Source: Tibeticola sediminis
GTDB lineage: Bacteria > Pseudomonadota > Gammaproteobacteria > Burkholderiales > Burkholderiaceae_C
DNA: 64,000 bases
Assembly: GCF_003843835.1 (NCBI RefSeq)
Contig: NZ_RKQL01000008.1
Location: 1-64,000, forward strand
Direction of reading: 5' to 3'
Below the pieces are notes generated by a model that was given only the letters and a program-made list of their open reading frames with translations, was not told the origin of the DNA and made no database searches. The translations under genes were made by a program, and so were the position numbers. Positions 1-64,000 of this stretch are shown here, piece by piece. Within the stretch, counting starts at the first letter, position 1, and each line of letters starts with the position of its first letter.

Positions 1-122
1 TCGGGCGCGGGGGCGGCGTTGCAAATCCTCGCCATGGCACCCGCCATGGCTGCGGTTTGCGCCTTGCCCGCGCGCCCGATGACGACCCGCCCGGGCGCGC
101 CCAACTGCCGGATTTAGGTTGA
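1..122. repeat. Partial family-B inverted-repeat element at the window edge
   Basis: Read on the minus strand, this stretch is nearly identical to the first half of the complete element at 17968-18212: terminal motif AACCTAAATCCGGCAGTTGG, a GC-rich arm, then the shared core hairpin (GGCGCAAACC, GCCATGGC, GCCATGGC, GAGGATTTGC). The terminal repeat ends near base 122 and the other end lies beyond base 1. No coding region is supported in 1-191. Confidence 0.8.
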
Positions 123-191
123 GTCCAGCTTGAAGCCGTCCCGGACAAGGGCCGGCGGCTGCGCCGCGCGAGCGCCGGGTTCGCGTGGCGC

Positions 192-665
192 TTACTTGCG
201 GCGAAACTGCTTGTGGCAGCTCGTGCACTGGTCCTGCACGGCGTTGACCGCGCGGCGCATGGCGTCGAGGTCGTCGCCTTTGGCGGCGGCGAGCAGGGTT
301 TGGGTGGCGGCGACGTACTGCTCGCGGGCTTTCGTGAACTCGGCAGCCTGGCTCCAGACCTCGGGCTTGGCGCGGCTCGGTGGGTAGTTGGCGTCGGGCG
401 TGAAATACGGCCAAGGCTCGGGCGCGAGCCGCGCGAGCTCCTCGGCCTGAGCGAGGAATTTCTCGCGCTTGTAGGGCTCGCGCGCGCGTGCGACCAGGCC
501 CATGGGCTCGAGGGTTTTGGCGAACTGCTTGAAGATCGCTCGGCGCTTGGTCACGGGCTGGCCCGGGTGGTCGTCAGGGGGCTCGCCGCTGCAGGCGGCA
601 AGCCCCACGGCCACGAGCAGGGCCAGCACCAGCACACTCAAGCTCAAGCGCAGGCTGCGGATCAT
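192..665 (-). CDS. Class II (c'-type) cytochrome c lipoprotein
   Basis: Predicted 157-residue monohaem cytochrome. The N-terminus has a hydrophobic signal ending in LAAC, a lipobox, so the mature protein should be a lipid-anchored periplasmic protein. The only haem motif, CTSCH, lies about ten residues from the C-terminus inside a predicted helix. That position is characteristic of the cytochrome c' / c556 class II four-helix bundles, and the length fits. I chose the ATG at 665 because it starts directly at the signal peptide; the upstream extension in this frame is low-complexity. It probably shuttles electrons or binds a small gas ligand, which the sequence does not settle. It follows the SEC-C gene at 737-1561 on the same strand. 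Confidence 0.8.
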   Translation of the reverse strand: MIRSLRLSLSVLVLALLVAVGLAACSGEPPDDHPGQPVTKRRAIFKQFAKTLEPMGLVARAREPYKREKFLAQAEELARLAPEPWPYFTPDANYPPSRAKPEVWSQAAEFTKAREQYVAATQTLLAAAKGDDLDAMRRAVNAVQDQCTSCHKQFRRK

Positions 666-736
666 CGGCATCGATGGCATGGGTGTCGATGGCATGGGTG
701 AAGGATGGAAGGCAGGGCGCGCGTCGGGCTGGGCGC

Positions 737-1561
737 TCACTGGCCGCAGCATTTTTTGTATTTCTTGCCGCTGCCGCAGGGACACGGGTCGTTGCGGCCC
801 GGCTTCAGGGCTCGGCGCACGGTTTCGACGCGCGGGCCGAGGGAGGCCCAGACGTCGTGCAGGTCGTACACCGCCCAGATCGCGTCGGCATAGGCGTCGA
901 GGCGCGACTCGCTGATGCTGGGCGGGCCGTCTTCGGAAAAAGGCGAGAGCGTGGGCGGATCGCGGTCGTCTTCGGTGAGCGCATGGATCGCATCGAGGCT
1001 GTCGTCGATCAGGTCGGCGGCCTCGCGGTCGCGCGGCAGCGCCCAGTCTTCGGGCCAGCTTTCGACGGCGGTCAGGAAGCCGATGGCCCAGACCTGCGCG
1101 AACGAGGGCAGCTCCGCGCCGCCGACTTCCTGCTCGAACGCGCGCCGATCGTCTTCGGACAGTAGCGCGACCATGCCGCGCATGTCGAGCAGCTCGGGCG
1201 CGTAGGCCTGCGTGTCGTCGAGGTTCTCCACCTCGGCTTGGAGCGCGGCCTTGACCTGCGCCAGACGGCGCTCCCACAGTTCGACGAAGCGCGCCGCCTG
1301 GGCGGCGTCGGCAAACACGCCGAACGTGCCCTCGGCTAGGGCTCCGTCCGCCCCGCCGCCGAACAGCACCCGCAGCGCTTCGGCCGTGGGCACGGGCGTG
1401 CGCGCGCAGGCCAGCGCGGCGATGAAGCCCTCGCAGAATTCCCACTGCGGGGTGTCTTCGTTGCGCGTGCGCAGCTCGTCGAGGATGGTTTCGAGCGTCT
1501 CGTAGTCCTCGGGTTGCATTTCGGCGCCCTGCGGCGCGGGGGTGGTGGTGTCAGCGGTCAT
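737..1561 (-). CDS. UPF0149 (YecA-like) protein with C-terminal SEC-C zinc motif
   Basis: Predicted 274-residue cytoplasmic protein. Residues 15-200 resemble the UPF0149/YecA helical domain (start-region motif [13 protein letters not shown], later [10 protein letters not shown]). The C-terminus carries the SEC-C signature [18 protein letters not shown], the zinc-binding tail also found on SecA. In E. coli the SecA-tail-like motif of YecA binds metal and ribosomes; a similar chaperone-linked role here is inference. Its start overlaps the stop of the PIN gene by four bases (ATGA at 1558-1561), so the two are probably cotranslated. Confidence 0.85.
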
Positions 1562-2046
1562 GCGGGGCCTCGTTCGGCAAGCGGCGGTGGGGAAAGCGTC
1601 GGCGCAGGCTCGGGAAAACCCGCAGTGTAGTCGCGCGCGGCGCGCACGCCGTGTGCGACCAAGCGTCGGCGCGTGGCCAGCACGGCGCGGTCTTTGCTGA
1701 GCAGCACCGCGCGGTAGGCCACGGCCAAGTCGATGAATTTCTGGTCATCGGCGTCGCGGCAGACCACGGGGGCGCGGGGCGCCGGCGCCACGCTGTGGCT
1801 GGCGGCGTCGTAGCGCTCGAGTAGCGTGGCCGCCTCGAGGCCATGAAACCGGCGCCGCGGCACGATTTGCGGGTAGTCGAGGACGCGACGGAATTCCTCG
1901 CGCATCGCGGGCGTGGCCAGCCACACGTGGCGACCGGCTTCGAGCGCGCGCGCGAGCGGCTCGGCGGCCGGGTCGGCAAAGAGCAGCAGGTCGAGCGCGA
2001 TGTTGGTGTCGAGCACGAGCGCGCGGCCGGCGTAGGCCTCGTTCAT
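1558..2046 (-). CDS. PIN-domain protein, putative toxin (COG1569 type)
   Basis: Predicted 162-residue PIN-fold protein. The first acidic residue is in [10 protein letters not shown] near the N-terminus, followed by [10 protein letters not shown] and the catalytic-core segment [13 protein letters not shown], which match the Mg-dependent RNase active-site pattern of this family. Such proteins are often annotated as toxins, but no antitoxin-like small gene lies beside it: the neighbours are rlmL upstream (ATGA overlap at 2043-2046) and the SEC-C gene downstream (ATGA overlap). A housekeeping RNA-processing role therefore remains possible. The ATG at 2046 is chosen for the overlap and because it precedes the conserved beta strand. 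Confidence 0.75.
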
Positions 2047-3347
2047 CCCGGCGCCCCAGACTGCGCGGCGGCGTCTGCCGCGGGCCCGCGCGCGGGCCGC
2101 ACCGGGCCGCGCACCAGGTCGAAGCGGAACAGCCGGCATTCGATCGGGCCGTTCCACATCGGCACGCGGCGGCTTTCTTTGAGGCGCATTTTGGCCGGCA
2201 GCTTGAGGTCGGGCGTGAGCAACCAGGCGGTCCAGCCCGCGTAGTGGCGCTTCCAGTGGCTGGCCAGTTGGGCGAAGAAATCGCCGCCGTCTTCGGTCTG
2301 CGCGAGTTCGCGCGCCCCAAAGCGCGGCCCAGCCTCAGCGTCTCGCCCCGAGCGGGTGCCGGCCACGCCTGCGACGGCGATGCGCTCGCCATACGGCGGG
2401 TTGAGCAGCATCACGCCCGGCGTCTCGCACGGCGGCATACGCTGCAGTGCGTCGCCGCCCCGCAGTTGCACGGCGTGGGCGACGCGGGCGCGTTCGGCAT
2501 TGCGTTGCGCGAAATCGACCATGCGGTGCGCGACATCGCTGCCAAACACCGGCGCCGTCGGGGCGTGCTCTGCCGCACGGGCTTGGTCTTTGAGGTCTTG
2601 CCAGACATGAGCCTGAAACGGCAGCATTTTCTCGAAGGCAAAGCGGCGCTGGCCGCCCGCAGCGATGCCGCAGGCGATTTGCGCCGCCTCGATGACGATG
2701 GTGCCGCTGCCGCAGCAGGGGTCGTAGAGCGGCACGCCGGCAGCGCAGCCGCCCTCGGGATCGGTGCTCCAGCCGCTGGCAGCGAGCATGGCCGCGGCCA
2801 GCGTTTCCTTGAGCGGCGCGTCGCCCTTGTCCTCGCGCCAGCCGCGCTTGAACAGCGGCTCGCCCGAGGTGTCGATGTAGAGCGTGGCAGTGTCGGTGGT
2901 CAGGTGGGCATGGATGCGCACGTCGGGGTGGCGCGTGTCCACGTCGGGGCGCACGCCGCCGGCCTTGGCGCGGAAGCGGTCGGCGACTGCGTCCTTGATC
3001 TTGAGCGCGGCGAAGTTGAGGCTTTGCAGCGGGCTGTGCTGCGCGGTGACTTCGATCTTGAAGCTCTGGCGCGGCGTGAACCACAGCTCCCACGCCACGG
3101 CGGAAGCCGCCTCGTAGAGGTCACGCTCGTTGCGATACGAACGGTGGCCAACCTGCACCAGCACGCGCTGCGCGAGTCGGGTGTGCAGATTGAGCCGCAT
3201 CGCATCACGCCAGCTCGCGCGCACGCGCACGCCGCCACGGTGGCTCAGCAGGTCCTGGCCTTGCGCGCCGGTGAGGGCGTGCACTTCGGCGGCGAGGTAG
3301 TCCTCGACACCGCTGGCGCAGGGAAGAAACAGGGTGAGATCGTTCAC
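2043..3347 (-). CDS. rlmL: 23S rRNA (guanine-N2) methyltransferase, RlmL-type
   Basis: Predicted 434-residue enzyme. The N-terminal region (about 1-160) has the ferredoxin-like/THUMP fold seen in RlmL, and the C-terminal Rossmann methyltransferase domain contains the SAM and catalytic elements DPCCGSGTIVIEAA and LLNPPYGERI. In E. coli RlmKL is a fusion of about 700 residues carrying m2G2445 and m7G2069 activities; this protein has only the RlmL half. It overlaps rpoN by four bases (3344-3347) and the PIN gene at its 3' end. Confidence 0.85.
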   Translation of the reverse strand: MNDLTLFLPCASGVEDYLAAEVHALTGAQGQDLLSHRGGVRVRASWRDAMRLNLHTRLAQRVLVQVGHRSYRNERDLYEAASAVAWELWFTPRQSFKIEVTAQHSPLQSLNFAALKIKDAVADRFRAKAGGVRPDVDTRHPDVRIHAHLTTDTATLYIDTSGEPLFKRGWREDKGDAPLKETLAAAMLAASGWSTDPEGGCAAGVPLYDPCCGSGTIVIEAAQIACGIAAGGQRRFAFEKMLPFQAHVWQDLKDQARAAEHAPTAPVFGSDVAHRMVDFAQRNAERARVAHAVQLRGGDALQRMPPCETPGVMLLNPPYGERIAVAGVAGTRSGRDAEAGPRFGARELAQTEDGGDFFAQLASHWKRHYAGWTAWLLTPDLKLPAKMRLKESRRVPMWNGPIECRLFRFDLVRGPVRPARGPAADAAAQSGAPG

Positions 3348-4945
3348 AGGGTCTTTCGCAGGGGGGCGGGCGCGATCCGCATCGCCTCTCGGTATTTGGC
3401 CACGGTGCGGCGCGCGCAGGCGATGCCTTGCTCTTTGAGCATGTCGGCGATCTGGCCGTCGCTTAAGGGATGGGCGGGGTCTTCGGCGTCGATGAACTGG
3501 CGGATCAGCGCGCGCACCGCCGTGCTCGAGGCGCTGCCGCCCGCTTCGGTCTCAAGGCCCGAACCGAAGAAGTATTTGAGCTCGAAGGTGCCGCGCGGCG
3601 TAGCCATGTATTTGGCGGTGGTGACGCGGCTCACGGTGGATTCATGCAACCCGAGTTCGTCGGCAATCTCGCGCAGCACCAGGGGCCGCATGGCGAGTTC
3701 GCCGTGCACGAAAAAGCTCTTTTGCCGCTCGACGATGGCGCGCGAGACGCGCAGGATGGTGTCGAAGCGCTGCTGGATGTTCTTGATGAACCAGCGCGCT
3801 TCCTGCAAGCGCGCAGACAGCGCAGCGCTCCCCTCGCCCTTGTGCTCGCGCAGGGCGCGGGCGTAGATGTCGTGCACCCGCAGCCGCGGCAACACCTCGG
3901 GGTTGATCTGCACGCGATAGCGGGGCTGCGCGCCCTCGGTGTCGGCCGTGACGATGACATCGGGCACGATCACCAGCCGCTCGGCCTGAGCAAAGCGCCG
4001 CCCCGGCTTGGGTTCGAGCCGGGCGATGAGCGCGAGCGCGGCGCGCAGCTCGGTTTCATGACGCCCGGTGGCGGCAGCGAGCCGCTTGAAGTCGCGCCGC
4101 GCCAACCACTCGAGCGGCTGGGCCAGCACGTCGAGCGCGGCGGCTGCGACCGACTCGCCATCGGCGGCGCGCTCACGCACCTGCAAGCGCAAGCACTCGG
4201 CGAGATCCTGCGCGCCCACGCCCGTCGGCTCGAGCGACTGCAACAGGCCGCGCGCGACGGTGAGGCGGTGGACCAACTCATCGAAGCGCTCGGCATCCTC
4301 GCGCGGGCACAGCGCTTCGGCCAGGCGCTCGAGCGGTTCGCTGAGGTAGCCGTCGTCGTCGAGCGAGTCGATGAGGAAATCCAGCGCGGCGCGGTCGACC
4401 GGGTCGAGCCGCAGCGCCAGCGCCTGGCGGTGCAGATGCTCGGAGAGGCTGTCCTCGGAGCCGGCGCGCTCCCAAGGCGATTGAGCATCCTCATCCTCGC
4501 CGCCAGCGGATCCGGATACGCCGCTGCGGCCTTCGGCGCCGTCGAAGGGCGCGTCGTCTTCGCGCTCCCCGTGCGGCGCCTCGTCGGGCGAGCCCGCCCA
4601 GTCGGTCGGACCCTCCCAGTCGGGTGCGGCGGCTTCGGCGCCGTGGTCGGCCTCGGGCGTGGCCCCAGCGCCTTCATCCAAGCCGAGGGGGCCCGATGCC
4701 GGCGTCCATCGGTCTTCTTCTGCTACAAAATCAGGATTGGCCAGCGCAGACTCGGGCGGCGCCTCGTCACCAGCGAGGCCCGCGGACTCGGTCTCGGCGC
4801 GCTCGAGAAACGGGTTCTCGTCGAGCATCTGCTCGATTTCCTGTCCGAGTTCGAGCGTGGACATTTGCAGCAGCCGGATCGACTGCTGCAACTGCGGCGT
4901 CAGGGCCAGATGCTGCGACACCCGCAGCGACAAGCCTGGCTTCAT
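3344..4945 (-). CDS. rpoN: RNA polymerase sigma-54 factor RpoN
   Basis: Predicted 533-residue alternative sigma factor. Region I is the glutamine-rich activator-contact segment at residues 1-50 (MKPGLSLRVSQHLALTPQLQ, then IRLLQMSTLELGQEI). An acidic, variable region II of about 120 residues follows, then the core-binding domain and a C-terminal HTH. The diagnostic RpoN box ARRTVAKYRE is present at the C-terminus. It recognises -24/-12 promoters and needs an AAA+ activator; one such activator and a matching promoter occur in this window (29256-29271 and 29432-30811). The gene follows lptB by 24 bases, the common proteobacterial order lptA-lptB-rpoN. Confidence 0.97.
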   Translation of the reverse strand: MKPGLSLRVSQHLALTPQLQQSIRLLQMSTLELGQEIEQMLDENPFLERAETESAGLAGDEAPPESALANPDFVAEEDRWTPASGPLGLDEGAGATPEADHGAEAAAPDWEGPTDWAGSPDEAPHGEREDDAPFDGAEGRSGVSGSAGGEDEDAQSPWERAGSEDSLSEHLHRQALALRLDPVDRAALDFLIDSLDDDGYLSEPLERLAEALCPREDAERFDELVHRLTVARGLLQSLEPTGVGAQDLAECLRLQVRERAADGESVAAAALDVLAQPLEWLARRDFKRLAAATGRHETELRAALALIARLEPKPGRRFAQAERLVIVPDVIVTADTEGAQPRYRVQINPEVLPRLRVHDIYARALREHKGEGSAALSARLQEARWFIKNIQQRFDTILRVSRAIVERQKSFFVHGELAMRPLVLREIADELGLHESTVSRVTTAKYMATPRGTFELKYFFGSGLETEAGGSASSTAVRALIRQFIDAEDPAHPLSDGQIADMLKEQGIACARRTVAKYREAMRIAPAPLRKTL

Positions 4946-4969
4946 GGGCGTGCCCTCTGCATCGCCGAC

Positions 4970-5767
4970 CTACATGCGGAAGTGTTCGCCGAGGTAGACG
5001 CGGCGCACCTCCGCGTTGTCGATGATGGCCGCCGGTGTGCCTTGCGCCAACAGCCGACCCTCGCTGATGATGAACGCGTGGTCGCAAATGCCCAGCGTCT
5101 CGCGCACGTTGTGGTCGGTGATGAGGACGCCGATGCCGCGCCCTTTGAGAAACGCGACGATGCGCTGAATCTCGATCACCGCGATCGGGTCGATGCCGGC
5201 AAACGGCTCGTCGAGCAGGATGAAGCGCGGCTGCGTGGCCAGCGCCCGCGCGATCTCGACACGGCGCCGCTCGCCGCCCGAGAGCGAGACGGCGGGCGCA
5301 TCGCGCAGATGCTCGACGCGCAGTTCGCGCAGCAGCGCGTCGAGCCGGCGCTCGAGCGCTTCACCCGCGAGCGGGCGGCCGGTTTCATCCCGCTGCAACT
5401 CCAGAATCGCCCGCACGTTCTCCTGCACGGTGAGCTTGCGAAAAATCGACGCCTCCTGCGGCAAGTAGGACAACCCGAGCCGCGCGCGCCGATGGATCGG
5501 CATGTGCTCGATGTGCTGCTCGTCGATCCAGATTTCGCCCGCGTCGGGTCGGATCAGCCCCACGATCATGTAGAAGGACGTCGTCTTGCCCGCGCCATTG
5601 GGGCCGAGCAAGCCCACGACCTCGCCCTCGTGCACGGTCAGCGAAACGTCATGCACCACCGTGCGCGCCCCGTAGGCTTTGCGCAGATGTCGGGCCTCGA
5701 GCTTGCCCGCCGCCACGCGCAGCTGCGTCGAAGGCGCCGCGTAGGCTTCGTCGAGCCGCTGCGTCAT
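4970..5767 (-). CDS. lptB: LPS export ABC transporter ATP-binding protein LptB
   Basis: Predicted 265-residue cytoplasmic ATPase that powers LptFG extraction of lipopolysaccharide from the inner membrane. Walker A is [12 protein letters not shown], the signature motif is [16 protein letters not shown] and Walker B is [15 protein letters not shown] 24-residue N-terminal extension precedes the usual start, so the true start could lie a little downstream. It overlaps lptA by four bases (5764-5767), which implies translational coupling, and it precedes rpoN. Confidence 0.95.
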
Positions 5768-6369
5768 CGGACCGCCCCACCCAGGGCGCTGGCGGGCCGC
5801 AGCGGCGAGGTCGCCGCCGGCAGCGCGCTGGTCGGTGCCGAAGCCGCCGCCCGCGGCGCGATGACCGCGCGCACACGCCCGCCACCGGGCACCTCCCGCA
5901 CACCGTCGACGCTGAACTGGCCGCTGGCGTGCTCGTAGACGATCACCTCACCCGTCACCTGATCGGCCAGCGTCTCCCCGCGCAGACGCCGCAACTCGGC
6001 GCGCCGCACGAAGCGCACGCGGTCGGCGCGCCCGTCGTACTCGATACGCTCGGCCTCGCCCTCGATGAACTCATCGACGCCGTCGCGCTTTTGCCGGAAG
6101 AACGCACGTTCACCGGGCGCGGCCGTCAGCGTGCCCGAGACTTGGCCATCGGGCTCTTGCCGCACGACCAGTTGCGCGCCGCGCATCACGATGGTGCCCT
6201 TGGTGGCCACCACGTGACCGGTGAAGGTGCTCGTCTGGGTGCGCTCCTCGTAGCGCAGCGCGTCCGACTCGATGTTCAGCGGTCGGTCCCGATCGGCGCG
6301 CTCGGCATGCGCGGCGGTGACGGCCGCCAAAACCAGCGCGGTCGCGGTGAGGAAAAATTGGGCGTTCAT
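5764..6369 (-). CDS. lptA: LPS transport periplasmic protein LptA
   Basis: Predicted 201-residue periplasmic bridge protein carrying LPS from LptC to LptD. It has a Sec signal peptide ([16 protein letters not shown], then AHA) and an OstA/LptA beta-jellyroll domain ([33 protein letters not shown]). The ATG at 6369 is chosen because it begins the signal peptide. The usual upstream partners kdsC and lptC are absent; instead a family-A repeat and the hpf terminator lie upstream, so lptA needs its own promoter. A possible -10 (TACAAT on the minus strand, 6395-6400) is visible without a good -35. Confidence 0.9.
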
Positions 6370-6435
6370 AAAGAGGGCATGAATCTTGCTGACGATTGTA
6401 CGGTTGCCCCGGTGGCGCGCCCGTCCGCCGCCATC

Positions 6436-6598
6436 AAGCAACGCTGAATTCGTTCCCGCGATGGCGCGCGCCCGGTTTCGGGATGCGATGCGAGGCGCAA
6501 ACCGAGGCAATAGCCGCAGCTGTGGCGAGGATCGTCAACGACGCAGACCGCCCGCAGCCGGGATGCGCGGCGCGCCAGGCGCTTGTTCAGCGTTGCCA
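6436..6598. repeat. Family-A inverted-terminal-repeat element, copy 1
   Basis: About 160 bp bounded by imperfect inverted ends (GCAACGCTGAATTCGTT at the left, TTGTTCAGCGTTGCC at the right). The interior has the arm motifs GATGGCGCGCGCCCGG and GACCGCCCGCAGCCGGGATG and the core GAGGCGCAAACC...GGCGAGGAT. It matches copies at 16071, 50202 and 58547. It lies between lptA and the hpf terminator and fills most of the 6370-6641 intergenic gap. Confidence 0.8.
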
Positions 6599-6599
6599 T

Positions 6600-6623
6600 A
6601 AAAAAGGCCGCCCGAAAGCGGCC
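6600..6623 (-). terminator. Rho-independent terminator of hpf
   Basis: On the minus strand a GGCCGC/GCGGCC stem with a six-base loop is followed by a run of six T. It lies 18 bases downstream of the hpf stop codon and separates hpf from lptA. Confidence 0.85.
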
Positions 6624-6641
6624 CGCTTCAGCCAGGAATGT

Positions 6642-6974
6642 TCACGCGACCAATCGCTTGGCCGCCTCCTGATGATGATCCTGCAATCGGCTCTTGTGCT
6701 GCACGACCTGGCGGTCGAGTTTGTCCATGAGCTCGTCGATGGCCGCATACAGATCGGCGTGGGCCGACTGCGCGAACAAGTCGTTGCCCTTGACGTGGAT
6801 CGTGCATTCGGCCTTTTGCCGTTTGTCTTTTTCCTTTTGGTTGTCCACGGTGAGCAGGACCTTGACGTCCACCACCTGGTCGAAATGCCGGATGACGCGC
6901 TCGAGCTTGGCCTTCACATAGTCGCTCAGGGCGGGAGTGACTTCGAGGTGGTGACCGCTGATCGTCAGGTTCAT
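6642..6974 (-). CDS. hpf: Ribosome hibernation promoting factor (short HPF)
   Basis: Predicted 110-residue protein of the HPF/YfiA (sigma-54 modulation) family. It begins [20 protein letters not shown] and contains the conserved basic helix segment [19 protein letters not shown]. The short form binds the 30S tRNA channel and promotes 100S dimers in stationary phase. A strong ribosome site (AGGAGG, seven bases from the ATG) fixes the start at 6974. In many proteobacteria hpf follows rpoN; here it sits upstream of lptA, behind its own terminator. Confidence 0.93.
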
Positions 6975-7300
6975 GAATAGCCTCCTGTTGCTCTCGAAAT
7001 GGAATGCCGCCAACCGGACACGCTCGGCAGCGGCTGTAACGGGCCTGACATGTACGCCCGAATCCACTATGCCCGCGACCGCGCGCTTTGGCAATGACCG
7101 GCATCATTCCCCAACGTGGCCGGGGAATCGCTCGCTGCCCGGTTGGGGCGATGCCATAATTTCGGGGTTCACGATTTCCGCAAGCTTCCCCATGGAAAAC
7201 CCCGCGAGTCGCTAGCTTTCGGCACCCTGTGCGCGGTGGGTGTCGAAGGCGTTGATGTTCGAGACCGCCAGCCCACCCAGACACGCCAGGGAGTTCACTC
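6975..7300. promoter_or_regulatory. Divergent intergenic region hpf/corA with a structured corA leader
   Basis: This 326-base gap must hold the promoters for hpf (minus) and corA (plus). No convincing -35/-10 pair stands out; CATAAT at 7155-7160 could be a -10. Towards corA there is an ATG-initiated seven-codon frame (MENPASR, 7192-7215), followed at once by an 8-of-9-pair hairpin (TCGGCACCC with GGGTGTCGA, 7219-7246) about 55 bases before the corA start. This resembles an attenuator-type leader, but that is inference. Confidence 0.35.
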
Positions 7301-8284
7301 GTGCTCAATGTTTTCACGCTCGTCAACGGCCGCCTGTTCCAGGAAGAAATCGAGTCGCTCGAAGAGCTCTCGCGCTTTCAGCCCATCTGGGTCGACCTCG
7401 AATCGCCGAGCGTCGAAGAAAAGCGCTGGGTCAAGCAGTATTTCGGCCTGTCGATCCCGGAAGACGTCACCGACGAAGACCTCGAAGAATCGGCGCGCTT
7501 CTACGAAGAGCCCAACGGCGAGCTGCACATCCGCAGCGACTTCCTGATCGACGATGACGAGCCACGCACGGTCCGCGTGGCCTTCATCCTGAACCAGCAC
7601 AACGCGGAGCTCAAAAGCCGCGGCGTGCTGTTCTCCATCCACGACGAGGACGTGCCGGTGTTTCGGCTGCTGCGCATGCGGGCCCGCCGCGCGCCCGGCC
7701 TGATCGACGACGCCAAGGACGTCTTGCTCAAGCTCTTCGACGCCGACGCCGAATATTCGGCCGACACGCTCGAGGAAATCTACGACCAGCTCGAAAAATC
7801 GAGCAAGCTCGTGCTTTCCGGCGACGTGACCGATGCGGTCGCCGGCGAAGTGCTCGGCGCGATTGCGCGCCAAGAAGACTTGAACGGCCGGATCCGCCGC
7901 AACATGATGGACACCCGGCGCGCGGTGAGCTTCATGATGCGCAGCAAGATGCTCAACGCCGAGCAGTTCGAGGCCGCGCGCCAGTTGCTGCGCGACATCG
8001 ACAGCCTCGACAGCCACACGGCCTTCCTGTTCGACAAGATCAACTTCTTGATGGACGCCACCGTCGGCTTCATCAACATCAACCAGAACAAGATCATCAA
8101 GATCTTCTCGGTGGCCAGCGTCGCGCTGCTGCCCCCGACCTTGGTGGCGAGCATTTACGGCATGAACTTCAAGTACATGCCCGAGCTCGAGTGGCAGGCG
8201 GGCTACCCGTTTGCGCTCGCGCTCATGGTCGCCTCGGCCGTGGTGCCGATGATCTATTTCCGCCGCCGCGGCTGGCTGAAATAG
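7301..8284 (+). CDS. corA: CorA-family magnesium/divalent cation transporter
   Basis: Predicted 327-residue pentameric inner-membrane channel. A long acidic and helical cytoplasmic domain (about 1-265) is followed by two C-terminal membrane helices. The ion-selectivity signature YGMNF closes the first helix, and the protein ends in a basic tail (FRRRGWLK). The start codon is GTG, with AGGGAG eight bases upstream. The gene is convergent with mtnN; the 52-base gap holds a repeat-derived hairpin that could terminate both. Confidence 0.92.
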   Translation: MLNVFTLVNGRLFQEEIESLEELSRFQPIWVDLESPSVEEKRWVKQYFGLSIPEDVTDEDLEESARFYEEPNGELHIRSDFLIDDDEPRTVRVAFILNQHNAELKSRGVLFSIHDEDVPVFRLLRMRARRAPGLIDDAKDVLLKLFDADAEYSADTLEEIYDQLEKSSKLVLSGDVTDAVAGEVLGAIARQEDLNGRIRRNMMDTRRAVSFMMRSKMLNAEQFEAARQLLRDIDSLDSHTAFLFDKINFLMDATVGFININQNKIIKIFSVASVALLPPTLVASIYGMNFKYMPELEWQAGYPFALALMVASAVVPMIYFRRRGWLK

Positions 8285-8292
8285 CCCCGCCG

Positions 8293-8362
8293 GCAAGATT
8301 TTTCAGCCTTTTTGCCCAGACCCCAGCGCCAAATGGTCAGTGGGCGCTATTATTTTTGATAT
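8293..8362. repeat. Short dispersed repeat (TGCTAT family), copy 1
   Basis: Shares the pattern ATTTTTC...CAGACCCCAGCGCCAAATGG...GCGCTATT-TTTTTGAT with copies at 55253-55318 (inverted), 57025-57101 and 61446-61510. The AGCGCC/GGCGCT arms (8325-8348) plus the following T-rich stretch could terminate corA. The repeat runs into the 3' end of mtnN and encodes its last residues. Confidence 0.6.
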
Positions 8363-9110
8363 TGTCCAGCAGCGCGTCGATCACCGCGAGGCTGTAGGGG
8401 CTCGCCACCGTGCGCACGAAGCGCATGAAATCGGCGTGCGCGGCGTCGTCCGCCCGGTCTGAAATCGTGCGCACCACCGCGAGCGGCACGCGGCAGTCGT
8501 GGCAGACCTGGGCGAAGGCTGCGCCCTCCATCTCCACCGCCAGCGCATCGGGCAGCGCGCGCTGCAAGGCCCGGCTTTCCTCGGCGGTGGAGACGAAGCG
8601 GTCGCCACTGATCAGCAGCCCCTGATGCAGGCGCGGCCTTCCGAGCCCCAGCGCTTGCAGCGCGTCGGCCAAGCCGTGGCGCCCGAGGTTCTCGAGCGCC
8701 GCGCCGGCGGCCGCGCACAGCGCATCGGTCCAAGCCGCATCGGCCTCGTAGCGGGCACGGCCGTGCCCCGGCACGACGTATTTTGGAAAAATCGGCGAGG
8801 CGTCGAGGTCGTGCTGCAGAAAAGACCGTGCCACGACCACGTCGCCCACCCGAACGCCTGCGCCCAAACCGCCCGCCACCCCGGTGAACACGATCGCGCG
8901 CGCCCGGCAGTGCTCGGCCAACAAGACCGCCGTCGTCGCCGCCGCGACCTTGCCGATCCCCGACAGTGTGGCCACCACCGGCAGGCCATCCCAATGGCCG
9001 TGCAGAAAATCGCGCCCGGCCACGCGCTCCACCCGCGCATCGGGCAGACGGGCGAGCACCGCGTCGAGTTCTTCGCGCATCGCGCTGACCAGGGCAATCG
9101 GTCGGTTCAT
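8337..9110 (-). CDS. mtnN: 5'-methylthioadenosine/S-adenosylhomocysteine nucleosidase
   Basis: Predicted 257-residue phosphorylase-fold enzyme that hydrolyses MTA, SAH and 5'-deoxyadenosine, feeding methionine salvage and autoinducer-2 synthesis. Family motifs are IALVSAMREELDAVL at the start, VFTGVAGGLGAGVRVGDVV, the purine/ribose segment ALAVEMEGAAFAQVC and VVRTISDRADD. It is about 25 residues longer than the E. coli enzyme; the final ~8 residues (ending NSAH) are encoded by the dispersed repeat at 8293-8362. The start at 9110 is the ATG directly before the first beta strand. Confidence 0.9.
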   Translation of the reverse strand: MNRPIALVSAMREELDAVLARLPDARVERVAGRDFLHGHWDGLPVVATLSGIGKVAAATTAVLLAEHCRARAIVFTGVAGGLGAGVRVGDVVVARSFLQHDLDASPIFPKYVVPGHGRARYEADAAWTDALCAAAGAALENLGRHGLADALQALGLGRPRLHQGLLISGDRFVSTAEESRALQRALPDALAVEMEGAAFAQVCHDCRVPLAVVRTISDRADDAAHADFMRFVRTVASPYSLAVIDALLDNIKNNSAH

Positions 9111-9151
9111 GGGTCTGAGCGGCTCTATGGAACGTCGGAATTTGTGGAAGG

Positions 9152-9182
9152 CAAAAAGGCAACAGGCCGCCGAAGCGGCCTG
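9152..9182 (-). terminator. Rho-independent terminator of fadD
   Basis: On the minus strand CAGGCCGC, a TTCG loop and GCGGCCTG form an eight-pair stem followed by TTGCCTTTTTG. It sits about 50 bases downstream of the fadD stop and upstream of mtnN. Confidence 0.8.
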
Positions 9183-9229
9183 CCGATGCTGCCACAAGCC
9201 CGCGCCCGTCTGGGCGCAGTGGAGCGCGG

Positions 9230-10906
9230 TCAGCGCTTGTCGCGCAGCTCGCGCCGCAGGATCTTGCCCACCGGCGTCTTGGGCAGTTCTGTCCGGAATT
9301 CGATGATCTTCGGCTGCTTGTAGCCGGTGAGGTTGTCGCGGCAGAACGCGCGCACCGCGGCTTCGGTCAACGCCGGGTCCTTCTTGACGATCACGAGCTT
9401 GACCGCTTCGCCCGATTTCTCATCAGGAATGCCGACCGCCGCGCATTCGAGCACGCCCGGACATTCGGCCACCGTTTCCTCGATCTCGTTGGGGTAGACG
9501 TTGAAACCGCTGACCAGAATCATGTCCTTTTTGCGGTCGACGATGCGGAAATAGCCGCGCTCGTCCATCACGCCGATGTCGCCGGTGCGGAAGTAGCCGT
9601 CGGCGGTCATCACCTTGGCCGTCTCGTCGGGCCGCTGCCAGTAGCCCGCCATGACCTGCGGCCCACGGATCGCAATCTCGCCGGGCTGCCCCGGCGGCAC
9701 CTCATGGCCCTCGTCGTCGAGCAGCTTGATGTCGGTGCTGGGCAGCGGCACGCCGATCGTGCCGGTGAATTCGGTGCTGGTGACCGGGTTGCAGCAGGCC
9801 GAGGGGCTGGTCTCGGACAAGCCATAACCCTCGCAAATCGGGCAGCCGGTCTTCTCCAGCCACAGCCGCGCCACCGCGCTCTGCACCGCCGTTCCGCCGC
9901 CGAGCGAGACTTTGAGGTGCGACCAGTCCACTTTGTTGAAGTCGGGGTGGTTGGCCAGCGCATTGAACAAGGTGTTGACCGCGGGGAAGCTGTGCACCTT
10001 GTGTTTGGACAGCTCCTGCAGCACCGCGGGAATGTCGCGCGGATTCGGAATCAGCACCAGCTTGCCGCCCGTGCGCATGGTCAGCATCATGCCCACGGTG
10101 AAGGCGAAGATGTGATAGAGCGGCAAGGCGCACACGGTGGTGGGCTGCTCGCCCTTCGGAATCTTGTCCATCACCGGCTGGTTCCAGGCTTCGGACTGCA
10201 GCACGTTGGCGATGATGTTGCGATGCAGCAGCGCCGCACCCTTCGAGACGCCGGTCGTGCCACCGGTGTACTGCAGCACCGCGACGTCGTCGGGGCCAAT
10301 GGAAGGCGCTTTGAAGGGGGCACGGGTGCCGCGCGCGATCGCGTCGTTGAACCGCACCGCCTGCGGCAGGTTGAACGGCGGCACCATCTTGCGGCGATTG
10401 CGGATCACATAGTTGACGATGGCACCCTTGACCAGGCCCAGCATGTCGCCGAACGCGCACAGCACCACATGCTTGACCTCGGTGTGCCCGATGCACTGCT
10501 CCAGCGTGTGCGCGAAGTTTTCGATGATGACGATGGCCTTGGCGCCCGAGTCTTTGAGCTGATGCTCGAGCTCGCGCGGCGTATAGAGCGGGTTGACGTT
10601 GACGACGATCAGGCCCGCGCGCAGGATGGCTGCCACCGCCACCGGGTACTGCGGCACGTTGGGCATCATGATCGCCACGCGGTCGCCTTTGACCAGCCCC
10701 AGGCTCTGGAAGTACGCCGCCAGCGCCTGGCTCAAGGAATCGACCTGGGCATAGGTGATGTCCTTGCCCATGAAGCTGTAGGCCACGCGATCGGCGTACT
10801 TGCGAAAGCTCTCTTCCATGAGCTCGACCAGCGATCGGTAGACGCTCGGATCGATCTCGGCGGGAACGCCCGGGGGGTAGCTTTGTAGCCAGATGCGGTC
10901 GGTCAT
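9230..10906 (-). CDS. fadD: Long-chain fatty acid-CoA ligase
   Basis: Predicted 558-residue adenylate-forming enzyme that activates fatty acids to acyl-CoA for beta-oxidation. The AMP-binding P-loop is VLQYTGGTTGVSKGA. The A5 region is EGYGLSETSP, the A7 motif is GYFRTGDIGV and the fatty-acyl-CoA synthetase signature continues as FRIVDRKKDMILVSGFNVYP. The catalytic lysine region is TPVGKILRREL at the C-terminus. Length and the N-terminal SYPPGVPAEIDP match E. coli FadD. It is apparently monocistronic, with a terminator at 9152-9182. Confidence 0.95.
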   Translation of the reverse strand: MTDRIWLQSYPPGVPAEIDPSVYRSLVELMEESFRKYADRVAYSFMGKDITYAQVDSLSQALAAYFQSLGLVKGDRVAIMMPNVPQYPVAVAAILRAGLIVVNVNPLYTPRELEHQLKDSGAKAIVIIENFAHTLEQCIGHTEVKHVVLCAFGDMLGLVKGAIVNYVIRNRRKMVPPFNLPQAVRFNDAIARGTRAPFKAPSIGPDDVAVLQYTGGTTGVSKGAALLHRNIIANVLQSEAWNQPVMDKIPKGEQPTTVCALPLYHIFAFTVGMMLTMRTGGKLVLIPNPRDIPAVLQELSKHKVHSFPAVNTLFNALANHPDFNKVDWSHLKVSLGGGTAVQSAVARLWLEKTGCPICEGYGLSETSPSACCNPVTSTEFTGTIGVPLPSTDIKLLDDEGHEVPPGQPGEIAIRGPQVMAGYWQRPDETAKVMTADGYFRTGDIGVMDERGYFRIVDRKKDMILVSGFNVYPNEIEETVAECPGVLECAAVGIPDEKSGEAVKLVIVKKDPALTEAAVRAFCRDNLTGYKQPKIIEFRTELPKTPVGKILRRELRDKR

Positions 10907-11030
10907 AAAAGGTCAACTCCGTGGAAGATCCGCCGCAGGCGCGGCGTACAAATGGAAACAGCCGCCATTCTGTCGTGAAACTGACAGCTCGGCGGCTGTG
11001 TTTTCCCTAGGCAAACCTAGAGAGGCGGCT

Positions 11031-11052
11031 CGAAAATCCCCCGAATCGGGGC
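11031..11052 (-). terminator. Possible terminator downstream of pntB
   Basis: CCCC/GGGG arms around a GATTC loop are followed on the minus strand by GATTTTC, about 50 bases past the pntB stop. The stem is short, so this is a weak call. The 10907-11103 gap also must carry the fadD promoter, which I cannot place. Confidence 0.4.
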
Positions 11053-11103
11053 AAAGTCGAAGCCATGCCCATCAAAGCGGACACGGATGGGTCCGGCCCT
11101 GCT

Positions 11104-12516
11104 TCAGCCTTTGAGCGCGACGAAAACCTCGTCGAGCATCTTCTTGGCATCGCCAAAGAGCATGCGGGTGTTGTCTTTGTAAAACAGCGGGTTGTCGACA
11201 CCCGCATAGCCGGTGGCCATGCTGCGCTTCATCACGATGCAGGTGCGGGCCTTCCAGACCTCGAGCACCGGCATCCCCGCAATCGGGCTGTTCGGGTCTT
11301 CCTGCGCGGCCGGGTTCACGATGTCGTTGGCGCCGATGACCATCGCGACGTCCGCATCGCTGAACTCATCATTGATCTCGTCCATCTCGAAGACGATGTC
11401 GTACGGCACCTTGGCCTCGGCCAGCAGCACGTTCATGTGGCCCGGCATGCGGCCCGCCACGGGGTGGATCGCGAAGCGCACGTTCACCCCCCGCTCGCGC
11501 AGCAGCCGCGTAATTTCCGACACCGTGTGCTGGGCCTGGGCCACCGCCATGCCATAGCCCGGAACGATGATGACGTTCTTGGCTTCGCGCAGCAGCTCGG
11601 CCGTCTCGACCGCGCTGATCGGATGCACCTCGCCGCCCACCGCCGCACCCGCCCCTTGCGGTTTTTGCTCGGTGCTGCCAAAGCCCCCGGCAATCACGCT
11701 GATGAAGCTGCGGTTCATCGCGTTGCACATGATGTAACTCAGGATCGCGCCCGACGAGCCGACCAGAGCGCCCGTGACGATCAGCAAGTCGTTCGAGAGC
11801 ATGAAGCCCGTCGCCGCCGCCGCCCAGCCCGAGTAGCTGTTGAGCATCGACACCACGACCGGCATGTCGGCGCCGCCGATCGCCATCACCATGTGCACGC
11901 CAAAGAGCAGCGCCACGGCCGTCATGATGGCCAGCGGCACCAGGCCCTGCTCCACGGTTTCGGTCTGCAGATAGGCGCGACCAAACCACAGCACCAGCAG
12001 CAAACCGGCCAGATTCAGCCAATGGCGGGCCGGCAGCAGCAAGGGTTTGCCGCCGATGCGGCCCGAGAGCTTGCCGAACGCCACGAGCGAGCCCGAGAAC
12101 GTGACTGCCCCGATGAAGATGCCGATGTAGATCTCGAGCTCATGCACGGTGCGCGCCGCCCCGGTGTACGCACCGATGGCGGTCGGATCGATCGCGGTGG
12201 CGTAACCGACCAGCACCGCGGCCAAGCCCACCATGCTGTGCATCAAGGCCACGAGTTCGGGCATTTGCGTCATCTGCACGGTCCGGGCGGCATAGAGGCC
12301 GACCGCCCCGCCAAGCAGCATGGCAGCAATGATCCAGGGCAGCCCTTGCGCCGTGACCGCAGGGCCGAACACGGTGGCCAGAACGGCCAGCGCCATGCCG
12401 ACCATGCCGTAGAGATTGCCCCGGCGTGCCGTCTCCTGATTGGACAGGCCCCCGAGGCTGAGGATGAAGAGAATCGTCGCTCCGATGTAGGCGACGGCGG
12501 TCAGACTGGTGGACAT
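11104..12516 (-). CDS. pntB: NAD(P) transhydrogenase subunit beta
   Basis: Predicted 470-residue inner-membrane subunit. Residues 1-270 hold about eight to nine membrane helices forming the proton channel. The soluble domain III binds NADP(H), with [18 protein letters not shown] (dinucleotide fold), [38 protein letters not shown] and a C-terminal DAKKMLDE. It works with PntA to reduce NADP+ with NADH at the expense of the proton gradient. It lies 13 bases downstream of pntA. Confidence 0.97.
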
Positions 12517-12529
12517 GCGTCGTCTCCTC

Positions 12530-14146
12530 TTATTTGCGGAACATCGCCAGCATGCGCTGGGTCACGGCGAAGCCGCCGAACATGTTGATGGCCGTGAGCA
12601 CGACCGCAGCCGCAGCCAGCCACCGGATCCAGTCGTCGGGCCGCTCGGGCGCGCCGGTCGGAGAGATTTGCACGAGCGCGCCGATCACGATGATGCTGCT
12701 GATGGCATTGGTCACGCTCATGAGCGGCGTGTGCAGCGCGGGCTTGACGTTCCAGACCACCATATAGCCCACGAAGCAGGCGAGCACGAACACCGTGAAG
12801 TGCGACAGGAACTCGGGCGGCGCGTAGCGCCCGATCAGCCAGAACAACACGGCCGCGACCGCCGCCAGCACTGCCAGGCGCGTGGCCGGCAGCGGGCCTG
12901 AGACCTCCCCGTGGGCGGCGGCTTTCTTGGCCGCCGCGGCCGGCGCCACGGCCGGTTTGGCGGCAGCCGGGGGCAGCTTCGGGGGCGGCGCGGGCCACGT
13001 GATCTCGCCGTCCTTGATGACGGTGAGGCCACGGATGGCATCGTCTTCCATGTTGATGTGGATGACGCCGTCCTTGGTCTTGCACAGCTCCTCGGTCAGG
13101 CGCAGCAGGTTCGTGGCGTACAAGGTGCTCGACTGCTTGGCCAAACGCGACGGCAGATCGGTGTAGCCGACGATGGTCACCCCGTGGCGCACCACGGCCT
13201 CGCCGGGAACGGTCAGCTCACAGTTGCCCCCCTGCTCGGCTGCCATGTCCACGATCACGCTGCCGGGCTTCATGGTCTGCACCATCTCGGCGGTGATGAG
13301 TTTGGGCGCAGGCTTGCCCGGAATCAGCGCTGTGGTGATGATGATGTCGACCTCGCGCGCCTGCTTGGCGTACATCTCACGCTGCGCTTGCTGGAAGCCC
13401 TCGCTCATGACCTTGGCGTAACCGCCGCCGCCCGAGCCTTCTTCCTCATAGTCGACCTTGACGAATTCGCCCCCGAGCGAAACGACCTGATCGGCCACCT
13501 CACTGCGGGTGTCGTTCGCGCGCACGATCGCGCCCAAGCCCACGGCCGTGCCGATGGCCGCCAGGCCCGCCACCCCGGCGCCGGCGACGAACACCTTGGC
13601 CGGCGGAACCTTGCCCGCAGCGGTGATCTGGCCGTTGAAAAAGCGGCCAAAGACGTAAGCGGCCTCGATCACGGCGCGGTAGCCGCTGACGCCGGCCATC
13701 GAGGTCAGCGCGTCCATCTTCTGCGCGCGGCTCAGCGTGCGCGGCAGGCAGTCCATTGCCAGCACCGTGACTTTTTGGGCGGCGAGCTGCTGCATCAGCT
13801 CGGGGTGCTGCGCGGGCCAGATGAAGCCGATGAGCGTCTGCCCGGCGTGCATGCGCGCGACTTCCTCGGCGCTGGGCGGACGAACCTTGAAGACGATGTC
13901 GGCACGCTGCCAAAGCGCCGCTGCGTCCGGGGCGATCTCGGCACCGACCGCGCGATAGGCCTCGTCGCTGAACGACGCCGCGGCACCCGCGCCCGATTCG
14001 ACGCAGACGGAAAAGCCGAGCTTGCGCAGCCGCTCGACGATTTCGGGCACGGTGGCCACGCGTTTCTCACCGGGATAGACCTCGCGCGGAACGCCGATGC
14101 ATTGCGCCGCAGGCGCGGCCGCCGGGGGGGTAGCCTCGGATGACAT
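12530..14146 (-). CDS. pntA: NAD(P) transhydrogenase subunit alpha (fused alpha1-alpha2)
   Basis: Predicted 538-residue protein. Residues 15-390 form the NAD(H)-binding domain I of the alanine dehydrogenase/PNT family ([44 protein letters not shown]). A proline/alanine-rich linker leads to four C-terminal membrane helices ([20 protein letters not shown] onwards). Many alphaproteobacteria split this into PntAA and PntAB; here it is a single E. coli-like chain. The start at 14146 is supported by GAGGAGG upstream. Confidence 0.95.
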
Positions 14147-14274
14147 GGGGATTCCTCCTCGTGTGGGTGTTCTCGTCGGGCCGAGCCTCTGCCCACGCCG
14201 CAGCGCGGGCGACCGCCCAACGCGGGGGAGCTTAACGGAAAAACGGCAAGCCACGCGCGTCCGATAATCGAGGC

Positions 14275-14766
14275 ATGACTCAAACCCGATGGAAACCCAG
14301 TGTCACGGTGGCGGCGATCATCGAGCGCGACGGCCGCTATTTGCTCGTCGAGGAACACACGCCCGAAGGGCTGCGGCTCAACAATGCGGCGGGCCATCTC
14401 GAGCCGGGCGAGTCGCCGATCGAAGCCTGCGCGCGCGAGGCGCTGGAGGAAACCGGCTACGCCTTCGAGCCGACCGGAGTGCTCGGCGTGTATCTGTCGC
14501 GCTTTCAGCGCCCGAGCACGGGCGAGGACATCACGTACCTGCGACTCGCTTTCTGCGGCAGGCTGGGCGCGCACGATACCGCACGCGCGCTGGATCACGG
14601 CATCGTACGCACGCTGTGGATGACCCCTGAGGAAGTGCGCGCGAGCGCGCCGCGGCATCGCAGTCCGCTCGTGCTGCGCTGCATCGAGGACCATCTCGCC
14701 GGCCAGCGCTTCGACCTCTCGCTGATCTACACGGACCCGAGCGTCGTGCGGGCTGTGGCCCCATGA
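14275..14766 (+). CDS. nudJ: NUDIX hydrolase, NudJ-like phosphatase
   Basis: Predicted 163-residue enzyme. The NUDIX box is intact, [23 protein letters not shown], with the catalytic REALEE helix within it. The N-terminus [20 protein letters not shown] and the C-terminal [23 protein letters not shown] fit the NudJ subgroup, which releases phosphate from thiamine and nucleotide pyrophosphates. Substrate is inferred from family resemblance only. It is divergent from pntA and overlaps the next gene by four bases (ATGA, 14763-14766). Confidence 0.85.
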
Positions 14767-15527
14767 ACGAAACCGCCGGTATCTGGGCACTGCTCGGTCT
14801 GGCCGCCTACGCCGCCGGGGTGCTCAACGCGATCGCGGGCGGCGGCAGCTTTTTGACTTTTCCGGCGTTGGTCTTTGCGGGCATTTCGCCGATTTCGGCC
14901 AACGCGACCAGTGCGGTCGCGGTCAGCCCGGGCTACCTCGGCAGCAGCTTGGGTTTACGGCGTGAACTCGCCCTCGTCCCCTGGCCGCAACTGCGGCGGG
15001 AAATGCTGATTTCGGCGCTCGGTGGCTGGTTCGGCGCGATGCTGTTGCTGGTCACGCCGGCGCGGGTTTTCTCCGGGCTGGTTCCGTGGCTGCTGTTGTT
15101 TGCGACGCTGCTGTTTGCGCTTGGGCCGCGCTGGGTCCGGGTCGGAGCGCCGGCGGCCGATGCGCCGCTGGTGCGCTGGCGCGCGCCCGCGTTGTTTGCG
15201 GTCTCGGTCTACGGGGGTTATTTCAACGGAGGCTTGGGCATCCTCCTGATGGCGCTCTACACGTTGGCCGGCGAATCGCGGCTGCCCGTGGCCAATGCGC
15301 TCAAGAACCTCAATTCATTTCTGCTCTCGCTCCTGTCGGTGGCGGCTTTCGCTTGGGCCGGCGCCATCGCCTGGCCGCAAGCGCTCTGGATGATGGCCGC
15401 CGCCACCCTGGGTGGCTACCATGGCGCCCGCCTGGCGCGCTGGCTGAGCCCGCGCTGGGTTCGGGGCGTCGTCATCATGACCGGTACGGTCATGAGCGTG
15501 GCGTTCTTCGCGCGCAGCTTCGCCTAG
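14763..15527 (+). CDS. TSUP (TauE/SafE) family membrane permease
   Basis: Predicted 254-residue protein with about eight membrane helices and the TSUP repeat signatures NAIAGGGSFLTFPAL near the N-terminus and YGGYFNGGLGILLMALY in the second half. Family members move sulfite, sulfonates or sulfoacetate, or are of unknown specificity. A sulfur anion would fit other genes in the window, but nothing adjacent confirms it. It is translationally coupled to nudJ. Confidence 0.85.
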   Translation: MNETAGIWALLGLAAYAAGVLNAIAGGGSFLTFPALVFAGISPISANATSAVAVSPGYLGSSLGLRRELALVPWPQLRREMLISALGGWFGAMLLLVTPARVFSGLVPWLLLFATLLFALGPRWVRVGAPAADAPLVRWRAPALFAVSVYGGYFNGGLGILLMALYTLAGESRLPVANALKNLNSFLLSLLSVAAFAWAGAIAWPQALWMMAAATLGGYHGARLARWLSPRWVRGVVIMTGTVMSVAFFARSFA

Positions 15528-15600
15528 CGCGGCCGTCGCTGCCCAACCCGGCCGTTCTCGTCGACAATTGGGGTTTTTCCACTTCAACCAAGGCTCTCTG

Positions 15601-16071
15601 ATGAACATCGCCCCCAATGCCGTCGTCACGCTCGGCTACCGCGTGACCAACCTCGAGGGCGACCTCATCGACCCCGGTGCGCAGCCGCTGCGCTATCTGC
15701 ACGGCCACAACGGCCTGTTTGCGAAGCTCGAAGCAGCGCTCGAAGGCAAAACCGTCGGCGACGCAGTCGAGGTCACGCTCGCGCCCGAAGAAGCCTTCGG
15801 CCCGCACAACGAGGATCTGGTCTTCGTGGAACCGCTCGAGCGCCTGCCCGAAGGCGTCCAGGTCGGTACGCAGCTCGAAGCCCGAGGCCCCGAAGGCGCC
15901 CGTCTGCTGACGGTGACGCGCATCGAGTCCGGCCATGCCGAGCTCGACGCCAACCATCCCCTGGCCGGCATGGACCTGGTGTTCTCCTGCACCGTCAACG
16001 AGGTTCGCCCCGCCAGCGAGGAAGAACTCGCACATGGCCATGCGCACGGCCCAGAAGGTCACGAGCACTAA
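15601..16071 (+). CDS. slyD: FKBP-type peptidyl-prolyl isomerase, SlyD-like
   Basis: Predicted 156-residue cytoplasmic prolyl isomerase/chaperone. The FKBP part begins VTLGYRVTNLEGDLID and has PLRYLHGHNGLFAKLEAALEG. The insert-in-flap domain follows, with VEVTLAPEEAFGPHN and LDANHPLAGMDLVFSCTV. The short histidine-rich tail GHAHGPEGHEH suggests nickel or zinc binding as in SlyD, although it is shorter than in E. coli. The stop codon TAA (16069-16071) abuts the family-A element that starts there. Confidence 0.88.
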   Translation: MNIAPNAVVTLGYRVTNLEGDLIDPGAQPLRYLHGHNGLFAKLEAALEGKTVGDAVEVTLAPEEAFGPHNEDLVFVEPLERLPEGVQVGTQLEARGPEGARLLTVTRIESGHAELDANHPLAGMDLVFSCTVNEVRPASEEELAHGHAHGPEGHEH

Positions 16072-16234
16072 GGCAACGCTGAACAAGTCCCTCGCGCGTC
16101 GCGCATCCCGGCTGCGGGCGGTCTCGTCGAAAGCAAATCCTCGCCATAGCTTCGGCTGTGGCTGCGATTTGCGCCTCGCATCCCATCCCGCGGCCGGGCG
16201 CGCGCCATCACGGGGACTGATTCAGCGTTGCCCT
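16071..16234. repeat. Family-A inverted-terminal-repeat element, copy 2 (inverted)
   Basis: Ends are AGGCAACGCTGAACAAGTCC and GGACTGATTCAGCGTTGCCC. Relative to copies 1, 3 and 4 the interior is reversed: its reverse complement contains GATGGCGCGCGCCCGG, GAGGCGCAAATCGCAGCC, the loop, GCTATGGCGAGGATTTGC and GACCGCCCGCAGCCGGGATG. The left end begins at the final base of the slyD stop codon. Between 16235 and 16350 I see no other feature before mnmA. Confidence 0.85.
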
Positions 16235-16350
16235 AAGCATCAGCTGCCGAGAGGGCGCGCGTCCTCGAGGGAGCGGGTTCAGCCTGGCCCTCATTGCCCG
16301 CCTAGGCCGGGCCGGGGCGGGCCCCCGCTCGGTTTGTCGTTGTCTTTCCC

Positions 16351-17484
16351 ATGAGCGAACGTCTCGAAACGCATCGCGTCGTCGTCGGCCTCTCGGGCGG
16401 CGTGGATTCGGCCGTCAGCGCCTGGCTGCTCAAGCAGCAAGGGCATGAGGTCGTCGGCATCTTCATGAAAAACTGGGAGGATGACGACGACAGCGAATAC
16501 TGCTCGAGCCGCCAGGACTGGCTCGACGCCGCCAGCGTTGCTGACGTGCTGGGCATCGAGATCGAACATGTCAATTTCGCCGCCGAGTACAAAGACCGGG
16601 TCTTCGCCGAGTTTCTGCGCGAATACCAGGCCGGGCGCACGCCCAACCCGGACATTCTCTGCAACGCCGAGATCAAGTTCAAAGCCTTCCTCGACCACGC
16701 CATGCGGCTGGGCGCGGAGAAAATCGCCACCGGCCATTACGCCCGCGTGCGGCGCAACCCCGCCACGGGGCGCCATGAACTGCTCAAGGGCCTCGACCCC
16801 AACAAGGACCAAAGCTACTTCCTGCACCGCCTGAACCAGGCGCAACTGGCGAAAACGCTGTTTCCGGTCGGGGAATTGCACAAGACCGAGGTGCGGCGCA
16901 TCGCCTCGGAAATCGGCCTGCCCAATGCGCGCAAGAAGGACAGCACCGGCATCTGCTTCATAGGCGAGCGGCCTTTCCGCGCCTTCCTCAACCGCTACAT
17001 CCAGAGCGCGCCCGGCCCCATCGAGGACGACCAGGGTCGCACCATCGGCGAACACATGGGTCTATCCTTCTACACCCTGGGTCAGCGGCAAGGCTTGGGC
17101 ATCGGCGGCATCAAGGCGCGCGGAGCGCCGCGCGGCGGCGGCGAACACGCGCCCTGGTTCGTCGCGCGCAAAGACCTCGCGCGCAACACGCTCATCGTGG
17201 TGCAGGGACATGACCATCCCTGGCTGCTCTCTAAACGGCTCACCGCGGCCGACGCGAGTTGGTGTGCCGGCGAGCCACCGGCCCCGGGCCGCTACGCCGC
17301 CAAGACCCGCTACCGCCAGGCCGACAGCGCTTGTGCATACGCAGCCAGCGACGAAGCCGGCACTCGCTTCTCTTTGAGTTTCGACGAGCCGCAATGGGCG
17401 GTGACACCAGGCCAGAGTGCGGTGCTCTACGACGGCGAGGTCTGCCTAGGGGGTGGCGTCATCGACGGCAATGGCGCGGGTTGA
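16351..17484 (+). CDS. mnmA: tRNA-specific 2-thiouridylase MnmA
   Basis: Predicted 377-residue enzyme that thiolates U34 of tRNA-Lys, -Glu and -Gln using sulfur relayed by the Tus/IscS system. The PP-loop is [17 protein letters not shown] (residues 11-27). The catalytic cysteines are C104 ([13 protein letters not shown]) and C202 ([12 protein letters not shown]). The interdomain segment [12 protein letters not shown] and the C-terminal beta domain are complete. It stands alone, after a repeat element. Confidence 0.97.
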
Positions 17485-17554
17485 GCAAGATCAAACGGAC
17501 GACCTAGGGTTTTCACTAAAATCGCGCGGTTTCTGGCTCCACCCACCGCCCATC

Positions 17555-17884
17555 ATGAACACCGCCGCATCCCCCGCCTGCACCGTCTCGCCCGAAGCTG
17601 CTTCCCGGGCTTTCCGCCGTCAACTGGTGCTGATGGCCACGCTGGGCACCTTCGTGCCGCTGGCCGTGTTGAGCCTGCTCTACACGCTGGCCCCACTGCC
17701 GCTGACGGCCCAGGCTGCCTCGATGCTGCGCGCCGCCAACGGCATCGCGGCGGTGGTCATCGGGCTCAACGCGCTCGCGGTCGCCGCGCTGGCGCTGGCT
17801 CGGACTTGGTTCATGCGCCGCGGGCTGGTCAGGCCCGCCGTGTGGCATCCGGTGCAAGTCGTGGGCCGCGGCGAATCGGCCTGA
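17555..17884 (+). CDS. Small two-helix membrane protein, unrecognised
   Basis: Predicted 109-residue protein with two hydrophobic segments (about residues 29-51, VLMATLGTFVPLAVLSLLYT; and 62-85, IAAVVIGLNALAVAALALA), a basic loop and a short polar tail. I do not recognise a family. The ATG at 17555 is preferred over upstream starts, which would overlap mnmA. A rho-independent terminator follows 20 bases after the stop, which supports it being a real transcription unit end. Confidence 0.6.
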   Translation: MNTAASPACTVSPEAASRAFRRQLVLMATLGTFVPLAVLSLLYTLAPLPLTAQAASMLRAANGIAAVVIGLNALAVAALALARTWFMRRGLVRPAVWHPVQVVGRGESA

Positions 17885-17904
17885 GGCTTTGCATCGAGCC
17901 CGCC

Positions 17905-17931
17905 AAGCCCGCTGACGCGGGCTTTGTTTTT
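17905..17931 (+). terminator. Rho-independent terminator after the small membrane protein
   Basis: AAGCCCGC, a TGAC loop and GCGGGCTT form an eight-pair stem followed by TGTTTTTG. The following TTTTTGATAGC is also the end motif of the TGCTAT-family dispersed repeat. Confidence 0.85.
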
Positions 17932-17967
17932 GATAGCAACATCCGACCATTCCACGGTGGCGTTCGC

Positions 17968-18212
17968 TTGAACCTAAATCCGGCAGTTGGGCGCGCCCGG
18001 GCGGTCCGTCATCGGGCACGCGGGCAAGGCGCAAACCACAGCCATGGCGGGCGCCATGGCGAGGATTTGCAACGCTGCCCCCGGGCCCGAGGGCGGCTCG
18101 AACGGGTGCGCAGCGCTCACCCAAGCGGTGAACGGCCTCCGCACCGAAACTTGTTGAAACATCAACACCTTGCTTTTCGCGAGTAGCGGTCAACTGCCGG
18201 ATTTAGGTTGAA
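17968..18212. repeat. Family-B element, complete, 245 bp with 22-bp terminal inverted repeats
   Basis: The left end (17968-17989) and right end (18191-18212) are perfect inverted repeats of 22 bases, beginning TTGAACCTAAATCC and ending GGATTTAGGTTGAA. The interior carries the shared core hairpin (GGCGCAAACC, AGCCATGGC, GCCATGGC, GAGGATTTGC) at about 18029-18072. No transposase or other coding frame lies inside. It fits a MITE-like non-autonomous element. The rest of the 17932-18319 gap has no other feature I can support. Confidence 0.85.
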
Positions 18213-18319
18213 ATTGAGTCCACGACGGCACGGCGACCGGGCCCAGAGGCGGGGAAGACCCTGCGCGCGCCTAGACCGGCGTCGCGGCGCACAATGATGC
18301 ATAGATCGAGGAGTCATCT

Positions 18320-18703
18320 ATGAACTGGCTCAACAAACTACCAGGCTTTCAGCGCTCGCCTCACGGCCTCGAGTGGGTGCTGTGGAAGAAGCTGCCCAAG
18401 ATTCTGCTGCTGGGCACGCTGCTGCCGGCGTTGGGCCCACTGGCGGCACGCTTGTGGTGGACGGACGATCCGCTGCCTGCAGCAACGCTGCGACTGATGA
18501 CCCGCATCGACTTCTTCGCCATCTCGCTGGTGGTTTTGCACTGGACGTTGGTGCTCACGCTCGCCATCGGCTGCGCAATCATCATCGTGATGAAAGGGCC
18601 CGCCTACGTCGCCGACGGCTACGAGCTCCCACACCGCGACCAGCCCGGTGGCGAGCCGGCAGGGGCCGCATCGCGCGAAGGCGAGCGCGGCAGGGCGCGC
18701 TGA
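18320..18703 (+). CDS. Small membrane protein, unrecognised
   Basis: Predicted 127-residue protein with two hydrophobic helices (about residues 28-46 and 67-91), an aromatic-rich N-terminus (GLEWVLWKKLPK) and a charged cytoplasmic tail. Ribosome site GAGGAG lies six bases before the ATG. I do not recognise the family. It is convergent with the thioesterase array, so it is not part of the cyd operon. Confidence 0.6.
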   Translation: MNWLNKLPGFQRSPHGLEWVLWKKLPKILLLGTLLPALGPLAARLWWTDDPLPAATLRLMTRIDFFAISLVVLHWTLVLTLAIGCAIIIVMKGPAYVADGYELPHRDQPGGEPAGAASREGERGRAR

Positions 18704-18761
18704 CGCGGCCCCCGCGCACCACCCACCCCGTGGCCGCACCGGCCAGCGCGGGCCGAGGCTC

Positions 18762-18779
18762 AGAAGCTGTACAGCTTCT
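18762..18779. terminator. Perfect palindrome between convergent genes
   Basis: AGAAGCTGTACAGCTTCT is a perfect 18-base palindrome between convergent stops, with its last base shared with the thioesterase stop codon. It may act as a bidirectional terminator, but no clear T-tract follows on either strand. Confidence 0.4.
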
Positions 18780-19249
18780 CAAGCCCCGAAGTTCTCCGGC
18801 ATCTGCACCGCCACCACCTCGCCGCGCGCGGTCAGCACGCCGCCCGAGCGCACCTCGGTGCGGACCACCACCTTGCGGCCCTTGATCTCCTGCACCCGGC
18901 CGCGAATTTCGACCGGCGCGTCGATGGGCGTAGGCTTGAGGAAATCCACATGCAACGATGCGGTGACGAAGCGAAACGCCGGCAGACTGTCCATGTCGCG
19001 CCCCTCCTGGCGGTACATCGCCGCGGCGGCCGTGCCAGTGCTGTGGCAGTCAATCAGCGATGCGATCAGCCCCCCATAGGCAAAGCCCGGCACCGAGGTG
19101 TGGAAGGGCTCGGGCTGGTACACGGTGACGGTTTCGTCGCCGTCCCAGATGGTCTTGATCTGATGCCCGTGCGGATTGAGCCGGCCGCAGCCGTAGCAGT
19201 GCGCAACGTTGTCGGGGTAATGGTCTTGAAAGGCGTCCATGGCGGTCAT
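18779..19249 (-). CDS. PaaI-family hotdog thioesterase
   Basis: Predicted 156-residue acyl-CoA thioesterase-type protein. The hotdog fold is indicated by CYGCGRLNPHGHQIKT near the N-terminus, PGFAYGGLIASLIDCHSTGTA (active-site helix) and the C-terminal strand RTEVRSGGVLTARGEVVAV. The substrate is unknown. Its start overlaps the stop of the alpha/beta hydrolase (ATGA, 19246-19249). It is the last gene of the minus-strand array that begins at cydP. Confidence 0.85.
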   Translation of the reverse strand: MTAMDAFQDHYPDNVAHCYGCGRLNPHGHQIKTIWDGDETVTVYQPEPFHTSVPGFAYGGLIASLIDCHSTGTAAAAMYRQEGRDMDSLPAFRFVTASLHVDFLKPTPIDAPVEIRGRVQEIKGRKVVVRTEVRSGGVLTARGEVVAVQMPENFGA

Positions 19250-20220
19250 TGCAAAGTGAGGGAGGATGGGTCGAAGGCCGGCGTGGACGCAGCGGGCAGC
19301 GGCGGCGGCTGATGGGCGGTGCCGCGGGCATCGTGGGCAGCCGCGAGGGGTGCGCTGGCCAGATGCTTGTGCAGAAAAGCCCGCACAGTGTCGAACAGCG
19401 CCGGCTCGTCGTCGAATTGCTCGTGCGTACCTTCGACGATGAGCAGCTCCACCGAGGCCGTACCCCGCCGCGCGAAGAGTTGCTCCGCGTCGTCCAGCGG
19501 CACGGTGCGGTCGCTGCGGCCGTGGATCAGCAAGACCGGACAGCGCGCCTGCGGCAAGGTGGTTTCGGGTGCTATACGGGCAAAGCGCGTGCCGATCACC
19601 GACTCCACATATCGGTTCACCAGCCAACCCAGCGGCCAATAGGGAATGCGACGGGCGGCAAGCCAGCGACGCATCACCTGCTCGGGATGTGCGAACGACG
19701 ACACGCTCACGACCGCCCGCAGGTCGTCGCGCTGCGACGCCGCCAGCAGCACCGCTGCCGCCCCCACCGAATGACCGAGCGCCGCGAGCCGATCGGCGTC
19801 AACTTCGGGTTGGCACTTGAGCCAGTCGAGCGCGCAGCCCAGATCCTCGGCAAAGCGTGGCAAGGAGCTGTGGTCATCCCGGTCGCTGCGGCCGTGGTTG
19901 CGCGCCTCGGGCAGCAGCACCGCATAGCCCGCGCGCTGCAAGGCCACCGCCGCCTGCAGCAAATGCCCGGCGTGGCCACCCCAGCCGTGCATCAGCACCA
20001 CGGCTGGCGCACGCGACACACCCTGCGCCGGCGCAAACCAAGCGAACAACTTGCGGCCACGCGGCGCGTCGAGCCAGACGGTCTGCACACCCCGCAGCCC
20101 ACGGGCGCCCGGATCGTCTTGCGGCACCTCCGCCGCCGGCGTCAGGCCACGCCGCAAGACCCAGCGCGCCAGCGCCAACAGCGCGAGCGCGGAGGCCGCC
20201 GCGATCCACCCAGTGCTCAC
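19246..20220 (-). CDS. Membrane-anchored alpha/beta hydrolase
   Basis: Predicted 324-residue serine hydrolase. A hydrophobic N-terminal helix (WIAAASALALLALARWVL) probably anchors it. The oxyanion region is LMHGWGGHAGH, the nucleophile elbow is ALGHSVGAA, and an Asp (LIHGRSDRTVPLDDAE) and His (EGTHEQF) complete the triad. I prefer the GTG at 20220 because GGGAG lies six bases upstream; a GTG at 20247 would add nine residues. Substrate unknown. It may act with the coupled thioesterase, but its link to respiration is unclear. Confidence 0.75.
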   Translation of the reverse strand: MSTGWIAAASALALLALARWVLRRGLTPAAEVPQDDPGARGLRGVQTVWLDAPRGRKLFAWFAPAQGVSRAPAVVLMHGWGGHAGHLLQAAVALQRAGYAVLLPEARNHGRSDRDDHSSLPRFAEDLGCALDWLKCQPEVDADRLAALGHSVGAAAVLLAASQRDDLRAVVSVSSFAHPEQVMRRWLAARRIPYWPLGWLVNRYVESVIGTRFARIAPETTLPQARCPVLLIHGRSDRTVPLDDAEQLFARRGTASVELLIVEGTHEQFDDEPALFDTVRAFLHKHLASAPLAAAHDARGTAHQPPPLPAASTPAFDPSSLTLQ

Positions 20221-20278
20221 CTGCGGCTCCCGTTCACCGGCCCACACGCCGGCCGGCCCGGCCGGCGCCCGAGGCGCT

Positions 20279-20779
20279 TCACAACCCGAGCGCCGTGCGC
20301 AGTTGGGCTTCGGTGCTGACCGGGCGCAGCGCCGTGACCCGGCCGTTGGTCAGTTCGATCAGCATCAGCGCGTCCTCCTGCGCAGGCCAGCCCTGCAGCA
20401 GCGCCGAATCGAGCACCACGCCCACGGTGAACGGCTGCTCGCGCAGCGACGGCAGCGCGAAGGTGCGGGTGACGAACGATGGCATGCGGCTCATGTCGGC
20501 CAGGTACACCGCCTTACGCGACTCCAGAAAGCCCTTGGGCTGTGCACCCACCACCGACTGCATCAGGTTCGACGCCTTGCGCCCGTTGGCGAACAGCACC
20601 AGCCGGGTGTCGGCGCTCACGTGCCAGTCCTGGCCGTGCTGGTCCTTGATCTGCAAGGCCGGCAAGGGCTGCCCTGGCTCGACCGCAGCGGCCGGGGACG
20701 CCTGCAGGCCAAGGGAAAAGGTCGCTGCCACCAGCGCGAGCCGGAGCGCGTGCCGCAGAGTGTGTATCCAGGAGGTCAT
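20279..20779 (-). CDS. Secreted thioredoxin-fold protein (YtfJ/TlpA-like, no CXXC)
   Basis: Predicted 166-residue exported protein. After a signal peptide (LRLALVAATFSLGL, then AAA), the sequence EPGQPLPALQIKDQHGQDW and TRLVLFANGRKASNL resembles peroxiredoxin/TlpA or YtfJ-type thioredoxin folds. The CXXC redox pair is absent, so a classical disulfide reductase role is unlikely. The start overlaps the haemoglobin stop (ATGA, 20776-20779). Function is not assignable from sequence. Confidence 0.65.
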   Translation of the reverse strand: MTSWIHTLRHALRLALVAATFSLGLQASPAAAVEPGQPLPALQIKDQHGQDWHVSADTRLVLFANGRKASNLMQSVVGAQPKGFLESRKAVYLADMSRMPSFVTRTFALPSLREQPFTVGVVLDSALLQGWPAQEDALMLIELTNGRVTALRPVSTEAQLRTALGL

Positions 20780-21240
20780 GCGCTCACCGCGCCTTTCTTC
20801 GCCGCAGCAGCGGCACTCGCCCCCGCATGCGCGGAGCAGCCCTGCGCGGGGTCGGTGTTGATCATGTGGTCGGCCATCTGGGCGAAGGTCTCGATGAGCC
20901 AGGCCCGAAACGCGGGGTCTTCCACCTGCTCCTCGATCGCCTGGCGCATGCACAGCATCCAGGCATCGCGCTCCTGCGGGCCGATGGTGTAGGGCAGGTG
21001 CCGCATCCGCAGCCGCGGATGGCCTTTCTTCTCGATGTAGAGATTGGGCCCGCCGAACCAGCCCGAGAGAAACTCGAACAGGCTCTGGTTGGCCCCAGCC
21101 AGGCTGTCGGGGTGGATGCGGCGCGAGGCGTACGCCTCGGGCAGTTCATCCATGAGTTCATAAAAACGGTCGACGAGCCGATGCACGCCGGCTTCGCCGC
21201 CGAGCGCTTCATAGGGGGTCAGGGCTTGGGTTTCGGACAT
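20776..21240 (-). CDS. Group II truncated haemoglobin
   Basis: Predicted 154-residue globin. TPYEALGGEAGVHRLVDRFYELM starts the 2-on-2 fold. FEFLSGWFGGPNLYIEKKGHPRLRMRHLPYTI contains the E and F helices with the proximal histidine region and the group II hallmark tryptophan before GGP. The C-terminal 20 residues are Ala/Lys-rich. Such globins bind O2 or NO; linkage to cytochrome bd and an octaheme reductase suggests NO or oxygen handling (inference). The ATG at 21240 follows AGGAG; an upstream start at 21258 would overlap the transporter gene. Confidence 0.9.
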   Translation of the reverse strand: MSETQALTPYEALGGEAGVHRLVDRFYELMDELPEAYASRRIHPDSLAGANQSLFEFLSGWFGGPNLYIEKKGHPRLRMRHLPYTIGPQERDAWMLCMRQAIEEQVEDPAFRAWLIETFAQMADHMINTDPAQGCSAHAGASAAAAAKKGAVSA

Positions 21241-21254
21241 GCGTGTTCTCCTCT

Positions 21255-22238
21255 TCAAGCTGCTTTGGCCGGCGCAGGCGCAGCACCGAACAGCCGATCC
21301 GTGAGCTTGACATACCAGGCCGCGCCCTGAACCTGCACGATATAGGCCAGAGCGATCAGCAAAGCCGCATCCGCGCCCTGGGCGCCAAACACGCCCATGG
21401 CGATGGCCAATGCGATCGAAAGATTGCGCATGACGGTACCGTAGACCAGCGCAATCGCGTCTCCACGCGGAAACAGCGCTTTGGCCACGAGCGTGCTGAT
21501 CCCGAAGTTGATCGCATAGAGCAGCAGCAATGGGCCCAGCAGGCGCGGCAACAGCGTCGGGTGTGCAAAGATGTCATGAGACTTCAGCGCCATCGACACG
21601 AACACGATACCCAGCACGCCCAGCGTCGAGAACGGCGGAAACTTGGGCTTGATCTGCTGGTGAAACCGCGACTCGCCATAACGGCCGACCAGCCAGTTCT
21701 GCGTCAGGCTGCCCAAGAGCAAGGGCAGAAACACGATCAAGGCGATCTGTATGAATACCTGCAGCACCGGAATCTCGACCGCCGCGCCAAGCAAGACCTT
21801 CAGGTACAGCGGCGCGAGCAGCGAACCCAAAATCAGCCCGACCACCGTCATCTTCACCGCTGCAGGCACATTGCCCTTGGCAAAACCCGTCCAGGAGATC
21901 GTCATGCCCGAGGTGGGCAGCAACGCCGTGAGCAGCAGCGCGAGCCGGATCATCGGCTCGTCGGCATAGAACAGCACCCCCATCGCGTAACCGATGGCCG
22001 GCATGACGATGAAGTTGATGGCTTGGACGACGCCATGAAGACGCGCGCCGCCGGGTTTGAACAATTCGCGCACATTCATCGTGACCATCATCGGATAAAC
22101 CATCAGAAAGGTCAGCGGCAGGATGGCCGCGCGCAAAAACGCCGGGTCGGTGACTTGCCCGAAAGCCAGTCCTGCGAGCATCGCCAGAGGAATGCTCCAG
22201 ATCAAATTCTTCTGAAGCCAGTTGAGGATGGTCCACAT
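21255..22238 (-). CDS. BASS/ACR3-type transporter (arsenic resistance or bile acid symporter family)
   Basis: Predicted 327-residue protein with about ten membrane helices. The region LPTSGMTISWTGFAKGN and the overall layout match the bile acid:sodium symporter superfamily, in the branch usually annotated as arsenic resistance protein. There is no arsenate reductase or ArsR nearby, and the position between a DUF6858-like gene and a globin makes an anion linked to sulfur or respiration as plausible as arsenite. Substrate unassigned. Confidence 0.75.
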   Translation of the reverse strand: MWTILNWLQKNLIWSIPLAMLAGLAFGQVTDPAFLRAAILPLTFLMVYPMMVTMNVRELFKPGGARLHGVVQAINFIVMPAIGYAMGVLFYADEPMIRLALLLTALLPTSGMTISWTGFAKGNVPAAVKMTVVGLILGSLLAPLYLKVLLGAAVEIPVLQVFIQIALIVFLPLLLGSLTQNWLVGRYGESRFHQQIKPKFPPFSTLGVLGIVFVSMALKSHDIFAHPTLLPRLLGPLLLLYAINFGISTLVAKALFPRGDAIALVYGTVMRNLSIALAIAMGVFGAQGADAALLIALAYIVQVQGAAWYVKLTDRLFGAAPAPAKAA

Positions 22239-22262
22239 GTCAGCAACTCGATCTCAGCAGGC

Positions 22263-22652
22263 TTATCGGTTGCGCAAGGCCAGCGCCCACGCCTGCATCG
22301 CATCGTTGGCCACCTTCATCGGCGCGTCCATGAAGCTGACGACGAAATGGTCGCCCATGTCGGCAATGCCGATGGAGCGCGGCCGAACGGCCAGCACCTG
22401 CGGATTCGGCAGCGCGTGGCCAAAGCAAAAAACCACGTTGACGGCGGCGCGAATCTCGGGGTTGACCTCGCCACCGATCGCTCGGGTATGCGCGAGGTGG
22501 TCGAAGGTGGCGATGTACTGCACACGCGGGGTGTTGGCGATGCTGTCGCGGAAATAGGCCGCGATCTCCTCGGCACTTTGGTAGCGGCATTCGCTCTTGG
22601 CGATGTCGACGACGGTGATGGGATATTTTTCCTGGAAGTGAACTTGCTTCAT
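22263..22652 (-). CDS. Small conserved protein, DUF6858-like
   Basis: Predicted 129-residue soluble protein with no signal or membrane segment. The strongly patterned core VQYIATFDHLAHTR and VVFCFGHALPNPQVLAVRPRSIGI resembles a family I recall as DUF6858, found in sulfur-oxidising and microaerobic proteobacteria; the name is from memory. Function is unknown. One cysteine (in FCFGH) and several histidines could bind a cofactor. GAGG lies five bases before the ATG. Confidence 0.6.
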   Translation of the reverse strand: MKQVHFQEKYPITVVDIAKSECRYQSAEEIAAYFRDSIANTPRVQYIATFDHLAHTRAIGGEVNPEIRAAVNVVFCFGHALPNPQVLAVRPRSIGIADMGDHFVVSFMDAPMKVANDAMQAWALALRNR

Positions 22653-22731
22653 CGAGACCTCGTTGGTTGGGTTGGAGAAAAATAGGCCCCCACCCCGGCC
22701 GAACCCTCCGGCCGGCGCGGGGGCAAAGGAG

Positions 22732-23403
22732 TCACGAAACCACTTCGCCCCGGACCGTCGGACGGCGGCGCTCGGGCGAGCGACGAGCCGTGCGCGGCAA
22801 GCCGGCGACGGCAGCCAAAAATTCGTCGCGTGTGCGCGCGGCGAAGTAAGGGTGGCCGGCGCGCTCCTCGAGCACGGTGCTCACCACCCGTCCCTGCCGC
22901 ACATGCCCGGCAAACAGCAGCGTCTCAGCCGGCAGCGCAAACAGCCGTTGAACCACGCTGTCCCAAAGCGCCTCGGGCTCGGCCGGCAGCGGCTGCTGTG
23001 CACAGGCGTCGATGGCGAGCAATCCACCGCAGAACATCCGGTCGCGCCAGAGAAAGCTCAGGCAGCCGGCCGTGTGTCCGGGCGTGCGCCAGACCTGCAC
23101 GCATTCGCTGCCAAAACACAGCGCATCGCCGTCACCGGGGTTCACCGCCCCCTCGGCAGCGTCGCCCTGCACCACCGGTGCCCCCAGCGCACCGAAAGCC
23201 TGCAGCGTCTGCAGCGGATCGGCATCATGCTGATGCGTGCGCAGCGTCCAGCGCAGCCGCAGCCCTCGCTCAGCCATGAGCGCAGCGAGCAGCGGCACAT
23301 CCGGCACGCGCGGATCGATCAGCACGCACTCCTGCGCATCGAGATCGGCCAGCAGGTAACTCACCGCCCCCGAGGCTTCGTCGCGCAAGATCCGGAAATA
23401 CAT
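22732..23403 (-). CDS. MBL-fold protein, divergent persulfide dioxygenase (ETHE1)-like
   Basis: Predicted 223-residue metallo-beta-lactamase fold. The usual HxHxDH motif is altered: residues 57-62 are H-Q-H-D-A-D, so the DH pair is lost. The single-iron ligands known for ETHE1-type persulfide dioxygenases appear kept: H57, H110 in TPGHTAGC and D132 in GGLLAIDAC. A second-site His (H167, FAGH) is also present. The fold and IDAC segment resemble ETHE1 rather than glyoxalase II. Conversion of glutathione persulfide to sulfite is a family inference. It lies four bases downstream of ybgE. Confidence 0.65.
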   Translation of the reverse strand: MYFRILRDEASGAVSYLLADLDAQECVLIDPRVPDVPLLAALMAERGLRLRWTLRTHQHDADPLQTLQAFGALGAPVVQGDAAEGAVNPGDGDALCFGSECVQVWRTPGHTAGCLSFLWRDRMFCGGLLAIDACAQQPLPAEPEALWDSVVQRLFALPAETLLFAGHVRQGRVVSTVLEERAGHPYFAARTRDEFLAAVAGLPRTARRSPERRRPTVRGEVVS

Positions 23404-23407
23404 AACC

Positions 23408-23722
23408 TCAAGCCCCAAAACGCAGCGCGGCCGCCAAGGCGAGCGCAAGAGCGCAAGCGGTGGCCGAAAACAGCCAGCGCCACATCCGCGCGCGCGGAAT
23501 GAAGCCCACGCCACGCACGATCCCCGCACTCATGGCCCAAAACAGCAGCATGGCCAAGCCGTGGTCGGCGCGGGCGTTGCCGTCTTGCATGCGTGCGAAC
23601 ATCAGCGGGTAGATGCTGCCACCGACCATGATCGCGAGCCCCACCAAGAGACAGGGCCAGTGCATGCCCGGCCCCTCCGGCGCGGGGGCTGGAGCGGGGC
23701 CGGGCGCAGGTGCGGCGCTCAC
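23408..23722 (-). CDS. ybgE: Cyd operon protein YbgE
   Basis: Predicted 104-residue membrane protein with about three hydrophobic helices. The segment HGLAMLLFWAMSAGIVRGVGF, ending just before IPRARMW, closely parallels the HGLLLMWAVCAGVIHGVGF region of E. coli YbgE, the conserved small protein encoded after cydX. It starts at a GTG (23722) that overlaps the cydX stop as GTGA, with GGGGGAGG immediately upstream. Its role in bd oxidase biogenesis is unproven in the family. Confidence 0.75.
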   Translation of the reverse strand: MSAAPAPGPAPAPAPEGPGMHWPCLLVGLAIMVGGSIYPLMFARMQDGNARADHGLAMLLFWAMSAGIVRGVGFIPRARMWRWLFSATACALALALAAALRFGA

Positions 23723-23835
23723 GAGCCTCCCCCTTCTTGGCGCTTGCGGGCTTCCTCGTTTTCGCCCCACATCGCGTTGAGAATGGCCAGCAGAACGGCA
23801 AAGCCGACGCCGAGTATCCAGGCGAAATACCACAT
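23719..23835 (-). CDS. cydX: Cytochrome bd oxidase small subunit CydX
   Basis: Predicted 38-residue single-helix subunit. It begins with the diagnostic MWYFAWILG followed by a hydrophobic stretch to about residue 23 (MW), then a charged tail (GENEEARKRQE). This matches E. coli CydX in start motif and length. It is needed for stability of the CydAB haem site. It overlaps ybgE by four bases, yet it is separated from cydB by the octaheme cytochrome and cytochrome b genes, which is unusual. Confidence 0.9.
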   Translation of the reverse strand: MWYFAWILGVGFAVLLAILNAMWGENEEARKRQEGGGS

Positions 23836-23892
23836 GGTTGTGTCCTTTCAGAGGGTCGTTGAGGGGCTGTGGTGCGAGCGCGCCAGAGGAAG

Positions 23893-24594
23893 TCAGGCCA
23901 AACCCGCCGGCTTGGCCGGCTCGGCATGGGCACCCTCGTCTTCCTCCCAGCCGGTGATCATGGCCTTGATGTGGGCTGTGAGCGTGTGGCCGGTGGTGGT
24001 GAGGTAGACGTGCACGATGACGAAGGCCAGCATCATGAAAGCGCCGGCCGTGTGCGCCCAAGCGATGGTCTGCAGTGAGAACCAGCGGTCCAGGCCGAGT
24101 TGCGGCCAATAGGCGCGAAACAGGTAGATCAGGCCGGAGACCCAGATCAGCGGCGAAATCATCGCCAGCAAGGCCAGGTAGGCCAGCCGCTGCAAGGGGT
24201 TGTGCTTCTTTTGCACCGTTTTCTTGAACGGGTGCGGTGCGCCGCGGAACATGCCCCAGGCGTAGTACTGCGCCATGGCCAGCACCTTCTTGTGCGTGGG
24301 CAGGTACTGGCGCCATTCGCCGGTGGTGAACTGCCAGAAGATGGTGAAGGCCCACAGCGTCAGCAGCGCCCAGGCGGCCAGCGTGTGCAGCCGCACCGCA
24401 GGTTCGAAACCAAGCAGTTGGTAACTGCCGTGGACCTCAAAGCCCGTCAAGAGCATGGTCAGCACCAGCAGCGCCTGCGACCAGTGCCAGAAACGTTCGT
24501 AGCGCTTGTAGATATAGATCCGTCCGGACTGGGGCGCGACAGTTGCGGCCGCGCTGTGGCCGGCGGTTTCCAGTTCGGTCGATTGGATGCTCAT
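23893..24594 (-). CDS. Cytochrome b561-type membrane quinol oxidoreductase subunit
   Basis: Predicted 233-residue protein with about four to five membrane helices. Likely haem-ligating histidines are in ERFWHWSQALLVL, VRLHTLAAWALL, AWAHTAGAFMM and FVIVHVYLTTTGHTLTAHI, the spacing of the Ni-Fe-hydrogenase/formate dehydrogenase cytochrome b family. AGGAGG lies five bases before the ATG. Placed 21 bases after the octaheme gene, it is the obvious quinol-side partner passing electrons to that periplasmic cytochrome (inference from context). Confidence 0.85.
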   Translation of the reverse strand: MSIQSTELETAGHSAAATVAPQSGRIYIYKRYERFWHWSQALLVLTMLLTGFEVHGSYQLLGFEPAVRLHTLAAWALLTLWAFTIFWQFTTGEWRQYLPTHKKVLAMAQYYAWGMFRGAPHPFKKTVQKKHNPLQRLAYLALLAMISPLIWVSGLIYLFRAYWPQLGLDRWFSLQTIAWAHTAGAFMMLAFVIVHVYLTTTGHTLTAHIKAMITGWEEDEGAHAEPAKPAGLA

Positions 24595-24615
24595 GCGGCC
24601 TCCTTTTTTTGATAT

Positions 24616-26250
24616 TCAGTGCGCACGTCCCGAGCGCAGGTGCGTGACCACGCGCGCGCCGCCATGAATCAGCACGCCGGCCACCACGGCTGCGACGGCC
24701 AGCCAGCCCAGACGGTCGATCCAGGGATGGTGGTCGCGTGCCGGCAGGTACACACCCGGCAGGTCACCGAGTCGGCTTTGCGCCGGCGCGCTGTGGCACG
24801 ACGCGCAGGCCACCGCATTCTTGGCGGGTGCGACCATGTGCGTGATGGGCCAGAACATCTCGGTCTTGACAAAACCGTACTGACCCGAAAACTCGGTGCC
24901 CGTGGCTTCGGCCCCCGCCTTGAGCGCCTTGGGCCAATCAAAGTTGAACCAGAAGGCCGTGTCGTCGGGGGTTGCGGTATGCGGCACGAGCAGTTTGTTC
25001 GTGACCTTGTCGTACGGCTGCGCGCCCCGGAAATGCTTCACCGGCCAGATCCGCGCCTTGGGGTCTTCTGGGCTCCCCTCGAAGTGGTTGATTTGGACCA
25101 CTTGGGTGGGGTCGATCGTGTCTTGCTGCAAGGTGTACCGAACCTTGCCGTTGAACCAGACATACTCCGGAACGACATGCTCGCCGTACTTGAAGTCGCC
25201 CTTGCGACTGTCATAGATGGCATGACCGTGTTCGTCCTTGACCAACATCGGCTTGCCCTGGGCGTCGAGCTTGCCTGCGGTGGACCAGTCCCAGAACATC
25301 TTGGTCGGAACCCCTCCACGGGCGAACTCAGGCACATGACAAGCTTGGCACGCGAGCTTGCTCGTGTGGTTGTTCAGCCGCTCGATGGAAAGCAGGCTTT
25401 CCTTGTGTGGCTTGTCACCGTGGCAGCTTTGGCAGGTGGCCGCATTGCGGCCGGCGTGTACGGTGTCGCCACGCAGCAGGGGGCCGTGCGGGTCGGACGC
25501 GGTAACCGAAATGCGGCTGCCGGCGATCTTGTGGCCGTCGGCTTCGTGGCAAGTGGCGCAGGCAAACCCAGCGCCACCCTTGGCCTTGCTGGCCATGTGC
25601 ACGTCGAGTTCGCGGTCGGCCGTGTTCAAGGACGAATCGAGGTCGCCGTGCTTGACGCCGTCGCCCCCGCCGCCGTTGTAGTGGCAGGTGCCACAGGTTT
25701 GCACGCTGGTCTTGCCGACGTACTGCGCGACCTTGGCCAGGTCGACCGGGTCGAGGTACTTTCCCGAGCCGGGCGGGTATTCCATGCGGGTGGTCGGCAC
25801 TTCGCCAGCCAGGCCGGCGGGCTTCTTGTAGCCCCCCGTGTTGTGGCAAACCAGGCAATCGACTTTCTGCTGGGCATGGAAGTCGAAGCTCGCATCCTTC
25901 CATCCGTAGCCGATGTGGCAGGAGTTGCAGAAGGCTTCGTTGGAGCGGTCGCCGATGCAGAAGCTGTTGAGCATGGTTTTCTTGCCCAGCTTCTGCCCGG
26001 TGTCGGGGTTGGTGTATTCCCAGGTCCAGTGGCGGGTCTCCATGACCTGTTTGGCGGCCTGGTTGTGGCAGCTCAGGCAGGCCTTGGTGACTTCCTCACC
26101 GCTGGCAAAAGGCCCTTTGAGCTCCTTGAACTGGCTGTGGTCCGCGGTGCTCTTGCCCGCCCAGGCCACCGCGGCGGCCAGCGCGGCAGCCCCCAGCGCG
26201 GCACCACGCAGCCAGCGGCCCAACCGCATCGATACTCTCGCGTGTTGCAT
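24616..26250 (-). CDS. Octaheme c-type cytochrome, tetrathionate reductase (OTR) family
   Basis: Predicted 544-residue periplasmic cytochrome. After a signal peptide there are eight CXXCH motifs at residues 58, 108, 132, 186, 231, 273, 301 and 482, the number and spread of the OTR family. A C-terminal hydrophobic helix (about 514-533) should anchor it in the inner membrane. C98, between the first two haems, may be the counterpart of the active-site cysteine described near the lysine-ligated haem in Shewanella OTR (inference). Family members reduce tetrathionate and also nitrite or hydroxylamine in vitro; the physiological substrate is unknown. The ATG at 26250 follows AGAGGAG. Confidence 0.9.
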   Translation of the reverse strand: MQHARVSMRLGRWLRGAALGAAALAAAVAWAGKSTADHSQFKELKGPFASGEEVTKACLSCHNQAAKQVMETRHWTWEYTNPDTGQKLGKKTMLNSFCIGDRSNEAFCNSCHIGYGWKDASFDFHAQQKVDCLVCHNTGGYKKPAGLAGEVPTTRMEYPPGSGKYLDPVDLAKVAQYVGKTSVQTCGTCHYNGGGGDGVKHGDLDSSLNTADRELDVHMASKAKGGAGFACATCHEADGHKIAGSRISVTASDPHGPLLRGDTVHAGRNAATCQSCHGDKPHKESLLSIERLNNHTSKLACQACHVPEFARGGVPTKMFWDWSTAGKLDAQGKPMLVKDEHGHAIYDSRKGDFKYGEHVVPEYVWFNGKVRYTLQQDTIDPTQVVQINHFEGSPEDPKARIWPVKHFRGAQPYDKVTNKLLVPHTATPDDTAFWFNFDWPKALKAGAEATGTEFSGQYGFVKTEMFWPITHMVAPAKNAVACASCHSAPAQSRLGDLPGVYLPARDHHPWIDRLGWLAVAAVVAGVLIHGGARVVTHLRSGRAH

Positions 26251-26323
26251 GCCCCGTGTCTCCTCTGACGTCGTCCCTGGCACCGATGATGGGTGGCCCG
26301 TGAGCGTCGACCCTAGACTTTTG

Positions 26324-27460
26324 TCAATAGGCCACATGCTCGTTGTCGCGAATCTGCTGCTCGGTGACCTTGCCGCGCATGACGCGGTAGGCCCAGCCCG
26401 TGTAGAGGATGATGATGGGCATGAAGATCAAGGTGGCATAGAACATGATGGCGAGCGTCAGGTGGCTCGAGACGCTGTCCCACACCGTGAGGCTGGCCGC
26501 GAGTTGCGTCGAGGACGGCATGACGAACGGGAACATGGACGCGCCCGCGGTACCGATGACCCCCACGATGGCCAGCGACGAGGCCACGAAGGCCGAGAGG
26601 GTGCGCCGCGCGCGCATGAGCACCACCGCGGCCAGCGCCCCTACGACGCCCAGCGCCGGCAGCAGCCAGAGCAGCGGCTGGCGGCCGTAGTTGGCCATCC
26701 AGGCGCCGGCTTCGCGCACCACCGTCTTGCTCATCGGGTTGGGCAAAGCAGCCGGATCGACCACGGAGCTGATGCGATAGCCGGGAATGCTCTGCAGCCA
26801 GAAGCCCGCGGCAATGAAGGCCACGACCATGACGATGCCCGCAATCGTGCCGGCGCGGATGGTGCGCGCCTGGATCGCGCCCTCGGTGCGGTGCGCGAGG
26901 TAGGTCGCGCCCTGCAGGGTGATCATGGCACTGCTGACCACGCCGGCAAGCAAGGCGTAGGGGTTGAGCAAAGCCCAGAAGCTGCCGGTGTAGGTGGAAA
27001 TCAGATACTCGTCGAACTGGAAGGGCACACCTTGCAGCAGGTTGCCAAAGGCCACGCCGAAGATGACCGGCGGAATGAAGCCGCCGACGAACAGGCCCCA
27101 ATCCCAGGTGGCGCGCCAGGTGGCGTTGTGGATTTTGCTGCGGTAGTCAAAGCCCACCGGCCGGAAGAACAGCGCCCAGAGCACCGCCAACATGGCCCAG
27201 TAAAAGCCGCTGAACGCGGTGGCGTACACCAGCGGCCAGGCCGCGAAGATGGCGCCGCCGCCGGTGATGAACCAGACCTGGTTGCCGTCCCAGTGCGGCC
27301 CGACGGTGTTGATGACGACGCGGCGCTCGGTGTCGCCCTTGCCGACGAAGGGCAGCAAGGTGCCCACGCCCATGTCGTGGCCGTCCATGATTGCGAAGCC
27401 CACGAGCAGCACGCCCACGAGCAGCCACCAGATGATTTTGAGGGTTGGATAGTCCAGCAT
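26324..27460 (-). CDS. cydB: Cytochrome bd ubiquinol oxidase subunit II
   Basis: Predicted 378-residue membrane subunit with about nine helices, typical length for CydB. It begins LDYPTLKIIWWLLVGVLLVGFAIMDG and includes NQVWFITGGGAIFAAWPLVYA and the late segment MPSSTQLAASLTVWDSVSSH. It pairs with CydA, 18 bases upstream. A 73-base gap without a visible terminator separates it from the octaheme gene. Confidence 0.95.
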   Translation of the reverse strand: MLDYPTLKIIWWLLVGVLLVGFAIMDGHDMGVGTLLPFVGKGDTERRVVINTVGPHWDGNQVWFITGGGAIFAAWPLVYATAFSGFYWAMLAVLWALFFRPVGFDYRSKIHNATWRATWDWGLFVGGFIPPVIFGVAFGNLLQGVPFQFDEYLISTYTGSFWALLNPYALLAGVVSSAMITLQGATYLAHRTEGAIQARTIRAGTIAGIVMVVAFIAAGFWLQSIPGYRISSVVDPAALPNPMSKTVVREAGAWMANYGRQPLLWLLPALGVVGALAAVVLMRARRTLSAFVASSLAIVGVIGTAGASMFPFVMPSSTQLAASLTVWDSVSSHLTLAIMFYATLIFMPIIILYTGWAYRVMRGKVTEQQIRDNEHVAY

Positions 27461-27478
27461 GTCGTTCTCCCGTGGGGT

Positions 27479-29050
27479 TCAGGCGGCGGCCGTCGCGCCG
27501 TGGTGGGCTTCGTTCGTGTAGCGGCCGGTGCCCAGGCTGCCCGGTCCCATCTTGGCGAACTTGACCATCAGGTACATCTCGACGATCAGCAGCAAGGTGT
27601 AGAAGCCCACGAAGCCGGCGAGCGAGCCGTAGAGGCTGGTGACGCTCAGCGTCGAGACCGACAGATGCGTGGGCAACACGCCATAGATGGTCCAGGGCTG
27701 GCGGCCGTATTCGGCGACGAACCAGCCAAGTTCACAGGCGATCCAGGGCGCGGGCAGCATCACCAGCGCCCACTTGAGCAGCCAGGGTCGCTTGCCACAC
27801 TCGAGCTTGAGCGTGCACCAGAAGGCAGTACCAAAGAGCGCGAGCATGAGGAAGCCCAGGCCGACCATGATGCGGAAGCTCCAGAACATGGGCGTGACGC
27901 GCGGGACAGTGTCGTCCACGGCGCGCTGGATGATCTCGGGTGTCGCCTGGCGCACGTCGGTGACGTATTTGCGCAGCAGGAGACCGAAGCCCAGATCGGC
28001 TTTGTGCGCCTCGAACAGCGCGCGCGCAGCCGCGTCGTTGCGGTCTTTGCGCAGGGCTTCGAGCGCGGTCACCGCGTGGATGCCGCTTTCGATGCGCTCG
28101 CGGTTCTTGGCCTTGATTTCCGCAATGCCCGGGATGGTCTTGGTGACCGAGCGCGTGCCGATCAAGCCCATGACGTAGGGAATTTCGATCGACCAATCGT
28201 TTTTCTGCGCCTGCTCGTTGATGCCCGCGACGAGGTTGAAGCTCGCGGGTGCGGGCTCGGTCTCCCACATGGCTTCGATCGCGGCCATCTTGGTCTGCTG
28301 CGCTTCGCCGACGGTATAGCCCGATTCGTCACCGAGCACGATGACGCTGAGCACCGATGCAAGCCCGAAGGCTGCAGCGACGCGGAAGCTGCGTTTGGCG
28401 AATTCGACGTCACGGCCCCTGAGCAGGTAGTAACTCGAGATCGAGAGCACGAACATCGCGCCGGTGACATAGCCGGCCGAGACGGTGTGCACGAACTTCG
28501 CCTGCGCATCGGGGTTGAAGAGCACGGCCCAGAAGTCCGTCATCTCCATGCGCATGGTGTCGAAGCTGAACTCGGCGCCCATCGGGTTTTGCATCCAGCC
28601 GTTGGCGATCAAAATCCACAGCGCCGAAAGATTGGTGCCCAGCGCCATGAGGATGGTGACCAGCAGGTGCTTAGGCTTGGAGAGGCGATCCCAGCCGAAG
28701 AAGAACAGGCCGATCATCGTGGACTCAAGAAAGAAGGCCATGAGTCCTTCGATCGCCAGCGGCGCGCCGAAGATGTCGCCCACGTAGTGCGAGTAGTAGG
28801 CCCAGTTGGTGCCGAACTGGAATTCGAGCGTGATACCGGTGGTCACGCCCAGCGCAAAGTTGATGCCAAAGAGCTTGCCCCAGAAGCGGGTCATGTCTTT
28901 CCAGACGACGTTGCCGGTCATCACGTAAACGCTCTCCATGATGACGAGTAACCACACCATGCCCAGCGTCAGCGGCACAAACAGGAAGTGGTAGAGGGCT
29001 GTCGCCGCAAATTGCAGCCGCGACAGATCCACCAGTTGTTCGGATATCAC
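27479..29050 (-). CDS. cydA: Cytochrome bd ubiquinol oxidase subunit I
   Basis: Predicted 523-residue haem-bearing subunit. Near the N-terminus [20 protein letters not shown] includes the haem b595/d region histidine. The long periplasmic Q-loop is of the E. coli (L-type) length. The C-terminal signature [20 protein letters not shown] is intact. It reduces O2 to water with high affinity and resists NO and sulfide. The start is GTG at 29050, with AGGAG seven bases upstream, embedded in the last codons of cydP, implying coupled translation. Confidence 0.97.
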
Positions 29051-29051
29051 G

Positions 29052-29228
29052 TCACTTCTCCTTTTCTTCGCTGTTGCCCGGCCCGAGCAACTGGGTGGCC
29101 ACGCCGGCCTCTGGCGGCGCGACGCGGTACTCGCGCACGAACACCCACCACAGCGCCACCAGCACAGCCAGCTTGATCACCAGCACGACGGCCAGCTTGC
29201 GCACCAGGGTTCGGTCTTGGAGGTTCAT
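29052..29228 (-). CDS. cydP: Cytochrome oxidase putative small subunit CydP
   Basis: Predicted 58-residue single-helix protein. It begins with a basic segment ([19 protein letters not shown], then [12 protein letters not shown]), the pattern of CydP proteins encoded just before cydA in many proteobacteria. The polar tail ends in EKEK, and its coding sequence supplies the cydA ribosome site. The stop codon is one base from the cydA GTG. It is the first gene behind the sigma-54 promoter. Confidence 0.8.
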
Positions 29229-29255
29229 GGCACGGGGACCTTTCGTAATCATCGA

Positions 29256-29271
29256 AGCAATCTTCATGCCA
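29256..29271 (-). promoter_or_regulatory. Sigma-54 (-24/-12) promoter of the cyd array
   Basis: Minus-strand TGGCATGAAGATTGCT matches the consensus TGGCAC-N5-TTGC(A/T) at all but one position, with correct GG/GC spacing. It lies 28 bases upstream of the cydP ATG and has a divergent sigma-54 activator gene beside it. Transcription should start about 12 bases downstream, near 29244. Confidence 0.8.
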
Positions 29272-29368
29272 ATGACTCGGAAGCGAGCAGACCACCGTTC
29301 GCCTAGGGTTTTCCCTGGGAAGGGCAGCCGACCTGTCCCTGACAGCCCTGGGGACAAACCGCCGCAAA

Positions 29369-29406
29369 GGCTGCCAAAAAACTGCCAAACTGCCACAATG
29401 GCAGCC
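29369..29406. promoter_or_regulatory. Candidate activator-binding cluster (CTGCCA repeats)
   Basis: Three direct CTGCCA hexamers (29371, 29382, 29390) and one inverted TGGCAG (29399-29404) are clustered here. The last pair forms the palindrome CTGCCACAATGGCAG (29390-29404), and outer GGCTGCCA/TGGCAGCC arms enclose the whole. The cluster lies about 100-150 bases upstream of the sigma-54 promoter, the usual enhancer distance, and 26 bases before the activator's own start codon, so autoregulation is possible. Confidence 0.55.
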
Positions 29407-29431
29407 AAACCCTTCCACGCTTGCGCCGCCC

Positions 29432-30811
29432 ATGAAGCCCTATGCCGAACTCACCAGCTTTCTTGATCAGCAGAGCGAGCCCTACATCCTGTTCGACGGC
29501 GACTACCGCATCCTCGCCGCCAACGCGGCTTATCGAATGCTGTTCAGTCCCGAACAAAGCGTGGTCGGGCGCAAGTGTTACGAGGTTTCACACCGCTACA
29601 CCACGCCCTGCGACCAAAACGGCGAGACCTGCCCACTGGCGCGCGCACGAGCCTCGGGGCAGCGGGAGCGGGTGCTGCATCTGCACCACACACCGCGCGG
29701 CGAGGATTACGTCCAGATCGAACTGACCCCGCTGCGCGACGCGGCCGGCACGCTGCAGCTCTACGCCGAAAAAATGGAGCCGCTGCGCCAAAGCTATCGC
29801 GCCGCGTCTCCAAACGGGCCCGAGTTGATCGGCCGCTCGCCGGCGTTTTCGGCCATGCTTGCGCTGGTGGCGCGCGTGGGTCCGTCGATGGCCACCGTGC
29901 TGTTGCTGGGCGAATCGGGCACCGGCAAGGAACTCGTCGCGCGCGCGGTGCACGAGGCGAGTCCGCGCGCTGCGCGGCCACTCGTCGCGGTGGACTGTTC
30001 GAGCTTGCCCGAAACCCTCTTCGAGTCCGAACTGTTCGGCCACGAACGGGGCGCCTTCACCGGCGCGCATGCCGCCCGCGCCGGCCTGGTCGAAGCGGCC
30101 AGTGGCGGCACGCTGTTCCTCGACGAAGTGGGCGACATACCGCTGTCGATGCAGGTCAAGCTGCTGCGCCTGCTCGAGACCGGCACCTACCGGCGCGTGG
30201 GCAGCACCGAACTGCGCCGGGCCGACATCCGCGTCGTCTCCGCGACGCACCGCGATCTCACGGCCATGGTCGCCGATGGGCGCTTTCGCGAAGACCTGTA
30301 TTTCCGGCTCAGCACCTTTCCGATCCGGCTGCCGCCGCTGCGCGAGCGCCTCGAGGACATCGCGCTGCTGGCCCCCGCATTGCTGCAACGGGTGGCGCCC
30401 GAGCGCAAGCTCGAGCTCGCGCCCGCGGCGCTGACCCTGCTGCAAAGCCAGCCCTGGCCCGGTAACGTGCGCGAACTGCGCAACCTGTTGGAGCGTGCCG
30501 CCCTACTCTGCGACGGCTCCGTGATCGAAGCGAGCCATGTCGCGCAAGCACTGTCCGTGAATCAGCCGATCCACCCGGCCGCGTCTCGCCTACCGGCCGC
30601 CACAGCGGACGCGGACGCGGATCGAGCCGCCGCTGGTCCAGAGGCAACGATCAACACCCTGCCGTTGCCTGAGCTCGAACTCGAGGTCTTGCGACAACGG
30701 CTGGCCCGCCACCGCGGCAGCCGCGCCGCCTTGGCCGCCGAACTGGGCATCAGCGAGCGCACGCTCTACCGCCGGCTGCGCGCCCTGGAAGCGCGAGCTG
30801 CGGGCCGGTGA
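29432..30811 (+). CDS. PAS-domain sigma-54-dependent transcriptional activator
   Basis: Predicted 459-residue enhancer-binding protein. A PAS domain (about 12-115) carries a Cys/His cluster: C49, H54, C60 and C67. The AAA+ domain (about 132-360) has Walker A GESGTGKE (160-167), the sigma-54-contact loop GAFTGA (207-212) and Walker B GGTLFLDEVGD. The C-terminal Fis-type HTH contains RAALAAELGISERTLYRRL. There is no receiver domain, so the PAS itself probably senses redox state, a metal or a small ligand. It is transcribed divergently from the cyd array, whose promoter is of the sigma-54 type, making it the likely regulator. Confidence 0.9.
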   Translation: MKPYAELTSFLDQQSEPYILFDGDYRILAANAAYRMLFSPEQSVVGRKCYEVSHRYTTPCDQNGETCPLARARASGQRERVLHLHHTPRGEDYVQIELTPLRDAAGTLQLYAEKMEPLRQSYRAASPNGPELIGRSPAFSAMLALVARVGPSMATVLLLGESGTGKELVARAVHEASPRAARPLVAVDCSSLPETLFESELFGHERGAFTGAHAARAGLVEAASGGTLFLDEVGDIPLSMQVKLLRLLETGTYRRVGSTELRRADIRVVSATHRDLTAMVADGRFREDLYFRLSTFPIRLPPLRERLEDIALLAPALLQRVAPERKLELAPAALTLLQSQPWPGNVRELRNLLERAALLCDGSVIEASHVAQALSVNQPIHPAASRLPAATADADADRAAAGPEATINTLPLPELELEVLRQRLARHRGSRAALAAELGISERTLYRRLRALEARAAGR

Positions 30812-30914
30812 CGCCGGGAATTCAACTCGACCGAAATCCTACTTTTGTAGCGCAACCTGACCGTTTCAGGCTGGCATACGGCAAATTCCCTCTGAAAAAA
30901 CCAGGACGAGAGGC

Positions 30915-31538
30915 TCAGCGCCGCCGCCCCACCCAGCGCGTCACATGCGCTCGGCCCTGATGGCCCGGACCTTCGGAGAGTTCGACGATGCCATCCCAGC
31001 GCAGCACGGGCTCGAGCCTAGCTTCGAAATCGGCGTCGAGCAGCGCCGGCGTGTAGAGCATGTCCAGATCCTTCGGGCCGCCGCTGTCGAAAGCGAGCTG
31101 GGCTGGGTGAAAGGCTTCCAGGATCAGCCAGCCACCCGGGCGCAAGCCCGCGGCCAAGCGCTGGTGCGCGCTGCGGCGGAAACTCGCGGGCAGGTGCACG
31201 TACACCAAGGCCAGCGCGTCGTAGGCTTCGGGCGGCGGCGCCCAGTTCGCGAGGTCGGCATGAACCGTCTGCACCGCCACGCCGTGCTGCGCCGCGAGCG
31301 CCTGGGTCTTTTGCAGCCCTACGGTGGAATAGTCCACCGAAGTCACCCGATGGCCTTGCCGCGCCAGCCACACGCCGTTGCGGCCCTCGCCGTCGCCCGG
31401 CACCAGCACCTCGGCCGGCGCGCGCAGGCGCTCGGCGGCTTGTGCCCGCAAAAACGCATTGGGCTCGGTGCCGTATTTGTAGTCAGGGCCGGCAAAGCGC
31501 TCGTCCCAGGGGTTGGCAGGGGTGTTCATGAGTGTCAT
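30915..31538 (-). CDS. Class I SAM-dependent methyltransferase
   Basis: Predicted 207-residue Rossmann methyltransferase. The SAM-binding motif I region is AEVLVPGDGEGRNGVWLARQG, followed by motif II VTSVDYSTVGLQKTQ and motif post-I VQTVHADLANW. The N-terminal WDERFAGPDYKYGTEPNAFL is typical of small tellurite-resistance/thiopurine-like methyltransferases, so a chalcogen or small-molecule substrate is possible but not shown. The ATG at 31538 overlaps the DUF3422 stop as ATGA. The 30812-30914 gap downstream of the activator gene has no clear feature. Confidence 0.8.
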   Translation of the reverse strand: MTLMNTPANPWDERFAGPDYKYGTEPNAFLRAQAAERLRAPAEVLVPGDGEGRNGVWLARQGHRVTSVDYSTVGLQKTQALAAQHGVAVQTVHADLANWAPPPEAYDALALVYVHLPASFRRSAHQRLAAGLRPGGWLILEAFHPAQLAFDSGGPKDLDMLYTPALLDADFEARLEPVLRWDGIVELSEGPGHQGRAHVTRWVGRRR

Positions 31539-32896
31539 TCGTTCGCGTGGATCTTCGCGTGGATGCGCCGGGTCGTGCGCCACACCGCCCACCAGACGAG
31601 CGGGATCAGCGCGCCGGCCGCGAGTTCCGGGTTGATGGGCACGCCCGCACCCTTGAGGGCCTTGCCGCCATAGAGCAGCAGGCTCACCACGTAATACGAA
31701 ATCGCCGCGATCGACAAGCCCTCGACGGTCGACTGCAGCCGCAGCTGGAGCTCCTGCCCGCGCGTGAGCTTGGCCAGCAGCTGCTGGTTTTGCGCCTCGC
31801 GGGCGATGTCGACGCGGGTGCGCAGCAGGGCGCTGGCGCGCGCGATGCGCTCGGAAAGCGAAGCCAGCCGCTGGGCGGTTGCGGCCACCGTGGCCATGGC
31901 AGGCGACAGGCGGCGCTGCATGAACTCGCCCAGAGTCTGCGTGCCGGGAATCGGCTGCTCGCGCAGCTCGGCAAGGCGTTGTTTGACCAGCTCGTAATAA
32001 GCCGAAGTTGCGGAAAAACGGTACGCATGTTCGGCCGTCGCGCGCTCGATGCGTGTGGCCTGCGCGACCAGCGCGTCGAGCAACTGCTGGTCATCGACCG
32101 CCTTGGCTTCGAGCTGCGCCGTGATCTCCGCCAGCGCGCGCTCGGTTTCGCCGAGCATGGGCGTGAGCGCCTTGGCCACCGGCAAGCCGCGCAACGCCAT
32201 GATGCGGTAGGTCTCGATCTCGAGCAGACGCCCGGAAATCCGACCCACGCGCGTTTCCGACGTGCCCGGCGGACAGACCGCCAGCATGCGTTCGAATCCG
32301 CTCGGACGTATCGTCAGGTCCGTCACCACGAGCGAGGCGCCCTCCTTGCCCACGAGCGAAGCCACCACGGCATGGCCGCCGAACCAGGCACGCGCGCGCT
32401 CGAGCGTCTGCGCAACGGGCTCGATCGGCTCCGAAACCATGGCCAGCTTGATCGCCGCAAGCGTGCGCCCAGGAATGCTCGCCAGCCACTGTGGGTCGAC
32501 CCGCACCGCGGGGAACAGCTCGGGCTCGACACTGCCCAGCCCCGCGTGCGGCGGCAGCGGCTGCACGATCGAATAGCGGCTGAACTCGGTATGGCGCTCC
32601 CACTTGACCGTATAGCCATCCAGACGCAGGCGCAGGAAATTGCCTTGCATCGCGTCGAGCGGCAACTCCGCCTGCCCGGGCAGCTCGCGCAAATGCGCCC
32701 ATTCTTCTTCCCGTCGGACGCCCTCGTTCGCCACCGCCACATACACCACCAGAGCGGGCAGCCGTATCCGTGCCGGCGGGCGCGCATGCACCTCGTCGTG
32801 CAGCACGCGGCGCTGCGGGTCTTCGGGTGGAAGTCGCTCGGCAAGCGCCGCTGCCGCGCGCGCTGCCTCAGGGTAGGAGCTCGTGGTCATGGTCAT
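31535..32896 (-). CDS. DUF3422 family membrane protein
   Basis: Predicted 453-residue protein. The N-terminal domain has the family pattern RRVLHDEVHARPPARI and RHTEFSRYSIVQPLP. A long helical middle, likely coiled coil (about 230-380), precedes two C-terminal membrane helices (AAISYYVVSLLLYGGKAL and AAGALIPLVWWAVW). Family members are uncharacterised. It is coupled to the downstream methyltransferase. The region 32897-33005 upstream should hold its promoter; I cannot place one. Confidence 0.85.
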   Translation of the reverse strand: MTMTTSSYPEAARAAAALAERLPPEDPQRRVLHDEVHARPPARIRLPALVVYVAVANEGVRREEEWAHLRELPGQAELPLDAMQGNFLRLRLDGYTVKWERHTEFSRYSIVQPLPPHAGLGSVEPELFPAVRVDPQWLASIPGRTLAAIKLAMVSEPIEPVAQTLERARAWFGGHAVVASLVGKEGASLVVTDLTIRPSGFERMLAVCPPGTSETRVGRISGRLLEIETYRIMALRGLPVAKALTPMLGETERALAEITAQLEAKAVDDQQLLDALVAQATRIERATAEHAYRFSATSAYYELVKQRLAELREQPIPGTQTLGEFMQRRLSPAMATVAATAQRLASLSERIARASALLRTRVDIAREAQNQQLLAKLTRGQELQLRLQSTVEGLSIAAISYYVVSLLLYGGKALKGAGVPINPELAAGALIPLVWWAVWRTTRRIHAKIHANE

Positions 32897-33005
32897 GAGT
32901 GTAGAAGGGCTCCGTCAAGAGGTGAACGACCTTTGCGCCCAAAACCGGTGGAGCATCCAGACCGTGCCTCCCGTTCAGCGCCGTCCACGGCTGGATGGAG
33001 GCTCA

Positions 33006-33164
33006 GAGGCTGAGAGGGAATTGGGCGTGCCCGAAGGGGCGCTCCAAAACGCGCCCGAGTAGGCGCAAAGCACAGCCGTAGCTCGGGCTACGGCGCGCAT
33101 TTGCAACGCCCTCGGGCGTGTTTTGGGGCGTCAAAGCGGGCATGCCCAATTCCCTCTCAGCCTC
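33006..33164. repeat. Family-C inverted-terminal-repeat element, 159 bp
   Basis: The perfect 21-base terminal inverted repeats (33006-33026 and 33144-33164) begin GAGGCTGAGAGGG and end CCCTCTCAGCCTC, and extend imperfectly inwards (GGGCGTGCCC versus GGGCATGCCC). The centre has the core hairpin shared with families A and B: TAGGCGCAAAGCACAGCC, GTAGC, GCTAC, then GCATTTGCAACGC. The right end abuts the stop codon of the CsoR-family gene. No coding frame inside is credible. Confidence 0.85.
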
Positions 33165-33521
33165 TCAGCCCCGTCGGGCCAACATCTGTTCGAGTTCGCC
33201 CAGAAGCAGCGGCAAGCGGCTGCGCAGGGCATCGTCACTCTCGGTCAACTCCGCTGAAATCTCCTGCTGCAACAGGCAGACCGTCATGTGCACGAATGCG
33301 TTGTCGAGCGCCCGGCGAACCGCCGAGAATTGCTGCGCCACCTTGCCGCAATCCTCTCCGCGTTCGATCATGCCTTGGATGCCGCGCAGCTGCCCTTCGG
33401 CCCGGCGCAAGCGGTTGAGCAAGTCGTGGCGGACATCGGGCGAATCCAGACCCCCAGGCGCAGCCGCGTGCACCGCGCCGCCGGCATTCAAAGACCCCGT
33501 CCGTTCAGGCTGTGCCGCCAT
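33165..33521 (-). CDS. CsoR/RcnR/CstR-family (DUF156) repressor
   Basis: Predicted 118-residue all-helical repressor. The core DLLNRLRRAEGQLRGIQGMI is the family DNA-binding/tetramer segment. Candidate ligand residues are C58, H78 and C82. Classical CsoR and CstR place the second cysteine about 29 residues after the first; here it is 24, so the site differs from both. It is the last gene of an operon with SQR and an RND pump, whose promoter carries a CsoR-type operator, so it probably autoregulates. Sulfane-sulfur sensing is inferred from neighbours; copper or another metal is possible. Confidence 0.85.
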   Translation of the reverse strand: MAAQPERTGSLNAGGAVHAAAPGGLDSPDVRHDLLNRLRRAEGQLRGIQGMIERGEDCGKVAQQFSAVRRALDNAFVHMTVCLLQQEISAELTESDDALRSRLPLLLGELEQMLARRG

Positions 33522-33527
33522 GACCCA

Positions 33528-34535
33528 TCAGGACTGAGCCGGCGCGACCTGCATCGACGCCACGGGCTCGGGTGCCAACAGGCTGCCTTCCCGCAAGCCT
33601 TTGACCGTGGCCAGGATCAACCACACGATCACCAAGGTCGCCAAGGCAAGGCTCAGCAACACCATGGTCTGGAACGAGCCCGAGGCATGCGCGGTCAGCC
33701 GCAGGCCGAGTGCGGCGAAGGCCGCCAGCGGGAACGACAGGCCCCAGAACATCAAACCAAACGGCTGATCGAGCATGCGCCGCACGGTGGTGGCCGACCA
33801 GAGCAAGAAAAACAGCGCGATGCCCCAGGCCATCCAGGCCCAAATCGGTGGGGCGCCGAATTGCAAGGCGTCCAAGCCGATGACCGCAGGCGGCGCCACC
33901 GTGATGAAGGTGGTCGGCAGCAAACGCTCTGGCCAAATGCCGCTGACCGCGAGCCGCACCACGAGCAGGCTCAACACCACTGGCCACAAGAACAGGCCCA
34001 CGCCAAACTGCAGTTGTGCCCAGGTTCCGAAACCCAAGGCCGGACCGGCCAAGCCTGTCACCACGTTCCCGACCACCGGCACGAACAAAGCGGGCGTCAC
34101 CCCCGCCCAGAAAGCCGGCCCCGACACACCGGGCCGCAGCCAGCGCCCGAGCACCCACACCGTGACCGCGAACTGCCAGGCCGAGCCCAGCGCCCACAGC
34201 CCGCCGAGCAACGGATCGGGCCCGATCAAGGCCGTGCCGACGGTTGCGAGCAAGATGAGCGACACCGGCATCGCCGCCACCATGACATGCCGCACCGGGT
34301 GTTTGAGGTCTTCCGCCCAGGCCTGCGGGTAGCGGCGCCAGCGTATGAAGGACAAGACGGCCAGCACCACAGCGACGGTGGCCGCAAGCCCCGCGAGCAC
34401 CAGCGCCCCGGCGCCGGCGAGCTCACCAAACAGCGGCGCCGCGCGCAGCCACGCGAGCGCCAGACCACACAGGCCCATCACCAGGACGAACCAGCCGGGA
34501 GCGAGAAACTTGAGCGGGGTGCTGGAGGTATTCAT
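33528..34535 (-). CDS. SLAC1/TehA-type anion channel (TDT family)
   Basis: Predicted 335-residue protein with about ten membrane helices (first: FLAPGWFVLVMGLCGLALAW; conserved PGWF and WxF-type turns such as SAWQFAVTVWVLGRWL). The layout matches the tellurite-resistance/dicarboxylate and SLAC1 channel family. In bacteria these are passive anion channels, and a sulfite or hydrosulfide role would suit its place between an OsmC protein and the CsoR-family regulator. Substrate is unproven. Confidence 0.8.
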   Translation of the reverse strand: MNTSSTPLKFLAPGWFVLVMGLCGLALAWLRAAPLFGELAGAGALVLAGLAATVAVVLAVLSFIRWRRYPQAWAEDLKHPVRHVMVAAMPVSLILLATVGTALIGPDPLLGGLWALGSAWQFAVTVWVLGRWLRPGVSGPAFWAGVTPALFVPVVGNVVTGLAGPALGFGTWAQLQFGVGLFLWPVVLSLLVVRLAVSGIWPERLLPTTFITVAPPAVIGLDALQFGAPPIWAWMAWGIALFFLLWSATTVRRMLDQPFGLMFWGLSFPLAAFAALGLRLTAHASGSFQTMVLLSLALATLVIVWLILATVKGLREGSLLAPEPVASMQVAPAQS

Positions 34536-34578
34536 GCCATGGAACCTCGGAATTGAAGATCGTGCCGATCACCGCCGA

Positions 34579-35025
34579 TCATTTGAGCTTCACACCTTCA
34601 CTGTCGAAGACTTCAACCTCGATCGGCACCGCCTGCCCGATGGTCTGCGCCACCGTGCAAAAGGCTTCGAACTGCGCCAGCACCCGGTCGAGATGTTCGA
34701 GCGTGGCCGCAGGCACCCCGAGCGTGATCGCCGCGTGCATGGCCTGCACGCGAAGCCTGCCCTGTTCGTTGCGTCCAATCTCGGCACGCATCCGGCAGCG
34801 GATCGGCTCGGGCGCCTGTTTGAACTTGCGCAGCGCAAACAGCAAGGAGTCGCACAGACAGTTGCCCGCGGCTGCGCACAGCAGTTGCACCGGCGTCGGA
34901 CCGAGGCCGGTGCCGAGTGGCACCGACTCGTCGGTCGTCAGCACCGGCACCGAGCCGCCAAAGTCCACATCGAAGCGGTAGTCCTGCCGCTGGCTCAGCG
35001 TGATTTCGACGGTTTTTTCACTCAT
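34579..35025 (-). CDS. OsmC-family thiol protein
   Basis: Predicted 148-residue protein. The OsmC/Ohr fold is indicated by GTGLGPTPVQLLCAAAGNCLCDSLLFALRKF, with the two cysteines near the start of the central helix, and by the C-terminal FEAFCTVAQTIGQAVPIEVEV. Family members reduce organic hydroperoxides or handle persulfides. Genetic linkage to SQR favours a thiol/persulfide role. The ATG at 35025 begins MSEKTVEI; earlier starts would overlap DUF2892. Confidence 0.8.
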   Translation of the reverse strand: MSEKTVEITLSQRQDYRFDVDFGGSVPVLTTDESVPLGTGLGPTPVQLLCAAAGNCLCDSLLFALRKFKQAPEPIRCRMRAEIGRNEQGRLRVQAMHAAITLGVPAATLEHLDRVLAQFEAFCTVAQTIGQAVPIEVEVFDSEGVKLK

Positions 35026-35045
35026 GGTGCGCTCCAGGGTGCCGA

Positions 35046-35267
35046 TCAGGCGCCGCAGCCTTTGCCTTCGGGCACGCCGAGCTTCTTGAGGATGCTCGCA
35101 AGCGGGCAGAAGTTCGTGAACCCGAACTGGAACAGGTTCAGGCCCACGAAGGCCGTGAACGCGAGCGCCCACTTGCTCACAAACAAGGGGCTGCCCTCCA
35201 CGCCGAGCGCGAGCGAGATCAGGATGAACAGGCCAGCAAAGATGCGGATGTAGCGTTCAACGGTCAT
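35046..35267 (-). CDS. DUF2892 membrane protein (YgaP-like C-terminal domain)
   Basis: Predicted 73-residue protein with two membrane helices. The pattern TVERYIRIFAGLFILISLALG and AFVGLNLFQFGFTNFCPLASILKKLG is typical of DUF2892, the membrane part of the rhodanese YgaP. The conserved FCPL cysteine and the C-terminal GKGCGA cysteine could carry a persulfide. The rhodanese domain itself is missing here. Confidence 0.85.
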   Translation of the reverse strand: MTVERYIRIFAGLFILISLALGVEGSPLFVSKWALAFTAFVGLNLFQFGFTNFCPLASILKKLGVPEGKGCGA

Positions 35268-35297
35268 GGTCGGACTCCTCCAAAACAACAAAAACAA

Positions 35298-36656
<1,359 letters not shown>

Positions 36657-39600
36657 TCAGCTTGCGGCATGGCGATGCCGGTACATCGCGAAATAAAGCA
36701 CCGGAATGACCACCAGCGTGAGCAAGGTGGATACGAAAATGCCAAAAATCAGTGAGATGGCGAGGCCGTTGAAGATCGGGTCATCGAGGATGAAGAAGGC
36801 CCCGATCATCGCGGCGAGCCCGGTGAGCGCGATCGGCTGCGCACGCACCGAAGCCGAGTTGATCACCGCCTGCGCGAACGGCACGCCCTGCGCGACCTGC
36901 AGGTCGATGAAGTCCACCAGCAAAATGGAGTTGCGCACGATGATGCCGGCGAGCGCGATCATCCCAATCATGCTGGTCGCCGTGAACTGCGCCCCGAGCA
37001 AGGCGTGTCCCGGCATGACGCCGATCATGGTCAAAGGAATCGGCGCCATGATGACGAGCGGCGTCAAATAGCTCTTGAACTGCGCGACCACCAGCAGATA
37101 GATCAGCACCAGCCCCACCGCATAGGCCGCGCCCATGTCGCGGAAGGTTTCATACGTGATCTGCCACTCGCCGTCCCACTTGATCGCGTACTCGCGGAAG
37201 GTGTCGGCCGGCTGGCGGATCCAGTATTCGCCCAGCGGCCCAGCGTTGGGCAGTTGTGCCGCCGCCAGATGGGGGCGAATCGCAAACAGGCCGTAGAGCG
37301 GTGAGTCGAGCCGTCCGGCCATGTCGCCGATGACGTAGCTGACGGGCTTGAGGTCCTTGGTGTAGAGCGGCTTGTCGATCACGCCCCGATCCACGCGCAC
37401 GAGCTCGGACAGCGGCACCATTTTCCCGTTGGCTGCCTTCATGGGCAGAGCGAGCAAACTGTCGAGGCCGACCTGGTCCGCCAACGGCAGCCGCAGCGTC
37501 ACCGGCACCGGATATTTCGATTGGCCATCGTGCAAATAGGCGGCGTCGACCCCGGACAAAGCCGCGTAGACGGTGCGCGCCACCGCTTCGACCGGGATCC
37601 CCAGCGACTCGGCGCGCTGGCGCCGCACGGTGATGTGGGCACGGGGCGCGTCTTCCTTCAGCGTGGTGTCGATGCCGACGATGTCGGGCGTCTGCGCAAA
37701 AGCTTCGCGGGCGATGCGCTCGGCGAGCGCTTGCCGGCCGGCTTCATCAGGCCCGTAGACCTCGGCGACGAGCGGACTCATCACCGGCGGGCCGGGCGGC
37801 ACTTCGACGACCTTGATGCGCGCCTGGTGGCGCGCGCCGATGCGCTCGAGCTCGGGGCGCAAGCGCTGCGCGATCGCATGGCTCTTTTCGCTGCGATGGT
37901 GCTTGTCGACCAGGTTGACCTGAAGGTCCCCCTGTTCGGCGTCGGCGCGGAAATAGTATTGGCGCACGAGACCGTTGAAGGTGATCGGGCTTGCGGTGCC
38001 GGCATAGGCCTGCAGATCGACCACCTCGGGCTGCTGTGCCAGGAAGCTGCCGAGGTCGCGCAGGGCCGCTGCAGTGTCCTCGAGCGGCGTGCCCGCCGGC
38101 ATGTCGACGACGACCTGGAACTCGCTCTTGTTGTCGAAGGGCAGCATCTTCAGCACCACCCACTGCACGACCGCCAGGCCAGCTGAGAGCATCAGCGCGA
38201 CCAGGATGCCCGCGAGCATCAGCCAGCGTTTGCGCGCGCTCTCCAAAAAGGGCGTCAGCACGCGCGTGAAGAAGCGCTGCAGCATCGGGCCCAAGCCCTT
38301 GGGGTTGTCCGCGTGGGCACCCGACACATGGCTTTGAAGCAGGCTGCGCGCGAGCCAAGGCGTGACGCTGAAGGCGATCAGCAGCGAAATCGCCATGCCC
38401 ATGCTGGCATTGATTGGGATGGGGCTCATGTACGGCCCCATGAGGCCGCTGACGAACGCCATCGGCAAGAGGGCTGCAATCACGGTCAGCGTCGCGAGGA
38501 TGGTGGGGCCACCGACCTCGTCGACCGCAGCCGGGATGATCTCGGCCAGCGGCTTGTGCGGATCGAGTTGCTGATGCCGATGGATGTTTTCGACGACGAC
38601 GATGGCGTCATCGACCAAGATGCCGATGGAGAAAATCAGCGCAAACAGCGACACTCGGTTCAGCGTGAAGCCCCAGGCCCAGCTGGCAAACAGCGTGGCA
38701 GTGAGCGTGAGGATGACCGCCGCGCCGACGATCACCGCCTCGCGCCGGCCCAGTGCCAGGCCGACGAGCAAAATCACCGAGGCGGTCGCAAACGCCAGCT
38801 TCTGGATCAGCTTGTTGGCCTTCTCCGCGGCCGTCACCCCGTAGTCCCGGCTGACGGTCACTTCGATGTTCGAAGGAATGACGGTGTTTCGTAGCGCATC
38901 CATGCGCTCGCGTGCCGCGCGTGCCACGTCGACCGCGTTTTCGCCGGGCTTCTTGGTCACCGTAATCGTGACCGCAGGATAGACACCGCCGGGCTGCAGC
39001 CCCGCGGTGCTTTCGGCCCCTTCCGAGGCGGCACCCACGGCCGCTTGGCCTGGGGTGTGCCAGACATAACGCTGGGGCAGTTGCGCGCCGGTTTCGATCT
39101 TGGCGACCTCGCGCAGGTACACGGGCTTGCCCTCGTGGACGCCGACGACCAGCGAGCCGATCTCTTGCTCGTTGCTGAGGAACTCGCCGGTTTCGACGCT
39201 CAGCATCTGCGGTTTGTTGGGCGCACTCGGGTCGATCACGGCGCCCGAGGGCATGCCGAAGTTGGCCGCCGAGAGGATTTGCTTGAGTGTGAGCACGTCG
39301 ATGCCCCGCTCACGCAGCCGCGTCGGGTCGAGCCACACATGAACCGCGCGTCCCGGCCCGCCGATGGTCTGCACCTCGCGCGTGCCTTTGACGGACTTGA
39401 GCTCGAGTTCGACCGTGCGCGCCACCTGCTCGAGATCGACCGCTGCCGTGGCGTCACGACTCCACAGGGTCAGCGCCAGCACCGGAACGTCGTCGATGCC
39501 CTTGGGCTTGATGATGGGGGCGAGCGTGCCGAGGTCACGCGGCAGCCAATCCTGGTTGGCGTTGAGCACGTCATAGAGGCGCACCAGCGCTTCGGTGCGC

Positions 39601-39953
39601 GGCACGCCGACTTTGAACTGCACCGTCAACACCGCCAGGCCCGGCCGCGCCACCGAATAGGTGTGTTCGATGCCCGCGATCTGCGCCAGCACCTGCTCGG
39701 CCGGACGTGCCACCATGTTCTGCACGTCGGTGCTGCTGGCCCCGGGGAAGGGGATCAGCACGTTGGCCATGGTCACGTTGATCTGCGGCTCCTCTTCACG
39801 CGGCGTAACGAGGATCGCAAACAGCCCCAGCAACAAGGCCACCAGCGCGAGCAGCGGCGTAATCGCGTTGGCCTGGAACAACGCGGCCATGCGCCCCGAA
39901 ATACCCAGGGACTGCGGCGCGACGACGGGCGAGGAGGACGGATGTTCGTTCAT
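36657..39953 (-). CDS. RND-family efflux transporter permease
   Basis: Predicted 1098-residue inner-membrane pump with twelve expected membrane helices in two halves and large periplasmic loops. The TM4 proton-relay segment is SIGILVDDAIVVVENIHR, and the halves begin ITPLLALVALLLGLFAILV and YLTPLVIMAPIPLTMIG. It forms a tripartite system with the adaptor upstream; no outer-membrane channel is encoded here. Its place in an SQR operon suggests export of a reactive sulfur or metal species, but the substrate is unknown. I use the ATG at 39953; a TTG at 39974 would overlap the adaptor gene. Confidence 0.9.
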   Translation of the reverse strand: MNEHPSSSPVVAPQSLGISGRMAALFQANAITPLLALVALLLGLFAILVTPREEEPQINVTMANVLIPFPGASSTDVQNMVARPAEQVLAQIAGIEHTYSVARPGLAVLTVQFKVGVPRTEALVRLYDVLNANQDWLPRDLGTLAPIIKPKGIDDVPVLALTLWSRDATAAVDLEQVARTVELELKSVKGTREVQTIGGPGRAVHVWLDPTRLRERGIDVLTLKQILSAANFGMPSGAVIDPSAPNKPQMLSVETGEFLSNEQEIGSLVVGVHEGKPVYLREVAKIETGAQLPQRYVWHTPGQAAVGAASEGAESTAGLQPGGVYPAVTITVTKKPGENAVDVARAARERMDALRNTVIPSNIEVTVSRDYGVTAAEKANKLIQKLAFATASVILLVGLALGRREAVIVGAAVILTLTATLFASWAWGFTLNRVSLFALIFSIGILVDDAIVVVENIHRHQQLDPHKPLAEIIPAAVDEVGGPTILATLTVIAALLPMAFVSGLMGPYMSPIPINASMGMAISLLIAFSVTPWLARSLLQSHVSGAHADNPKGLGPMLQRFFTRVLTPFLESARKRWLMLAGILVALMLSAGLAVVQWVVLKMLPFDNKSEFQVVVDMPAGTPLEDTAAALRDLGSFLAQQPEVVDLQAYAGTASPITFNGLVRQYYFRADAEQGDLQVNLVDKHHRSEKSHAIAQRLRPELERIGARHQARIKVVEVPPGPPVMSPLVAEVYGPDEAGRQALAERIAREAFAQTPDIVGIDTTLKEDAPRAHITVRRQRAESLGIPVEAVARTVYAALSGVDAAYLHDGQSKYPVPVTLRLPLADQVGLDSLLALPMKAANGKMVPLSELVRVDRGVIDKPLYTKDLKPVSYVIGDMAGRLDSPLYGLFAIRPHLAAAQLPNAGPLGEYWIRQPADTFREYAIKWDGEWQITYETFRDMGAAYAVGLVLIYLLVVAQFKSYLTPLVIMAPIPLTMIGVMPGHALLGAQFTATSMIGMIALAGIIVRNSILLVDFIDLQVAQGVPFAQAVINSASVRAQPIALTGLAAMIGAFFILDDPIFNGLAISLIFGIFVSTLLTLVVIPVLYFAMYRHRHAAS

Positions 39954-39970
39954 GGCGGATCGAAGCTCGC

Positions 39971-41065
39971 TCAACGGGCTGCGGCAGCCGCGGCGGGACG
40001 CGCACCTGCGAGCCCTGCGCGGACGGGATCGAGCGCCACCCGGTCGTCACGGCCGAGGCCGGCGAGCACTTCGATGCCCGCGGCCCCATGATCCGCGCCG
40101 AGTCGCACGGCTTTGAGCATGAAGCCCTGCTCCGTCGCGGTGTAGACACCCGTCAGTTCCCCCCGGCGCAAAACCGCCTGCGCGGGAATGACCAGACGCT
40201 CGGCGCTGCCGCCAACGAAGCGCACCCGCACCTGCTGCCCCGGCACGACCGCCGAGGCGGCCGCATCGGGCAGATCGAGCCGCCATTCGACCGTTTGCGC
40301 GACCGGATCGGCCGCGGGCAAAGCCGTGCGGCTGGTCGGCTCGATCCACGAGGTCGCGCCGCCTTTGGCCGTCGGCACTTGCACCTCGACCCGCGTGGCG
40401 CTGCGGGCCACCGCATCGAGCGAAGCGGGCACCTGCACCACGGCCCGTAGCGGGCGCGGCGCATACAAAACCAGCAACGGCCGCCCGGGAGCCGCGAGGT
40501 CGCCCGGATCGGCCAAGGTCTGCAGCACCCAGCCCTCATAAGGTGCCGTCACCCGCGTGTAGCCCTGGGCAAGACCGGCCTGCCGCAAGGCCGCGGCCGC
40601 CTGGTCGCGTCCGGCGAGGGCGGCTTTGTATTGCGCTTCGGCGGAGTCGAGCGCCGCCTGGCTCACGAAGCCCTTTTGGCGCAGCTCGGTGGTACGGTCG
40701 AATTGGGCCTTGGCGTTGCGCAAATCGGCCTCGGCCTGCGCGACCTGCGCCTGGCTGCGCTGGACCCCGGTTTGCGTCTCGCGGTCGTCGATGGTGGCCA
40801 GCACCTGCCCCGCCTTCACCCGATCCCCAGCCTTGACGAGCAGCGCCACGACGCGGCCCGCAGCCTGCGCCGCGATGGTGCTCTGACGCACGGGCTGGAT
40901 GACGGCGTCGTATTCGATCCCGGTGGCCACTGGCTGCGGACGGACCTGAACGACTGGCACCTCGATGGCCGTAGCCGCCGCGGGCGCAGCCCACGCCCAA
41001 GGTGCCGCGGCCAGCGCCAACAGCACCGCAGAAAGCCGACGAACAGAAAACACGGACGGACGCAT
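39971..41065 (-). CDS. RND efflux periplasmic adaptor (membrane fusion protein)
   Basis: Predicted 364-residue exported protein. After a signal peptide (LSAVLLALAAAPWAWAAPA) it has the lipoyl half-motif AAQAAGRVVALLVKAGDRVKAGQVLATID, a coiled-coil hairpin (about 95-165), a beta-barrel and a membrane-proximal domain. It is the first gene of the operon. The ATG at 41065 follows GGAGG by five bases, and the promoter/operator lies only about 25 bases upstream. Confidence 0.9.
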   Translation of the reverse strand: MRPSVFSVRRLSAVLLALAAAPWAWAAPAAATAIEVPVVQVRPQPVATGIEYDAVIQPVRQSTIAAQAAGRVVALLVKAGDRVKAGQVLATIDDRETQTGVQRSQAQVAQAEADLRNAKAQFDRTTELRQKGFVSQAALDSAEAQYKAALAGRDQAAAALRQAGLAQGYTRVTAPYEGWVLQTLADPGDLAAPGRPLLVLYAPRPLRAVVQVPASLDAVARSATRVEVQVPTAKGGATSWIEPTSRTALPAADPVAQTVEWRLDLPDAAASAVVPGQQVRVRFVGGSAERLVIPAQAVLRRGELTGVYTATEQGFMLKAVRLGADHGAAGIEVLAGLGRDDRVALDPVRAGLAGARPAAAAAAR

Positions 41066-41089
41066 GAAACCTCCACTCTGAAGTTGCGG

Positions 41090-41119
41090 ATGATAAATAC
41101 CCCCTGGGGTATATGTCAA
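41090..41119 (-). promoter_or_regulatory. Sigma-70 promoter with embedded CsoR/CstR-type operator
   Basis: On the minus strand a perfect -35 TTGACA (41114-41119) and a -10 TATCAT (41090-41095) are 18 bases apart. The spacer holds the palindrome ATACCCCAGGGGGTAT (41097-41112), matching the TACCCC/GGGGTA operators of the CsoR/CstR family. A repressor bound there would block polymerase directly. The cognate regulator is probably the gene at 33165-33521. Confidence 0.85.
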
Positions 41120-41153
41120 CCGCCCCCGGGTTTCCCCGGATGCCGGACCGCAA

Positions 41154-44338
<3,185 letters not shown>

Positions 44339-44339
<1 letters not shown>

Positions 44340-44851
44340 TACGGTTCTCCTTGCGTGACCGGCAGCGCCAGCATGTTTTCGATCAGGCGGGTCATCACGC
44401 CCTGATTTTTGGCGTCCGATTCGGCCACCAGCAGCGCGAGCGCGGCTTCCAGTTCGGCGGGGTTCTTCTCGAAGCGCTGGCGGTCGAGCGAAAACCCACG
44501 GGTCAGGTGCTCGCGCAACACGCGCGTGGCCCACTGGCGAAAGCGCGTCGCGCGCGTGGAGTTCACCCGGTAACCGACCGAGATAATGGCGTCGAGGTTG
44601 TAGTGCTTGAGCCGACGCTGTACCTGCCGCCGACCTTCGGTTTGAACTGCTAAGAAATCCTTAGTGGTTGCCGCTTCCTCCAGCTCGCCCTCACGGTAGA
44701 TGTTTTTCAGGTGCATGAGCACGTTTTCTGGGGTGGTGGCGAACACCTCGGCCATCTGGCGCTGGGTGAGCCAGATGGATTCGCCCTCGAGCCGAACCTC
44801 CACCGACTGATCGGCGGCTTCGAAGATGACCAGCGAGTTTGACGTGGTCAT
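44339..44851 (-). CDS. RhuM-family protein (short)
   Basis: Predicted 170-residue protein. The RhuM pattern is clear: [65 protein letters not shown]. Family members that I recall are about 330 residues; this one ends soon after the N-terminal domain, so it is a short form or C-terminally truncated. RhuM genes are common passengers in type I restriction loci, with unknown function. The ATG at 44851 precedes [10 protein letters not shown]. Confidence 0.8.
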
Positions 44852-44930
44852 GATTTTTCCTCCCTCAAAAGCGATTCGGCATTCTTCACCCGAGCCTCTC
44901 CGGAACCGCAACGGGTTTTGGTGATGTGAG

Positions 44931-45898
44931 TCAGGCCAAAACCAAGCCGGGTTTCAGACCGAGGCGATCACGGAACTCCGGTGGAATATCGCCCCAATGT
45001 TCGACCAAGAGATCGACGAGTTGACGCCCGTTGACGAGACCGATACGCGGAAATCCCGTTTCTAGCGCTACGTCGGCGGCGGCACTCTGGAAGTCGGCCG
45101 TCGTAATGAAGGCGCCTTGCCCCCCAAAAGGAATGGCCTGCCGAAGCTGCCGCACCGTATTCGCACTGACCTTGGTGCCGAGCTTATAGCGCTTGGCCTG
45201 CACAAAGACCTTGACCTTGGCGAGATTGGCGACGTTCAGTTCTCCCGTGGCATCGACGCCTCCATCGCCCGTCTTGCCGATAACCTCCGATCCCTCGAAG
45301 CCCAGCGCGGTGAGCAAATGCCCGACCAGAATCTCGAACTCCTTGTCGTCCAGTTCCAGTAGCTGTTCCAGCACAACACGGTAGGGATCGTACGGCGAAG
45401 CAGCCGATTGGGGCACCAGATCCGAGCGGCCAATCACTGCCAGAAACTCATCGCGCTGAGATACGGCAAACACGGTCAGCGAAGAACGGATCGTGTTCTG
45501 GAAAGGCACGGAGAACTCACCGCGCTTCAGCCGTTCTTTCGCCCAGATCACCCGGCGGCGGTGGCGATAAGGGCAGCCATCATCACCTGATGCATAGTAA
45601 TACGAGGGCTCTGGCGCGATCTGCCCGTAGTGCAGCCACTCGGTATCGGCGGCCGGCGTGATGACATAGTCGCCGGCGCGGATCTCCAGAAGGAAGCGGG
45701 CAATCTGCCCAACCTGTTGTCCAATGACGATATTGCTTGTGTCGTCGGGGTGTTCCGCTTTGTAGATGGGGTATAACTCGTCGCGCGACTGGACCGAAGA
45801 CAGATCCGTGTTGGGCAACCAGCCGATGGCAACGTAACCCCCCTCGACAAAATGTTTGGTGTAAGTGCCGAAGTCGGCACGAACGCACCAGACGTTGG

Positions 45899-45902
<4 letters not shown>
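44931..45902 (-). CDS. Mrr-like restriction endonuclease
   Basis: Predicted 323-residue protein. The C-terminal half has the Mrr-type PD-(D/E)xK core: FEILVGHLLTALGFEGSEVIGKTGDGGVDATGEL, then VKVFVQAKRYKLG (D...QxK variant) and AFITTADFQSAA. The N-terminal half (VWCVRADFGTYTKHFVEGGYVAIGW) is a separate domain of the kind seen in modified-DNA-directed or self-standing restriction enzymes. It may restrict modified DNA. It overlaps hsdS by four bases. Confidence 0.8.
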
Positions 45903-47131
<1,229 letters not shown>

Positions 47132-47179
47132 CCTCCCTCAGATTCGCCTCGATCATCGCATCCCGTCGCGCCGCCTCGC

Positions 47180-48364
47180 TCATACCGCCCCCTCGCCCGT
47201 CTCCTCGAACAGCCGCACATACGGCTCGAAGCGGAAGCGCCGGTTGCGGGCGTAGCCGGTGATTTCGCGCAACAGGCCGATGCCTTCCAGTCTGGAGACG
47301 ATCTGGTTGGCCCCGGCCGGGGTGAGCCCCAGCCATTCGCGCACGGTGGCCACCGAAACGATGGGGTGGTCGAACAGGCGGTCCATCACGCGTTGGCCGT
47401 TGGCGGCGGCGCGGCCCAGATGCTCGGTGATGCGGGCGCGGTAGTCCTCGCGCATGCGCAGGATCGCGGCGGCGGTGTGCGTGGCCTGCTGGCTGACGTC
47501 GATGACGCCATCGAGAAAGAACGCGAGCCACCCCTCCCAATCCCCGACGTCGCGCACAGCCTGCAGGCGTTCGTAGTACTCGCTGCGGCGCTGCCTGAAG
47601 TAGTGGGAAAGGTAGAGCACAGGTTTGGACAGCAGCCGTTTTTCGGTGAGCAGGAAGGCGATCAAGAGCCGCCCGATGCGGCCGTTGCCGTCCAGGAAGG
47701 GGTGGATGGTCTCGAACTGGGCGTGGGCAAGGCCCACCTGCACCAGCGGGGGCAGGCCGCCGCCGTCGTGGAGGAAGCGCTCCAGATCGGAAAGCGCCTG
47801 CGGCACCTCGTGCGGCGGCGGGGGCACGAAGGTCGCGTTGGCCAGCGTGCAACCGGCGGGGCCGATCCAGTTCTGGCTGGTGCGCAGCTCTCCCGGTTGC
47901 AGGCGGCCGCCGCGCACGCCCTGCATGAGCTGCGCGTGGATTTCGCGGATCAGCCGCACCGAGAAGGGCAGGTCCGCCAGCCGGTTCAAGCCGTGGTTCA
48001 TGGCCCGCACGTAGTTGGCCACCTCATTCACATCCTTGGGTGTGTCGGGGTCGAAGAGCTGCGCCTCGGCTGCCAGCAGGTTCTGCAGCGAAGACTGGGT
48101 GCCCTCGATCTGGCTGGAGAGCACGGCCTCCTTGCGCACGTACATGAAGACGAACAGATCGGGGTTGGGCAGCGTGAGCACCGCCCCATCGAGACGGCCG
48201 AGCGCATAGTCGGCGGCAGAAAGCTTGTCGCGCAAGACGCCGCCAAGGTCGAGCGGGGGGTCCGGCGGCAGGGGTGCCGGAATGAAGGCACGGTAGCCCG
48301 TGGGCTGGCGCAGGTAGCGCCCGGCGCGGGCTGCCTTGTTAGCGGTTGCGTTATTTATGGCCAT
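47180..48364 (-). CDS. Fic-family protein (class II, with inhibitory motif)
   Basis: Predicted 394-residue AMPylator-type protein. The Fic active-site loop is [14 protein letters not shown]. An N-terminal inhibitory helix motif [10 protein letters not shown] ((S/T)xxxE(G/N)) indicates a self-inhibited class II Fic. The C-terminal 80 residues resemble a winged-helix ([26 protein letters not shown]). It lies between hsdM and hsdS in the same orientation, a recurring but unexplained arrangement. Confidence 0.9.
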
Positions 48365-48431
48365 TTGCGCGCCGCTTGGTTAACGTAGCGTTTATTATTG
48401 GGCGATTTGGCGGCCATATGCAACGCAGCGC

Positions 48432-49982
<1,551 letters not shown>

Positions 49983-50201
49983 TGCCGTTCATCCTTTGCG
50001 CTGCATGAAGTGTGCAGTCTATGGCCCCGACCACGGGTGGCGGCGATCGGCGCGCGGGTGTGTGCGCTGCGGCGCCAAGGGGACGAAGCGAACCCCGGCG
50101 ACACCCGCGCGTCCGAGCGGGTCTGCGCATTGCGCGATGGTGGAACGCCCAGCCCGTCCCTGGTGCGCCGCGCATCGCGGGGACTGGCTGGGCAGCAACC
50201 T

Positions 50202-50367
50202 AGGGCAAGGCTGAATCCGTTCCCGTGATGGCGCGCGCCCGGCTGCGGGCTGGGATGCGAGGGGCAAACCGAGACAATAGCCGCAGCCATGGCGAGGATA
50301 GTCAACGACGCACGCCGCCCGCCGCCGGGATGCGCGACGCACGTGGGACTCGTTCAGCGTTGCCCTA
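50202..50367. repeat. Family-A inverted-terminal-repeat element, copy 3
   Basis: Ends AGGGCAAGGCTGAATCCGTT and GACTCGTTCAGCGTTGCCCT. The interior has GATGGCGCGCGCCCGG, GGGGCAAACC, GCCATGGCGAGGAT and CGCCCGCCGCCGGGATG in the copy 1 orientation. The stop codon of ssb (TAG, 50365-50367) is formed by the element's terminal CCCTA. A degenerate partial right end may precede it near 50170-50201. Confidence 0.8.
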
Positions 50368-50862
50368 GAACGGAATGTCGTCGTCGAGGTCGTCGAAACC
50401 GCTGCTGGGTTTGGGGGCGGCGGCCGGTGCCGGGGCGCGGGGTGCGGCGGCGGGGGCGCTGCGGCTCGGGGGTGGGGCGCGGCGCGGCGCGGCATCGCCG
50501 CCTTCGTCGCCCGGCTGGCCCATGCCCTCGCGGCCGCCGAGCAACTGCAGCTCGGTTGCGATGATGTCGACGGTGTTGCGCTCGACGCCCGACTGATCCG
50601 TGTATTTGCCGTATTTGAGCCGCCCCTCGACGTAGATGGGACGGCCCTTGCGCACGTATTCGCCAGCGATTTCGGCGAGGCGGTCATAGAAAGTCACGCG
50701 GTGCCACTGCGTGTCTTCGACGGTTTCGCCGGTGTTTTTGTCTTTGCGGCGGCTCGAGGTGGCGACACTGACGGTGGCGACGGCCTGGCCCGAGGGCATG
50801 TAACGAACCTCGGGGTCGCGGCCGCAATTACCCACGAGGATGACTTTATTGACCGATGCCAT
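50365..50862 (-). CDS. ssb: Single-stranded DNA-binding protein
   Basis: Predicted 165-residue OB-fold protein. It begins MASVNKVILVGNCGRDPEVRY, includes TQWHRVTFYDRLAEIAGEYVRKG, and has the Gly/Ala/Pro-rich linker and acidic C-terminal DDDIPF that docks replication and repair partners. The stop codon lies in a family-A repeat end. Confidence 0.97.
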   Translation of the reverse strand: MASVNKVILVGNCGRDPEVRYMPSGQAVATVSVATSSRRKDKNTGETVEDTQWHRVTFYDRLAEIAGEYVRKGRPIYVEGRLKYGKYTDQSGVERNTVDIIATELQLLGGREGMGQPGDEGGDAAPRRAPPPSRSAPAAAPRAPAPAAAPKPSSGFDDLDDDIPF

Positions 50863-50911
50863 GGAACACTTCCTCCTATGCGTAGGGCCTGATTATTGCG
50901 CCTAGCCCGTG

Positions 50912-50946
50912 TCGGCCGCGCAAGGGACTGGTTCAGCGCTGCCTTA
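50912..50946. repeat. Family-A right-end remnant
   Basis: GCAAGGGACTGGTTCAGCG, continuing as CTGCCTTA, matches only the right terminal portion of family A. Its last three bases form the stop codon (TAA on the minus strand) of the MFS gene. Confidence 0.6.
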
Positions 50947-52131
50947 TGCCTTTGGGCCCGCCGGCGCACGCCCAGGCAGGTCCATGCTCCAGGCCAGAGC
51001 CAGCCACAGCGCCATGGCGGCCGCGCCGGCGAGCAATACCGCGCCCAAACCCCAGCTTTTCGCGAGCTGGCCACCGAGCGCGCCGCCGGCAAAGAGGCCC
51101 AAGGATTGCAGCGTGTTGTAGAGACCCAGGGCCGCGCCGCGCATGTGTGGCGGGGCAATCCGGGAGACGAGGCTGGGCTGCGACGCCTCGAGCACGTTGA
51201 AGCCGCAGAAGAACACGAACAGCATCAGGCCGATGTGGGCGATGTCGGGCCGATCGGCGCCGAACCACAGGCCGAGTTGCGACGCCCCGATGAGTCCGAT
51301 GGCGCCCAGGAACGCGAGCCGCAGCCGCCCGCGGCGCTCGAGCGGAAACAACGTGCCGCCCATGACGACGAAAGAGGCCAGCACGGCCGGCAGATAAACC
51401 TGCCAGTGATGATCTTTGGTCAAACCCGCTTGGACCAGCAGCGCGGGCACGGCCACCCACATGGCGATTTGGACGGCATGCAGGATGAACACGCCCGCAT
51501 TGAGGCGCAGCAGCGCCGGATGGCGCAAGGCGACGAGGACGCCCTCGCGTGCGGCGCTCGCCGGGGCGCGCGCCGGCTCGGGCGGCACACCCCAGAGCAC
51601 CACGGCCACGCCCGCGAGCGCCAGCACGGCGATGAGCACGAACAAGCCCGACAGATGCAACCACGCGGCGAGCACGGGCGCGATGACGAGCGAGAGCGCG
51701 AACATGAGGCCGATGCTCGCGCCGATGACGGCCATGGCCTTGGTGCGCACTGAGTCGCGCGTGAGGTCGGCGAGCAGCGCCGTGACGGCAGCTGAAATCG
51801 CGCCCGCGCCTTGCAAGGCGCGGCCGAAAATCAGCCCTTCGACGCTGCTGGCGGCCGCGGCGATCAAACTGCCCACCGCAAACACGAGCAGGCCCAGCAC
51901 GATGACGCGCTTGCGGCCCAAGCGGTCGGACGCGAGGCCCAGCGGCAACTGGAACACGGCTTGCGTGAGGCCATAAATCCCCATGGCCAGGCCGACGCGC
52001 GCGGCGTCGTCACCGCCCGCATAGCCGCGGGCTTCGAGCGCGAACACGGGCAGAACCAGGAACATGCCCAACATGCGCAGCGCAAAGATCGACGCGAGCG
52101 ACACGGTGGCGCGCCGTTCGGTGGGCGTCAT
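50944..52131 (-). CDS. MFS transporter
   Basis: Predicted 395-residue major facilitator with twelve expected helices. Motif A is [14 protein letters not shown] between TM2 and TM3, and TM1 is [22 protein letters not shown]. The substrate is unknown; this subgroup sits next to uvrA in many Burkholderiales as I recall. I use the ATG at 52131 (MTPTERRA); a GTG at 52182 would add 17 low-complexity residues. It is divergent from uvrA. Confidence 0.85.
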
Positions 52132-52303
52132 GGACGACGCTGCGCTCGGGGCGGTCGAGGGAGAAACAGCAGTCTCAGACACGGCAATAGGGCTGGTTTT
52201 GGCAGCAGATGCAAAGGGCTCGATTGTCCAACATGCGCCCACCCTTTGCCCGCGCGGGCTGTCCGGGGTGCGTTGTCCGTAGAGGGGCTGGCCGCCGATA
52301 ATG

Positions 52304-52319
52304 CGGGGTTTTCCCCGCG
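52304..52319. promoter_or_regulatory. Short hairpin just upstream of the uvrA start
   Basis: GCGGGGTTTTCCCCGC is a six-pair stem with a TTTT loop, ending 10 bases before the TTG start of uvrA, where a ribosome site would lie. It may lower or regulate translation. The rest of the 52132-52329 divergent region shows no LexA box (CTGT-N8-ACAG) or clear promoter. Confidence 0.4.
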
Positions 52320-52329
52320 AGAGCCCGCC

Positions 52330-55248
<2,919 letters not shown>

Positions 55249-55252
55249 TTCA

Positions 55253-55318
55253 TTTTTTGATAGCAACAAATCCCCGATTGGCGCTGGGGGTTTCTGGCTA
55301 TTTTCATAAAAATTGCCT
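55253..55318. repeat. Short dispersed repeat (TGCTAT family), copy 2 (inverted)
   Basis: The reverse complement (ATTTTTATGAAAATAGCC, AGAAACCCCCAGCGCCAATC, TTTGTTGCTATCAAAAAATG) aligns with the copy at 8293-8362. It fills the uvrA/CYTH-CHAD gap and begins five bases after the uvrA stop. Confidence 0.65.
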
Positions 55319-55373
55319 TTGCGATCGGGCTTTGACATGCTCCGTGACCCGACTACCGCCTGCGCACGCCCCG

Positions 55374-56975
55374 ATGGCCACCGAAACCGAACTCAAACTC
55401 CAGCCCGCCCGCACGCGCGACCTGCCGCGGCTGCTGGCGCACCCGCGGCTCGCGGGCGTCGCGCCCGAGCGACTGCGGCTCGACGCCTGCTACTTCGACA
55501 CACCCGAGCTCGACTTGCTGCGCGCACGCATGGCGGTGCGCGAGCGCCGCGAGGGCGCGCGCCGGGTCTGGACGGTGAAGACGGCGGGCGAGGCGCTCGG
55601 CGGGCTGTCGCGGCGCGGCGAGTGGGAGGGAGCGGCGCGCCGCGGCGGCTATGACTTCGCAGCGCTGCTCGGCGACGACGCGCCGGAACTCTCGGCCTGG
55701 TTGCGGGCACGGCAGGCGGCGCTGCAGCCGGTGTTTCGCACCCGTTTTACCCGGCTGCGCTGGACGGTCGAGGCGCTGGGCGCGCGCATCGAAGTCGCGC
55801 TCGACCGTGGGCAAATTCTGTGCGTCACGCCCGAGGGCACGCGGCGTGAGCCGCTGCTCGAGCTCGAACTCGAACGCCTCGCGGGCCCGGAAGACGCCTT
55901 GTTCGCGCTGGCGCTCGAGCTCAACGAGGCCATGCCGCTGTGGCCGCTCTCGGCCAGCAAGGCCGAGCGGGGCTATGCGCTGTTCCTGCAGACGCGCGAC
56001 GCAGCCGTGGCGGCGGCGCCGCGTCCGACCCAGCCGATCTCCTCCGAGGTCGACCGTCGTATGGCCCCGCGAACAGCCCCGAAGAGCGACCCGAACCGTC
56101 CCGCCCGCGACGCCTTCGTGCCGCTGGCGCAGGCCGCGCTCGATACGCTCGTCCCGCCGCTGCGCACGGCGGCGCTCACGCCCGAACGCGGCGACGCGGC
56201 CGCCGTCGAAGCCGTGCACCAGAGCCGCGTGGCGCTGCGCCGCTTGCGCGCGCTGCTGGCGGCGTTCGCGCCGGCGCTGCCCGGGGACTGGGCGGCCCGA
56301 GAGCGCAGCCACTGGCGGGCGCTCGCGCAGGCACTCGGGCGCGTGCGCGATCTCGACGTGCTGCGCAGCGAGATTGGGCCGCAGCTCATGCAGGCCGTGC
56401 CCGGGTCGTCTGCGAGCCGCTGGAGCGCTGCCCTCGCGCACGAACAGGCGCGCGCCTGGCGCCGCTTGCAGGCCGAGTTGCAACAGCCCGCCACGACGGC
56501 GCAGGTGCTGCAGTTCGCGCGCGCGCTGCACGGCCTGTCGGCAGCGGGCAACGGCTCGGCCGCACACGGCCGCGGGCCCACGCTGCGCGCACTGGCACGC
56601 CAGCGCCTGCGCCACCGGCAACGCCGGCTGCGCCGTGCGCTCGCAGCGGTTCTGGATACCCGAGCCCGCGAGGCCGAGCGCGTGCATGCCTTGCGCATCG
56701 AGGTCAAAAAACTGCGCTACGCGACCGAAGCGCTGATCGATGCGCTACCGCCCAAGGCCGCACGCGCGGCGCAACGAAGGCTCGAGGTCTTGATCTCGGC
56801 GCAATCGGTGCTGGGACGCTGGCACGACTGGCAGCTCGCCGCCGCGTGGCAGGGCGAGGTCGCCCGCCGACCCACGGGCGCCGATTCGGCCCTGCGCGCC
56901 GCGCTGCAGGCCGAGCTCACCCGTCAACGTCGGCGCGTGCGGCGGGCCTGTACGGCGCTCGAAGCGGTGACCTGA
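55374..56975 (+). CDS. CYTH-CHAD domain protein
   Basis: Predicted 533-residue protein. Residues 1-205 form a CYTH triphosphate-tunnel domain (ATETELKLQ, the ExExK signature, later LELELERL and SKAERGYAL). Residues 240-530 form a CHAD helical domain with paired histidines (AVHQSRVALRRLRALLAAF, VHALRIEVKKLRYATEAL). CYTH-CHAD proteins are inorganic triphosphatases or polyphosphate-associated; the exact activity is untested. The ATG at 55374 precedes the ExExK motif directly. Confidence 0.9.
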   Translation: MATETELKLQPARTRDLPRLLAHPRLAGVAPERLRLDACYFDTPELDLLRARMAVRERREGARRVWTVKTAGEALGGLSRRGEWEGAARRGGYDFAALLGDDAPELSAWLRARQAALQPVFRTRFTRLRWTVEALGARIEVALDRGQILCVTPEGTRREPLLELELERLAGPEDALFALALELNEAMPLWPLSASKAERGYALFLQTRDAAVAAAPRPTQPISSEVDRRMAPRTAPKSDPNRPARDAFVPLAQAALDTLVPPLRTAALTPERGDAAAVEAVHQSRVALRRLRALLAAFAPALPGDWAARERSHWRALAQALGRVRDLDVLRSEIGPQLMQAVPGSSASRWSAALAHEQARAWRRLQAELQQPATTAQVLQFARALHGLSAAGNGSAAHGRGPTLRALARQRLRHRQRRLRRALAAVLDTRAREAERVHALRIEVKKLRYATEALIDALPPKAARAAQRRLEVLISAQSVLGRWHDWQLAAAWQGEVARRPTGADSALRAALQAELTRQRRRVRRACTALEAVT

Positions 56976-57024
56976 CCCGCCTCGGCTCGCGCGCCGAGCG
57001 GCGCGAAGCTGGGTGGCACGTCCG

Positions 57025-57101
57025 AAAGCTGATTTTTCGAACATTTCGCGGTAACGCCGGCGTGAAATGGCCGTTTTCTGCTATTGTTTTTGATGTTTTC
57101 A
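57025..57101. repeat. Short dispersed repeat (TGCTAT family), copy 3
   Basis: AGCTGATTTTTCGAACATTT, then GCGTGAAATGGCCG and TTCTGCTATTGTTTTTGATG, match copies at 8293 and 61446. It lies between convergent genes and runs into the stop codon of the GST gene at 57099. Confidence 0.65.
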
Positions 57102-57716
57102 GACCGCTGCGCTCGGCCGCGCGGCGACGCGGTCGCGCCAGTCCTGCAAGGCCGCAAAGCCTTCGGCCTCGGGCTTGAACTTCATCAGGCGGCCAAATTC
57201 GAGGGCGCAAAACGCGGTGATGTCCGCCACCGTGAAACGCTCGCCTGCGAACCAAGGCTGCTGCTGCAAGCGATGGTCGAACCAGGCGGCGGCTTCCAGC
57301 ACCTTGGCGCGTTGCGCTTGGCCAAACTCGGGAAACTGCGGCTGCTCGAGCGGCGCGAGGCCCGGGTGGGTGTGGCGCACCACGTTCGCGATCGCGCCCA
57401 TCAGGTAAAACTCGGCCTGCCGGTCGACCATCTCGATGAACGCACGCTCCTCGGCGTCACGGCCCATCAGGATGGGCTCGGGGTAGCGGCCTTCGAGCCA
57501 GGTGCAGATCGCGCGCGACTCGGTGAGCACGCGGCCGTCGTCGAGTTCCAGCGCCGGCACCTTCGCCAGCGGGCTCACGCGGCGGTAGGGCTCGCGCTTG
57601 TGCTCGAGCGCATTGAGGTCGATTTCGACCAGGGGAATGTCCTGCACGCCCTTTTCGGCAAGGAACATGCGCACGCGGCGCGGATTGGGGGCGCGGGATG
57701 CGGTGTAGAGCTTCAT
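57099..57716 (-). CDS. Glutathione S-transferase
   Basis: Predicted 205-residue two-domain GST. The thioredoxin-like N-domain has KLYTASRAPNPRRVRMFLAEKG, the cis-proline glutathione site AKVPALELDDG and TESRAICTWLE. The helical C-domain includes FTVADITAFCALEF. Substrate unknown. It lies 40 bases downstream of a second GST gene, suggesting a pair arising by duplication or a shared detoxification role. Confidence 0.9.
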   Translation of the reverse strand: MKLYTASRAPNPRRVRMFLAEKGVQDIPLVEIDLNALEHKREPYRRVSPLAKVPALELDDGRVLTESRAICTWLEGRYPEPILMGRDAEERAFIEMVDRQAEFYLMGAIANVVRHTHPGLAPLEQPQFPEFGQAQRAKVLEAAAWFDHRLQQQPWFAGERFTVADITAFCALEFGRLMKFKPEAEGFAALQDWRDRVAARPSAAV

Positions 57717-57756
57717 GGCAACTCCTTGGAACGGCGAATCTGGGCCACTTGGGCGG

Positions 57757-58485
57757 TCATGCGCGCGCTCCTGCGTCGGCCGGCGGCGGCGCGGGGCGGC
57801 CCATTTCGACGAGCGTGCGCGCCTCTTCGGCAAAACGCCGAGCGGCCTCGTCGCCGTCGCGTGTGAGGTCGATTTTCGAAGGCGGCCGCTCGATGCCGCG
57901 CTGCACCGCGGGCCGCGCGCGGATGGCGTCGCGCCAGCGTTTGAGGTGCACGAAGGGCTCGATCTCCACCCCCGACCAGCGGTGCGTGCGCACCCAGGCC
58001 CAGTTGGCGATGTCGGCGATCGAATAGTCGCCCGCCAGATACTCGTGCTGCGCCAGATGCGCGTCGAGCACGCCGAACAGCCGCCGCACCTCGCCCTGGT
58101 AGCGGTCGATCGCGGGCTGGATCTTCTCGGGGAAGTAGCGGTAGAACACATTGGCCTGCCCCATCATCGGGCCGATGCCGCCCATCTGGAACATCAGCCA
58201 CTGCAGCACACGCGAACGCCCTTTACGCTCGCTGGGCATGAGGCGGCCGGTCTTTTCGGCGAGGTAGACGAGGATCGCGCCCGACTCGAAGACCGCGAAG
58301 TCATCTTCCTCGTGGTCGACGATGGCCGGAATGCGGCCGTTGGGGCAGATCGCCAGGTACTCGGGGCGCTTCTGGTCACCGCGCTGCAGGTCGAGCACCT
58401 CGAGCCGGTAAGGCAGCCCCAGCTCTTCGAGCGCAATCGAGATCTTGTGCCCGTTGGGCGTGGCAGCGGTGTAGAGCGTGATCAT
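57757..58485 (-). CDS. Glutathione S-transferase, YfcG/YghU-like
   Basis: Predicted 242-residue [28 protein letters not shown] and [12 protein letters not shown] with [15 protein letters not shown] match the nu-class disulfide-reductase GSTs YfcG/YghU, where the TPNG segment binds two glutathiones. A family-typical [15 protein letters not shown] segment follows. It is expected to reduce disulfides or peroxides. It is first of the two-GST unit. Confidence 0.88.
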
Positions 58486-58546
58486 GGCAATCCCCCAGTT
58501 GAGTCTTGCATCGTAGGGGCTTACCCGCCGGCGACGCTGTCACCTG

Positions 58547-58702
58547 AGGCAACGCTGAATCAGTTCCTGAGGTGGCGCGCGCATGGCCGCGGGTGGGGTA
58601 CGAGGCGCAAACCGCAGCCATAGCCGCAGCTATGGCGACGATTTGCTTTCGACGAGACCGCCCGCAGCCGGGATGCGCGGCGGGAATGGTTCAGCGTCGC
58701 CT
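58547..58702. repeat. Family-A inverted-terminal-repeat element, copy 4
   Basis: Ends AGGCAACGCTGAATCAGTTC and ATGGTTCAGCGTCGCCTC. The core is the cleanest in the window: GAGGCGCAAACC, GCAGCCATAGC, GCTATGGC, GACGATTTGC, giving a GCCATAGC/GCTATGGC stem inside GCAAA/TTTGC. It fills the gap between the GST and pyrF genes (58486-58816); the remaining 110 bases show nothing I can name. Confidence 0.85.
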
Positions 58703-58816
58703 CGACGCGCCACAGTATCCAAGCACACGGCCACGGTCCGCGCGAGATTTACAGGTCTTTACCCAGCTTGTCGGGCGCGCGCGACAGGGCACAGGCCCGA
58801 TCCGGCCTGGCCGCCC

Positions 58817-59641
58817 TCAGCCACGCGCCGCGTTGAGCTGCACGCGCGTGCGCTCGGCTTCGGCGCGTGCGGCAGTGGCGAAATCGGGGCCGCTGCCCGC
58901 GTAGAGGATCGCGCGCGAGGAGTTCACCACGATCGGCGCATCGGCACGCCAGCCCGCCCGGACCGTGGCATCGGCATCTCCACCCTGAGCGCCCACGCCC
59001 GGAATCAAGAGCGGCAGCGTCGGCGCGAGCGCGCGCACGCGCTCGATCTCGGCCGGTCGGGTCGCCCCCACGACGAGGCCGAGCTGCCCGTTGCGGTTCC
59101 ACGACCCTTGCGCGAGTCGCGCGATGTGCTCGAACAAGCGCGGCTGCCCCGGCACATCGGCAAGCCGCTGCGCCTGGAAATCATCGCCGCCGGGGTTGGA
59201 CGTACGGCAGAGCAGGAACGCCCCCTTGCCCTCGTAGCGCAAATAGGGCTCGACCGTGTCGAAACCCATGAAGGGCGACAGCGTCACCGCGTCCGCCCGG
59301 TACCGCTCGAAGGCCTCGCGCGCATACTGCTCGGCGGTGGAGCCGATGTCGCCGCGCTTGGCATCCAAAATCACCGGCACGCCCGGCGCAACGGCGCGGA
59401 TGTGGTGGATCACCCGCTCGAGCTGAGCCTCGGCGCCGTGCGCGGCAAAGTATGCGATTTGCGGCTTGAACGCACACACCCGGTCGGCCGTCGCATCCAC
59501 GATCGCCATGCAAAAGTCCGCCATGCGCGCGGCGTCCCCCCGCCAATGCAGCGGAAACCGCTGCGGCTCGGGGTCCAGCCCCACGCACAACATCGAATCA
59601 TGGCGCACGCTGGCGCTGCGGAGCAGGTCGAGAAAGGTCAT
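58817..59641 (-). CDS. pyrF: Orotidine 5'-phosphate decarboxylase (class 2)
   Basis: Predicted 274-residue TIM-barrel enzyme catalysing the last step of UMP synthesis. SMLCVGLDPEPQRFPLHW begins the barrel. The catalytic motif is PVILDAKRGDIGSTAEQYA (DAKRxD) and the phosphate-binding part is LIPGVGAQGGDAD. The length is that of the longer class 2 (mycobacterial/betaproteobacterial) form. Confidence 0.95.
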   Translation of the reverse strand: MTFLDLLRSASVRHDSMLCVGLDPEPQRFPLHWRGDAARMADFCMAIVDATADRVCAFKPQIAYFAAHGAEAQLERVIHHIRAVAPGVPVILDAKRGDIGSTAEQYAREAFERYRADAVTLSPFMGFDTVEPYLRYEGKGAFLLCRTSNPGGDDFQAQRLADVPGQPRLFEHIARLAQGSWNRNGQLGLVVGATRPAEIERVRALAPTLPLLIPGVGAQGGDADATVRAGWRADAPIVVNSSRAILYAGSGPDFATAARAEAERTRVQLNAARG

Positions 59642-59739
59642 GGCGAGATTCTAGGAGCCCGTCGGGCACTCCTACCTCGATGAACGAAGCGCGGACATGG
59701 CAACTGGCACGCTTCGGGGTCGCCGTGGCCATGTCCGTT

Positions 59740-59780
59740 CGGGCAACGCCGAACAAGTCCCTCGCGCACCGCGCATCACA
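59740..59780. repeat. Family-A left-end remnant
   Basis: GGGCAACGCCGAACAAGTCC, then CTCGCGCACCGCGCATC, matches only the left end of copy 2. The gap 59642-59844 holds nothing else recognisable. Confidence 0.6.
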
Positions 59781-59844
59781 GCCACGAAGCGCCCAAGCCC
59801 CTTGCCTCGAAGCAGCCGAAACGCCGCAGGAGCTTCGGCGGCAC

Positions 59845-60612
59845 TCACGCCTGCATCGCCTCGCAGAGAAAGCGCTCGACGACCGTTGCGAGCGCGATCG
59901 GGGTTTCGTCCATGGGGTAGTGGCCGGCGTTGGCCATGACTTCGAGCCGAGCGCTCGGGTAGTGTTGCAACCAAGTGGAGCGACAGGTGTCGGGGCCGAG
60001 GGCGGGGTCGTGCTCGCCCGCGACGACCAGAACCGGCAGCGTGCGGCCCTGGATGCGCTCGACGAACCGAGTGTTGGCCCAAGCGTCGAGGTACGCAGCA
60101 AAAGCCTCGACATCGCTGTGCGCCAGCGACGAACGCACCATGTCGTCGAGCCAAACATGCGTGAGGCGCTCACCCGTCGTTCGGTCGATGATGCCGCGGC
60201 GCACGGCGGGCTCGGCCGCGGCGCGCTGGAAATACGCCCAGCCATCGGCATCGAAGGGAACGCCGCTGGCCGGCACCGGCGTGATGCCCACGAGCGCCTG
60301 CACCGATTCGGGATGCTCGGCCAGCACGTACTGGATCGCACTGCCGCCCATCGAATGACCCATGAGGGCATAGCGCTCCCAACCGAGATGCGCGGCCAGC
60401 GTGCGCACGTCGCGCGCGATCTGCTCGATGGTGTAGGGGCCGCCGCTGCCGCGGCGTGCGCCATAGCCGCGCACGTCCATGAACGCGTAGGAAAAGCGGC
60501 TCGTATCCAAGTGGTGCAGAAACGGCCCCCAGCCGCGTGCATGGCCGAACCACCCATGCACCGCAATGACTTTGCGCGGCCCCGATCCGATGATTTGCGC
60601 GGTTTGTGGCAT
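59845..60612 (-). CDS. Alpha/beta hydrolase
   Basis: Predicted 255-residue soluble serine hydrolase. The oxyanion segment is VIAVHGWFGHARGW, the nucleophile elbow is ALMGHSMGGSA, the acid is in VVAGEHDPALG and the histidine is in NAGHYPMDE. No signal peptide. Its closest general resemblance is to esterase/haloperoxidase-type hydrolases; substrate unknown. Confidence 0.85.
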   Translation of the reverse strand: MPQTAQIIGSGPRKVIAVHGWFGHARGWGPFLHHLDTSRFSYAFMDVRGYGARRGSGGPYTIEQIARDVRTLAAHLGWERYALMGHSMGGSAIQYVLAEHPESVQALVGITPVPASGVPFDADGWAYFQRAAAEPAVRRGIIDRTTGERLTHVWLDDMVRSSLAHSDVEAFAAYLDAWANTRFVERIQGRTLPVLVVAGEHDPALGPDTCRSTWLQHYPSARLEVMANAGHYPMDETPIALATVVERFLCEAMQA

Positions 60613-60670
60613 GACGAACTCCTATGGGCAAAGAGAATGCGGCTGGACGCTAGAGTGCGGACGGCGCGGC

Positions 60671-60706
60671 GCGCCGACGAGCGCCGACGAGCGCCGACGA
60701 GCGCCG
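60671..60706. repeat. 10-bp tandem repeat (GCGCCGACGA, about 3.6 copies)
   Basis: Three exact copies of GCGCCGACGA are followed by GCGCCG, ending two bases before the uracil-DNA glycosylase stop codon. Such a short tandem array may vary in copy number. Confidence 0.8.
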
Positions 60707-60708
60707 CA

Positions 60709-61629
60709 TCATAGGCCTGCACCATCGACGATGGAACGCGCCAGGCACAGGTCTTCCCAGGCCCGCGCCTTTTCGGCCGGACTGCGCAAGAGATAGGCGG
60801 GATGAAACGTGACCACGACTGGAATGTTCCCGTAGCGATACACCTGGCCGCGCAGGCGCCCCAGTGGCTCGGTTCGGCCCAGCACGGCCTGGGCGGCAAT
60901 GCGACCCACGGCCAGGATGAGCTGAGGCTGCAGCCATTCGATCTGCCGCGCCAGAAACGGTGCGCATTGCGCCATTTCGGCTTCCGAAGGGTTGCGGTTG
61001 CGGGGCGGCCGGCACTTGACGGCGTTGGCAATGTAGACCGCCTGCGCCGGCGCAAAGAGCGGAACCGCGCTCGATTCGGCCGCTGCGCGCTCGCCCTCGG
61101 CCGATGCTGCGCGGTCGAGGCCGATGCTGCGCAGCATCGCGTCGAGCAAGCGGCCGCTCGGGCCCACGAAAGGCTCGCCCTGCGCGTCTTCCTGCTCCCC
61201 CGGCGCCTCGCCCACGACGAGCCAGCGCGCACGCACGTCACCCACCCCGAACACCGCGTGGCGCCGCTGCGCCCCGAGCGGACAGGCGCGGCAAGACTCG
61301 ACCGCGGCCCGCAAGGCGTCCCAGTCCTGCGCGGCGGCGGCCACCGAGGCGACCGCAGTGGCGCTCGCGGCAGGGGTGCTCGCGGTCGGCACCGGCGGCG
61401 TGGCCGGGGTCGGGGTCTGCGCCTGCGGCTGCCCCGAGACCTCGGGGTTTTTTGAAAGATTTTCCGCCTTTGCCCGCGTCAAATGGGCGCTGTCTGCTAT
61501 TGTTTCAGGAGCGACGACCGCTGCCGACGCCGCGGGGGGCGCTGCTTCGGCCGCTCGATCCTCGGGCAGCCACACGCGCACGCCCATCTCGGCGAGCATC
61601 GCGCGTTGGCGCGGCGTCAGCGGCGGCAT
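60709..61629 (-). CDS. Uracil-DNA glycosylase, family 4 (Fe-S)
   Basis: Predicted 306-residue repair enzyme. The C-terminal catalytic part (about 110-306) has the 4Fe-4S cysteines in ESCRACPLGAQRR and NAVKCRPPRNRNP/AQCAPF, the active-site GEAPGEQEDAQGEPFVG and the late VTFHPAYLLRSP. A short N-terminal motif (PPLTPRQRAMLAEMGVRVW) is separated from it by a Pro/Ala-rich linker; residues 40-62 of this linker are encoded by a dispersed repeat (61446-61510). The start overlaps rimI by 13 bases. Confidence 0.88.
   Translation of the reverse strand: MPPLTPRQRAMLAEMGVRVWLPEDRAAEAAPPAASAAVVAPETIADSAHLTRAKAENLSKNPEVSGQPQAQTPTPATPPVPTASTPAASATAVASVAAAAQDWDALRAAVESCRACPLGAQRRHAVFGVGDVRARWLVVGEAPGEQEDAQGEPFVGPSGRLLDAMLRSIGLDRAASAEGERAAAESSAVPLFAPAQAVYIANAVKCRPPRNRNPSEAEMAQCAPFLARQIEWLQPQLILAVGRIAAQAVLGRTEPLGRLRGQVYRYGNIPVVVTFHPAYLLRSPAEKARAWEDLCLARSIVDGAGL
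61446..61510. repeat. Short dispersed repeat (TGCTAT family), copy 4, inside a coding region
   Basis: GAAAGATTTTCCGCCTTTG, then GCGTCAAATGGGCGCTGTC and TGCTATTGTTTCAGG, align with copies at 8293 and 57025. The repeat lies wholly within the linker of the glycosylase gene and is read in frame on the minus strand. Confidence 0.6.
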
Positions 61630-62213
61630 CCCGGGGGCTCCTCGAGCGAACAGCACATCACCACCGCGTCTTCCCGCACGCCGCGTGCCGCGGGGTAGTA
61701 AGCCCGGCGCAGGCCCACCCGTCGGTAGCCGTGGCGCTCGTAGAGCCGCAACGCGGGCTCGTTGCTGACGCGGACTTCCAGCCACGCCGTCTGCGCGCCG
61801 ACGCTGCGTGCCCAGGTATCCATGGCTTCGAGCAGCAACCGTCCCCAGCCCTGGCCCTGGTGCGCCGGTGCAACCGTCAAGTTCAGAAGATGGACTTCAT
61901 CCACCCCTTTCATCGCCACGTAGTAGCCCATCAGCGTCTCGCCGCCGACCAGCAGCCGCGCGTGATATCCGGCTGCGAGTGTGTCCTCAAAGTGACGTCG
62001 GCTCCAGGGGTGGCTATAGGCCGATTGCTCGACCGCCACGACCCGCTCGATCCACTCGGGTGTCATCGGCAGCAGTTCCGCCGGCGGTCCCAACGCCGCT
62101 TCGGCCGGCGCGCGACACCCGTCCTCGGCACCCACGAGCGAGTCCCCGTTCCGGGCGAGTCCTGAGGCAGCGGCACCTGCGCCGGCTTGCGGGCGACCGT
62201 GCGCGGTGCTCAT
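61617..62213 (-). CDS. rimI: Ribosomal protein S18 alanine N-acetyltransferase RimI
   Basis: Predicted 198-residue GNAT acetyltransferase. The GNAT core is VHLLNLTVAPAHQGQGWGRLLLEAM (acetyl-CoA pyrophosphate loop QGQGWG) with WLEVRVSNEPALRLYERHGY and a C-terminal MCCSLE. An N-terminal extension of about 50 polar residues precedes the domain. It overlaps tsaB by four bases (62210-62213), the widespread tsaB-rimI pairing. Confidence 0.9.
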   Translation of the reverse strand: MSTAHGRPQAGAGAAASGLARNGDSLVGAEDGCRAPAEAALGPPAELLPMTPEWIERVVAVEQSAYSHPWSRRHFEDTLAAGYHARLLVGGETLMGYYVAMKGVDEVHLLNLTVAPAHQGQGWGRLLLEAMDTWARSVGAQTAWLEVRVSNEPALRLYERHGYRRVGLRRAYYPAARGVREDAVVMCCSLEEPPGCRR

Positions 62214-62998
62214 CTGCGACCCCCTGCGGCCTGACGCTCGACCGTGGTCTGAGCCACCTTGTCGCGCACGTAATGCGGCTCGGCCGCCTCGGCCGCCACC
62301 GCAAGGCCGGCCCGGCAAAGCTCCGGCGCGAGCCGCACCATCGCCGCAGCGCCCGGGATTGCGGACCGCCGCGCCCCCTCGGGCCACAGCGACAAAAACG
62401 CCTCGGCACCGGCAACCCCTACGGCGTTGCCCACGATCCAGTCGGGCCGCCGCCCCGAACCTTCGATCGCGGCCGCCAGCGCTGGCCCCGTCAGCGCCGG
62501 CCAGGTCTGGACCGTCTGCCAGCGCGCGCCGTCCCAACGGTAGTGCCCCGCATAAAACTCGCCCATACGGGCGTCGAGCACCGAGAGCACCTCGAGCGGC
62601 GATTCCGGTGCCGCCATCTGGATGCGCGCGGTCTCCGCCAGCGCGAGCAGACTGTCCACCGGCAGCAAAGGGCGCTGCGCGCCAAAGCCCAAGCCCTGCG
62701 CGACGGCGCACGCCGTGCGCAAACCCGTGAATGCGCCCGGCCCGGCGCCAAACGCGATCGCGTCCAAATCTGCCAGCCGCAAGCCCGCGCGCTCGAGCCC
62801 CTCGAACACCAGGGCAATCACGCGCGACGAAGCCCGGGCGCCACCCGGTTCGACCGCCTCCCAAAGCCGAGGCACCCCTCCTTCGGGCGCGTCGACGCCC
62901 ACGGCCACGCTCAACTGCTCGGTCGTGGTGTCGAGCGCCAGCCATTTCTGCGGGGCGTGCTGCGCTGCCGGCATCGGGAAGGGGCGATCCAAGGGCAT
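62210..62998 (-). CDS. tsaB: tRNA threonylcarbamoyladenosine biosynthesis protein TsaB
   Basis: Predicted 262-residue ASKHA-fold protein, partner of TsaD in t6A37 synthesis. KWLALDTTTEQLSVAV begins the fold, followed by SSRVIALVFEGLERAGL and the conserved AIAFGAGPGAFTGLRTACAVAQGL. I use the ATG at 62998; a second ATG at 62974 is also possible. The upstream region is a family-A remnant. Confidence 0.9.
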   Translation of the reverse strand: MPLDRPFPMPAAQHAPQKWLALDTTTEQLSVAVGVDAPEGGVPRLWEAVEPGGARASSRVIALVFEGLERAGLRLADLDAIAFGAGPGAFTGLRTACAVAQGLGFGAQRPLLPVDSLLALAETARIQMAAPESPLEVLSVLDARMGEFYAGHYRWDGARWQTVQTWPALTGPALAAAIEGSGRRPDWIVGNAVGVAGAEAFLSLWPEGARRSAIPGAAAMVRLAPELCRAGLAVAAEAAEPHYVRDKVAQTTVERQAAGGRR

Positions 62999-63006
62999 TG
63001 GGCGAT

Positions 63007-63086
63007 TATGGCGAGGAATTCGCGCGACAAAGACCGCCCGCAGTCGGGATGGGCAGCGCGCGGGGGACGGGTTCAGCGTTGCCCTA
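63007..63086. repeat. Family-A right-half element
   Basis: ATGGCGAGGAATTCG, GACCGCCCGCAGTCGGGATG and GGTTCAGCGTTGCCCTA match the right half of family A from the core onward. It occupies most of the divergent tsaB/dacB intergenic region. Confidence 0.75.
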
Positions 63087-63097
63087 AACTGAACCCC

Positions 63098-64000
63098 ATG
63101 ACCGCAAACCACCCGGCAAAAAACGCTGGCCGCCGACGCTCATGGCGCGCGGCGGGCGGCCTGGGGTGCGTGGCGCTCTTGGTCCTGATGAGCGTCACCG
63201 CGTGGGCAGGCCCCGCTGCGGAACTGCCTGCGAGTGTGCGGGCGGCGCTGGTCCGGTCGGGCGTGGCCGAATCGGCCCTGTCGGTTTCGGTCGAGGCGAT
63301 CGATCCGGACGCAGCCCGGCCGGGTACGCGCTCGACTTCTGCGCCGCCACCGGCTCGAACGGTGCTGCGCTGGCAAGCCACCGAGCCGCGCAACCCCGCT
63401 TCGCTGATGAAGCTCGTCACCACCTTTGCAGCGCTCGAACTGCTGGGGCCGGATTTCACCTGGACGAACCGGGTCGAAACCACGGGTCGTGTGCACGACG
63501 GTGTGCTCGACGGCAATCTGGTGCTGCGTGGCAGCGGCGACCCAAAACTGGTGGTCGAGCGGCTCGAAGCGTTGCTGGCGGAGGTGCGCGCGGCCGGCAT
63601 CGTTCAGGTGCGCGGGGACATCGTGCTCGACGGCCGAATTTTCGAGCCGGTCGACCCCAACCCGGCGCGGTTCGACGACGAGCCGCTGCGCCCTTACAAC
63701 GCCCGACCCGAGGGCTTGCTGATCAATTTCAAAGCCGTCGTCTACCGCTTCATACCCGAACCCGAACGCGGCCGCGCCCGCATCGACGCGCAACCGCCGC
63801 TCGCCGGGGTCGAGCTGCCGGAATCCGTGCCGCTGAGCACCGCCCCCTGCGGCGACTGGCGAGCACGCTTGCGCGCCGACTTCACCGACCCCGATCGCGT
63901 GCGCTTCGAAGGGGCTTACCCGCTGGCCTGCGGCGTGCGCGAATGGCCGGTGGCCTACCCCGCGCCCGAGCGCTACGCGCCGCGGGTGGTGGAGGCGCTC
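63098..64000 (+). CDS. dacB: D-alanyl-D-alanine carboxypeptidase/endopeptidase (PBP4), 3' end outside window
   Basis: First 301 codons of an open frame that runs off the window. An N-terminal hydrophobic signal (LGCVALLVLMSVTAWAGPA) is followed by the active-site SxxK motif NPASLMKLVTTFAALELLG and the PBP4-type VLDGNLVLRGSGDPKLVVERLE and DEPLRPYNARPEGLLINF. It trims and cleaves peptidoglycan peptide stems in the periplasm. The SxN and KTG motifs would lie beyond the edge. Confidence 0.92.
   Translation, partial: MTANHPAKNAGRRRSWRAAGGLGCVALLVLMSVTAWAGPAAELPASVRAALVRSGVAESALSVSVEAIDPDAARPGTRSTSAPPPARTVLRWQATEPRNPASLMKLVTTFAALELLGPDFTWTNRVETTGRVHDGVLDGNLVLRGSGDPKLVVERLEALLAEVRAAGIVQVRGDIVLDGRIFEPVDPNPARFDDEPLRPYNARPEGLLINFKAVVYRFIPEPERGRARIDAQPPLAGVELPESVPLSTAPCGDWRARLRADFTDPDRVRFEGAYPLACGVREWPVAYPAPERYAPRVVEAL

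Follow-up and report, generated by a model that had tools for sequence, protein, structure and literature searches.

The window, a 64,000-nucleotide stretch of the Tibeticola sediminis genome, contains seven genes on the minus strand between positions 33165 and 41065, with all reading frames open and gaps of at most 66 bases. The first gene encodes an RND periplasmic adaptor (membrane fusion protein, MFP; 39971–41065) and is followed by those for a drug-efflux-like RND permease (36657–39953), a sulfide:quinone oxidoreductase (SQR) of the Acidithiobacillus type (35298–36590), a DUF2892/YgaP-like transmembrane protein (35046–35267), an OsmC-family protein (34579–35025), a SLAC1/TehA-family anion channel (33528–34535) and, last, a DUF156 (CsoR-family) repressor (33165–33521). 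Open frames and Pfam families agree with the gene set and order given in the first-pass annotation. With the permease ATG at 39953, the coordinates give an MFP–RND gap of 17 bases; an alternative TTG start at 39974 would create a 4-base overlap with the MFP gene. The remaining gaps are 66 (RND–SQR), 30 (SQR–DUF2892), 20 (DUF2892–OsmC), 43 (OsmC–SLAC1) and 6 bases (SLAC1–repressor). No rhodanese, dioxygenase or metal gene was seen among the seven. The RND, SQR, DUF2892 and DUF156 repressor genes occur together in 11 other family loci (L081–L083, L085, L091–L093, L096, L102, L107 and L140), so the grouping exceeds chance. The complete seven-gene set is also found in L081, L083 and L093, in a different order in L093, and L082, at a contig end, lacks only the adaptor.

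A predicted sigma-70 promoter (TTGACA-18-TATCAT; minus strand, 41090–41119; 11/12 matches) is the strongest promoter-like site in 32800–41400, and position 41119, where the range of the earlier annotation ended, is the first base of its −35 hexamer. Two promoter-like sites were found in this region against 0.7 expected from shuffling, the second at 34607–34578. Neither falls in the RND–SQR gap; a separate SQR promoter was accordingly set aside, and the prediction agrees with the earlier claim of a single unit. A sigma-54 pattern scan was not enriched (72 matches, 93.6 expected).

Inside the promoter spacer, between the −35 and −10 boxes, lies a CsoR-family-type operator, TACCCCAGGGGGTA (41098–41111), the sole place in the window that matches with two or fewer mismatches. 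The identical 14-base operator recurs in L228, where a PDO-like gene is also present. With the strict spelling TA-N-CCC..GGG-N-TA, the site of the window is the sole match, 61 other loci giving none. A wider pattern, TAC-N3..6-GGGGTA, lies upstream of the pump in 12 of the 16 loci that carry the repressor vs 0 of the 74 that lack it (Fisher p 6.6e-12, relatedness of loci not corrected for), the 12/16 figure being partly fitted because the pattern was picked after inspecting upstream regions of those same loci and of L087. L087 is one of the 74 repressor-less loci; the other 73, and the sites in L227, L228, L229, L231, L232 and L233, are independent of the choice. Four repressor-bearing loci (L096, L107, L138 and L233) have no match in the stretch searched, L233 carrying two sites approximately 450 bases upstream, beyond that slice. 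A smaller earlier set, with a slice that excluded the L085 site, gave 10/14 vs 0/23, and 0.3% of first-order shuffled regions match. Over their full length, the loci collected contain 19 occurrences in 1.04 Mb. Comparison thus supports the putative operator, at which the repressor would bind. The repressor sits within the sulfide/persulfide operon, and its predicted control rests on this co-occurrence, in line with the self-regulated sulfide operon proposed earlier.

The repressor has a DUF156 fold (Pfam PF02583, Trns_repr_metal, 67.3 bits vs a cut-off of 22.8). Its AlphaFold model comprises three helices (pLDDT 84.4, pTM 0.67) and matches entries for FrmR, CsoR, InrS and CstR with Z scores of 8 to 11, values that helical bundles can attain too. 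Among NCBIfam models the copper sensor RicR comes nearest, at 34.7 bits far below its cut-off of 175. The positions that we take from Mycobacterium tuberculosis CsoR as the copper ligands Cys-His-Cys (0, +25 and +29) are C, L and E in this protein. Its only two cysteines, C58 and C82, are 24 residues apart and both present in 16/16 aligned repressor sequences. The corresponding pair in Staphylococcus aureus CstR, Cys31/Cys60, is 29 residues apart (PMC9495516), and position +29 of the window's repressor is E. By this residue test the repressor is CstR-like and not a canonical CstR, and with the differing spacing it need not share CstR's chemistry.

The genome also encodes a paralogue with this cysteine pair, its gene lying immediately upstream of one for an MBL-rhodanese (PDO-like) protein, and a DUF156 gene has such a neighbour in L009, L015 and L021 as well. 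The search of the order returned 16 DUF156 rows, reduced to 15 when G129 was dropped for a stop. The second cysteine at +24 is present in 11/15 and absent from 4/15. A pump or PDO-like gene lies beside 7 of the 11 rows with this cysteine vs 0 of the 4 without, the scope for 4 of the 11 and 1 of the 4 being a 1.5 kb flank and PDO-like genes alone. In L230 and L231, DUF156 proteins with the second cysteine have no sulfur gene alongside.

The SQR (Pfam Pyr_redox_2) best matches 3sz0 (E 1.5e-181, residues 2–429) and keeps the three aligned cysteines of the Acidithiobacillus-type enzyme. We take 3sz0 to be a type I SQR from Acidithiobacillus and these cysteines to be catalytic; on this assignment the window's protein agrees with type I, and its function is predicted by strong homology. 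The nearest NCBIfam SQR model is type III, at 104.6 bits far under the cut-off of 525. The DUF2892 protein (Pfam YgaP-like_TM) has a cysteine, C54, conserved in 86/86 sequences, and the OsmC protein (Pfam OsmC; no PDB chain match at 0.01) has a pair, C56 and C123, both present in 18/18. The channel gene belongs to Pfam SLAC1.

Neither pump subunit contains cysteine. The adaptor matches Pfam HlyD_D23 and Biotin_lipoyl_2 and scores above the cut-off of TIGR01730 (188.1 bits). The 1098-residue permease matches Pfam ACR_tran (E 1.6e-141), is nearest to drug-efflux models (RND_permease_2, 448.6 bits vs a cut-off of 1250) and has no PDB chain match at E 1e-60. It belongs to the same family as the AcrB and MdtBC drug pumps and the CusA metal pumps, yet its clade is separate from Escherichia coli AcrB, MdtB, MdtC and CusA, with full local support in a tree from FastTree alone with long outgroup branches (E. 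coli and L233). A sister RND group was found at 42–46% identity. Of the residues that we take to be the AcrB proton-relay positions, D407, D408, R971 and T978 are kept in 88/88 permeases compared, whereas K940 is replaced by R in all 88. Most CusA methionines are missing: at the positions presumed to form the CusA methionine triad, the window has V (M573), F (M623) and a gap (M672). Across the set M573 is Met in 4/88, M623, M672, M391, M403 and M1009 are replaced in 88/88, and M486, one of the seven CusA methionine positions compared, is Met in 88/88. Cysteine is also scarce, 83 of the 88 permeases having none vs 2 of 28 control RNDs. Among more distant permeases of the phylum (26 of 30 loci; the window, G289, G285 and G020 were excluded as in or close to the first set), 12/26 are cysteine-free and 5 have DUF2892 within 1.5 kb, which weakens the cysteine and DUF2892 arguments outside the order.

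Of the 200 genomes sampled from the order, at least 64 have the pump clade; search counts are minimum values wherever the scoring took in few candidates from each genome (3 in one search). The neighbourhood set covers 63 of 65 pump places, including the window and leaving out the partial G173 and G153. DUF2892 accompanies the pump at 57/63 loci, an adjacent SQR at 16/63, OsmC at 4/63 and SLAC1 at 2/63; 12/63 have no sulfur marker. In some loci OsmC, thioredoxin and CMD-family genes (by Pfam) lie near the pump. A thiol-type regulator is found at 42/63: 26 ArsR proteins with the SqrR/BigR cysteine pair, 12 LCDLVC-type ArsR and 4 DUF156, with ArsR types assigned by regular expressions. On the FastTree tree, in which L087 and L181 were labelled SqrR-type by hand, the regulator type changes at least seven times; L087 is nested in the main DUF156 group, yet its repressor is of the BigR type and is accompanied by a PDO-like gene. 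Starting from SQR, the pump lies within 5.5 kb at 29 of 43 loci of the family sample (43 of 47 genomes; G238, G310, G214 and G263 left out). In contrast, 20 control RND loci contain no DUF2892, SQR or DUF156 gene and one ArsR match. The first-pass annotation had regarded an RND pump leading such an operon as unexpected; the same clade accompanies SQR and/or thiol-type regulators across the order, and RND pumps are named in PMC12423496. With related pumps found repeatedly next to predicted sensors of reactive sulfur, a reactive sulfur compound may be what this pump exports.

Like the cst operons controlled by CstR in S. aureus and Enterococcus faecalis and the YrkD cluster of Bacillus licheniformis, which includes SQR, the window's operon pairs a two-cysteine DUF156 repressor with sulfide/persulfide clearance genes (PMC9918477, PMC9405070). 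Unlike them, its repressor is the last gene, with cysteines 24 apart, and the operon adds the RND pump, OsmC, DUF2892 and SLAC1, without rhodanese or dioxygenase. The SqrR/BigR/sHdrR ArsR regulons are alike in tying sulfane-sulfur-sensing repressors to sqr, pdo, rhodanese and RND pumps, the last being among their apparent or likely targets (PMC12423496); the window's repressor, however, is of another protein family, and section 6 of that paper gives no pump substrate, pump clade or DUF156 link. TTHA1953 of Thermus thermophilus is likewise a CsoR-family regulator of sulfur oxidation, acting via C39 and C68, but these are 29 apart, its operator lacks the G/C run and the genes that it targets, those for Sox, lie in other parts of the genome; the available text of PMC10318464 mentions no RND pump.

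Taken together, the seven genes probably form one reactive-sulfur-induced unit, repressed by the product of its last gene, that oxidizes sulfide and pumps out a sulfane-sulfur product, a substrate that we infer from context. At rest, the repressor would occupy TACCCCAGGGGGTA between the −35 and −10 boxes. By analogy with CstR, rising persulfides or polysulfides would cross-link or persulfidate C58 and C82 and release it from the DNA. SQR, as its strong homology predicts, would then convert H2S to sulfane sulfur and pass the electrons to quinone. DUF2892, with its invariant cysteine, and the OsmC protein may process or reduce persulfides, and an anion such as sulfite may leave by the SLAC1-type channel. 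Finally, the cysteine-free permease and the adaptor, with an outer-membrane partner encoded elsewhere, could push a product of sulfide oxidation across the outer membrane. The candidates are polysulfide, an organic polysulfane or S8 on its way out of the inner membrane, and this is the least certain step. Export of a reactive-sulfur product, as the earlier annotation suggested, is our leading idea.

Three other explanations were weighed. HAE-type pumps export hydrophobic organics, and the operon might protect the cell from thiol-reactive organosulfur compounds of external origin (allicin-like thiosulfinates or polysulfanes), the RND acting as a drug pump while SQR, OsmC and DUF2892 clear the released sulfur. 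Allicin-resistance islands described in a Pseudomonas contain osmC, trx and ahpD (PMC7119367), and some loci of this pump likewise have OsmC, thioredoxin and CMD-family genes nearby. These islands also include dsbA, oye and kefFC, genes outside our neighbourhood search, however, and RND is absent from the main text of that paper. The SQR and PDO-like partners point instead to inorganic sulfide, and we consider organosulfur defence unlikely. RND pumps are often broad in substrate, and a general multidrug pump that moves no sulfur could have been placed under a reactive-sulfur sensor. The permease is indeed closest to drug-efflux models, and sulfane sulfur is reported to act on MexR and MarR, MarR-family regulators of multiple antibiotic resistance (PMC9495516, PMC11211675). 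Against this, DUF2892, SQR and thiol-type regulators recur across many families of the order, the control RND loci, one ArsR match apart, have no such association, and the permeases have few or no cysteines, all of which makes a multidrug role quite unlikely. Metal export had also been suggested in the earlier annotation. Efflux of copper or another metal, in which a CsoR metal sensor would control an RND pump for metals while the sulfide genes manage metal-sulfide stress, was rejected as the main reading and is very improbable. In its favour, sensors of copper, nickel and cobalt are found among DUF156 proteins, RicR is the nearest, if far sub-threshold, model, the operator type is common to metal-sensing CsoRs and M486 (with M573 in 4/88) is kept. 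Against it, the repressor has L and E at the CsoR histidine and second-cysteine positions, five CusA methionines are replaced throughout and M573 in the window, all 88 permeases keep the drug-pump DD pair, the operon shows no metal gene and a sulfane-sulfur-type ArsR replaces the repressor in relatives.

Reactive-sulfur export remains the preferred reading. We found no study of an SQR–RND operon in a library of open-licence papers, subscription papers lying outside this scope; RND pumps near sulfane-sulfur regulators are already in print (PMC12423496). More tentatively, and with somewhat less than even confidence, the window may be one form of a widespread, uncharacterized, cysteine-avoiding RND sulfane-sulfur exporter, mostly under sensors exchanged between unrelated families, its repressor representing a proteobacterial DUF156 persulfide-sensor subfamily with a C-X23-C pair unlike that of CstR. 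To our knowledge, it is not settled how Gram-negative bacteria dispose of SQR-made polysulfide or persulfide beyond dioxygenase capacity, nor by which route zero-valent sulfur reaches the cell exterior. A clade of pumps whose genome context links it to several types of thiol-type regulator would offer a direct genetic handle, and the repressor would test if persulfide sensing survives a cysteine shift in the CsoR fold.

The seven minus-strand genes at 33165-41065 encode, in the order proposed by the first-pass annotation, a periplasmic adaptor, an RND permease, a sulfide:quinone oxidoreductase (SQR), a DUF2892 protein, OsmC, a SLAC1-family channel and a DUF156 repressor, with gaps of at most 66 bases. 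Two promoter-like sites were found in 32800-41400, against 0.7 expected. Of these, the strong one (TTGACA-18-TATCAT) starts at 41119, 34 bases past the end of hsdR and immediately ahead of the adaptor gene. Its spacer contains a near-perfect palindrome, TACCCCAGGGGGTA (41098-41111); no other place in the 64-kb window matches it, even when two mismatches are allowed. Most CsoR-RcnR proteins bind pseudo-palindromes that include a stretch of four or more G or C (PMC10318464).

Between an ssb-like gene (50365-50862) and the operon lies a type I restriction system (41154-49982, minus strand) that comprises hsdR, hsdS and hsdM together with an Mrr-type protein (Mrr_cat). It seems to have been inserted there, because in L081, L083 and L085, as read by eye, the adaptor gene comes right after an ssb-like end. 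Directly after the repressor gene lies a 171-base near-palindrome (33000-33170; 60-base arms, 85% complementary) that resembles a miniature mobile repeat or a long-hairpin one, with at least ~40 copies genome-wide, most 94-98% identical (82 rows, copies matching both strands; 40 of 141 candidates scored).

The predicted operator type tracks the repressor across relatives. Among 16 loci with both pump and DUF156 repressor, 12 have the pattern TAC-N3..6-GGGGTA, picked after inspecting repressor-bearing loci, ahead of the first gene of the pump (the exceptions are L096, L107, L138 and L233); among 74 loci with the pump but no repressor, none has it there (Fisher p 6.6e-12, kinship of loci not corrected for). 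The exact 14-base operator of the window is also present in L228, a more distant DUF156 locus.

Both a profile and a predicted model assign the repressor the DUF156 fold, and the best structural matches of the model include FrmR, CsoR, InrS and CstR (Z 8-11, a range helical bundles can also reach). C58 and C82, its only cysteines, lie 24 residues apart and are invariant in 16/16 aligned sequences. Staphylococcus aureus CstR forms a Cys31-Cys60 link, 29 residues apart (PMC9495516), and Thermus TTHA1953 uses C39 and C68 (PMC10318464). By gene context and cysteine pair the repressor is CstR-like, yet with a spacing of 24 rather than 29 it lacks the CstR spacing feature. Nor do its ligands fit a copper CsoR: positions +25 and +29 are L and E, where copper CsoRs carry His and Cys.

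A second DUF156 gene in the window's genome (L193:4807-6195) encodes the same cysteine pair directly upstream of an MBL-rhodanese fusion, which we infer to be of persulfide-dioxygenase (PDO) type; a class I/II aminotransferase-fold gene follows. An MBL-rhodanese gene also neighbours DUF156 in L009, L015 and L021. More distant DUF156 genes have a PDO-like gene within 7 kb in L228, L229 and L232, and in L233 the gene lies within a DUF2892-adaptor-RND set; L230 and L231 have neither. Around L234-L236, whose DUF156 proteins lack the second cysteine, none of the tested genes occurs within ~8 kb.

The first-pass annotation regarded an RND pump leading a sulfide operon as unexpected, and the pairing recurs across relatives. 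This SQR occurs in 47/200 genomes of the family sample and 61/200 of the order sample; among 43 of the 47 family loci, window included, the pump lies within 5.5 kb in 29, 12 of which also carry the DUF156 repressor. Of 200 genomes from the order, at least 64 carry the pump, at 65 places. Leaving out two partial matches, 63 loci, window included, were compared, with family labels confirmed by Pfam for one representative each. DUF2892 is present in 57, SQR in 16, an ArsR protein with the SqrR/BigR cysteine pair in 26, an ArsR protein with another pair (LCDLVC) in 12, rhodanese in 26, thioredoxin in 19 and a TolC-type gene in nine. OsmC and the DUF156 repressor each occur in four, a PDO-like gene in three and SLAC1 in two. 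Of the 63 pumps, 51 are accompanied by SQR, a PDO-like gene, DUF156 or one of those ArsR types, and 12 by none of them. As controls, 20 loci around different RND pumps from the order were compared: DUF2892, SQR, OsmC, SLAC1 and DUF156 were absent from all, an ArsR match lay ~3.5 kb off in one, a weak PDO-like match occurred in two and a thioredoxin in five.

Some order loci share a broader arrangement. In 11 to 19 of them (L149, L151, L155-L157, L166, L170 and others) an adaptor-RND-DUF2892 set, often with a SqrR-type ArsR, is flanked by an iPGM-type mutase gene (16 loci) on one side and glutaredoxin (11), SecB (16) and glycerol-3-phosphate dehydrogenase (19) genes on the other, a rhodanese being frequent too, families being read from one representative each. 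In L122, L141, L143 and others, an ArsR-family protein is divergent from the pump and carries LCDLVC near its C terminus, a cysteine pair unlike that of SqrR.

When the 88 pumps were placed on a tree with four E. coli RNDs, they split off with full local support (FastTree; long outgroup branches), and regulator type requires at least seven changes. L087, with a BigR-type regulator, is nested within the principal cluster of 15 DUF156 rows, and two DUF156 rows, L138 and L233, fall outside it. In L087 and L181, the pump and SQR adjoin genes for a BigR-type regulator and a PDO-like protein of the MBL superfamily. That one pump and SQR pairing is found next to sensors from unrelated families suggests that these respond to a common signal. 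Sulfane sulfur is the most economical candidate, because SqrR/BigR-type proteins that have a conserved cysteine pair are established sensors of it (PMC12423496).

AcrB D407, D408, R971 and T978 are kept in 88/88 pumps and K940 is R in all 88; of the CusA methionines compared, M623, M672, M391, M403 and M1009 are kept in none, M573 in four and M486 in all. Drug-efflux permeases are the nearest curated models for the permease, all 15 listed matches falling below cut-off. The window's permease has 1098 residues and no cysteine; among the 88, 83 lack cysteine entirely, four contain one and a single pump contains two. Zero cysteines occur in 2/28 control RNDs of the order, and the E. coli counts are two each for AcrB, MdtB and CusA and four for MdtC. 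This scarcity fits a thiol-reactive substrate. The evidence is graded: a set of 26 pumps drawn more distantly from the phylum includes 12 with no cysteine, 10 with one, three with two and one with four, and five have DUF2892 within 1.5 kb of flanking sequence. The operon contains no TolC-type gene; elsewhere in the genome, OEP domains were matched 12 times, at about six places.

The SQR aligns over its whole length with a structurally characterised SQR of Acidithiobacillus type (E 1.5e-181), with the three catalytic cysteines aligned; the nearest NCBIfam model is type III SQR, at a score far below its cut-off. OsmC C56 and C123 are kept in 18/18 sequences and DUF2892 C54 in 86/86, window included. 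For the SLAC1-family protein, the matching entries are a TehA homologue and plant SLAC1/SLAH channels.

About 2.4 kb from the operon, a PAS-type sigma-54 activator (29432-30811, plus strand) is divergent from cydAB, encoding a bd oxidase (26324-29271, minus strand). Its cysteines C49, C60 and C67 (spacing 11 and 7) resemble the Cys53-Cys64 link of FisR (PMC9495516). A sigma-54-like TGGCAT-N5-TTGC with one mismatch lies upstream of cydA (29271-29257), though such sites are not enriched within the window. Given the short distance to the sulfide operon, all of these may belong to a larger sulfide locus. Directly after cydAB are genes for a multihaem cytochrome (Cytochrome_cB, C7/C554-like domains) and a b561-type cytochrome (23893-26337, minus strand), and a TauE/SafE sulfite-exporter-family gene lies at 14763-15527 (plus strand).

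The closest known systems are CstR operons, YrkD and SqrR/BigR regulons. An RND link to sulfur is already in print in general terms, as PMC12423496 names RND efflux pump genes as apparent targets of sulfane-sulfur ArsR regulators; searches of open-licence papers turned up neither an SQR-RND operon under DUF156 control nor this pump clade nor a repressor of the C-X23-C kind. Comparison across loci supplies the gene content, the operator type, the way it occurs together with the repressor, and the cysteine conservation and context. SQR would, by homology, oxidise H2S to sulfane sulfur, C58/C82 would sense persulfide, OsmC and DUF2892 may handle it, the SLAC1-type channel may release an anion, and the RND pump may export a sulfane-sulfur product. 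Control by reactive sulfur is very probable; the whole scheme, including export by the pump, is moderately favoured. The sulfide operon is thus real and conserved, includes an RND pump and is probably self-regulated.
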